A DNA stretch of 34,431 nt from positions 6,404 to 40,834 of the forward strand of contig UBXV01000032.1 of NCBI GenBank assembly GCA_900469625.1, given 5' to 3'. A model generated the notes under the pieces. It did not search any database. It worked only from the letters and a program-made list of their open reading frames with translations, and had not been told where the DNA came from. The position numbers were made by a program, and so were the translations under genes. Numbering within the stretch: position 1 is the stretch's first letter; every line of letters starts with the position of its first letter. Positions 1 to 34,431 of this stretch are shown piece after piece. The stretch is from Hyphomicrobiales bacterium (GTDB taxonomy: Bacteria; Pseudomonadota; Alphaproteobacteria; Rhizobiales; Rhizobiaceae).

Positions 1-126
1 CCGCACCCGTGATGGCGACCGTCAGGGTCTTGGCGCGCAGGTCGGAGGTGAACAGCAGCGCGTAGAAGAATTCGTCCCAGGCAAGCAGGAAGGCAAAGAG
101 CGCCGAGGTCGCCATCACGGGTGCGG
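1..126. repeat. 20-nt perfect inverted repeat at the window edge (1-20 and 107-126)
   Basis: Bases 1-20 are the exact reverse complement of bases 107-126, with 86 bases between the arms. Pairing fails at the next inner base; the outer limit cannot be judged because the arm begins at base 1. Both arms lie inside the MalG-like reading frame. A 20-base exact inverted match in so short a stretch is very unlikely by chance. It is either a real hairpin within the gene or a fold-back artefact at a contig end. Confidence 0.8.
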
Positions 127-712
127 CGAGCGGCAGGGTGATGATCCTCAGGATCTGGTCGAGTCTTGCGCCATCGATCATCGCGGCGCTCTCGATCTCC
201 TTTGGAATGGCATCAAACCCGGATTTCAGCAGCCAGGTGGTGAAGGGCGCAAGAATGGTGAGATAGACGAGCGCCAGGCCGAACACCGAATTCAAGAGGC
301 CGAGGTAGGCAAGCCCCATATAGAGCGGCACGGCGAGTGCTACCGGCGGCAACATATAGGTGGCAATGACGGCATAGAGCGACCAGGAGACGGAAGGCGT
401 GCGCGACACGGCCCAGGCCGAGGGGATGGCAACGGCGATGGCGGCAAGCGTCGCCATGCCTGCGACCTTCAGGCTGTTGAAAAGCGAGGCGACGAAGGCG
501 GCGCCTGCGCTGTTGTCGAGCGTGCTCAGCAGCACGCCATAGCGCGACAGGTCGATCTCGTCTGGCCACCAGTTGAGCGGTTTTGCCGAGAGGTCGGCGG
601 CAGACGAGATGCTCATCACGAAGAGCCAGAGGACCGGCGCCAGAATGATGGCTGCCAGCAACAGGGCTGAACAGTAGACGAAGATCGTGAAGATCGGGCT
701 CTGGCGTTCCAT
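1..712 (-). CDS. Sugar ABC transporter permease, MalG-like (3' end beyond window)
   Basis: This is an inner-membrane permease subunit of a binding-protein-dependent sugar importer (MalG/UgpE type). About 237 residues are visible. A first membrane segment lies at about residues 8-28, followed by several more. The cytoplasmic EAA loop that docks the ATPase is clear near residue 170 (EIESAAMIDGARLDQI), followed by an LPLAAP segment. The ATG at 712-710 overlaps the TGA of the upstream permease by one base, so translation is probably coupled. The C-terminus and the expected ATPase gene lie outside the window. The substrate cannot be read from the sequence. The last visible residues fall in the inverted repeat at bases 1-20, so they should be treated with caution. 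Confidence 0.9.
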   Translation of the reverse strand, partial: MERQSPIFTIFVYCSALLLAAIILAPVLWLFVMSISSAADLSAKPLNWWPDEIDLSRYGVLLSTLDNSAGAAFVASLFNSLKVAGMATLAAIAVAIPSAWAVSRTPSVSWSLYAVIATYMLPPVALAVPLYMGLAYLGLLNSVFGLALVYLTILAPFTTWLLKSGFDAIPKEIESAAMIDGARLDQILRIITLPLAAPVMATSALFAFLLAWDEFFYALLFTSDLRAKTLTVAITGA

Positions 713-1593
713 CAGGTGGCTCCTGCGGCTTTGCGCACCAGCGCGGCATAGGCAACGGCAAGGACGGTGACGAGCAGCGTGACGATCAGCGCCAGCGAGG
801 CGCCGGAACCGGCGCGCTGGAAGGAGAAGGCCTCCTGGTAGACGAGGATCGACAATGTCCGCGTGCTGTTGGCCGGACCACCTCGCGTCATCACCCAGAT
901 GAGGTCGAAGACCTTGAACGCCTCGATCGTGCGCAGCACCAGCGCCACCAGCAGCGGGCCTGCCAGATAGGGCATGATCACGTAGCGGAAGCGGTTGAAC
1001 GGGCCGGCGCCATCGACGAGCGAGGCGGCTGTGATATCGCGCGGCACGGCCTGGAGGGCGGCAAGCGCGATCAAGGCGACAAGCGGAAAATTCTTCCAGC
1101 AGTCGGCGATGATCAGCGCCGTCAGCGCCGAGCCGGGTTCGCCGAGCCAGGAGCGATAGCTGTCGATGAGCCCGATCTGCGCCAATGCGGCATTGAGCGC
1201 GCCGTATTCCGGATTGTAGATCAGCCGCCACAGCGTGGCGTTGACGACGGTCGGAAGCGCCCATGGCAGGATCATCAGCGCACGAAGCGCCGTGCGGCCG
1301 CGGAATTGCTGGTTGAGCAGCAGTGCCGCGAGCACGCCGATCACCATTTCGGCGGTGACGGAGACCACTGCAAACCAGGTGGTGGTGATAAGGGCGCGCT
1401 GAAAATTCGAGCCGCCAAGCACCTTGGCGTAGTTGTCGAGGCCGACGAAGCTGCCTTCGGTGCCGACGAGCTTGGCGTCGGTGAACGAGAGCCTGACGCT
1501 GTCGATCAGCGGCCAGCCGATGACAGCGATCATGACCACGAGCAGCGGCAGCATCAGGAGCCACGCGCGCGTTGTTATCCAGGTACGGGACAT
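712..1593 (-). CDS. Sugar ABC transporter permease, MalF-like
   Basis: A 293-aa inner-membrane permease of the MalF/UgpA type, partner of the MalG-like protein encoded next. An N-terminal membrane segment (about residues 10-30) is followed by the family pattern WPLIDSVRLSFTDAKLVG and GLDNY, then five further hydrophobic segments. The EAA loop sits near residues 185-205 (ITAASLVDGAGPFNRFRYV) and ends with an IMPYLAGP segment. The length is usual for the family. The start ATG at 1593 has only a weak ribosome site. The gene lies 205 bases downstream of the binding-protein gene, and that gap holds a stem-loop and a RIME-like repeat. Permease expression is therefore probably lower than that of the binding protein. 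Confidence 0.92.
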   Translation of the reverse strand: MSRTWITTRAWLLMLPLLVVMIAVIGWPLIDSVRLSFTDAKLVGTEGSFVGLDNYAKVLGGSNFQRALITTTWFAVVSVTAEMVIGVLAALLLNQQFRGRTALRALMILPWALPTVVNATLWRLIYNPEYGALNAALAQIGLIDSYRSWLGEPGSALTALIIADCWKNFPLVALIALAALQAVPRDITAASLVDGAGPFNRFRYVIMPYLAGPLLVALVLRTIEAFKVFDLIWVMTRGGPANSTRTLSILVYQEAFSFQRAGSGASLALIVTLLVTVLAVAYAALVRKAAGAT

Positions 1594-1616
1594 GGGATGG
1601 AAACCTTATGGGCCGT

Positions 1617-1722
1617 CTACAGCGCCGCGCGTCCGACATGACGCGCATAGGACGTTGCTACGTTTTAAACCTGTCGCGCACTGCCTTAAAGCGATGCCGA
1701 TTTAAGGAACTACGCCGCAGGT
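1617..1722. repeat. RIME-like rhizobial intergenic mosaic element
   Basis: About 105 bases with two palindromes. GCGCGTC (1627-1633) pairs with GACGCGC (1640-1646), and CCTTAAA (1684-1690) pairs with TTTAAGG (1701-1707). The opening CTACAGCGCC and the overall order match, from memory, the Rhizobium-specific intergenic mosaic element RIME1 that is scattered through Rhizobiaceae genomes. The middle part is more diverged. It sits inside an operon, between the binding-protein and MalF-like genes. It supports the taxonomic guess. Identity was recalled, not searched. Confidence 0.65.
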
Positions 1723-1731
1723 GGTTATGCT

Positions 1732-1781
1732 ATTGCCGGCGGCAATGTCCCGGCAAGTCCCGGGCGGCGGAGCCACCCGGG
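1732..1781 (-). terminator. Stem-loops after the binding-protein gene (attenuator or mRNA stabiliser)
   Basis: Starting 17 bases past the binding-protein stop, CCCGGGCGGC (1759-1768) pairs with GCCACCCGGG (1772-1781). This gives a 10-pair stem with one G-U wobble in the minus-strand RNA and a 3-base loop. A second small palindrome, ATTGCCG/CGGCAAT, lies at 1732-1746. Neither is followed by a T-run, so a partial read-through terminator or a 3' stabiliser fits better than a full stop. Such hairpins commonly let MalE-type proteins accumulate above their permeases. Confidence 0.6.
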
Positions 1782-1798
1782 AGGTCGAAGCCGTGGGA

Positions 1799-3037
1799 TC
1801 AGAGACCGCTGTTTTCGGCGGCGGTCTTCAGCGCATCCTCGGCGGAAGCCTGGCCGAGCAGCGCTTCCTGGATCGCTTGCTGCAGGGCCGTCGAAAGCTC
1901 CTGATACTTCGGCGTCGTCGGGCGCGCATACATGGCGGCAAGACCGAGCTTGGCAGCGCCGATCAGCTCTTCCTGGCCCTTGGCGACAGCGGCGTCGTCA
2001 TAGGACGAGGCCCAGATCGGCAGGCTGAGCTTGGCATAGGCATTCTGCGTCTGCTGCGACGTCATGTGGACGATGTATTTCCACGCTTCGTCCGGATGCT
2101 TGCTGGTCGTGGTGATGCCGAGGCCCATCGAACCGTTGACGGCCGAAACCTCGCTCTTGCCGGCGACACCGGGTGCCGGCACCACGCCGACCTTGCCGGC
2201 GACCTTGCTTTCCTTCGGGTCGTTGGCGAGGTTGTACATGTAGGTCCAGTTGAGCGCGAAGGCAGCTTCGCCGTTCTGGAAGACCTTGCGGACGTCCTCT
2301 TCGAGGAATTCCTTCGAGTTCGGATTGGTGAGGCCCGATGAATAGCTCGTCACCATGTAGTTGAGGGCGTCGAGACCACCACCCGAGGTGAATGCCGGCT
2401 TGCCGCCTTCGATGAACTTGCCGCCATAGGCGCTGACCAGCGTGGTGTAATCGCAGATCGCGGCTTCCGCCTGCGACCAGCTCCATGCGATCGGCGTTGC
2501 AACGAGGCCCTTATCCTTGATGATCTTGGCCTGTTCCGTCAGTTCGTCCCAGGTCTTCGGCGGCGCCTTGATGCCAGCCTTCTCAAGCATTTCCTTGTTG
2601 TAGAACAGATATTTGGTGTCGAGGATCCACGGCATGCCGTAGCGCTTGGCGTCGTATTCGACCGTCGTCCAGGCGCCGGGCAGCACGCCCGACTTCATCT
2701 CGTCGGTGATGCGGTCGGTAACGTCGACGAGAACCTTGTTGGTGGCGTATTCCGCCGGCCAGATGACGTCGAAGAGCACGACGTCGTAGCCCCCGCCGGA
2801 TCCCTGCGCCAGCACCGTCTTGTCGTGCAGGCCGTCATAGGGGACGAATTCGAGGTTTACCTTCACATCCGGATTGGCCTTGGTGAAGGCCTCGGTCATG
2901 GCGCGCACGTTGTCTTCGCTGTAGGCGGCCTGCGCCATGAAAAGTGCGTTGAGCGTGGTCTCGGCATAGGCGTGGCCGGCAAAGGACAGGCCGAGCAAGG
3001 TTGCGCTGAGCAGCGTGGTTTTAATGGATTTCAACAT
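1799..3037 (-). CDS. Sugar ABC transporter substrate-binding protein (family 1)
   Basis: A 412-aa periplasmic solute-binding protein of the MalE/family-1 type, the first gene of the importer operon. A Sec signal peptide covers about residues 1-28, with a likely cut after AGHAYA. The mature part has the typical opening in which the protein contrasts a target over an ensemble (AFTKANPDVKV), then YDVVLFDVIWPAEYA and the hinge-region segment YNKEMLEKAGIKAPPKTWDE. The ATG at 3037 is chosen because GGAGG lies 5 bases upstream; a TTG at 3049 would extend the frame by four residues but is less likely. The substrate is probably a mono-, di- or oligosaccharide and cannot be narrowed further. The divergent ROK gene is the likely regulator. 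Confidence 0.92.
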   Translation of the reverse strand: MLKSIKTTLLSATLLGLSFAGHAYAETTLNALFMAQAAYSEDNVRAMTEAFTKANPDVKVNLEFVPYDGLHDKTVLAQGSGGGYDVVLFDVIWPAEYATNKVLVDVTDRITDEMKSGVLPGAWTTVEYDAKRYGMPWILDTKYLFYNKEMLEKAGIKAPPKTWDELTEQAKIIKDKGLVATPIAWSWSQAEAAICDYTTLVSAYGGKFIEGGKPAFTSGGGLDALNYMVTSYSSGLTNPNSKEFLEEDVRKVFQNGEAAFALNWTYMYNLANDPKESKVAGKVGVVPAPGVAGKSEVSAVNGSMGLGITTTSKHPDEAWKYIVHMTSQQTQNAYAKLSLPIWASSYDDAAVAKGQEELIGAAKLGLAAMYARPTTPKYQELSTALQQAIQEALLGQASAEDALKTAAENSGL

Positions 3038-3106
3038 TCCTGCCTCCAATAACTGAGCGTTTCAGGTTTCACGGCACACCTCCCCGGTGGGCCGAATATG
3101 AGAAAT

Positions 3107-3124
3107 CCGTCCGCAAGCGGACGG
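3107..3124. other. Perfect 8-bp hairpin in the binding-protein leader
   Basis: CCGTCCGC and GCGGACGG are separated by two bases (3107-3124), 70-87 bases upstream of the binding-protein start. If transcription starts near the palindrome at 3203-3223, this would be a hairpin in the 5' leader of the transporter mRNA. The role is unknown. Confidence 0.5.
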
Positions 3125-3202
3125 CCGTCGACATATCTGTCGGAGCGCTCGTGCGGCCTGTCGCCGTCACCTTCGTTCCCCGGAGCTCTTGCGGCTCCTT
3201 AT

Positions 3203-3223
3203 TAAGTCAATTGTCTTGACTTA
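3203..3223. promoter_or_regulatory. Palindromic operator between the ROK gene and the transporter operon
   Basis: TAAGTCAA (3203-3210) and TTGACTTA (3216-3223) form perfect 8-bp arms around a 5-base centre in an AT-rich stretch. The right arm contains TTGACT, a good -35 for the ROK gene, with TTCTAA (3238-3243) as a -10 after 16 bases. The ROK start follows at 3266. ROK repressors bind AT-rich palindromes of this size, so autoregulation plus control of the divergent transporter is likely. This is inference from position and symmetry. Confidence 0.7.
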
Positions 3224-3265
3224 TTTCTTGTTCAATATTCTAACAGTGTCAAGAGGGTTTTCAGC

Positions 3266-4495
3266 ATGAATGATTTGCGCCCGATCCGGGCAAAGAGCGG
3301 CACTAACCAGGAAGGGACGAGCGCCCACAACCGCCGCGTCATGATCGACGCGCTGCGGCTGAACGGGCAGTTGTCCCGCGCCGATCTTGCCCGGGCGACG
3401 GCGCTGACGAAGCAGACGGTGTCGAACATCATCGAAGAGCTGGAGCGGGACGGGCTGGTGCAGTCGCTCGCAGCCGTGCGCAACGGCCGGGGACAGCCGT
3501 CGACGCCCTATCGTCTCGTTGCCGAGGGTGCCTTTGCCATCGGCCTGCAGATCGACCGGCACGTCACGCGCACCATTGCGGTCGACCTGGTTGGAACGGT
3601 CCTGGCGCGCGGCGAGGCCAATCTGCCGGCCGGCGGGCCGGCGACCGGGGTCAAGACCATTCTCGACCTGATCGAAAAGACAAGGCGGGATCTCGCTTCG
3701 GTCGCGCCGCAATCCGAGCAGCGCCTTGTCGGGCTCGGGGCGGCCATGCCCGGTCCATTCGGTATCGACGCGGATGTCGATGATCCCTGGATGATGGCGG
3801 CGTGGCAGAATTTTCCGCTGCTTGAAACGCTTGCCGCCGGCACGGGCCTCGACGTCGCGCTCCAGAACGATTCCGCCGCCGCAGCGACGGCCGAGCGTCT
3901 CGTCGGCGCCGCCCACGGCGTCGATCACGCGATCTGCATCTATCTCGGCTATGGTCTCGGTGCCGGGTTGATCCTCAATGGCGAGCTTTATCGCGGCGCA
4001 AACGGCAATGCCGGCGAGATCGGCATGATCCTCAGCCTGCCGCGCGGCGCGGCCAATGACGAGCGCACGCCGCTCGAATACCGCGTTTCGATCGCGTCGC
4101 TCTGCAAGCTGCTTGAACTCGACCCGGCCGACCCGGATCTCTACGCCCACATCGATGCGGCCGTGATGGCCGAGGATGCCAGATTGCCCGGCTGGCTGGA
4201 TACGGCCGTCTACGAATTGCGTGCGGCCGTGCAGGCGCTCGAAACGATCTTCGATCCGCAGACGGTGATCCTGTGCGGCGGACTGCCGCCAGGTCTTGCG
4301 CAACTGTTGACGGACACGATGCAACCGTTGCTGCCATCGCTAGCCGATCGCCGCGATCGCATCCTGCCGCGCCTGCAAGTCGGCTTTACCGACCCTTGGG
4401 CGGTCGCGATCGGGGCAGCCGCCGAGCCGATCAGCCGCACCTTCGATCCGCGCTTTTCCGCGATCCTCAAGACCCGCACCGCAGACATAGCCTGA
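3266..4495 (+). CDS. ROK-family transcriptional regulator
   Basis: A 409-aa regulator of the NagC/XylR (ROK) group. A winged helix-turn-helix occupies about residues 20-75 (LSRADLARATALTKQTVSNI), followed by the RGQPSTPY linker common in the family. The ROK sugar-kinase-like fold follows, with GLGAAMPGPFG near 153-163 and a GYGLGAGLILNGELYRGANG segment near 235. After the GNAGEIG motif the usual zinc cluster (CxCGxxGCxE) is absent; the region reads ILSLPRGAANDERTPLEY with no cysteine. The protein is therefore likely a pure regulator with an altered effector domain. It is divergent from the sugar ABC operon, whose substrate is the natural candidate inducer. Confidence 0.9.
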   Translation: MNDLRPIRAKSGTNQEGTSAHNRRVMIDALRLNGQLSRADLARATALTKQTVSNIIEELERDGLVQSLAAVRNGRGQPSTPYRLVAEGAFAIGLQIDRHVTRTIAVDLVGTVLARGEANLPAGGPATGVKTILDLIEKTRRDLASVAPQSEQRLVGLGAAMPGPFGIDADVDDPWMMAAWQNFPLLETLAAGTGLDVALQNDSAAAATAERLVGAAHGVDHAICIYLGYGLGAGLILNGELYRGANGNAGEIGMILSLPRGAANDERTPLEYRVSIASLCKLLELDPADPDLYAHIDAAVMAEDARLPGWLDTAVYELRAAVQALETIFDPQTVILCGGLPPGLAQLLTDTMQPLLPSLADRRDRILPRLQVGFTDPWAVAIGAAAEPISRTFDPRFSAILKTRTADIA

Positions 4496-4525
4496 AACGG
4501 GTGAGCGACGAAGGGTCGCCCGGGA

Positions 4526-5446
4526 TCACGTCCCCGGCTCGTCCAGACGCGCAAGCTCGGCGTATTCCGCCGCCAGGAAATCGAGAAGCGCCCGCACCGA
4601 CGGAAGCAGGCCGCGCCGCGACGGAAATGCGGCGTGAATGATGCCGGCCCGCGGCGCCCAGTCGGGGAGTACGTCGACCAGCGTCCCGTCCTTCAGGTCT
4701 TGCCTGGCGACCATGGCCGGCAGTTGCGTGACGCCGACGCCGTTCAATGCGGCAAGCCGCAGGGCCACCATGTCTTCTGTCACCAGACGTGGCTTGTGGC
4801 GCACGACGGCCGTGGCGCCATCGGGCCCTTCCAGGCGCCAGTCGTGCTCAAGACGGTTGGAATTCCAGGCCATGCTCGGAAACGCCGTGAGGTCGGCGGG
4901 GGTCAGCGGTCGGGTGCTTTTGCCGAGCAGCGTCGGGCTGGCGACCAGGCGCTGTGCGCTTTCGGCCAGCCTCTTGATGACCAGATCGCTTTCCTCCAGC
5001 GGGGGGAAGCGCACGCGGATGGCGATGTCGATGCCTTCGCGCAGGACGTCCACCTGCCGGTTGGTGCTCTCCAGCACCACCTCGACCTTCGGGCATCCGG
5101 CCATGAACCGGGCGATCATGTCGCCGACCTGGAAATAGAGCACCGAGGAGGGGCAACTGACATGCACGACGCCCTGGGGCTCCGAGCGCGTTCGGTCGAT
5201 TACCTCCTGTGCGGCTTCGGCTTCCACCAGCATGGCGACGCAATGGCGGTAATATTCCTTGCCGATATCGGTGACCACGAAGTGGCGCGTCGAGCGCTGG
5301 ACAAGCCGGACGCCGAGCCGCTCTTCCAGCAGGCCGATGCGACGGCTGAGCCGCGAGCGGGGCATTTCGAGCTTGCGCGCGGCGGCGGCAAAGCCGTTCT
5401 GCTCGACGACATCGACGAAAAGCTTAAGATCGTTCAAGTCCTGCAT
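4526..5446 (-). CDS. LysR-family transcriptional regulator
   Basis: A 306-aa LysR-type regulator. The helix-turn-helix is at about residues 5-65 (FAAAARKLEMPRSRLSRRI, then LLEERLGVRLVQRSTRHF), and the effector-binding domain runs from about residue 92 to 295. It belongs to the CrgA/DsdC-like subgroup recognised by VVEQNGFAAAARKLEMPRS. It is transcribed away from the pirin gene, and a perfect palindrome lies just before its own start (5457-5474), so it probably represses itself and controls the pirin-cysteine hydrolase genes. The effector is unknown. It converges with the ROK gene over a 30-base gap. Confidence 0.92.
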   Translation of the reverse strand: MQDLNDLKLFVDVVEQNGFAAAARKLEMPRSRLSRRIGLLEERLGVRLVQRSTRHFVVTDIGKEYYRHCVAMLVEAEAAQEVIDRTRSEPQGVVHVSCPSSVLYFQVGDMIARFMAGCPKVEVVLESTNRQVDVLREGIDIAIRVRFPPLEESDLVIKRLAESAQRLVASPTLLGKSTRPLTPADLTAFPSMAWNSNRLEHDWRLEGPDGATAVVRHKPRLVTEDMVALRLAALNGVGVTQLPAMVARQDLKDGTLVDVLPDWAPRAGIIHAAFPSRRGLLPSVRALLDFLAAEYAELARLDEPGT

Positions 5447-5456
5447 GGTGAATTAT

Positions 5457-5474
5457 TGTCCTATTGATAGGACA
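5457..5474. promoter_or_regulatory. Perfect palindrome, probable LysR binding site
   Basis: TGTCCTATTGATAGGACA has 7-bp arms (TGTCCTA/TAGGACA) around TTGA and contains the T-N11-A pattern of LysR boxes. It begins 11 bases upstream of the LysR start codon and lies about 97 bases upstream of pirin. Related AT-rich sequence continues to about 5490 and may hold the promoters of both genes. Confidence 0.75.
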
Positions 5475-5571
5475 CTATAGCCTATTTTAGCGGTCTACCG
5501 CCAGATTTGTCACGAGAATATGTTCCTCCCAACGGCATCGCCCGTCACGCGATGCACAAGGAGAAACAGAC

Positions 5572-6447
5572 ATGCGCAAGATAATTGGCATCTTCGGAAA
5601 CGCTAGGCAGCATTGGGTCGGCGATGGCTTCCCGGTGCGTTCGCTCTTGTCCCATGACAGTGTCGGCGAGCACGCAAGCCCCTTCCTGCTGCTCGACTAT
5701 GCCGGCCCGACGGAATTTGCGCCCGCGGCACAGCCGCGCGGTGTCGGCGTGCACCCGCATCGCGGCTTCGAAACGGTAACCGTCGTCTATCGCGGTGAAG
5801 TGGACCATCGCGATTCCACCGGCAATGGCGGCCATATCGGTCCGGGCGACGTGCAATGGATGACGGCCGCAGGCGGCATCCTGCATGAGGAATACCATTC
5901 GCAAGCCTTCACCAGGGACGGCGGGACCTTTGAGATGGTTCAGCTCTGGGTCAACCTGCCGGCGCGCGCCAAGTCGGCGAGGCCCGGCTATCAGACCCTG
6001 CCCAATCGCGACATTCCGACCGTCACGCTGCCGGAGGGTGCCGGCACCCTCAGGGTCATCGCGGGCGAATTTGAGGGTCGCAAGGGACCCGCGCGGACAT
6101 TCACGCCGATCAACCTCTGGGATCTCCGGCTGAAGCAAGGCGGTTCGCTGGCGCTCGATCTGCCCGAGGGCCATTCGGTCGGGCTGGCGGTGCTGCACGG
6201 GACCGTGCTCGTCAACGGCAGCGACCTGATCGGCGAAGCGCAGTTCGGGCTGATGAGCCGCGAAGGCGGAGCCATCACGCTCGATGCGAGCACCGATGCG
6301 ACGGTACTCGTGCTTTCCGGCGAGCCGATCGACGAGCCGGTGGTCATGCACGGCCCCTTTGTGATGAACACTGCTGACGAAATCCGCCAGGCCTTCGCCG
6401 ATTTCCAGAGCGGCCGCTTCGGCGCTGTCTCCCAACCCGCACTTTGA
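5572..6447 (+). CDS. Pirin family protein
   Basis: A 291-aa bicupin of the pirin family; relatives are iron-binding proteins, some with quercetin 2,3-dioxygenase activity. The N-terminal cupin carries the metal-binding HPHRGFETVT motif (residues 62-71) and a second ligand cluster GGILHEEYH (about residues 101-109). The C-terminal pirin domain spans about 180-285. The ATG at 5572 follows AAGGAG with 9 bases spacing. It is the first gene of a likely operon with two YcaC-like hydrolases, divergent from the LysR gene. LysR-pirin-isochorismatase-type clusters are common in proteobacteria and are often linked to electrophile or aromatic stress. The substrate is not known. Confidence 0.92.
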   Translation: MRKIIGIFGNARQHWVGDGFPVRSLLSHDSVGEHASPFLLLDYAGPTEFAPAAQPRGVGVHPHRGFETVTVVYRGEVDHRDSTGNGGHIGPGDVQWMTAAGGILHEEYHSQAFTRDGGTFEMVQLWVNLPARAKSARPGYQTLPNRDIPTVTLPEGAGTLRVIAGEFEGRKGPARTFTPINLWDLRLKQGGSLALDLPEGHSVGLAVLHGTVLVNGSDLIGEAQFGLMSREGGAITLDASTDATVLVLSGEPIDEPVVMHGPFVMNTADEIRQAFADFQSGRFGAVSQPAL

Positions 6448-6539
6448 GTTCCCATGGGCTCGGATCTCCGCGCCGAGCCTATGATGGCCGATTGGCGGCC
6501 AGAGCACGCGGACATGACGAAAAATGAAGGAGATTCATT

Positions 6540-7166
6540 ATGGCAAAAACCTACAAGCGTCTCGACAAGGATCAGGCTGCGGTACTGCTCGTCGACCACC
6601 AGGCGGGCCTGCTCTCGCTGGTGAGGGATATCGACCCGGACAAGTTCAAGAACAACGTCCTGGCACTCGCCGACCTCGCCAAGTATTTCAAGCTGCCGAC
6701 CATCCTGACCACGAGCTTCGAGGACGGCCCGAACGGCCCGATCGTGCCGGAACTGAAGGACATGTTCCCGGATGCGCCGTTCATCCCGCGGCCCGGCCAG
6801 ATCAATGCCTGGGACAACGAAGACTTCGTCAAGGCGATCAGGGCGACGGGCAAGAAGCAGCTGATCATCGCCGGCGTCGTCACCGAAGTCTGTGTCGCAT
6901 TCCCGGCGCTTTCCGCACTCGAAGAAGGGTTTGACGTCTTCGTGGTCACTGACGCGTCGGGCACGTTCAACGAGATCACCCGCCATTCGGCCTGGGATCG
7001 CATGTCTCAGGCCGGCGCCCAGCTGATGACCTGGTTCGGTCTTGCCTGCGAACTGCATCGCGATTGGCGCAACGATGTCGAAGGACTTGGAACGCTGTTT
7101 TCCAACCACATCCCCGACTACCGCAACCTGATTACCAGCTACACCACCACCAAGGCGTCCCGCTAA
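6540..7166 (+). CDS. YcaC-like cysteine hydrolase (isochorismatase family)
   Basis: A 208-aa isochorismatase-fold hydrolase of the YcaC group. The nucleophile-activating Asp is in LLVDHQAGL (about residue 19) and the catalytic Cys in [18 protein letters not shown] (about residue 119), with the usual cis-peptide VVTEVC context. The segment [12 protein letters not shown] is typical of YcaC. GGAG lies 8 bases before the ATG. It is 92 bases after pirin and 28 bases before a paralogue (6540 and 7195 genes), so the three are probably co-transcribed. The physiological substrate of YcaC proteins is unresolved. Confidence 0.9.
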
Positions 7167-7194
7167 CCCCGGTCCCGCGCACAGGAGAAAAGCC

Positions 7195-7875
7195 ATGACG
7201 AATGTCGCAAACTTCAACGGCGCCCGCCCGGTCATCGATCCCGATGATGCGGTGATGCTTCTTATCGACCATCAGAGCGGCCTTTTCCAGACCGTCAACG
7301 ACATGCCGATGCCGAAGCTGCGCGCCCACGCAGCAGCACTTGCCAGCATGGCGACGCTGGCGAAGATGCCGGTGATCACCACGGCATCGGTGCCGCAGGG
7401 CCCGAACGGGCCGCTGATCCCGGAAATCCACGCGAACGCGCCGCATGCCAAGTATGTCGCCCGTCGCGGCGAGATCAATGCCTGGGACAATCCGGACTTC
7501 GTCGCAGCCGTCAAGGCGACCGGGCGCAAGACGCTGATCATCGCCGGCACCATCACCAGCGTCTGCATGGCGTTCCCGGCGATCAGTGCCGCGCACGAGG
7601 GCTACAAGGTCTTTGCCGTCGTCGATGCGTCCGGCACCTATTCGAAGATGGCGCAGGAGATCACGCTTGCCCGCGTCGTTCAGGCAGGCGTCGTCCCGAT
7701 GGACACGGCGGCCGTCGCCTCCGAGCTGCAGCGCACCTGGCACCGCGATGACGCCCAGCAATGGGCCGAGATCTACACCAAGATCTTCCCGGAGTATCAG
7801 CTGCTGATCGAAAGCTACCTGAAGGCCCAGCAGGTCGAGAAGGACCAGGAACAGCTGGATTCGGCCCGCGCCTGA
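7195..7875 (+). CDS. YcaC-like cysteine hydrolase, second copy
   Basis: A 226-aa paralogue of the preceding protein with the same architecture. The Asp lies in LLIDHQSGL (about residue 25), PRxG becomes [13 protein letters not shown], and the Cys lies in [18 protein letters not shown] (about residue 125). It has a longer N-terminus and a charged C-terminal tail (QQVEKDQEQ). AGGAG lies 9 bases before the ATG. The pair probably arose by tandem duplication; the differing loops around the nucleophile suggest different substrates. A strong hairpin at 7915-7947 ends the operon. Confidence 0.9.
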
Positions 7876-7914
7876 ACAGGCACCTGCGGGGCGCTTCAGC
7901 GCCTATTGAAATCG

Positions 7915-7947
7915 ACGTCGCCGGCTGGAAAGTCCTGCCGGCGACGT
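7915..7947. terminator. Bidirectional terminator hairpin
   Basis: ACGTCGCCGGC (7915-7925) pairs with GCCGGCGACGT (7937-7947) in an 11-bp perfect stem with an 11-base loop. It lies between the convergent ends of the second YcaC-like gene and the amidase gene, with short T-runs on both sides. Confidence 0.8.
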
Positions 7948-7951
7948 TTCG

Positions 7952-9211
7952 TTACTTGAGGTCGATCTGCAGCACCGTCTGCAACAGAACGTCGGCGCCG
8001 CGCGCGCATTCCTCCGGCGATGTGTATTCCGCCTCGTTGTGCGACAGGCCATCCTTCGACGGCACGAAGATCATCGCCGTCGGGCAGATACCGGCGAGAT
8101 GGGCGGCGTCGTGGCCGGCGCCGGAGACCATCTCGATGGCGGAATGGCCGAGCGCTCCGGCGCTGGCGCGGACCGCATCGACAATGAGGAGATCGAAGAC
8201 GACCGGCTGCTTCGACCAGATGCGGTCGAGCACGATCCGGGCGTCCAGCGCGTCGATCGCCTGTTCAAGCGCAGCTTGCATCTGGTCGAGCCCGGTATCG
8301 GAGGGGTGGCGCATGTCGATCTGCAAGTGCACGGAACCCGGCACGACATTGCGCGAATTCGGGCCGACGGCGGCAAAGCCTGTCGTGCCGACGCCGGGCG
8401 AGTGCCGGCGGGCGATATCGCGCACGGCAAGCACGATCTGCGAGGCTGCGACCAGCGCGTCATCGCGCTGATCCATGGGCGTACTGCCGGCATGGGCTTC
8501 CGTCCCGGTGATCGTCACATCGAACCAGCGCACACCCTGGACGCCTGTAACGATGCCTATTTCGGTCGCGGCCGCTTCCAGAAGCGGGCCCTGTTCGATG
8601 TGCAATTCGACATAGGCGGCAAAACCGACATGGCCAGGCAGAATTTCGCCGCGATAGCCGATTGCTTCGAGTGCCGCCCGAACGGTGGTTCCATCCCGGT
8701 CCTGAACCGCCTCGATCTTCGATAGCGGCGATGCGCCGGCAAAGACGCCAGACCCCATCATCGCCGGGGAGAAGCGCGAACCTTCCTCGTTCGTCCAGTT
8801 GATGACTGTAAGATCATGGCGCAGCACCGTCGCCGTTTCCTTCAGCGTCCGGATCAGCTCGACGCCGGCCAGAACTCCGAGAATGCCGTCGAACCGGCCA
8901 CCTTGCGGCTGGGTATCGAGATGGCTCCCGACTGCGATCGGCGGCAGGGACCGGTCTTCTCCGGGATAGGTGGCAAAAATGTTGCCGATCTGGTCGGTTT
9001 CGACGGTGCAGCCGAGCGAGCGGCATTCGTCGACGAACCAGTCGCGAACCTGCCGGTCCTCTTCCGTCAATGTCAGCCGGGTGACGCCGCCCTTGTCGGC
9101 GCCGCCGAAGCTGGCGGTCGAAACGATATCGGCCCAGAGGCGATCGCCGTTGATGGCGGGCATGTTGTCGCCCGAAGTCGGTGCACGGCGTGCCTGTCCC
9201 GTCGCGGTCAT
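7952..9211 (-). CDS. atcC: N-carbamoyl-L-amino acid amidohydrolase (probable N-carbamoyl-L-cysteine amidase)
   Basis: A 419-aa M20-family zinc amidase of the hydantoinase/carbamoylase group. Metal-ligand motifs are seen in order: GSHLDTQPQGGRFDG (His and Asp ligands), NWTNEEGSRF (Glu pair), ELHIEQGPLLE, and a final NEAEYT near the end (SHNEAEYTSPE). A dimerisation domain lies in the middle (GTEAHAGSTPMDQRDDAL). The length matches the family. Its start overlaps the stop of the ATC hydrolase gene by 4 bases. In the known Pseudomonas pathway, an amidase of this type turns N-carbamoyl-L-cysteine into L-cysteine, so context favours that substrate. The family assignment is firm; the substrate is inferred. 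Confidence 0.85.
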   Translation of the reverse strand: MTATGQARRAPTSGDNMPAINGDRLWADIVSTASFGGADKGGVTRLTLTEEDRQVRDWFVDECRSLGCTVETDQIGNIFATYPGEDRSLPPIAVGSHLDTQPQGGRFDGILGVLAGVELIRTLKETATVLRHDLTVINWTNEEGSRFSPAMMGSGVFAGASPLSKIEAVQDRDGTTVRAALEAIGYRGEILPGHVGFAAYVELHIEQGPLLEAAATEIGIVTGVQGVRWFDVTITGTEAHAGSTPMDQRDDALVAASQIVLAVRDIARRHSPGVGTTGFAAVGPNSRNVVPGSVHLQIDMRHPSDTGLDQMQAALEQAIDALDARIVLDRIWSKQPVVFDLLIVDAVRASAGALGHSAIEMVSGAGHDAAHLAGICPTAMIFVPSKDGLSHNEAEYTSPEECARGADVLLQTVLQIDLK

Positions 9212-9747
9212 TTCTGCTCTCCGGCGGCCGGGTCAGCGTTCAGGCGGTAGCGGAAATCGCAATGGGAGGCGCCCTGCATCACCGTCTGTGTGCGCTCCAG
9301 CGTAATGCGCGGATCGTAGCCGGTGCAGAACACGCCGTCACGGTTGCAGGAAAGCAGATGTCCGATATGGCCGAGGCCCATCTCGCGATAAGTCTCGGCG
9401 TATCGACAGCGCTTGACGTTGTAGTGGAATTCCTCGTCGGTCGCCTTGGTCACCTCGATCGTCAGGGCGTCGTCCTGCGTCCAGAGGTCCTGCAGCTCCT
9501 GGAACGTGCGCAGATTGGTGCCGCCGGGTGTCTTGGCTGCAAATGTCCGGCCCGCCTCGACGGCAGCCTGGCTGACCGCCTTGTCGAGGATCGCCTGGGC
9601 GCGTGCCTCGCCGATCTCCTCGCGCATCGCCTCATAGATTGGCGCGATGATGCCCGCCTCGATGCGCCGGCGCGCGAGAATGCCCAGTTCGCCGTCCATC
9701 GCTGCCCGCGATGTCGCGGCCTCTGCCGCCTTGTCCTGATCCGTCAT
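9208..9747 (-). CDS. atcB: L-2-amino-thiazoline-4-carboxylic acid hydrolase
   Basis: A 179-aa protein of the ATC hydrolase family. Relatives open the thiazoline ring of L-2-amino-thiazoline-4-carboxylate to give N-carbamoyl-L-cysteine. Family-like segments seen are DEEFHYNVKRCRYAETYREM (about residues 107-126), IGHLLSCNRDGVF and GASHCDFRYRL near the C-terminus, all with conserved Cys and His. AGGA lies 7 bases before the ATG at 9747. The last four bases overlap the amidase start (ATGA), so the two enzymes form a translationally coupled pair for a two-step conversion of ATC to cysteine. Other family members may act on other heterocycles. Confidence 0.85.
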   Translation of the reverse strand: MTDQDKAAEAATSRAAMDGELGILARRRIEAGIIAPIYEAMREEIGEARAQAILDKAVSQAAVEAGRTFAAKTPGGTNLRTFQELQDLWTQDDALTIEVTKATDEEFHYNVKRCRYAETYREMGLGHIGHLLSCNRDGVFCTGYDPRITLERTQTVMQGASHCDFRYRLNADPAAGEQK

Positions 9748-10102
9748 GAGATATCCTGCCTCCCTGTCCAACAGTTGGTTGGTATGACTGCGGCAAAGGA
9801 TACACCGCGGCAGCAGGCCTCGTGTTGCAAATCCGTGCCATTCGCAAGGGTGGTCGTGCAAATATTTCGCGCCTTGCGTCCCTTCTTGCGGAATTATTCT
9901 TGTGGGACGCCGGCCGGGCGCGCCACGTGTGGGCGGCACTGGCGGTTGGGGCGATGAAGACAGTCGGTCGATGCCGCTTGAAACGTGGGCATGATGCCCC
10001 GTCGCGACCGCTCGCTGACGCGCCGCCATCGGCGCAGGCATGCCCTGCGAATGCGCCTGAATCCGTTGTGTGCAAACGCTGCCGCAACCGTGCGCGCAGG
10101 CG
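9748..10102. promoter_or_regulatory. 355-bp intergenic region with palindrome upstream of the ATC operon
   Basis: No convincing gene is present; the frames across it are low-complexity or lack ribosome sites. It must hold the promoter of the ATC hydrolase-amidase pair. CCAACAGTTGG (9768-9778) is a palindrome with 5-bp arms starting 20 bases upstream of the ATG, well placed for a repressor. No clear terminator for the upstream BatD gene was found. Confidence 0.4.
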
Positions 10103-11464
10103 CTAACGGTCGATCGGCATATCGGCCTCGAGTGCAGGATTGAGATCGGGCAACGTGTTTCCGGACGGTGGTTCCAAGTCCGCGGTCTCATCGAGCCAGC
10201 GCCGCCTCGCCTTGCCCAGACCCGCCTTGAGCGGCAGGAGGTTCGGCTTTGTCGCGGTCTGCGCGACGCGATAGAGCGACTGCTGGTGGGCGGCAAAGGC
10301 CGCTTTCGTCCCGGGGTCTGCGAAGCGGTCGAGCCATGTCGTCAACGGCACATTTCCCGTCCTGCGCGACCAGGCGTCGAGCGCCGCTTCGAGACGCTTT
10401 GGATCACCGCTTCCGCATCCCTCGTCGACGCGCCGGAAAGCCGTCGCTTCGGATTGCTGCCTCAGCGTTCGCATCTCCTCGAACCATGCCTGAATGCGGC
10501 CGGCGAAAACGGCGGCGAAGTGGATCAAGAGCGCCAGGCCTATGACGGCCAGGCCAGCGGCGACCCACCATTGCCAGTCGACTGCCTGCCTCTCGGGCGG
10601 GGGAGGCGGCGGTGCGAGCGCGGTCGTGGTGGCCGGTGCTGCGGCAACCGACACCTTGACCGCCGGCGCTTCGGTGGTTTGCTGTTTGCCGCTCGACGGG
10701 TCGAACCATTGCAGGGTTATCGCAGGCAGCGTGTAGTCCCCAGGCTTTCCAAAGACATACGTTGCGGTGTCCTTGCGGATGCCGCCTCGCAGGTCGCCTT
10801 CCTCCGACTTGTCCTCGGAGAGAACGGGGTCGTGGACATAGACCTGGACATCGGCCGGAGCGTCGAAGGACGGCTCCGGGATCATCATCGCAGCCAGTCT
10901 GGCCGCATTGACGGTGACGGTGCGCACGAGGGCGTCACCGGCGACAAGGCTCGTCAGATCACGATCGAAGGTCTGGACGATCGTCACCTTGGCGGCCGTC
11001 ACGCCCGCCTGGGCACCGGTGCTGCCGGGAACTGCGGCGACCGTCAGGCGCAAACGCGGCAGCGTCACCCGACCTTGCGTGGTCTCGCCCGGAACGGCCG
11101 CGTAGCCGAACGGGATCTCGACCGGTGGCAAGGTGTAGTCGCCGGCGGCCTGCGGTGTCACGATGTAGGTCTTGCGGATACCGGAGAAGCCGACGCCATC
11201 GACGGTCTCGTTGAGATTGAGGCCGCGATCGTCGGGCATCGTCACCACGGTGCTGGGCAGGTCGAACAGCGGAAACTGCGGCGGCGAAAGGAAGAAATTC
11301 GGCACGAAAACGTCGACATCGATCTCCACCTGCTGCCCGGCGTAGATCGTACCCTTGGTCGCAATCGTTGCGCGGGCGAAAGGATCGGCGGCCACAGCGC
11401 CAGTTGCCAGCGACAGCAAGGAGACGATCAACGCGACGAGAATGGGCCAGATGCGAGCGGTCAT
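10103..11464 (-). CDS. BatD-like membrane protein
   Basis: A 453-aa protein, last of the MoxR/Bat operon. It has a Sec signal peptide at about residues 1-25 (cut near AVAADP), a long periplasmic region of two or more Ig-like beta domains (for example YIVTPQAAGDYTLPPVEIPF), and a proline run (PPPPPPE) before a single membrane anchor at about 310-330. The cytoplasmic C-terminal tail is about 120 residues. This is the layout of BatD/oxygen-tolerance proteins. The ATG overlaps the BatB stop as ATGA. In Bacteroides and Francisella-type systems such proteins act in envelope stress tolerance; the role here is inferred. Confidence 0.85.
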   Translation of the reverse strand: MTARIWPILVALIVSLLSLATGAVAADPFARATIATKGTIYAGQQVEIDVDVFVPNFFLSPPQFPLFDLPSTVVTMPDDRGLNLNETVDGVGFSGIRKTYIVTPQAAGDYTLPPVEIPFGYAAVPGETTQGRVTLPRLRLTVAAVPGSTGAQAGVTAAKVTIVQTFDRDLTSLVAGDALVRTVTVNAARLAAMMIPEPSFDAPADVQVYVHDPVLSEDKSEEGDLRGGIRKDTATYVFGKPGDYTLPAITLQWFDPSSGKQQTTEAPAVKVSVAAAPATTTALAPPPPPPERQAVDWQWWVAAGLAVIGLALLIHFAAVFAGRIQAWFEEMRTLRQQSEATAFRRVDEGCGSGDPKRLEAALDAWSRRTGNVPLTTWLDRFADPGTKAAFAAHQQSLYRVAQTATKPNLLPLKAGLGKARRRWLDETADLEPPSGNTLPDLNPALEADMPIDR

Positions 11465-13032
11465 GGCTTCGTGTCCTTGGCTTCGATCGCGAATTTGCGC
11501 GCCAGCAATTCTGCGGGCGACACCTGGATGTTGCGCATCCACATGTCGGCGGTCTGTGCGCCGCCAGGAACCGTACCCTCCTTGCCCTTCTTGCCCTTCT
11601 CGTCGAATTGCACCTCGTCCGGGTCGATGCCGGCCTGCTCCTGCTGGGCGTCCTGTTCCAGTTTGTCCTTGTCGGCCTTGCGTTTTTCAGCCACCTCCAG
11701 GTTCTGTTTGGCCTCAGGCCAGTCCGCCCGACGTTTGAGGGCCTGCTGGTAGGCCGCAATCGCCTCTTCCGCCTTGTCGAGATGCATCAGCGCATTGCCC
11801 TGATTGTAGTAGCTCTCGGCCGTATCAGCCTGCGCGAAGGCGTCGATGGCGTCCTGGAAGCGCCCGATGCGATAGAGTGCTATGCCTTGCCAGGCCGGAT
11901 CGGTGAAGTCGTCGGCGGCTGCCTGGAAATCGCCACGCTGGACGGCGCGCAGTCCCTGCTGGTCCGGGGTGAACCACAGATCGGCAAAGCTGTTGTCCGC
12001 CGCTTCCGCTTTTCCCCCCGACAACACCGTGCCGATGGCGAGCACGAAAACGGCCCAGCGCACGGACCAGCCGCGCCGGAACCAGAGCGCGGCCATCAGC
12101 GCAACTGGGATGGTCAACCACCAGCCGGCATCATACCAGCGCGTCAGACCGTCTGCTGTCTTCTGTGCGAAGCTCGTCTGGATCCGCCTGACGATCCAGC
12201 GCACGTCGGCATCGTCGGGCGTGACGGTTGCCACCTCGGCCTTCGAGGCAGACTGCAGGGCTTTCAGTGCGTCGACATCGAGTTTGGCGCGAACGCGCGC
12301 GCCGGTCGCGTCGGTGAGGAACTGGCCGTCGGCCGTCTTTACCGGGCCACCGTCGGCGGTGCCGATACCGAGCACCATCAGATCGTTTCGCCCCTGGTAG
12401 CCGGCAAAGGCGTCGAAGGCCGTGCGCTCGACGCCGTCGGTCATGAACAGGATCGTGCCAGGGACGGTCTCGCTGGAAAGCGCGGCTTCCACCACTTGCA
12501 GCGCCTTGCCGGTGTCCCGGCCGGTCACCGGCATGATGCCGGGCGACAGGGCCGCCAGATAGGTCTTGGTCAGGTTGGCATCGTCGGTGAGCGGCAGCAC
12601 CATGTGGGCGCTGCCGGCATAGGCAAAGAGCGCCGTGCGTGCGCCTTTGCGCATCGAAAGAATGTCCTGCACCTTGAGCTTGGCGCGCTCCAGGCGCGTC
12701 GGCGAGACGTCGGTGGCGTTCATCGTCTCGGTCAGGTCGATGGCGATCGCCAGAGGCGCGGTGTCCTCGACAAAGGGCGGCTTTTCGCGCTGCCACGTCG
12801 GCCCGGCAGCAGCGATCGCGGCAACCGCGATCAGGGCTGCCGTGAGATGAACGGGGTGGAACCAGTGTTTTCCGCCCTTTTCGATCAGCAGATGATCGAG
12901 AAGATGCGGCGCGATCATGCCTCGCCACTGCGCGCGCACGTCGGTGCGCCGGCCGATCAGGACGACAAGCAGCGGCGCGGCCAGCAACGCGAGCAGCCAA
13001 AGAGGACGCAGGAAATGGAAATCGGCGATCAT
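11461..13032 (-). CDS. BatB/BatC-type fusion: VWA domain plus TPR
   Basis: A 523-aa membrane protein. Two N-terminal membrane segments (about residues 10-28 and 60-78) precede a von Willebrand A domain, and two more near 310-350 precede a TPR region (about 365-450, GNALMHLDKAEEAIAAYQQA). The tail is highly charged and Lys/Glu-rich. It thus joins what are separate BatB (VWA) and BatC (TPR) proteins elsewhere. The metal-ion-dependent adhesion site reads DLTET (99-103), with Thr at both positions where DxSxS has Ser, so metal binding may be altered. The start at 13032 overlaps the BatA stop (ATGA). The frame is open far upstream, but that extension lies in the BatA gene. Confidence 0.88.
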   Translation of the reverse strand: MIADFHFLRPLWLLALLAAPLLVVLIGRRTDVRAQWRGMIAPHLLDHLLIEKGGKHWFHPVHLTAALIAVAAIAAAGPTWQREKPPFVEDTAPLAIAIDLTETMNATDVSPTRLERAKLKVQDILSMRKGARTALFAYAGSAHMVLPLTDDANLTKTYLAALSPGIMPVTGRDTGKALQVVEAALSSETVPGTILFMTDGVERTAFDAFAGYQGRNDLMVLGIGTADGGPVKTADGQFLTDATGARVRAKLDVDALKALQSASKAEVATVTPDDADVRWIVRRIQTSFAQKTADGLTRWYDAGWWLTIPVALMAALWFRRGWSVRWAVFVLAIGTVLSGGKAEAADNSFADLWFTPDQQGLRAVQRGDFQAAADDFTDPAWQGIALYRIGRFQDAIDAFAQADTAESYYNQGNALMHLDKAEEAIAAYQQALKRRADWPEAKQNLEVAEKRKADKDKLEQDAQQEQAGIDPDEVQFDEKGKKGKEGTVPGGAQTADMWMRNIQVSPAELLARKFAIEAKDTKP

Positions 13033-14033
13033 GCGTCGGCCCCCTTTTCGCGCTGCCGGGCGGTCCGCGCGGAGAGAAGCCACATGGCGGCGTGATAGAG
13101 GAGAAGGACGATCAGCGCCGCACCGAGCGGATAGTGGAACAGTTCGATGCGCGGTCGCCAGGACAGGGTCTTCTGGTTGGCTGGCGTCAGCTGGTCGAGA
13201 AGCACGTAGATGTTCTCGAGCGACGCCTGATCCTGGCCGAAGAAGTATCGGCCCTTCGTCGCGGTGGCGATCTGCTGCAACACGGACGTGTCGAGTTTCT
13301 GCTCTCCTTGGGCATTGGGATCGCCGATACCCACGGTGTGGATGACGATGTGCTTGTCGGCAGCGATGCCGGCGGCCTTGTCGGGCGGCATCTTGCTTGC
13401 GGTATCGTTTCCGTCGGTGAGCAGGATCAGAACCTTGTCGGGCGCCGTGCTCTGGTCGAACATCTTGATGGCAAGGCCGATCGCATCGCCGATGGCCGTT
13501 CGCGGACCCGCCATGCCCGGCAGGCTGTCGGCCAGCATCGCCTGCACCGTCTTGTGGTCCATCGTGAAAGGCACCAGCGGATAGGGCGCATCGCCGAAGG
13601 CGACGAGGCCGAGCCTGTCTTCGGGGCGCTTGTCGATGAAGTCGGCGACCACCTTGTGCACGGCATCGACGCGAGCCTGCAGATTGCCGGCGGGATCGTG
13701 AAAATCGCGCGTGTCCATCGATTGCGACAGGTCGATCGCCAACAACAGGTCGCGCTGCGGTTCGGTCTTTTCGATCGGCGGTTCGATATATTGCGGCCGG
13801 GCCAACGCCAGGACGACCAGGATCCAGCAGATGGGCGCGACCAGCTTCTGTCCGAAATTGGTCTTCGGCACGACAGAGCCTTCGGTCGCGCCGATGCCGG
13901 CTGCCGCCGTGATGTCCTTGAAAAAGGGAAAGCGGATCGCCGAGGACTGCTCGCGATAGGCGGGCAGCAGCCACCAGACGACGACGGGGATCGGCAGCAG
14001 TGCCAGCAGCCATGGATGATCAAGTACGTACAT
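13029..14033 (-). CDS. BatA-like VWA-domain membrane protein
   Basis: A 334-aa protein with membrane segments at about residues 8-25 and 62-80, a VWA domain at about 95-290, and a final membrane segment at about 305-325. The adhesion-site motif is intact (DLSQS, 101-105), with TAIGDAIG and LLTDGND further on supplying the other metal ligands. This is the canonical BatA layout. The ATG at 14033 is chosen because it begins the recognisable N-terminus (MYVLDHPWLL); the frame is open further upstream inside the DUF4381 gene. It overlaps that gene by 14 bases. Confidence 0.9.
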   Translation of the reverse strand: MYVLDHPWLLALLPIPVVVWWLLPAYREQSSAIRFPFFKDITAAAGIGATEGSVVPKTNFGQKLVAPICWILVVLALARPQYIEPPIEKTEPQRDLLLAIDLSQSMDTRDFHDPAGNLQARVDAVHKVVADFIDKRPEDRLGLVAFGDAPYPLVPFTMDHKTVQAMLADSLPGMAGPRTAIGDAIGLAIKMFDQSTAPDKVLILLTDGNDTASKMPPDKAAGIAADKHIVIHTVGIGDPNAQGEQKLDTSVLQQIATATKGRYFFGQDQASLENIYVLLDQLTPANQKTLSWRPRIELFHYPLGAALIVLLLYHAAMWLLSARTARQREKGADA

Positions 14034-14550
14034 GGTGCGCCTCGATCCAATGGCGTGCAGCGGCAACATGGGCGCGCGCTTCATCCGAGGGAATGGACGC
14101 CAGCGCCGCCGGGCCGCGATATTCGGCCTCTTCGAAGAAGTGTGCGGACGTTTGCGAAAGGGGCTTCCCGCCGGAATGCGCATCGAGGAATTGGGTCCAG
14201 CCGGGGCCGTTCAAGTTGGCGACTGTTTCACGCGGCCAGGCGGCAAGTGCGGTGCGCTTGAGGATGGCGGGCAGGGCTGCGAGCGCGTCGCCGCGCGTCT
14301 GTGCCGTACCGATGCGTGCTTCGATCAGGCGAAGTTCGCCAAGGGCTTCGCGGCGGTAGCGATTGATCGCGCGGTGGCGCAACCAGCGCCAGAGGGCAAA
14401 CGCGATCGCGAGGACGACGAGCGCGGCCAGTACCGCCCATGCCCAGGTCTGCGGCAGCATCGAGACATCAGGCGGCAAGGCAATATCGGCAAGACCTCGC
14501 AGTGCCGCGGCAAGACCCGGATCGACCGTTGGCGGGGGCGCGCCTTCCAT
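14020..14550 (-). CDS. DUF4381 family membrane protein
   Basis: A 176-aa protein with one membrane segment (about residues 36-56) and a cytoplasmic helical domain after a WLRHRAINRYRREAL segment. This is the DUF4381 pattern, always found in MoxR-DUF58-BatA operons. It starts two bases after the DUF58 stop and overlaps BatA by 14 bases. Its molecular role is unknown; position suggests a small scaffold subunit of the Bat complex. Confidence 0.8.
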   Translation of the reverse strand: MEGAPPPTVDPGLAAALRGLADIALPPDVSMLPQTWAWAVLAALVVLAIAFALWRWLRHRAINRYRREALGELRLIEARIGTAQTRGDALAALPAILKRTALAAWPRETVANLNGPGWTQFLDAHSGGKPLSQTSAHFFEEAEYRGPAALASIPSDEARAHVAAARHWIEAHHVRT

Positions 14551-14552
14551 CG

Positions 14553-15548
14553 CTAGCGTCTCCGTTGACGCCAGGCCAATTGGCCGAGCATGGCGCGCAA
14601 TTGCGGCGCGATCTCTTCAGCGGCCGAGATCGGAAGCATGGGCAGGCCCAGGTCTTCCTGCCAGGCGCGCAACGCCCGGCCGCGCTTGCGCGCGAAACCG
14701 TCGATCGCCTCACGCACGTTGGCCTGGCCGAACTGCAGTTCGGCCTGTGACGCGCCGCCGCTGACGACGATGTCACCCTTGCGTGGCAGCTCCAGCATGA
14801 AGGGGTCGTAGATCAGTATGGCGATGACGTCGTTGTGGGCCGAAAGCTTGAGCAGCATGTCGCGCGTCTCGAGGCCATGCCCGTCGAAATCGCTGACCAC
14901 GATGATCAGGTGGTCGTGCTTGGCGATGTTGGCGACGGTGGCAAGCACCAGATCCAGTTGCTCGTCGCCCCTTGCGACGGTGGAGCCTGCCGTGAGCGCC
15001 GTATTGTGGCGAACGATGACGTCGGCAAAACGGATGACGGCTTCGCGGCTGCGGTGGGGGCGGACTTCGTCGACGGTCTCGTCGCCGAAGACGAAGCCGC
15101 CGACCCGATCGCCGAGCGCCGTAATGCGCCAGGCGCACAGGGCCGCCACTTGTGCCGCAGCGACCGATTTCATCGCCCGGCGGCTGCCGAAGAACATGTT
15201 GATGCGCTGGTCGACGATCACGAGCGCCGGTCGATCCTTCTCCTCGTCATAAACCCGCACGACCGGTTTGCCGGTCCGCGCCGTGACCCTCCAGTCGATG
15301 GTGCGGATATCGTCGCCAGGCAGGTATTCGCGCAGCTCCTCGAAGGACAGGCCGCGGCCGCGCATGCGCGACTCGTGACGTCCGGCAAGCAGTCGCCGCA
15401 CTGGCGCCTTGCGCAGGAAACTCAAGTCGCAGGCGATCGCCTCGAGCGCGACGAGTTCGTCGACGGACGTATAGGCGCCCGACATCTCCACCTGTGCCGG
15501 ACGGGAAATGCCCTTCGATCTTGCGAATGCGGGCAAGGATATTGCCAT
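14553..15548 (-). CDS. DUF58 domain protein
   Basis: A 331-aa soluble protein with the DUF58 signature REYLPGDDIRTIDWRV, then ARTGKPVVRVYDEEKDRP, at about residues 73-110, followed by a VWA-like fold (VIVDQRINMFFGSRR; IVVSDFDGHG). DUF58 proteins accompany MoxR ATPases and are thought to work with them on VWA partners. GGAGAAGG precedes the ATG at 15548, and MoxR ends 17 bases upstream. The C-terminus is very basic (WRQRRR). Confidence 0.9.
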   Translation of the reverse strand: MAISLPAFARSKGISRPAQVEMSGAYTSVDELVALEAIACDLSFLRKAPVRRLLAGRHESRMRGRGLSFEELREYLPGDDIRTIDWRVTARTGKPVVRVYDEEKDRPALVIVDQRINMFFGSRRAMKSVAAAQVAALCAWRITALGDRVGGFVFGDETVDEVRPHRSREAVIRFADVIVRHNTALTAGSTVARGDEQLDLVLATVANIAKHDHLIIVVSDFDGHGLETRDMLLKLSAHNDVIAILIYDPFMLELPRKGDIVVSGGASQAELQFGQANVREAIDGFARKRGRALRAWQEDLGLPMLPISAAEEIAPQLRAMLGQLAWRQRRR

Positions 15549-15565
15549 CGGGCCTTCTCCTTTTG

Positions 15566-16537
15566 TCAGGCGACAGCGACCAGTTGCACGATCCGGTCGA
15601 CCACCTCGTTCGCCGTCGTGCCGCCGGCATGGGCTTCGTAGGAAAGAACCAGCCGGTGGCGGAAGACGTCGTGCACGGTCGCCTGCACGTCATCAGGCGT
15701 GACGAAATCTCGCCCCTTCAGCCAGGCGTGTGCGCGCGAGACCTTGTCGAGGCCGATGACGCCGCGCGGGCTGATGCCGACCTGGATCCATTTGGCGAGA
15801 TCCTTGTCGAGCTTGTCCGGGTAGCGGGTCGCCACGACAAGGGCGACGATATAGTCTTCGATCGCGCTCGAGACGGTCACCGCCGAGATTTCCTTGCGGG
15901 CTGTAAAGACCGCGTCCTGCGCCAGCTTTTCGTCCGACTTGGCCTTCGACGTCGTCGCCGTTTCCTCCGATCGCACCAGCCGCATGATCTCGGCCTCCGA
16001 CTTGGCGTCGGGATAATCGACCTGGATATGCATCAGGAAGCGGTCGAGCTGGGCCTCGGGCAGGGGGTAGGTGCCCTCCTGCTCGATCGGGTTTTGCGTG
16101 GCCATCACCATGAAGAGGTCCGGCAGTTCGTGACTGTCGCCGCCGACGGTGACCTGCCGCTCCTCCATCGCCTCGAGCAGCGCCGACTGCACCTTTGCGG
16201 GTGCGCGGTTCACTTCGTCGGCAAGGATAAGATTGGCGAAGATCGGGCCTTGCTGGAAGCGGAACTCGCCCTTGCCGCCTTCGGTAAAATACACTTCCGA
16301 GCCGGTGATATCCGACGGCAGGAGGTCCGGCGTGAACTGGATGCGGGACAGTTGCGCGTCGAGGTTCTTGGCCATGCTCTTGATCGCCCGTGTCTTGGCA
16401 AGGCCCGGCAGACCCTCGACGAGCAGGTGGCCGTTGCTGAGGAGACCGAGCAGCAGGCGTTCGATCATGCCCTCCTGGCCGACAATGGCTTGACCGATGC
16501 GTTTGCCCAACTGCTCGATATCGTCGCGTGTACCCAT
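15566..16537 (-). CDS. MoxR-family AAA+ ATPase
   Basis: A 323-aa AAA+ ATPase that begins the Bat operon. Walker A is GLPGLAKT (42-49), the form typical of MoxR proteins, Walker B is LILADEVNRAP (about 105-115), and sensor 1 is MATQNPIEQEGTYPLPEAQ. MoxR proteins are chaperone-like and mature or activate VWA-domain partners, here probably BatA and BatB. The ATG at 16537 is chosen from the family N-terminus; a longer frame to 16810 has no family similarity and would cross the promoter. A copy of the 17-bp shared motif lies 84 bases upstream, oriented toward this gene. Confidence 0.92.
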   Translation of the reverse strand: MGTRDDIEQLGKRIGQAIVGQEGMIERLLLGLLSNGHLLVEGLPGLAKTRAIKSMAKNLDAQLSRIQFTPDLLPSDITGSEVYFTEGGKGEFRFQQGPIFANLILADEVNRAPAKVQSALLEAMEERQVTVGGDSHELPDLFMVMATQNPIEQEGTYPLPEAQLDRFLMHIQVDYPDAKSEAEIMRLVRSEETATTSKAKSDEKLAQDAVFTARKEISAVTVSSAIEDYIVALVVATRYPDKLDKDLAKWIQVGISPRGVIGLDKVSRAHAWLKGRDFVTPDDVQATVHDVFRHRLVLSYEAHAGGTTANEVVDRIVQLVAVA

Positions 16538-16621
16538 GAGATTTCGCCCCTCTGGCCGATCCGCCGGCGCCAGTTCATGTGCGTTCCTTGCGCAGAGTAA
16601 GGTTACAAGCCGCCGATTGGA

Positions 16622-16638
16622 AAGAACGTAACAGTAAC
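16622..16638 (-). promoter_or_regulatory. Shared 17-bp motif, copy a (upstream of moxR)
   Basis: The minus strand reads GTTACTGTTACGTTCTT, one mismatch from the shared form GTWACTGTTACGTACTT. It ends 84 bases before the moxR start and points toward it. A possible -10 lies near 16597-16602, about 20 bases downstream of the motif. The placement suits an activator site just upstream of -35. Confidence 0.65.
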
Positions 16639-16712
16639 GACGGAGGCGATAACGGTTGTCAGACGCCCCCTCGACGGCACGGACGACGTCGGAAACCGGG
16701 GCCTGCGTCTCT

Positions 16713-16729
16713 GTAACAGTTAAGTACTT
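16713..16729 (+). promoter_or_regulatory. Shared 17-bp motif, copy b (upstream of the formylglycine-generating enzyme)
   Basis: The plus strand reads GTAACAGTTAAGTACTT, two differences from GTWACTGTTACGTACTT. It ends 75 bases before the start at 16805. TAGACT follows about 21 bases downstream and is a plausible -10. Copies a and b sit back to back in one divergent promoter region. Confidence 0.65.
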
Positions 16730-16804
16730 TGGGCCGCGCCGCTTTGCGGCTAGACTTCGCGCCATCAGGATGGCCGAGACATCTGCCCGGGAGACTGAAA
16801 CCGC

Positions 16805-17776
16805 ATGCAAATCCTATCGACAAGACCGACCGCTGACCTGACACCGATGGATGCGAGCGCACTTGAGCCCATCTGGATCGAGGGCGGCTCTTTCACCATG
16901 GGGTCCGACAGCCACTATCCCGAAGAGGCCCCCGCCCATCCGGTGAAGGTCGACGGTTTCTGGATCGACGTCACGCCGGTCACCAACCGCCAGTTCGGCG
17001 CCTTCGTCGAGGCGACGGGATACGTCACGGTCGCCGAGAAGGCGCCAGATCCCAAGGACTATCCGGGCGCAAAGCCTGAAATGCTGCGCGCGGGCTCGGT
17101 CATTTTCGATCCTCCCAAGCGGGTCGTCAGCCGGGATCCCTCCCAATGGTGGGATTTCAAGTTCGGGGCGGATTGGAAAAGGCCCTACGGCCGCCAGAGC
17201 AACATTCGCGGCAAACTCGACCATCCCGTCGTGCACATCTCCTATGTCGATGCGATGGCCTATGCACAATGGGCCGGCAAGGACCTGCCGACGGAGGCCG
17301 AGTGGGAGTTTGCAGCCAAGGGCGGCCTAGAAGGTGCTGAATTTGCCTGGGGCGACGACCTGGTGCCGGACGGACGCTTCATGGCCAACACCTGGCACGG
17401 CGCTTTCCCGACTGAAAACCTGCGTCCAGACGGTTTCGAGCGGACATCGCCCGTCGCGAGCTTTCCGCCGAACGGCTATGGGCTTTACGACATGATCGGC
17501 AATGTCTGGGAATGGACGAGCGATTACTGGTCCAGCAATCATCCCGAACCGGCGCAGAAGAGCTGCTGTGTTCCATCCAATCCACGCGGGGGCGGGCGTG
17601 AGGCGAGCTTCGACCCGAGGCAACCGGAAATTCTGATCGCGCGGCGGGTGGTCAAAGGCGGGTCGCATCTCTGCGCGCCGAATTACTGCCGTCGCTATCG
17701 CCCGGCCGCGCGGCACGCGCATGAAGAAAATGCCGCCACGACCCATATTGGCTTCCGCTGCATCCGCCGGCCCTAG
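16805..17776 (+). CDS. Formylglycine-generating enzyme (SUMF1 family)
   Basis: A 323-aa enzyme of the FGE-sulfatase family, which oxidises a cysteine of sulfatases to the catalytic formylglycine. The family start WIEGGSFTMGSD (about residues 20-31), LPTEAEWEFAAKGG (about 162-175) and GNVWEWTSDYW (about 234-244) are clear. The two catalytic cysteines are present as C290 and C295 in GGSHLCAPNYCRRYRPAAR, with the spacing found in active FGEs. No signal peptide is seen, so it acts in the cytoplasm. The ATG at 16805 follows GGGAG; an internal ATG at 16850 is the alternative. No sulfatase gene lies in the window. A Tat-signal phosphatase follows 49 bases downstream. Confidence 0.92.
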   Translation: MQILSTRPTADLTPMDASALEPIWIEGGSFTMGSDSHYPEEAPAHPVKVDGFWIDVTPVTNRQFGAFVEATGYVTVAEKAPDPKDYPGAKPEMLRAGSVIFDPPKRVVSRDPSQWWDFKFGADWKRPYGRQSNIRGKLDHPVVHISYVDAMAYAQWAGKDLPTEAEWEFAAKGGLEGAEFAWGDDLVPDGRFMANTWHGAFPTENLRPDGFERTSPVASFPPNGYGLYDMIGNVWEWTSDYWSSNHPEPAQKSCCVPSNPRGGGREASFDPRQPEILIARRVVKGGSHLCAPNYCRRYRPAARHAHEENAATTHIGFRCIRRP

Positions 17777-17825
17777 CCGAGCCCAAGCCACCCGACCGTC
17801 TCGTTACCGTTCAGGAGAAAACCCG

Positions 17826-18890
17826 ATGACCATGGCAGAAGGACCGCTCACATCCAATGGGGCGAACAGGCATAGCAACGGCTGGCGGCGGCGCACGCTG
17901 CTGGGGGCCGCGGCCGCGCTGGCATTGACGCTCGCCGCGCCGGCATTCGCGCTTGCGGCCGATGCGCCGCCGGCCGGCCTTTCTTCCTGGAACGACGGAG
18001 CGGCAAAGTCGGCCATCATCGACTTCGTGACGCGGGTGACGACCGAGGGCGGACCCGATTTTGTCGCCGAAGCCGATCGTATCGCCGTTTTCGACAATGA
18101 CGGCACGCTCTGGACCGAACAGCCGATGTATTTCCAAGCGATGTTCGTCAACGACCGCATCAAGGCCATGGCCCCGGACCATCCTGAGTGGAAGGACAAG
18201 GAGCCGTTTGCGTCGCTTCTCAAGGGCGATATGGCGGGTGTTGCCGCCGCCGGCGACAAGGGTCTTGTCGAGCTCGTTCTGGCGACGCATGCGGGCATGA
18301 CCACCGAGGAATTCGAAAAGCTCGTGAAGGATTGGTTCGCGAGCGCCAAGCATCCGCGGTTCGACCGGCCCTACAACGAAATTACCTTCCTGCCGATGCG
18401 GGAGGTTCTCGATTATCTCCGCGAAAACGGCTTCAAGACCTATATCGTTTCGGGCGGCGGCATCGAGTTCATGCGGCCAATGACGGAGCAGATGTACGGC
18501 ATTCCCCCTGAACAGGTGGTCGGCAGCACGATCGCGACAAAATACGAGTTGCAAGGCGATAAGCCTGTGCTCATGCGCGAGCCGAAAGTCGATTTCATCG
18601 ACGACGGCGCCGGCAAGCCCGTCGGTATCAACAAGTTCATCGGCCGGCGGCCGATCTTCGCCGCCGGCAATTCCGACGGCGACTACGAGATGCTGCGGTG
18701 GGTGACGTCAGGCTCGGGCCCGAGCTTCGGCATGATAGTGCATCACACGGACGGTGAACGGGAGTGGGCCTATGACCGGCAGTCGCATGTCGGCAAGCTG
18801 GACAAGGCGATGAACGAGGCTGAGCAGCGAAAGTGGCTGCTCGTCGACATGAAGGCGGACTGGAACAGGATTTACGCCTTCGAGAAATGA
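17826..18890 (+). CDS. Tat-exported HAD-superfamily phosphatase
   Basis: A 354-aa hydrolase. Residues 20-47 form a twin-arginine signal (WRRRTLLGAAAALALTL, cut near ALAADA). The HAD core has motif I FDNDGTLW with nucleophile D90 and acid D92, motif II TYIVSGGG, and motif IV NSDGDYEM, placing it in the phosphoserine-phosphatase-like branch. The segment between (for example FVNDRIKAMAPDHPEWKDKE) matches a family of periplasmic HAD proteins often found near FGE and sulfatase genes. AGGAGAAA lies 6 bases before the ATG. It is probably co-transcribed with the FGE gene. The substrate is unknown. Confidence 0.88.
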   Translation: MTMAEGPLTSNGANRHSNGWRRRTLLGAAAALALTLAAPAFALAADAPPAGLSSWNDGAAKSAIIDFVTRVTTEGGPDFVAEADRIAVFDNDGTLWTEQPMYFQAMFVNDRIKAMAPDHPEWKDKEPFASLLKGDMAGVAAAGDKGLVELVLATHAGMTTEEFEKLVKDWFASAKHPRFDRPYNEITFLPMREVLDYLRENGFKTYIVSGGGIEFMRPMTEQMYGIPPEQVVGSTIATKYELQGDKPVLMREPKVDFIDDGAGKPVGINKFIGRRPIFAAGNSDGDYEMLRWVTSGSGPSFGMIVHHTDGEREWAYDRQSHVGKLDKAMNEAEQRKWLLVDMKADWNRIYAFEK

Positions 18891-18906
18891 AAGATCTCGC
18901 AATCGC

Positions 18907-18937
18907 AATGCCCGCCGACAGAGCGGCGGCGGGCATT
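18907..18937. terminator. Bidirectional terminator hairpin
   Basis: AATGCCCGCCG (18907-18917) pairs with CGGCGGGCATT (18927-18937), an 11-bp perfect stem with a 9-base loop. It lies between the convergent HAD gene and the 226-aa protein gene. Confidence 0.8.
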
Positions 18938-18949
18938 GCCGGTGCCTTG

Positions 18950-19630
18950 CTACTTGGACGTAACCTGCGTGAAGGCGATGCCGTCGATCAGGCCGTCCTT
19001 CAGGCGATAGACGAGCGATTGCATGACGGTCGTGTTCTGTTCGCCCGGCTGCTGGTGCGAATAGCGCACCATGCCTTGCTTCGGCGCTGCACCGAAGCGC
19101 TTTTCCAGCGCGTCGGTGCCGTCCTTCAAGGTCGGGACCGGCAGCAGCAGCGGAGCCAGCGCGACGGTCGGTGTGTCACACTTGTCGGCGGCGCCTGAAA
19201 CCTCTTCCGTGGAGATGAACGTTACCGGCTTCTTGTCGGCTGCGTCGGCGTCCCTGCCGTTGGCGACGAGCCAGATCCGCCGAGGAAGGTCGCCTGTCGA
19301 GAGCTCGTAGCATAGCCAGCCGATCGACAGTCCCTCGACGGACCGGCTGCGGACAGTGCCGCCGAACGTGGCCTTGACGTCGTCGAGGGTCGTCTTTTCG
19401 AGCACGATGGTGAGCGAGCCCGCATTGACCTTGTTGTCGAAGGGGGTCTCGAACTGCAGGGTCTGTGCCGTTGCCGTCTGTCCGCCAAGGACGAGCGAGG
19501 GCAGGCCGCTCAACTTGTCGTCGCTTGCCGCAAGCTCTGTGCTCGTTAGCGACAAAAGGATTGCGGCGATCCCGGAAAAAAGGAACGCCGCACCACGTCG
19601 GTCATGAGATGTTGTGTCCAGGGATCGCAT
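18950..19630 (-). CDS. Secreted protein of unknown function
   Basis: A 226-aa protein I do not recognise. A signal peptide or anchor lies at about residues 12-35 (AAFLFSGIAAILLSLTSTELAAS). The mature part is mixed alpha/beta, with two cysteines (C107 in the WLCYEL segment and one in ADKCDTP) that could form a disulphide bond. GGAGA lies 8 bases before the ATG. It is a single gene, convergent with the HAD gene and with its own promoter region. Copy c of the shared motif ends 88 bases upstream, so it is probably co-regulated with the FGE and moxR genes. Confidence 0.8.
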   Translation of the reverse strand: MRSLDTTSHDRRGAAFLFSGIAAILLSLTSTELAASDDKLSGLPSLVLGGQTATAQTLQFETPFDNKVNAGSLTIVLEKTTLDDVKATFGGTVRSRSVEGLSIGWLCYELSTGDLPRRIWLVANGRDADAADKKPVTFISTEEVSGAADKCDTPTVALAPLLLPVPTLKDGTDALEKRFGAAPKQGMVRYSHQQPGEQNTTVMQSLVYRLKDGLIDGIAFTQVTSK

Positions 19631-19718
19631 GGAAATCTCTCCGTTGCACTCAGCACGCGGCGCGGCGCGTCGTCGCGCGTCACCGTGCGCATTCTAGGCG
19701 CTGCAACATTCGGCATCG

Positions 19719-19735
19719 AAGTACGTAACAGTTAC
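19719..19735 (-). promoter_or_regulatory. Shared 17-bp motif, copy c (upstream of the secreted 226-aa protein)
   Basis: The minus strand reads GTAACTGTTACGTACTT, a full match to GTWACTGTTACGTACTT. It ends 88 bases before the start at 19630 and points toward it. TAGAAT follows 22 bases downstream as a likely -10. Confidence 0.7.
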
Positions 19736-19956
19736 AATCCGCAATCGACCCGCTTTGGCAGGGCGATTGGCCCCAACTGTAGCGCGCTGGCAGAGCCCGG
19801 CAAGCGGGCGCGACAATGCGGCTGTGCCGATTGCCCCTTGAAGGCGCCATCGCGGCTAAAGTCGAAAATGCCGTCAGGCCGTGCGGTGCGCGAGACGGTG
19901 CCGATCGTCTCTTTGCGCGCGGCGAATTGGCGCCCGTCAAGCGCGCTTGCGCCAAT

Positions 19957-19973
19957 GTTACTGTTACGTACTT
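19957..19973 (+). promoter_or_regulatory. Shared 17-bp motif, copy d
   Basis: The plus strand reads GTTACTGTTACGTACTT, a full match. GAGAAT lies about 19 bases downstream as a possible -10. The nearest supported plus-strand start is at 20189, 215 bases away, much farther than for the other copies. Confidence 0.65.
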
Positions 19974-20188
19974 CCGGAAGCGCCTGGTTCCTGAGAATTT
20001 TCGGCAAGAGGCATGGCGGGGTTGGTCGCCCCTGCAGGACGAAATCGTTTCCAGGCAGACCCATCTGAATGGGGCGCCGGCAATCAGAGTTGCGGCGACG
20101 CGTCTGGATCTAGGCAAGAGGCGCGATGGTTTCATCGCCCGCAGGCGTGGCATGCAGCATCGATCGTCGTTCAATCGGGTACAGCACA

Positions 20189-20464
20189 ATGCCCAACGAA
20201 GCCAAGCAACGGGGACTTTTGAAGTTGATGCTCAAGCTTCCGGCCTTGCGCGGCCAGTTGCAGTTGCTTAGTGCAAAGAATATGCCGCTCGCGAGCCTCT
20301 GCGAGGCCTATGACGAAGCGAACTCCATGCTCGATCGACAGCGCCGACGCGATCCGCAGGATGGATCTATGGTGGCCGAGTACGAATTGATCTGTCTTGA
20401 GATCGAGCAGGAAGTCATTTCCATTTGTCTTTCCAATGCCAGCAACGAACCTAATCCGTTGTGA
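20189..20464 (+). CDS. Small protein of unknown function
   Basis: A 91-aa soluble protein I do not recognise. It is helical and charged (LLKLMLKLPALRGQLQLLSA; then SLCEAYDEANSMLDRQRRRD and YELICLEIEQEV), resembling small rhizobial proteins of unknown role. The ATG at 20189 has a weak ribosome site. An in-frame ATG at 20126 has a better one (AAGAGG) and would add 21 residues, so the start is uncertain. It lies downstream of motif copy d and upstream of the membrane TPR protein gene. Confidence 0.6.
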   Translation: MPNEAKQRGLLKLMLKLPALRGQLQLLSAKNMPLASLCEAYDEANSMLDRQRRRDPQDGSMVAEYELICLEIEQEVISICLSNASNEPNPL

Positions 20465-20681
20465 TTAGCTATTCTCGCGACGCCGCATCCGGAAATTCAA
20501 CTGATTACCCCTGTAACCATACTGGTTTTCAAGTGTATCTTTCGGTTGATTTTGAAACGAACCGCGTTGATCGCAATTTCTTTGATGTGGAGCGATATTT
20601 TTCTTTTCGCTGTCGTGTCCCTGATTTAGAGTTCCCTCGCATTAGCACTCTCTTTCGAGTTGTAGTAGATGGGGGCGCGGT

Positions 20682-22457
20682 ATGAAAACGGGAGAAGACG
20701 CCAATCGAGCGGCTTATTGCCCTGTTCCCGAGCGCGCAGCACGCGCCGAGCTGGAACGTATGCTCGACGATCCGCGCTTCCACGGGACGGAGCGGCATCG
20801 CAAGTTGCTTCGGTATCTCGTTGACGAGTTCTTCGCTGGCCGTTCGGGGGCCGTGAAAGCCTACACCATCGCCATCGACGTCTTCGCTCGGCCGAGTTCC
20901 TTCGATCCGGCGACCGATCCCATCGTGCGCGTAGAGGCCTCGCGGCTGCGTGCGGCGCTGGCTCAATACTATGAGGCGCTGGGCGACGAGGCTGCGGTGC
21001 GCATCGAGCTGCCGAAGGGCAATTATGTGCCGCTCTTCGTCAAGGCCGAGGACGGATCGCCGCGGTCATTGCCTGCGCCGCCGACAGTTGCCCATGCTGC
21101 GCCCGACGTAGCGGTTCAGATAGAGGCCGTTGCCGCAAGTTCCGCCCCGCGGCAGATGCCTGTGGGCAAGCTCGCCATGGCTGGGCTCGGGATCCTGGTC
21201 ATGGCCGCCGCATTTTACGCTGCCGTGCCCATCCAATTCCCGTGGCAGCCGGTCCTCTCCGAAAAGCCGACGGTCATCGTCGACGTCAAGGCGGCGTCGA
21301 CAATTGGCACCGGCCAAAACAACAGGGCCGGCGACGACCTCGTGCATGCGTTGTCGCAGTTTTCGTCCGTGCGCACGCTCGCCCAGGACCCGGTCGCCGG
21401 TGTCGACGTCGCCGCGGTCACCGGTTGGGTGGCTCCGAAAGCGGTGGTGCGCCTGGCAGGCAGCAAGGAATACAGGCTGTCGATCGACGCGAGCGTGGCA
21501 AAGGGCAACCTTGAACTCGCCTGGCAGGTGGTGGACCCGCAAAGCAAGGAGGCGCTGCGTTCCGGCGCGGAGCGAGCACCTCTTTCTCCCGGCGATGCCG
21601 AGGAGATACAGCAAGCGCTTTTGGTCAAGCTCGCCCGCGTGCTCGCTGGCGAGAACGGCGTGATCATCAGTCTCGAGGCGGCACGCCAGATCGCCGAGCC
21701 GTCGCTCGGCTACGGTTGCGTGTTGCAGGCGAACATGGCGCTGACGCGGAGCGACGGCGAAAATCTCTCGGGCGCGCTGTCTTGCCTGGAGCGGTCGCTC
21801 GCCTACAGGGCAAACGACGCGGATGTATCGGCAAGCCTGGCAATGGTGCTCGTCGCCACGGGCGAGGCGGCCGCTTCGCCTGTTGTCGGCAACAGAGCAT
21901 TGAAACTTGCCGACAGGGCCGTTGCGCTGGCCCCTCAGGCTAGCGAGAGTTACGTCGCTCAGATGATGGCGCGGTTTGCCGCCGGTGACAGCGAGGCCGC
22001 CTTTCTTTCGGGACAGCGGGCCAGTGCGCTCAATCCGCTCGACGAGGCGATCTCCGCCAAGCTCGGATTGCTGCAATATGTCTCCGGTCACTGGCTCGAA
22101 GGCGTAAGGCTAGCGCGCCTGGCCGAGGAGAACGCCGAATATCTGCATCACGATGCGGCGCTGACGCTGGCGCTCGACGCCTATCGCGAGCGTCGCTACG
22201 AGGAAGCCCTGCTGCGCGTGCGCCAGTTGGCGAATGCGTCGGACCATGCCGTCAACCTGTTGCGCCTTGCTGTCGCGGGCCAGCTCGGCTTGACTGAGGA
22301 AGCGACGAGCGCGCTTGACGAGGTCCGCGCGCTGAAAGGGGGCGCCGAACTATCGCTCTTGCCCGGGCCACTCGGGCGCGGCTACGCGCCCGAGTTGTCG
22401 GCACTTATCGAGGACGGGCTTGGCAAGGCGGCCGTCGGTCTCGCCGGTCACCTATGA
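20682..22457 (+). CDS. Membrane-anchored TPR protein with putative regulatory N-terminus
   Basis: A 591-aa protein. The N-terminal domain (about residues 18-120: RHRKLLRYLVDEFFAGR, YTIAIDVFARPSSFDPATDP, RVEASRLRAALAQYYE, PKGNYVP) is a recurring module in proteobacterial and acidobacterial signalling proteins, often next to cyclase or TPR domains. A Pro/Ala linker leads to a single membrane segment at about 164-185. Outside it are a TolB-like region (about 190-330) and TPR-like helices (about 335-570). No cyclase or kinase domain is present. It probably senses an envelope cue, but the output is unknown. The ATG at 20682 follows GGGGG. The 217 bases before it are AT-richer than the surroundings and contain no credible gene. 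Confidence 0.75.
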   Translation: MKTGEDANRAAYCPVPERAARAELERMLDDPRFHGTERHRKLLRYLVDEFFAGRSGAVKAYTIAIDVFARPSSFDPATDPIVRVEASRLRAALAQYYEALGDEAAVRIELPKGNYVPLFVKAEDGSPRSLPAPPTVAHAAPDVAVQIEAVAASSAPRQMPVGKLAMAGLGILVMAAAFYAAVPIQFPWQPVLSEKPTVIVDVKAASTIGTGQNNRAGDDLVHALSQFSSVRTLAQDPVAGVDVAAVTGWVAPKAVVRLAGSKEYRLSIDASVAKGNLELAWQVVDPQSKEALRSGAERAPLSPGDAEEIQQALLVKLARVLAGENGVIISLEAARQIAEPSLGYGCVLQANMALTRSDGENLSGALSCLERSLAYRANDADVSASLAMVLVATGEAAASPVVGNRALKLADRAVALAPQASESYVAQMMARFAAGDSEAAFLSGQRASALNPLDEAISAKLGLLQYVSGHWLEGVRLARLAEENAEYLHHDAALTLALDAYRERRYEEALLRVRQLANASDHAVNLLRLAVAGQLGLTEEATSALDEVRALKGGAELSLLPGPLGRGYAPELSALIEDGLGKAAVGLAGHL

Positions 22458-22498
22458 CTTTTTGAACGGCGGTTCGCGCAAAGGCTCGCCGGTACGAT

Positions 22499-22553
22499 TG
22501 GAGCGTTTCCGATCTTCACGGAATGCCGAGACGTTTCTCCCGGGCATGCTCTA
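22499..22553. repeat. Degenerate rhizobial intergenic palindrome or terminator
   Basis: The sequence GGAGCGTTTCCGAT, then CACGGAAT and GAGACGTTTCTCC, recalls the scattered rhizobial palindrome built on GAGCGTTTCCGAT with its reverse complement. The symmetry is imperfect here. It lies between two convergent genes, where such elements often act as terminators. Identification is from memory. Confidence 0.4.
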
Positions 22554-23579
22554 GTTTTCTGCCGCCACGCGGATGACGAGCTTGCCGAAGTTTCGGCCCT
22601 CAAGCAGGCCGATGAAGGCTGCCGGCGCGTTTTCGAGACCGTCGACGATGTCTTCCCGGTAGCGCACCTCGCCCGAGGATATCCATCCGGCCATCGCGCG
22701 GTAGAAATCGGGGCGCTGGTCGGCGAATTCCCTCTGGATGAAGCCACGAATGTTGAGGCTCTTGCTCAGGACGTCGCGCATGACAAGGGGCAGTCGGTCG
22801 GCGCCGGTCGGTTCGCCGGGACGGCTGTTGTACTGCGCGATCAGCCCGCACACGGGAACACGGGCAAAATCATTGAGCAAGGGAAACACCGCATCCCAGA
22901 CATGGCCGCCGACATTCTCGAAATAGACGTCGATGCCGCCAGGGCAGGCCGCGACCAGCTGTGCGGCAAAATCGGGTACCCGATGGTCGATCACCGCGTC
23001 AAAGCCGAGTTCGTCGCGGACGAAGGCGCATTTCTCGGCGCCTCCCGCAATCCCGACCGCACGCGCGCCCTTGATGCGCGCGATCTGCCCGACCGCCGAT
23101 CCGACGGCGCCGCTGGCGGCGGCAACGACTACGGTTTCGCCCGGCTTCGGCCTGCCGATCGTCAAAAGGCCGGAATAGGCGGTGAAGCCCGGCATGCCCA
23201 GGATGCCGAGCGCGGTTGACAGGGGCGCTGCCTGCGGGTCGAGCTTGCGCAGGCCAGCGCCATCGGAAAGGGCGTAGCTTTGCCAGCCGGAATGGGACAA
23301 CACGACGTCACCCTCGGCGAAGTCCGGATGGCGCGAGCGCACGACGCGCGCCACCGTGCCGCCTTCCATCACGTCGCCGATCTCGACCGGCTTGGCGTAG
23401 GATTTCGTCGCATTCATGCGGCCGCGCATATAGGGGTCGAGCGACAGGTAAAGGATCTTCAGCAACAGCTGTCCTTCGCTGGGTTCGGGAAGTGACGTCT
23501 GCGTGATCTCGAAGTTTTCCGGCGTAGGCTTGCCCATCGGGCGAGAGGCAAGACGGACCTGGGTGTTTCCGGATGGCAT
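22551..23579 (-). CDS. NADP-dependent oxidoreductase, CurA/LTB4-dehydrogenase-like
   Basis: A 342-aa medium-chain reductase without the zinc ligands of alcohol dehydrogenases. It matches the YncB/CurA group that reduces carbon-carbon double bonds of enones with NADPH. Seen are LSLDPYMRGRM (about residues 46-56), GFTAYSGLLTIGRPKPGETV and the nucleotide-binding AASGAVGSAVGQIARIKG (about 150-167), and FENVGGHVWDAV. The ATG at 23579 has AAGGGAA 7 bases upstream; an in-frame ATG at 23594 is weaker. It is a single gene, convergent with the membrane TPR protein gene. Confidence 0.92.
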   Translation of the reverse strand: MPSGNTQVRLASRPMGKPTPENFEITQTSLPEPSEGQLLLKILYLSLDPYMRGRMNATKSYAKPVEIGDVMEGGTVARVVRSRHPDFAEGDVVLSHSGWQSYALSDGAGLRKLDPQAAPLSTALGILGMPGFTAYSGLLTIGRPKPGETVVVAAASGAVGSAVGQIARIKGARAVGIAGGAEKCAFVRDELGFDAVIDHRVPDFAAQLVAACPGGIDVYFENVGGHVWDAVFPLLNDFARVPVCGLIAQYNSRPGEPTGADRLPLVMRDVLSKSLNIRGFIQREFADQRPDFYRAMAGWISSGEVRYREDIVDGLENAPAAFIGLLEGRNFGKLVIRVAAEN

Positions 23580-23739
23580 GGCATTCCCTTCCATCGTCAG
23601 CGCCTGCTTTGGCAACAGCGCCGCGGTTCGTGTTGATCGGCGGTCACATTCGGCGCCGACGCAAAGGACTGCAAGCCGCAAGTTCTCGCCCTTGGCATGC
23701 GTGCGAACCGCCGACACGAAGGGCTGACGCCGAGCATGG

Positions 23740-23770
23740 AAAAGGCCCAACCGCCGTGGACGGTTGGGCC
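23740..23770 (-). terminator. Intrinsic terminator of the oxygenase-metY operon
   Basis: CGGTTGGGCC (23761-23770) and GGCCCAACCG (23744-23753) form a 10-bp perfect stem with a 7-base loop. On the minus strand it is followed by TTTTCC. It lies 27 bases after the metY stop. Confidence 0.9.
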
Positions 23771-23796
23771 GGGAGCGTTTGGTCGGTTCTGCCCGT

Positions 23797-25158
23797 TCAG
23801 GCAGCGTCGATGGCCTGCTTCAGGTCGGCAATGATGTCGTCGGGATGCTCGATGCCGATCGACAGCCTGACGTAACCGGGCGTAACGCCTGTTCTCAGCT
23901 GGTCCGCTTCAGACAGCTGCGAGTGGGTGGTGGTGGCCGGATGGATCGCAAGCGATCGCGCATCACCGATGTTGGCGACGTGATAAAGCAGCTGCAGCGC
24001 ATCGATAAAGCGACGCCCGGCGTCGCGCCCGTCCTTCAGTTCGAAACCGATCAATGCGCCGTAATGGCCGTTGCGCAGGTACTTTTCGTTCCGCGCCTTG
24101 GCGTCTCCCTCCTGGAATTTCGGGAAGATGACACGCGCGACCTTCGGGTGCGATCGCAGGAAATCGGCAACCTTGATGGCGTTCTCGCTGTGCTGGCGGA
24201 TGCGCAAGGGCAGCGTTTCGAGCCCCTGAATGAACTGGAAGACATTCTGTGGGCTGATGGCCGCGCCAAGATCGCGCAAAAGCACGGCGCGGGCGCGCAG
24301 GATGTAGGGATGAAAGTCGATGGCGGCCGCCTTTTCCAACCAGGTCTTGCCCTGATAGCTTGCGTCGGGCTCATGCAGGTTGGGATGGCGCCTTGCATGG
24401 TCGTGCCACGGGAAGGTGCCGCTGTCGATGATCGCGCCGCCGATCGAGGTGCCATGTCCGCCGATGTATTTCGTGGTCGAATAGACCACGATCGCAGCAC
24501 CGTGATCGAACGGGCGGATCGTCAAGGGTGCCGCGGTGTTGTCGATGACGAGCGGAATGCCGAACCGGCGACCGATTTCGGCGACGTCGGCGATCGGAAA
24601 GACTTCGAGGCTCGGGTTGGGAAGCGATTCCGCGTAATAGGCGCGTGTCCTGTCGTCGGTCGCCTTTGCAAAGGCCTCGGGGTCGGACGCGTCGACGAAA
24701 CGCACCTCGATGCCGAAGCTTTTCAACGTCGATGCAAACAGCGCCCAGGTGCCGCCATAAAGACCGGCGGCGCTGACGATATTGTCGCCGGAGCGGGCGA
24801 GATTGAGCAAGGCATAGGCTGATGCCGCCTGACCGGAGCCGAGCGCCAGCGCGGCGGCGCCGCCCTCGATCTCGGCAAGCCGCTGTTCGAATGCATCCTG
24901 CGTCGGATTGGAGACGCGCGTGTAGAGATGGCCGGCAGCCTCCAGAACAAACAGCTTGTCGGCGCCGTCGGTGCCGGGCAACTGGTAAGACGTGGTCTGG
25001 TAGATCGGCACGGCGACGGCGCCGCTCACCGGGTCGAAACGGTAGCTGCCACCATGAAGGGCCAGCGTTTCAGGATGAAGCGGTCGCGATCTGTCGCGCA
25101 GGCCGCTCGGTGTCTTGATTTCGACTGCAGGTTCCTCAGGCTTTTGATGGATCGTCAT
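23797..25158 (-). CDS. metY: O-acetylhomoserine sulfhydrylase (MetY)
   Basis: A 453-aa PLP enzyme of the Cys/Met metabolism family. It makes homocysteine (or methionine) from O-acetylhomoserine and sulfide (or methanethiol). Seen are YTRVSNPTQDAFEQRLAEIE (about residues 79-98), the cofactor-loop ALGSGQAASAY, DNTAAPL, and the PLP lysine in YSTTKYIGGHG. The C-terminus SIGIEHPDDIIADLKQAI is typical. The length exceeds that of MetZ, and the first 30 residues are a charged extension. The gene lies 54 bases downstream of a 2OG-Fe(II) oxygenase gene and is probably co-transcribed, so the oxygenase may release a sulfur compound for it. Confidence 0.93.
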   Translation of the reverse strand: MTIHQKPEEPAVEIKTPSGLRDRSRPLHPETLALHGGSYRFDPVSGAVAVPIYQTTSYQLPGTDGADKLFVLEAAGHLYTRVSNPTQDAFEQRLAEIEGGAAALALGSGQAASAYALLNLARSGDNIVSAAGLYGGTWALFASTLKSFGIEVRFVDASDPEAFAKATDDRTRAYYAESLPNPSLEVFPIADVAEIGRRFGIPLVIDNTAAPLTIRPFDHGAAIVVYSTTKYIGGHGTSIGGAIIDSGTFPWHDHARRHPNLHEPDASYQGKTWLEKAAAIDFHPYILRARAVLLRDLGAAISPQNVFQFIQGLETLPLRIRQHSENAIKVADFLRSHPKVARVIFPKFQEGDAKARNEKYLRNGHYGALIGFELKDGRDAGRRFIDALQLLYHVANIGDARSLAIHPATTTHSQLSEADQLRTGVTPGYVRLSIGIEHPDDIIADLKQAIDAA

Positions 25159-25212
25159 CGAATGTTCCTTCAGCTTTTGAGTGGCAGCTCTTGCGTGGTC
25201 GCGGTGGAAAAG

Positions 25213-26250
25213 TCAGGCCGGCACGGGTACCTTCAGCTGCTCGACCAGATCGGCATGGTGCGTGGCGGCGACATCGGGGTGTGATCTCAGACGCGACTTC
25301 AGCACGTTGCGGCCGACCTCGTGGAACAAGGGATTGAGCGGGTCCTGCGTCACGCCGCGGACCTCCGTGGCAAGCGCAGGCGGCAGATCCAGGACCGGAA
25401 TGGTGGATGCGAGATTGGCGCCGAGGAAGAAGGCGACCGATCGGCGATCCCCGCCCGCGGGCGGCGTGACCACGCGGTGGATGTTGGCAAGCAGGTAGCC
25501 ATTCGACGTGAGTTCCAGCAATTCGCCGACATTGACGACGAAGGTTCCGCGCTTCGGCGGCGCATCGATCCAGCCGCCCCTGCCGTCGTCGACCTGCAGT
25601 CCGCCGACTTCATCCTGAAGCAGGATGGTGACGAAGCCGCCATCCTTGTGGGCGCCAACCCCCTGGTCGCTCTCGGTCTTGTCGCGGCCGGGATAGCGGA
25701 TGATCTTCAAAAGCTGGTTCGGGCCGTCGCGATAGATCGGCTCGAAGACGTCCGCGCGCTGACCGAGCGCCTCGGCGAAGACCTCGATCAGGCGGATACC
25801 AAGTCCGGTCACCGCTTCGATCCAGGCAAGGATGGCCGGCTTCAATTCGGGCAGGGCGTCCGGAAACTGGTTGGGGCCGACAAGCCGCTTCCACGGGGCG
25901 TCGTCAGGCTTGACCTCGACCGACGCGCGCTCCGGGCCGAAATCGACCTGCTCGCGCCAGTCCTGGGTACCGCGGGTATATTCGAGGCCGGCGCGGTTGT
26001 AGCCGCGGAAATGCGGCGACTTGCGCATTTCGATCGCCAGCTTGTCTGCCTCCGGCAGGCTGAAGAACCGTCGGGACAGATCGAGGACGCCATCGATCTG
26101 CTCTTGCGGAATGCCATGGCCTTCGAGGTAGAAGAAGCCGACCGAGCGGGCGACGGAACGCAGCTCTTCAAGTGCGGCCGCCCGCTCGGGGTGGCCAGCC
26201 GCGAAGCGCTTTAGATCGAGGATGGGCAAGGATGAGTTGGTGTCGGTCAT
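25213..26250 (-). CDS. 2-oxoglutarate/Fe(II) oxygenase, isopenicillin N synthase family
   Basis: A 345-aa non-haem iron oxygenase. The N-terminal DIOX_N domain (about residues 8-125) has GFFYLEGHGIP and RRFFSLP. The iron ligands are H201 and D203 in GVGAHKDGG and H258 in NIHRVV, and the 2-oxoglutarate anchor is RRS at 269-271. The length fits the family. The ATG at 26250 with GGGAG is preferred; a longer frame to 26289 is possible. It heads an operon with metY. That pairing suggests oxidation of an organosulfur substrate, but the family is broad and the substrate is not visible. Confidence 0.9.
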   Translation of the reverse strand: MTDTNSSLPILDLKRFAAGHPERAAALEELRSVARSVGFFYLEGHGIPQEQIDGVLDLSRRFFSLPEADKLAIEMRKSPHFRGYNRAGLEYTRGTQDWREQVDFGPERASVEVKPDDAPWKRLVGPNQFPDALPELKPAILAWIEAVTGLGIRLIEVFAEALGQRADVFEPIYRDGPNQLLKIIRYPGRDKTESDQGVGAHKDGGFVTILLQDEVGGLQVDDGRGGWIDAPPKRGTFVVNVGELLELTSNGYLLANIHRVVTPPAGGDRRSVAFFLGANLASTIPVLDLPPALATEVRGVTQDPLNPLFHEVGRNVLKSRLRSHPDVAATHHADLVEQLKVPVPA

Positions 26251-26617
26251 AAGGGCTCCCTTCATCGACCGCGCGCAGAGGGCCGGCATGCCCGCTTATC
26301 GGGCGAGCCGTCCGGATATCGCTGGCCGCTTTGCTGTCAGAAAGCCTACCGGGTGCGTGCTTTTAATCAATATTGTCTATTGAAAAGATAGACTAAATAT
26401 CCGGCCGCGCGCGCAGATGCGTTCGGGCAACGACCTTAAGACGAGAATTTCCATCCCAACGGGTCCGTCGGTCATCGCCCGTTACAACTGGGCCGACGAC
26501 CGCGTGACTGCTGAGACTGAATTTGATCCAAAGGGGAAAGCCGTTAGGCAGGCCGGCGGATGGACGGGACTTTCCGCGGCCCGGATGAGGCGGGAGACCC
26601 TATAGTCAACGAAAAAC
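26251..26617. promoter_or_regulatory. Promoter region of the oxygenase-metY operon with palindrome
   Basis: This stretch has no credible gene; a 62-codon plus-strand frame at 26417-26605 lacks a ribosome site. GTCTAT (26375-26380) and ATAGAC (26388-26393) form a palindrome around TGAAAAG in a strongly AT-rich block (about 26361-26400). That is 125-143 bases upstream of the oxygenase start, a plausible place for a LysR- or AraC-type activator and promoter. Confidence 0.5.
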
Positions 26618-26647
26618 CCCGCTTTGCGCGATCGCGAAGCAGGGCTC
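26618..26647 (-). terminator. Intrinsic terminator after the 78-aa protein gene
   Basis: On the minus strand a GC-rich imperfect stem (CCCTGCTTCGCG with CGCAAAGCGGGG) is followed by TTTTTC. It lies about 40 bases after the stop of the small gene at 26689-26925. Confidence 0.8.
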
Positions 26648-26688
26648 TTTCCGTGCCACCGGTGAATTTGCCGCCGATTGCGGCGCGC

Positions 26689-26925
26689 TCAGCAGTTGCC
26701 GAGGCTGGCGCGAGTCATGAGTTCGTTGGTCAGCAGGGCTGTCCGGTCGCCGCATTCCTCGACTTCCTTGAGCAAGGCGGCGAGCGCCAGTTCGAGGCAA
26801 TACTGGACACCTTCGACATTCAGGGTGCGCGACGAGTCACGTGCATACGTAACCAGACGAGCCAGCGCCAGCAGCTCCTTTTCCTTGTCATCGGCTTCAA
26901 AGGACATGGCGATCGAAGATTGCAT
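26689..26925 (-). CDS. Small helical protein of unknown function
   Basis: A 78-aa protein I do not recognise. It is mostly helical (ADDKEKELLALARLVTYARD; YCLELALAALLKEVEECGD), with no signal peptide. The ATG at 26925 has GGGGAAA upstream; an in-frame ATG at 26970 would add 15 residues but has no ribosome site. It follows tfuA by 120 bases. It has its own -10 candidate (TATGAT on the minus strand, 26976-26981) and a Pho-box-like direct repeat, and its own terminator, so it is probably a separate unit rather than part of the RiPP operon. Confidence 0.7.
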   Translation of the reverse strand: MQSSIAMSFEADDKEKELLALARLVTYARDSSRTLNVEGVQYCLELALAALLKEVEECGDRTALLTNELMTRASLGNC

Positions 26926-27002
26926 GATTTTCCCCAGCTCCGCGCGGATCAGTGCGACCCACTTCAACATGGCAAATCATAGCGCGACTATTTTTAGATG
27001 CG

Positions 27003-27021
27003 CGTGACACGAGCGTGACAC
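27003..27021 (-). promoter_or_regulatory. Pho-box-like direct repeat
   Basis: On the minus strand GTGTCACG occurs twice with an 11-base pitch (GTGTCAC-N4-GTGTCAC). This is the architecture of PhoB boxes (CTGTCAT-N4-CTGTCAT), with two changed positions per half. TATGAT at 26976-26981 could be the -10, but the 22-base gap is about one helical turn longer than in classic sites. It precedes the 78-aa protein gene and lies 25 bases after tfuA. Confidence 0.45.
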
Positions 27022-27045
27022 ACGTTGCATGGGAAATCCAGATCG

Positions 27046-27771
27046 TCAGGATGAAGCGACAAGTTGATTGAGCAATCGCTTCCACAGGCTTGTCGAATTG
27101 AATGCCCAGTCCTGGGCCGGCATCGCCCGCAAGGCTGGGGCGTTGCGCAGGATTTCGAGCAATTCCAGGGCGTCCAGCCGCTTCTGGTTGATCGTTCCGC
27201 CAGTCAGAAGTGCCAGCAGTCGCCGGGTCTCCGCGTCTTGCGCATGCGTGGTTCGGGCGACGATCGCGCTCCAGGTCCGCTGCTTGTAAAAAAGCGCCTT
27301 GGCTGCCTGCAAAAGTTGCAAGGCAGCCGCTGCGTCGATCAACTGCCGCTGGCGCAGGTCCTCCAGAGTTGCAACGACATTGACCAGCGGAAGGGTCAGC
27401 GGCAGATGCCCGAGCTCAGCCGGGCCATGCAGAAGGGCGACATCGGCGTCGTCCTCAAGCTCGCCGGCCGCATATTGGCCATAGATCCGGCCGACGCCGA
27501 TCATGCCGAATGTTGCACATTCGGCGGCGCGAAGCGCGCCCATGCTTGCAGCGCCGTAGACGTGCACGCCTACCGACAGGGCAAACAGGATCTCCTTGTG
27601 CCAAACGGGGGCAACCTGTTCGAAATGACCGTCGACAAGCCCGATGGCGGTCGCGCCCTCCTGGGTCGCCCGCAGGATGTCGCCCAGTTCGGCCGGGGGG
27701 CGAAGGACGATGTCGTCGCCGACCAGAGTTCGCGCATCGGGCAATGTCGGGCCGGCAAAGAGGACTTTCAT
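27046..27771 (-). CDS. tfuA: TfuA-like protein, partner of YcaO
   Basis: A 241-aa protein of the TfuA family, named from the trifolitoxin genes of Rhizobium. The core motif VYGAASMGALRAAECATFGM (71-90) and VGRIYGQY (93-100) are clear, after an N-terminal Rossmann-like start MKVLFAGPTLPDA. TfuA proteins assist YcaO enzymes in making peptide thioamides, probably by delivering sulfur. The start overlaps the YcaO stop by 4 bases (ATGA), so the two are made together. The C-terminal half (about 120-241) is helical and less conserved. Confidence 0.9.
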   Translation of the reverse strand: MKVLFAGPTLPDARTLVGDDIVLRPPAELGDILRATQEGATAIGLVDGHFEQVAPVWHKEILFALSVGVHVYGAASMGALRAAECATFGMIGVGRIYGQYAAGELEDDADVALLHGPAELGHLPLTLPLVNVVATLEDLRQRQLIDAAAALQLLQAAKALFYKQRTWSAIVARTTHAQDAETRRLLALLTGGTINQKRLDALELLEILRNAPALRAMPAQDWAFNSTSLWKRLLNQLVASS

Positions 27772-29012
27772 CCGAGCTCCAGTGCGTGTGACAGGGCCCG
27801 GTTGCCGAAGCGTCGCTTGCGCGCGCCGTCGGGGTTCTCGAGTTCGGGGACGAAAATCTTGACCACGGAAAACGGCAGCGGCTCTGAGAGAAGGGGCACG
27901 GCAACGGCGGTCCCGATGCCCGCACGCCTCAGGGCCGCAACAACATGGTCGAGCAGCGCACCGGTGCCGGCACCGGCGAAAGCGCAAGCCGCCGGGTTGC
28001 GATCTCCGGGCGTCGCCACGAACAATTGCTGCGTTTCACGCGGCAGCTTGCGCGTAAACGTCTCTGGAAAGACATCGTCGCGCGCGCCGCTGATATAGGT
28101 GAGGCGCGATTGTGCCGCCTCGGTCACGGCCCTGATCGCGGCGCGGCGCGGATCCGGATGAGCGCCGTGACCGACGGTAACGTCATGGTACCGTGGCTCT
28201 TTCGCACCGAGAATGTCCGCGTCGGCGATGATCGCCGACAGGCAGGGGATGCCGATGTCACTGGTCATGTCGAAGAGGCGGAATGTCAGGCCGGCCGCTT
28301 CTATGCGGCCGGTCATGTCGTCGATGACGGGATCGTTGAACAGCCGGGCACCGACGCAGCTCTTGAGGCGCGCCGCCAGTGGTCGAAGCCGCCAAAGGGT
28401 TTCGGCATCACGCTCGATGCGCTCCAGCAGACCGTGCAGGATAGCCTCCTGCTCGGTGTTGCCGGAGGCAAGCCCGTCCGACGACTGCCAGTAGCGGCAT
28501 TGCTCAAGCGTCCGGTCGAGCGATGCGGCGTGAAAGGGTATGAACGTTGTGTGTCGATCGAAAAGATCGTGGCCGCGCAGCCACGTCGTGGGTTCGTCAT
28601 CGCCAAGATCGTCCATTCCGGCTGCGATCAGCCCGGGCAGGCCGAACGCCCGCTCGCCCTTGTTCAGAAGTGCGCGCCGCGTCTCTGTTTGCACCGGTGC
28701 CGAAGGCGTGCAGGCGACGGCACGCTCCAGGGCTTCCATCGCCGCCGACACCTTTGCGTCGATATCGGTGATGCCCTTGCCCTGGTTGATGACGATCGAT
28801 CGTGCATTCGGCGAAACCGCATTCCAGACGGGTATGCCGATGCTGTCGAGCCCGGTCAGGCGGGCAAGTCTGCTGACGCCGAAAACGGGCAAGAGACCGG
28901 CTATCCGCGCGAAGGTTTCCTCGGGCGCGCACACACGGTCGGAGTATACGTCGGGATTGTCCTTGACCGGGCTGCCTTCGCGCGCCCGGTCCGCCTCATG
29001 CCTCGTCGTCAT
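27768..29012 (-). CDS. YcaO-domain peptide-backbone-modifying enzyme
   Basis: A 414-aa YcaO protein. These enzymes use ATP to activate backbone amides, giving azolines, amidines or, with TfuA, thioamides. The ATP-binding motifs are intact: E93/E96/R97 in AAMEALERAV, NTEQEAILHGLLERIERDA (185-203), and GAHPDPRRAAIRAVTEAAQS (283-302). The C-terminus is not the PxPxP type of azoline cyclodehydratases, and no E1-like partner or dehydrogenase is nearby, which favours thioamidation. The ATG is 10 bases after a 76-aa peptide gene and has only a weak ribosome site, suggesting coupling to it. Substrate and product are inferred. Confidence 0.92.
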   Translation of the reverse strand: MTTRHEADRAREGSPVKDNPDVYSDRVCAPEETFARIAGLLPVFGVSRLARLTGLDSIGIPVWNAVSPNARSIVINQGKGITDIDAKVSAAMEALERAVACTPSAPVQTETRRALLNKGERAFGLPGLIAAGMDDLGDDEPTTWLRGHDLFDRHTTFIPFHAASLDRTLEQCRYWQSSDGLASGNTEQEAILHGLLERIERDAETLWRLRPLAARLKSCVGARLFNDPVIDDMTGRIEAAGLTFRLFDMTSDIGIPCLSAIIADADILGAKEPRYHDVTVGHGAHPDPRRAAIRAVTEAAQSRLTYISGARDDVFPETFTRKLPRETQQLFVATPGDRNPAACAFAGAGTGALLDHVVAALRRAGIGTAVAVPLLSEPLPFSVVKIFVPELENPDGARKRRFGNRALSHALELG

Positions 29013-29022
29013 CGGCCGTGAG

Positions 29023-29253
29023 TTAGCCGTCCATGAAGCCGCCGGATACCGAGCCGGCCGAATTGGCGCGCACGGCGAAGTTCACGCCCTTGACCACCGT
29101 CGCGCCGGCGTTTCTGTGCTCGTTGGCCGAAGCCAGTGCGCCGGTGAGCGGGGCTGTGATGGGTGTGACGGTTCCCGCCGCGAGATCCGCGAGCCACAGG
29201 CCGTCGTCACCCTCAACGCCAAATACAACGACCTTCGCAGTCTGTTCCGTCAT
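29023..29253 (-). CDS. Putative RiPP precursor peptide
   Basis: A 76-aa peptide without Cys and without a signal peptide. The N-terminal part (about residues 1-45) looks like a leader: MTEQTAKVVVFGVEGDDG, then WLADLAAGTVTPITAPLTG. The C-terminal part (about 50-76, ATVVKGVNFAVRANSAGSV and SGGFMDG) is Gly/Ser/Ala-rich and could be the core. A good ribosome site (AAGGGGA, 6 bases) decides the ATG at 29253; the frame stays open to 29367, but that part overlaps the upstream gene. It sits 35 bases after the SARP-type regulator gene and 10 bases before YcaO. Precursor status is inferred from size, position and partners; no homologue is recalled. Confidence 0.75.
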   Translation of the reverse strand: MTEQTAKVVVFGVEGDDGLWLADLAAGTVTPITAPLTGALASANEHRNAGATVVKGVNFAVRANSAGSVSGGFMDG

Positions 29254-29288
29254 GATGTTCCCCTTATCCCTCATGTGATTGTGATGGT

Positions 29289-31160
29289 TCAGAAACCTGC
29301 CTTGCGCAGGCCTTCGCCGTAATGGGTTTTCTGCCATTCCTCGCGGAACGGAACGATTGCCATCCATTTTTCCAGGTTGAAGTCCGGATGGACGTCAAAC
29401 GTCTTACGCACGTATTGGCTCGCCTTCTTGCGATTGCCGAGCATGCCCCAGCTGGCGGCCGCGAGACGGTCCGCAGGCGTTGGATCGCGCATTCGTTCTA
29501 TATACGCAAGGGCGTTTTCGTATTGCGCTAGCGAGTAGCAGGCCCCGGCGGCAGTCCAGAAATACTCGTCGGGAGCGATCGGATTGAGGTTAATCGCGGC
29601 TTCGATCTTCTGCAGGCCGCCATCCGGGCGCGAGGCTTGCACCAGAGTGTCGGCGAAGCTTGCAATCACGTTGGCGTGCTGTGGGCTCAGCGCTTCGGCC
29701 TTTTGGTGAAACTCGATGCTTTCGTCGAACTGCCGGCAGTAGAGCTTGACCACGCCGAGTTCGCGATAACCGGCAGCAAGCGTGTCGTCGATGGCGATCG
29801 CGTCGCGCGCATGCTGTTCGGCGAGAGCCAGCAGCTCGCTGTCGCCGCGCGCCGTCAAAAGCCATTCGACAAAGTAACTGCGGGCCAGTCCGCTCATCGC
29901 CGGCGCCAGATCGGCATTCTGGCCGAGTGCATCGCGGAAGCTCTTCCTGGCGCGCCGGACCTCCGGCAAATTCAGTTGCTTGAGGAAGCGCTGGCCGAGC
30001 AGATAGCTGCGATAGGAGCCGGCGTTGCTCTCGTAGGTCTTGCGCATGCTCTCGTTGCGTTCGACCTGGCTCGCAATGGCGAAGGCGATCTGGCGTGCGA
30101 TCTCCTGGCGCGAGCGCATCAGGCCGTGGTCGTCGAGCGTGAAGCGATCGGCCCAGATCACCTCGTCATTGGCAAAGAAGATCAGCTGCGTGAACAGCGT
30201 CTGCCGGTTACCCTCGTTGGTCAGCCGGGTGTCGAGAATGTAACTGATGGCGTGCTGTTCGTAGGTGCTCGCCTTGTCCGCCTGCAGGCTGATTTGTGCC
30301 GCCGTGTAGGGCGCAATGACCGACACCGAGCGAAGGGCGCACAGGCCGATCGTAACGTCCTCGATCAGCGAATGGGCAAACAGCGTGGCGGAAGTGTCGG
30401 CGTTGCCGGCGCCGGGCGGCAACAGGACGACGCGCGGCGGCCGCGTGTCGCCGCCGGGCTCGGGCGGAGGGGCGCTTGTCAGGGCGGACGCCGGCGCGGC
30501 CTTGGCGGACAAGGAGGCAAGCTCGATGCCTGGCAGAAGCCGGGGCTCGTATTGCCGCCCCTCCAGCGCCAGCACGGTCTTCAGGATCTTGCGAACCTCG
30601 TCGTCTTCAGGGTTCTTCTCCAGAAGCTTGACCGCCGCGGACTTGACGAGCTTGCGATCCGGGCCGGTTGCAGCGTCGGCCGCGCTGATCAGGCTTTCGC
30701 GCAGCAGCCCGGTGTGATCGGCGCGCTGCTGTGCTACCCAGTCGCGAAGGGCCGGGCCCTGCGATTTCAGGTCCTTGATGAAATCGTCGCGGAATGTCTC
30801 GATCGCCCAATGGAACCGCGACAGGGGATCCTGAGGGACATTGCTCAGGAGGTCGTCGAGGTCGCTCGAAAGTGCGTCCGTCTCCAGCCGAATGGATGTT
30901 TGCGAGAAGCTGAGGAAGGTGTGGCCGAGTTCTTCCTGCCGCGATGTGATGCGGGAGATGGTCTTGCGCAGATTGACGAAGGCCTGGCTTGGCATGACGT
31001 CGCTCCAAAGCAGCTTGGCGACGTCGTTGCGCGATTGCTCGCGGTGGCCACCGGCGATTGCCTGGGCGAGGATGAGCAGTCCCTTTTCCGGGAAAGCGAC
31101 ATCGCACTCGTCGTCATCGACGAGTCGCAACCGCCCGAGGGTCTGCAACCTGAATTTCAT
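29289..31160 (-). CDS. SARP-like regulator with TolB-like and TPR regions
   Basis: A 623-aa cytoplasmic protein. Residues 1-90 are a winged-helix domain like those of SARP/OmpR-type activators (MKFRLQTLGRLRLVDDDECD; RNDVAKLLWSDVMPSQAFVN, then LRKTISRI), followed by a bacterial transcriptional activator-like helical region to about 205. A Pro-rich linker (about 220-240) leads to a TolB-like domain (VVLLPPGAGNADTSATLFAH, IADRFT-type end WADRFTLDD, about 245-360) and TPR helices (about 375-600). No cyclase domain is present. It lies 28 bases after the XRE gene and 35 bases before the peptide gene, so it is probably the in-operon activator of the peptide-YcaO-TfuA set. Confidence 0.85.
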   Translation of the reverse strand: MKFRLQTLGRLRLVDDDECDVAFPEKGLLILAQAIAGGHREQSRNDVAKLLWSDVMPSQAFVNLRKTISRITSRQEELGHTFLSFSQTSIRLETDALSSDLDDLLSNVPQDPLSRFHWAIETFRDDFIKDLKSQGPALRDWVAQQRADHTGLLRESLISAADAATGPDRKLVKSAAVKLLEKNPEDDEVRKILKTVLALEGRQYEPRLLPGIELASLSAKAAPASALTSAPPPEPGGDTRPPRVVLLPPGAGNADTSATLFAHSLIEDVTIGLCALRSVSVIAPYTAAQISLQADKASTYEQHAISYILDTRLTNEGNRQTLFTQLIFFANDEVIWADRFTLDDHGLMRSRQEIARQIAFAIASQVERNESMRKTYESNAGSYRSYLLGQRFLKQLNLPEVRRARKSFRDALGQNADLAPAMSGLARSYFVEWLLTARGDSELLALAEQHARDAIAIDDTLAAGYRELGVVKLYCRQFDESIEFHQKAEALSPQHANVIASFADTLVQASRPDGGLQKIEAAINLNPIAPDEYFWTAAGACYSLAQYENALAYIERMRDPTPADRLAAASWGMLGNRKKASQYVRKTFDVHPDFNLEKWMAIVPFREEWQKTHYGEGLRKAGF

Positions 31161-31188
31161 CTGTCTATCTCATTGGCAACCGGCGTGC

Positions 31189-31647
31189 CTATCCATGCAG
31201 GTCGGGCGCATGCGCCGAACTACTGTGAGCGACGATCGTTTCCGCTTCGGGCGTCTGCGCGACGGCCGCTACCAGCGAAATGATCTTCTTGCGCAGGACC
31301 GGGTCGGTGATCTTCAGGAAGGCGCGGTTGAGCGCAATGCCTTCCTTCGACGAAACGAAGGAGGAGATTTCGTTGGGTTCGCGCACATCGCCCAAGCCTG
31401 CCCGCGGTGCCGCGCCTTCTTCGCCTTCCTGGAAGAAGAAGCTCGGGTGAACGCCCAGCACATCGGCGATCGCCTGCAGCCGGCTGGCGCCGATGCGGTT
31501 GGTGCCTTTTTCGTATTTCTGGACCTGCTGGAAGGTGATCCCGAGGCCGTCAGCCAGCTTTTCCTGACTCAACCCGGCCATCAACCGACGCATCCTGACG
31601 CGGGAACCGACAAAGACATCAATCTGGCTGGGTGCTTTAGTGTTCAC
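31189..31647 (-). CDS. XRE-family regulator, PhrR/PraR-like
   Basis: A 152-aa repressor-type regulator. The helix-turn-helix spans about residues 12-70 (VGSRVRMRRLMAGLSQEKLA, then GITFQQVQKYEKGTNRIGAS), closely resembling rhizobial PhrR/PraR proteins, and is followed by VHPSFFFQE. The GTG at 31647 is chosen because GGAGGAA lies 7 bases upstream; an ATG at 31719 would extend it through non-family sequence. It is the first gene of the apparent peptide operon. PhrR/PraR relatives regulate stress and quorum-linked genes in rhizobia, so it may gate the operon. Confidence 0.9.
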   Translation of the reverse strand: MNTKAPSQIDVFVGSRVRMRRLMAGLSQEKLADGLGITFQQVQKYEKGTNRIGASRLQAIADVLGVHPSFFFQEGEEGAAPRAGLGDVREPNEISSFVSSKEGIALNRAFLKITDPVLRKKIISLVAAVAQTPEAETIVAHSSSAHAPDLHG

Positions 31648-31692
31648 GGGTAGTTCCTCCGCATGTCTGCATGACCAAATCACACATATGAG

Positions 31693-31719
31693 TTTGCTCG
31701 AATAAATGACTCGATGCAA
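31693..31719. promoter_or_regulatory. Imperfect palindrome upstream of the XRE gene
   Basis: TTTGCTCGA (31693-31701) and TCGATGCAA (31711-31719) form an imperfect inverted repeat around a 9-base AT-rich centre, 46-72 bases upstream of the GTG start. The position suits an autoregulatory operator overlapping the operon promoter. No clear -35/-10 pair was fixed. Confidence 0.4.
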
Positions 31720-31798
31720 TCACTACGCGCCAAAACACGGATAATTGCATTGTATGAAGCCGATACCTCCTTTGGGTCGGGCCCTCGTTACGGTCGTT

Positions 31799-31815
31799 GT
31801 TACTGTTACGTACTT
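31799..31815 (+). promoter_or_regulatory. Shared 17-bp motif, copy e (upstream of the SH3/repeat protein)
   Basis: The plus strand reads GTTACTGTTACGTACTT, identical to copy d. It ends 90 bases before the start at 31906 and points toward it. An extra GTTAC lies at 31787-31791. The spacing matches copies a, b and c. Confidence 0.7.
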
Positions 31816-31905
31816 GCGCGGGATCGCGCCCGGGCGATGCTCGTTGGGCACGGTGGGCCATGCCCGCCTGGTTCAAGTCGATTTCGGCAACGTCGGAGAT
31901 GCGAA

Positions 31906-34431
31906 ATGCGCGCAACAGCCTTGACCCTGACCCTGTTTGCAATCGGCGCCGCTCCGGCATGGGCTGTTCCGGCAACGACGACGGCCAACGTCAATTTCCG
32001 CGCCGGCCCGGGAACCGGGTTTGACAGCTTCGGCACGATCGGCGAAGGCGGCCAGGTCGACGTCAAGGAATGCGACGACGCCGGCACGTGGTGCGCCGTC
32101 AGCTACGAGGGGAAAGACGGGTTCGTCAGCGGCAAGTACCTCAACGACGCCGATCCGAAAGGTCTTGGCTGGCCGCGCGCCTACAAGACCGAGAAAGGCG
32201 CAACGATCACCCTGTACCAACCGCAGGTAAACGCCTGGAAGGATTTCTCCGACCTTGATGCCCTGATTGCAACCGAATACAAGCAGTCCGACGACGCCAC
32301 ACCCATCTTCGGCGTCATCGGGGTGACCGGCAAGACCGTCACCGACAGTGGCTCCGACGAGGTTGTCGTTTCCGACATCAAGGTCGAGGAGATCAATTTC
32401 TCCGTTCTCGACCGCCAGGAACTGGCGGACCTAGCGCTTGAGGTCGGCAAATTGTTGCCCGTCGGCACGATCACGCTGTCGGAGGACAAGCTGACTGCAA
32501 GCCTTGCCGACTACGAACGGCTCGGCAATGTCGAGGGCCTGAAGTCCGATCCGCCGCCGATCTATCTCAGCAAGGAGCCAGCGGTGCTCGTGCAGACCGA
32601 CGGCAAGGCGGTATTCGCACCGGTTAAAGGTATCGAAGGCCTTTCCTTTGCGGTCAACACCAACTGGGACCTGTTCAAGGTCGACGCCGACAGCACCTAT
32701 TACCTTCGCAACGAAAAGGCATGGTTGCAGTCGAAGGATCTGGCGAGCGGCTGGACACCCACGACGTCGCTTCCCGATCTCTTCGGCAAATTGCCTGACG
32801 ATGACAATTGGAAGGATGCGAAGGCGGCGATCCCGCCCACAGCAGGTGAGGGCGCGCCGGCAAAGGTCATCTATTCCGACACGCCTTCCGAACTGCTCGC
32901 GTTTGATGGCGAACCGAAGCTCGAGCCGGTGCCGGGCACCGGTTTGATGGTCGCGACGAACACCGAGAGCGACGTCTTTCACCTGGCTGCGGATGGCAAC
33001 TGGTATGTCCTCGTCTCCGGCCGGTGGTTTTCAGCCAAGTCGCTCGAGGGCCCGTGGACCTTCGCCACCCCGAACCTGCCCCAGGATTTCCAGAATATTC
33101 CCGAGGATGCCGCCTACTACACGGTGCGCTCGTCGGTGCCGGGCACCTCGGAAAATGCGGAAGCCCGCCTGAAAGCGAGCATACCCCAGAAGGCGCGGGT
33201 CGCGCTCGACGGATCGGTAAAGGTCGATGTTGCCTATAGCGGCGATCCGAAATTCGAAGCGATCGACGGAACGTCGCTCACCTATGCCGTCAACACCAAC
33301 GAGACGGTGATCAAGGTCGGCGACAAGTATTTCGTCGTGAAGGACGGCGTCTGGTTCGTCGGTGACACGCCGACGGGACCGTTCACTGTCGCAAAGGCCG
33401 TGCCGGACGAGATCTACACGATCCCGCCCTCGTCGCCGGTCTACAATGCCACCTATGTACGGATCTATGAAACCGAGCCGGACGCAGTCTGGGTCGGATA
33501 CACCATGGGCTATCTGGGCGCCTATCTCGCCTGGGATACCTTCGTTTATGGCACCGGTTGGTACTACGACGACTATTGGGATTACGGCTGGGCCGGCGGT
33601 GGCTACTGGCCCTACTATCCGCGACCGATCACCTATGGCGTCGGCGCGTTCTACAACCCGGCGGTCGGTACATTCGGGCGCTACGGCTACGCTTATGGCC
33701 CCTATCGCGGCATTGTGGCGGGTGCTGCCTACAACCCGCGCACCGGCACCTATATCCGCGGCGCGGCAGGCTACGGTCCTTCCGGCGAACGCGGCTTCGT
33801 CGCCGCCTACAATCCTCGAACCGGCAATGCGGCGATCGCACGGGGCGGCAGCAACGTCTACGGCAACTGGGGCTCGGCCTCGGTCAAGCACGGATCGGAC
33901 TTTGCGCGCATCAGCGGCGGTTCGACGACGGGAGGCGGTGCAGTTGCCCGTTGGCGCACGTCCGACGGCAATCATGGTTTCGTCGCCGGCGGCAAGGGCG
34001 GCGACGTCTATGCCGGACGCGACGGCAATGTCTATCGCCGCGACGACGGTCAATGGCAAAAGCATACGCCTGATGGCTGGCAGCCGGTGCAGAAACCGTC
34101 GATCCAGGATGCGAAGAAAGCAGGCAAACAATTTGCGACCCAGCACCCGGACGCGGCGCAGAACCTGAACAAGCGTATCGAGAACCGTCCGGCCGGCGGC
34201 CGGGTCTCGACCCGCAATCGTGCGCCCGATCATCTGGCGATCGACCGGGCCGGCCGCCAGATCGGCAATCAACGTTCGTTCGAGCACCGGTCGTACAACC
34301 AGCGGCCGCTCAACCTCCCAAGCGGCGGCGGCTTTAACGGCGGTGGTTTCGACCGGCAAGGCGGTTTCGGCGGTGGTGGATATGGCGGCGGCGGCTTCCA
34401 CGGGGGTGGTGGTTTCCATGGTGGCGGCGGC
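31906..34431 (+). CDS. Large secreted SH3-domain, triple-repeat, Gly-rich envelope protein (3' end beyond window)
   Basis: 842 residues are visible and no stop is reached. A Sec signal peptide (about 1-20, cut near PAWAVP) is followed by a bacterial SH3 domain (about 23-88, ANVNFRAGPGTGFDSFGTI) with a probable Cys pair. Three repeats of about 85-95 residues start near 217, 319 and 439; each has a P.F.P/A.I.GT...AVNT start, a WF core, GPW/GPF and a P.DF..IP end. Then come a Tyr/Trp-rich stretch (about 545-580), AYNPRTG repeats (about 585-650) and a Gly/His/Phe-rich tail (from about 806). Related proteins are annotated as carbohydrate-binding or autotransporter-like. It is probably an exported envelope or matrix protein. 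GGAG lies 7 bases before the ATG. Confidence 0.85.
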   Translation, partial: MRATALTLTLFAIGAAPAWAVPATTTANVNFRAGPGTGFDSFGTIGEGGQVDVKECDDAGTWCAVSYEGKDGFVSGKYLNDADPKGLGWPRAYKTEKGATITLYQPQVNAWKDFSDLDALIATEYKQSDDATPIFGVIGVTGKTVTDSGSDEVVVSDIKVEEINFSVLDRQELADLALEVGKLLPVGTITLSEDKLTASLADYERLGNVEGLKSDPPPIYLSKEPAVLVQTDGKAVFAPVKGIEGLSFAVNTNWDLFKVDADSTYYLRNEKAWLQSKDLASGWTPTTSLPDLFGKLPDDDNWKDAKAAIPPTAGEGAPAKVIYSDTPSELLAFDGEPKLEPVPGTGLMVATNTESDVFHLAADGNWYVLVSGRWFSAKSLEGPWTFATPNLPQDFQNIPEDAAYYTVRSSVPGTSENAEARLKASIPQKARVALDGSVKVDVAYSGDPKFEAIDGTSLTYAVNTNETVIKVGDKYFVVKDGVWFVGDTPTGPFTVAKAVPDEIYTIPPSSPVYNATYVRIYETEPDAVWVGYTMGYLGAYLAWDTFVYGTGWYYDDYWDYGWAGGGYWPYYPRPITYGVGAFYNPAVGTFGRYGYAYGPYRGIVAGAAYNPRTGTYIRGAAGYGPSGERGFVAAYNPRTGNAAIARGGSNVYGNWGSASVKHGSDFARISGGSTTGGGAVARWRTSDGNHGFVAGGKGGDVYAGRDGNVYRRDDGQWQKHTPDGWQPVQKPSIQDAKKAGKQFATQHPDAAQNLNKRIENRPAGGRVSTRNRAPDHLAIDRAGRQIGNQRSFEHRSYNQRPLNLPSGGGFNGGGFDRQGGFGGGGYGGGGFHGGGGFHGGGG

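What the first reader, a model, noticed from the sequence alone, without database searches (positions are those of the whole stretch)
27046..31647. Compact XRE-SARP/TPR-peptide-YcaO-TfuA operon, a candidate new thioamide RiPP system
A YcaO with intact ATP motifs overlaps a TfuA gene and follows a 76-aa peptide by 10 bases. Two regulators, PhrR-like XRE and SARP/TPR, are co-directional with gaps of only 28 and 35 bases. No exporter, protease, E1-like partner or dehydrogenase is present, so the product may stay in the cell or use general export. YcaO with TfuA is established for thioamidation; this regulator-rich minimal form in a rhizobium is not one I know.
Basis: partly seen in the sequence, partly recalled or inferred. 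Interest (0 to 1): 0.8.

Follow-up and report, generated by a model that had tools for sequence, protein, structure and literature searches.

The report
Regulator-coupled thioamide peptide operon in rhizobia
Soil and root-nodule bacteria of one order share a six-gene unit that appears to make a small chemically altered peptide beside its own gene switch, which looks more like a built-in signalling circuit than an antibiotic factory.

Summary
The five-gene operon is real and exactly as described. It is no lone oddity: precursor and class-A YcaO fall in the same 43 of 297 family genomes, and the precursor reaches other families of the order. The peptide is RiPP-type: conserved leader, variable C-terminal core, in relatives up to seven copies of a core 4-mer. 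YcaO and TfuA look intact; thioamidation is untested.

That is SARP operator geometry. In five Ensifer-group genomes 13 of 14 exact boxes precede S6 or DUF6894-like genes.

Regulator-peptide pairs exist without adjacent YcaO-TfuA, and regulator-S6 units without peptide genes. Best reading: a thioamidated-peptide regulatory circuit; sensing of the peptide by the TPR part is inferred. Rival: bacteriocin with inducible immunity. Rhizobial TfuA clusters are in print; this architecture I did not find.

The parts
31691..31719 (-). Promoter-like motif TTGCAT-N17-CAAACT upstream of the XRE gene, shared with four orphan regulator-peptide loci
   Evidence: a loose form of it in 10 of 77 upstream regions (five of them this genus) against 25 of 4000 random windows; motif found after looking, weak
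31189..31647 (-). XRE-family helix-turn-helix regulator, GTG start, 152 aa
   Evidence: upstream of SARP/TPR on the same strand in 51 of the 55 class-A loci (my count; one of them 0.7 kb off)
29289..31160 (-). SARP/TPR regulator, 623 aa: OmpR-type winged helix and BTAD, linker 208-238, alpha/beta part, TPR superhelix
   Evidence: AF2 pLDDT 87.4; profile hit to AfsR SARP 8hvr_I E 7.3e-5; Foldseek TPR superhelices and CadC periplasmic domain 3ly7 E 2e-5
29023..29253 (-). RiPP-type precursor peptide, 76 aa: structured leader plus C-terminal core
   Evidence: 48 of 297 family genomes at E 0.01; 31 of 397 order genomes; of 289 class genomes only the own one; core repeats in relatives
29026..29046 (-). 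Predicted core, SGGFMDG
   Evidence: motif [SANG]GxPhi[DEH] in the last 32 residues of 47 of 51 class-A peptides, 7 of 7 orphans; shuffled last 20 residues 4.2% (pattern chosen after seeing the peptides)
27768..29012 (-). YcaO, 414 aa, ATP-site motifs intact
   Evidence: closest solved chain MJ1094 (6pe3) E 3.4e-36; no PxPxP in the last 15 residues of 71 of 71 YcaO rows
27046..27771 (-). TfuA, 241 aa, 4-base overlap with YcaO
   Evidence: closest solved chain 6xp8 E 3.6e-26; Ser and Lys invariant in 66 of 66 rows
27003..27020 (-). SARP-type operator TGTCACG-N4-TGTCACG, 78 bp before S6; the only exact repeat of this pattern in the window
26689..26925 (-). S6: unnamed 78-aa small protein, predicted sixth gene of the unit
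   Evidence: 53 of 55 class-A loci within 300 bp downstream; in all 43 class-A genomes; no Pfam, PADLOC or PHROG hit

Best explanation
The locus is a thioamide-type RiPP module wired to its own regulator. Shown by sequence: a precursor family with conserved leader and variable, sometimes repeated, C-terminal core lies directly after a SARP/TPR regulator gene and beside or with YcaO-TfuA; a SARP-type operator of 11-bp period sits directly before the sixth gene S6. Inferred, in falling confidence: (1) YcaO with TfuA converts backbone amides of the core into thioamides, perhaps near the core glycine (about 0.8); (2) the SARP/TPR protein activates the S6 promoter and, in the Ensifer group, promoters of DUF6894-like genes (about 0.75); (3) the leader is cut off by a general protease (about 0.6); (4) the matured peptide is the ligand of the TPR half of the regulator, so that the cell, and perhaps its neighbours, sense it and switch on S6 (about 0.5). 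One YcaO-TfuA pair would serve several regulator-peptide pairs in trans.
For: Precursor and class-A YcaO (E <= 1.4e-88) in the identical 43 of 297 genomes. Regulator followed by precursor at 49 of 52 class-A regulator places (E <= 2.5e-98), the other 3 followed by S6. Core repeats: a 4-mer repeated in the C-terminal part of 19 of 78 peptides, shuffled expectation 2.6. Seven orphan regulator-precursor pairs in six genomes, all six with YcaO and TfuA elsewhere, all seven keeping the core motif; five form one clade, SH-aLRT 100. In G029 and G677 the operon lost most of the regulator and the precursor but kept YcaO-TfuA-S6, while an orphan pair sits elsewhere. In four g46 genomes TfuA is outside the operon but still in the genome. 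Operator: exact in 47 of 73 regions, within one mismatch in 71 at period 11; periods 8-10 and 12-15 give 0-4 and 10-20. SARP residue 66 is K or Q in 28 of 28 regulators with the TGTCACG-type box and S in 13 of 13 with TGCAACG. XRE-SARP/TPR-S6 units without peptide genes keep the box. In five Ensifer-group genomes 13 of 14 exact boxes precede S6 (5) or DUF6894-like ORFs (8); 0 of 13 in 14 genomes without the class-A system.
Against: No peptide-regulator binding was computed or measured, and the coevolution test did not favour it: partial correlation of precursor distance with regulator given YcaO 0.27, with YcaO given regulator 0.25, overlapping intervals. All 13 regulators with the TGCAACG box lie in one 15-row clade (SH-aLRT 94), so the recognition-helix change may be a single event. 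Six of seven orphan pairs have no S6 hit in their stretch, and of the seven only L096 shows an exact box of the scanned pattern. Outside the Ensifer group none of 9 non-S6 boxes precedes a DUF6894-like ORF. Box to presumed -10 is about 19-21 bp (by eye), not the 8 bp given for Streptomyces SARP sites (PMC10936776 passages). No signal peptide is evident and no exporter is fixed, so cell-to-cell signalling is open. Repeated cores also fit a secreted bioactive product.
Confidence: 0.5

Rival explanations
1. A thioamidated bacteriocin against close relatives: the core is the toxin, the SARP/TPR protein senses it and induces S6, a small immunity protein. Units with regulator and S6 but no peptide genes are immune non-producers.
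For: Small undescribed gene beside the cluster with what looks like inducible control; regulator-S6 units without peptide genes; cores vary and repeat; other rhizobial YcaO products, phazolicin and trifolitoxin, are antirhizobial (PMC9670871, part 1 of 2 read).
Against: No exporter or toxin-type gene turned up as a fixed neighbour within 6.5 kb, though that method misses small ORFs; six of seven orphan regulator-precursor pairs have no S6 in their stretch; the same box stands before DUF6894-like genes elsewhere in the Ensifer group.
Confidence: 0.23
2. An ordinary RiPP cluster with a pathway activator: SARP/TPR answers some other signal and switches the cluster on; S6 helps maturation or export; the peptide is not its ligand.
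For: SARPs are known as activators of biosynthetic clusters (PMC10936776 passages); the precursor lies next to both regulator and YcaO.
Against: The only exact repeat of the box pattern in the window lies before S6, not before the biosynthetic genes; regulator and S6 persist where the peptide genes are gone; regulator-precursor pairs persist without adjacent YcaO.
Confidence: 0.18
3. The 76-aa protein is a stable small protein that keeps a thioamide in its tail, as McrA does, and no short product is released.
For: The leader folds with fair confidence in AF2 (mean pLDDT 82.7); YcaO and TfuA match the McrA-type NCBIfam models best, though far below their cut-offs.
Against: Tandem core repeats with variable linkers in relatives are hard to explain in a stable protein; the tail varies more than the leader.
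Confidence: 0.06

Closest known systems
YcaO-TfuA thioamidated RiPPs (thioviridamide family, thiovarsolins, saalfelduracin)
   Same: Adjacent YcaO and TfuA, precursor gene nearby; repeated cores in thiovarsolins (recalled)
   Different: Leader without a family match, SARP/TPR gene directly before the precursor, orphan regulator-precursor pairs, S6 with SARP-type box
Archaeal YcaO-TfuA that thioamidates McrA
   Same: Closest solved chains and best NCBIfam models for both enzymes
   Different: Neighbouring target is a small precursor, not an enzyme; scores 196.7 and 176.9 bits are below the curated 365 and 235.2
AfsR-afsS of Streptomyces
   Same: SARP with C-terminal TPR, box of two 11-bp direct repeats (PMC10936776 passages); that AfsS is small and adjacent is recalled
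   Different: No NOD match in Pfam, an alpha/beta part like CadC's instead, precursor and YcaO-TfuA in the operon, different spacing of box and presumed -10
RRNPP peptide quorum sensing of Firmicutes
   Same: Propeptide gene adjacent to the gene of its intracellular receptor (PMC10075063, abstract start in search listing)
   Different: SARP and not a fused XRE domain, Gram-negative hosts, precursor beside YcaO-TfuA, peptide binding untested
Rhizobial TfuA / thioamitide-like clusters found by genome mining
   Same: Over 500 Rhizobium TfuA clusters (PMC8120280) and thioamitide-related clans on Rhizobium plasmids of unknown role (PMC10434180)
   Different: The parts I read (sections 12 and 13 and passages of the first, passages of the second) give no such precursor family, S6, operator or orphan pairs; supplements were not open to me

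Membership tests
YcaO-TfuA thioamidated RiPP | YcaO with intact ATP-site residues | tested here: met
   Ten S, E, R, D, Q positions of the three motifs invariant in 71 of 71 YcaO rows; aligns to 6pe3
YcaO-TfuA thioamidated RiPP | TfuA partner with Ser and Lys | tested here: met
   HKE Lys and SMG Ser invariant in 66 of 66; that these are the catalytic pair mentioned in PMC13185837 is inferred
YcaO-TfuA thioamidated RiPP | Genetically linked precursor with leader and variable core | tested here: met
YcaO-TfuA thioamidated RiPP | Thioamide in the product | not testable with these tools
   needs mass spectrometry
SARP regulators | OmpR-type winged helix plus BTAD | tested here: met
   Profile positions 9-231 match AfsR 8hvr_I, E 7.3e-5
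SARP regulators | Heptamer direct repeats with 11-bp period at target promoter | tested here: met
   47 of 73 exact, 71 of 73 within one mismatch (regions include near-copies); definition in PMC5930380 and PMC10936776 passages. Binding itself not tested
SARP regulators | 3' repeat 8 bp from the -10 element | tested here: not met
   About 19-21 bp to the conserved CTATGA/CTAAGA-like element in the Ensifer sites printed (by eye; the -10 itself is presumed)
RRNPP quorum sensing | Receptor gene adjacent to propeptide gene | tested here: met
   49 of 52 class-A regulator places
RRNPP quorum sensing | HTH of XRE type fused to TPR (recalled) | tested here: not met
   N-terminal SARP domain; XRE is a separate gene
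RRNPP quorum sensing | Peptide binds the TPR domain | not tested
Thioamitides (thioviridamide-like) | Characteristic tailoring genes beside YcaO-TfuA (recalled) | tested here: inconclusive
   No further fixed neighbour was found in the 6.5 kb flanks of 49 loci, but flank ORFs were clustered, not annotated, and small ones can be missed

The most novel reading that the evidence does not exclude
A peptide quorum-sensing-type system of Gram-negative bacteria in which the signal is a YcaO-TfuA-thioamidated RiPP, in some relatives released from multi-core precursors, and the receiver is a cytosolic SARP/TPR activator encoded directly upstream; receiver-only strains listen without making the signal, and one modification enzyme pair serves several signal-receiver pairs in the same cell.
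Probability: 0.32. Interest if true: 0.92.

Novelty: new variant of a known kind. Interest (0 to 1): 0.72.

Why it matters
Mining papers list hundreds of rhizobial TfuA clusters, and one says that their role in nature is unknown and that the reason for their conservation needs research (PMC10434180 passage). This work gives many of them a common precursor family, a sixth partner gene, a predicted operator and a small candidate regulon, so that the role becomes directly testable with reporter fusions and gene removals in harmless soil bacteria. If the peptide is the regulator's ligand, it would be a modified-peptide signal in Gram-negative bacteria read by a SARP/TPR protein, and it would offer a fresh look at why tfuA, unlinked to the tfx genes, was needed for trifolitoxin (recalled; the 1996 paper was not held).
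Full report
Check of the observation. Pfam names YcaO, TfuA, HTH and weak TPR; the 76-aa peptide has no family. The genome (G000, 6.54 Mb) shows one YcaO and one TfuA at the thresholds used. Close named relatives are Ensifer and Sinorhizobium.

Conservation. In 297 genomes of the family the peptide matches 48 at E <= 0.01 and YcaO matches 83 at E <= 1e-20. The 43 genomes with a class-A YcaO (E <= 1.4e-88, 44 places) are exactly the 43 with a class-A precursor (my comparison). The other five precursor hits are G149, G212 and G266, which hold a divergent sub-class with YcaO-TfuA, and G020 and G203, which had no regulator or YcaO beside the hit and are probably chance. With the precursor model, 31 of 397 genomes drawn from the order match (nine of them of the own family, the own genome counted) and, of 289 drawn from the class, only the own genome. 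In 60 plus 20 fetched stretches the order XRE, SARP/TPR, precursor, YcaO, TfuA recurs, mostly with YcaO/TfuA overlapping by four bases; XRE is missing or turned round in some.

The peptide is a RiPP-type precursor. The leader (MAKVVVIGxxGxxxLWxADLxAGTV...) is conserved, the tail less so. The window ends SVSGGFMDG. Some relatives end in repeats: three GGYM, four FSGK, three GLHE, four GGFF, six GLFE, seven RSDA. An exact 4-mer repeats in the C-terminal part of 19 of 78 peptides, against 2.6 expected from shuffling and 4 of 78 in the first 56 residues; five of the 19 (L147-L151) are near-copies. The motif [SANG]GxPhi[DEH] is in the last 32 residues of 47 of 51 class-A peptides (misses L083, L091, L092, L097) and in none of their first 60; I chose it after seeing the peptides.

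The enzymes. YcaO is nearest in solved structures to MJ1094 (E 3.4e-36) and TfuA to 6xp8 (E 3.6e-26). Ten ATP-site-type positions are invariant in 71 YcaO rows and a Lys and a Ser in 66 TfuA rows. A TfuA Ser-Lys pair that frees sulfide from ThiS-COSH is mentioned in PMC13185837 (passages). Whether these are those residues, and whether the window protein works so, is inference.

TfuA and the peptide act in trans, most likely. In four genomes of genus g46 TfuA is not in the operon but is elsewhere in the genome at 50-61% identity (in G202 2.7 kb from ycaO, on the other strand). Seven regulator-precursor pairs have no YcaO or TfuA beside them: two in the own genome (L061, L062), and L064, L084, L096, L102, L163. 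All six genomes have YcaO and TfuA elsewhere. All seven keep the core motif. Five form one clade (SH-aLRT 100) over two genera, the other two another. In G029 and G677 the operon has lost most of the regulator and the precursor, while YcaO, TfuA and S6 remain and an intact orphan pair sits elsewhere.

A sixth gene. Clustering of 514 flanking ORFs from 49 loci of 20 genera showed one small family just after TfuA in 8 loci of 6 genera; a profile made from it then found it far more often. S6 is a protein of about 64-78 aa, mostly 50-200 bp after TfuA, in 53 of 55 class-A loci within 300 bp and on the same strand; in the two misses it lies about 4 kb (L078) or 7 kb (L068; G054 C24:55186) further on. 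Its model, built from these loci, finds 47 of 297 genomes, among them all 43 class-A genomes and none of the five other precursor genomes. The four others are G097 and G190, with a further class of loci, and G219 and G273, which have XRE-SARP/TPR-S6 and no precursor or YcaO at the thresholds (TfuA not searched there beyond the stretch). A Rhizobium beringeri plasmid has the same three-gene unit (L126); the rest of that genome was not searched. Another flank cluster reached ten genera, but at scattered distances and strands; I did not identify it. No exporter, protease or tailoring gene emerged as fixed, but the ORF picking misses small genes.

The operator. Between TfuA and S6 the window has TGTCACG-CTCG-TGTCACG, the only exact repeat of that pattern in its 34 kb. 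In 73 regions around S6 starts (190 bases before to 60 within; near-copies included) an exact 7-mer repeat of 11-bp period is present in 47 and one with at most one mismatch in 71; at periods 8-10 and 12-15 the numbers are 0-4 and 10-20. SARP sites are heptamers with four-base spacers, one per helix turn (PMC5930380 and PMC10936776, passages). The heptamer is TGTCACG-like in many genera and TGCAACG in others. Of 57 regulators compared, 28 with the first type have K or Q at residue 66 and 13 with the second have S; residue 69 is S, A, T or E against R or W; 16 had neither exact type. All 13 of the second type lie in one clade of 15 (SH-aLRT 94), so this may be a single change.

The regulon. The exact pattern GTCACGN5GTCACG occurs three times in the own genome: before S6 and before two DUF6894-like genes (PF21834; one above, one below the cut-off). 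In five genomes of this genus there are 14 sites: five before S6, eight before DUF6894-like ORFs, one before neither; two of the eight were the seeds of that test. In ten other genomes with the regulator-S6 unit, 10 of 19 sites are before S6 (five, five) and 0 of the other 9 before a DUF6894-like ORF. In 14 genomes without the class-A system, 0 of 13 sites are before either.

The regulator. Its profile matches the AfsR SARP domain (E 7.3e-5); the AF2 model (pLDDT 87.4) has a winged helix, BTAD-type helices, a linker and a TPR superhelix, and Foldseek lists TPR superhelices and the CadC periplasmic domain. At 52 class-A regulator places in 297 genomes (E <= 2.5e-98) the precursor follows at 49 and S6 at the other three (the third, G029 C91, is read from the coordinates).

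Mechanism. I take the unit to be a signal part (precursor, YcaO, TfuA) and a receiver part (XRE, SARP/TPR, S6). The regulator probably drives S6; the peptide most likely tunes the regulator. The last step rests on linkage, on orphan pairs and on receiver-only units; no binding was tested and the coevolution test was neutral. A bacteriocin with S6 as immunity protein explains nearly as much.

What is known. Malit et al. 2021 (PMC8120280; outline, passages, sections 12 and 13) report over 500 Rhizobium TfuA clusters and mention berninamycin-like and Nif11-like precursors there, not this leader, S6 or operator in the parts I read. PMC10434180 (passages) says thioamitide-like clans sit on Rhizobium plasmids with unknown role. 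Passages of PMC5589413, PMC4603692, PMC7136475 and PMC8692822 added nothing on this architecture. Searches for TfuA with YcaO and thioamide, with Rhizobium, with trifolitoxin, for YcaO with SARP or tetratricopeptide, thioamid- with Rhizobiales, YcaO with Sinorhizobium, TfuA with SARP and quorum sensing, and DUF6894 listed no paper that, by title and abstract start, treats it; subscription papers are mostly not held.

Verdict. Real, conserved within the order, RiPP-like, and unusually tied to its regulator. A new variant of a known kind unless the sensing step is shown.

Noticed in passing
L124 (Rhizobium anhuiense T24 plasmid NZ_CP098801), 7200-12200: The trifolitoxin producer carries a distant second-class locus: SARP/TPR (30%), then YcaO (39%), TfuA (45%) and a weak S6-like ORF (E 0.004), with XRE on the other strand. 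One ATG start gives the regulator 650 aa and 72.9 kDa, the mass I recall for the original tfuA product; also the TfuA frame is open for 641 codons across ycaO. The founding tfuA annotation may need another look.
   Followed up: partly
L183, L184, L209-L211, L216-L218: Eight DUF6894-like genes of the Ensifer group carry the same 11-bp-period box as S6.
   Followed up: yes
L109, L112, L114, L115: A divergent sub-class has two precursors per locus, the second in L109 and L115 with several AFSFDGRSDPSDR-like repeats, and no S6 hit.
   Followed up: partly
L175-L177: A further class of loci: SARP/TPR, YcaO, TfuA, an unknown protein of about 400 aa, then XRE and S6; in L175 and L176 an ORF of about 143 aa sits in the precursor position.
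   Followed up: no
L117, L119: Short ORFs of 42-47 aa ending HAVRFR or HALKFR lie between SARP/TPR and YcaO in second-class loci; possible other precursors.
   Followed up: no
L074, L076-L078, L121: Sinorhizobium-like loci have no TfuA after YcaO; in the four genomes tested it is elsewhere in the genome. L121 (S. meliloti Ak57 plasmid) was not tested for TfuA elsewhere.
   Followed up: partly
L071 6080-6582: Two tandem precursors with different cores in one operon.
   Followed up: no
L123 (Rhizobium rhizogenes pC5.7c) 6992-12362: A class-A-like YcaO without annotated adjacent TfuA is followed by S6 and then by a second YcaO with TfuA.
   Followed up: no
window 23797-26289, minus strand: A Cys/Met-metabolism PLP enzyme and a 2OG-Fe(II) oxygenase lie downstream of S6 on the same strand; they did not show up as fixed neighbours in other loci.
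   Followed up: no
window 31691-31719: Promoter-like TTGCAT-N17-CAAACT shared between this operon and orphan pairs (C55 in the own genome).
   Followed up: partly
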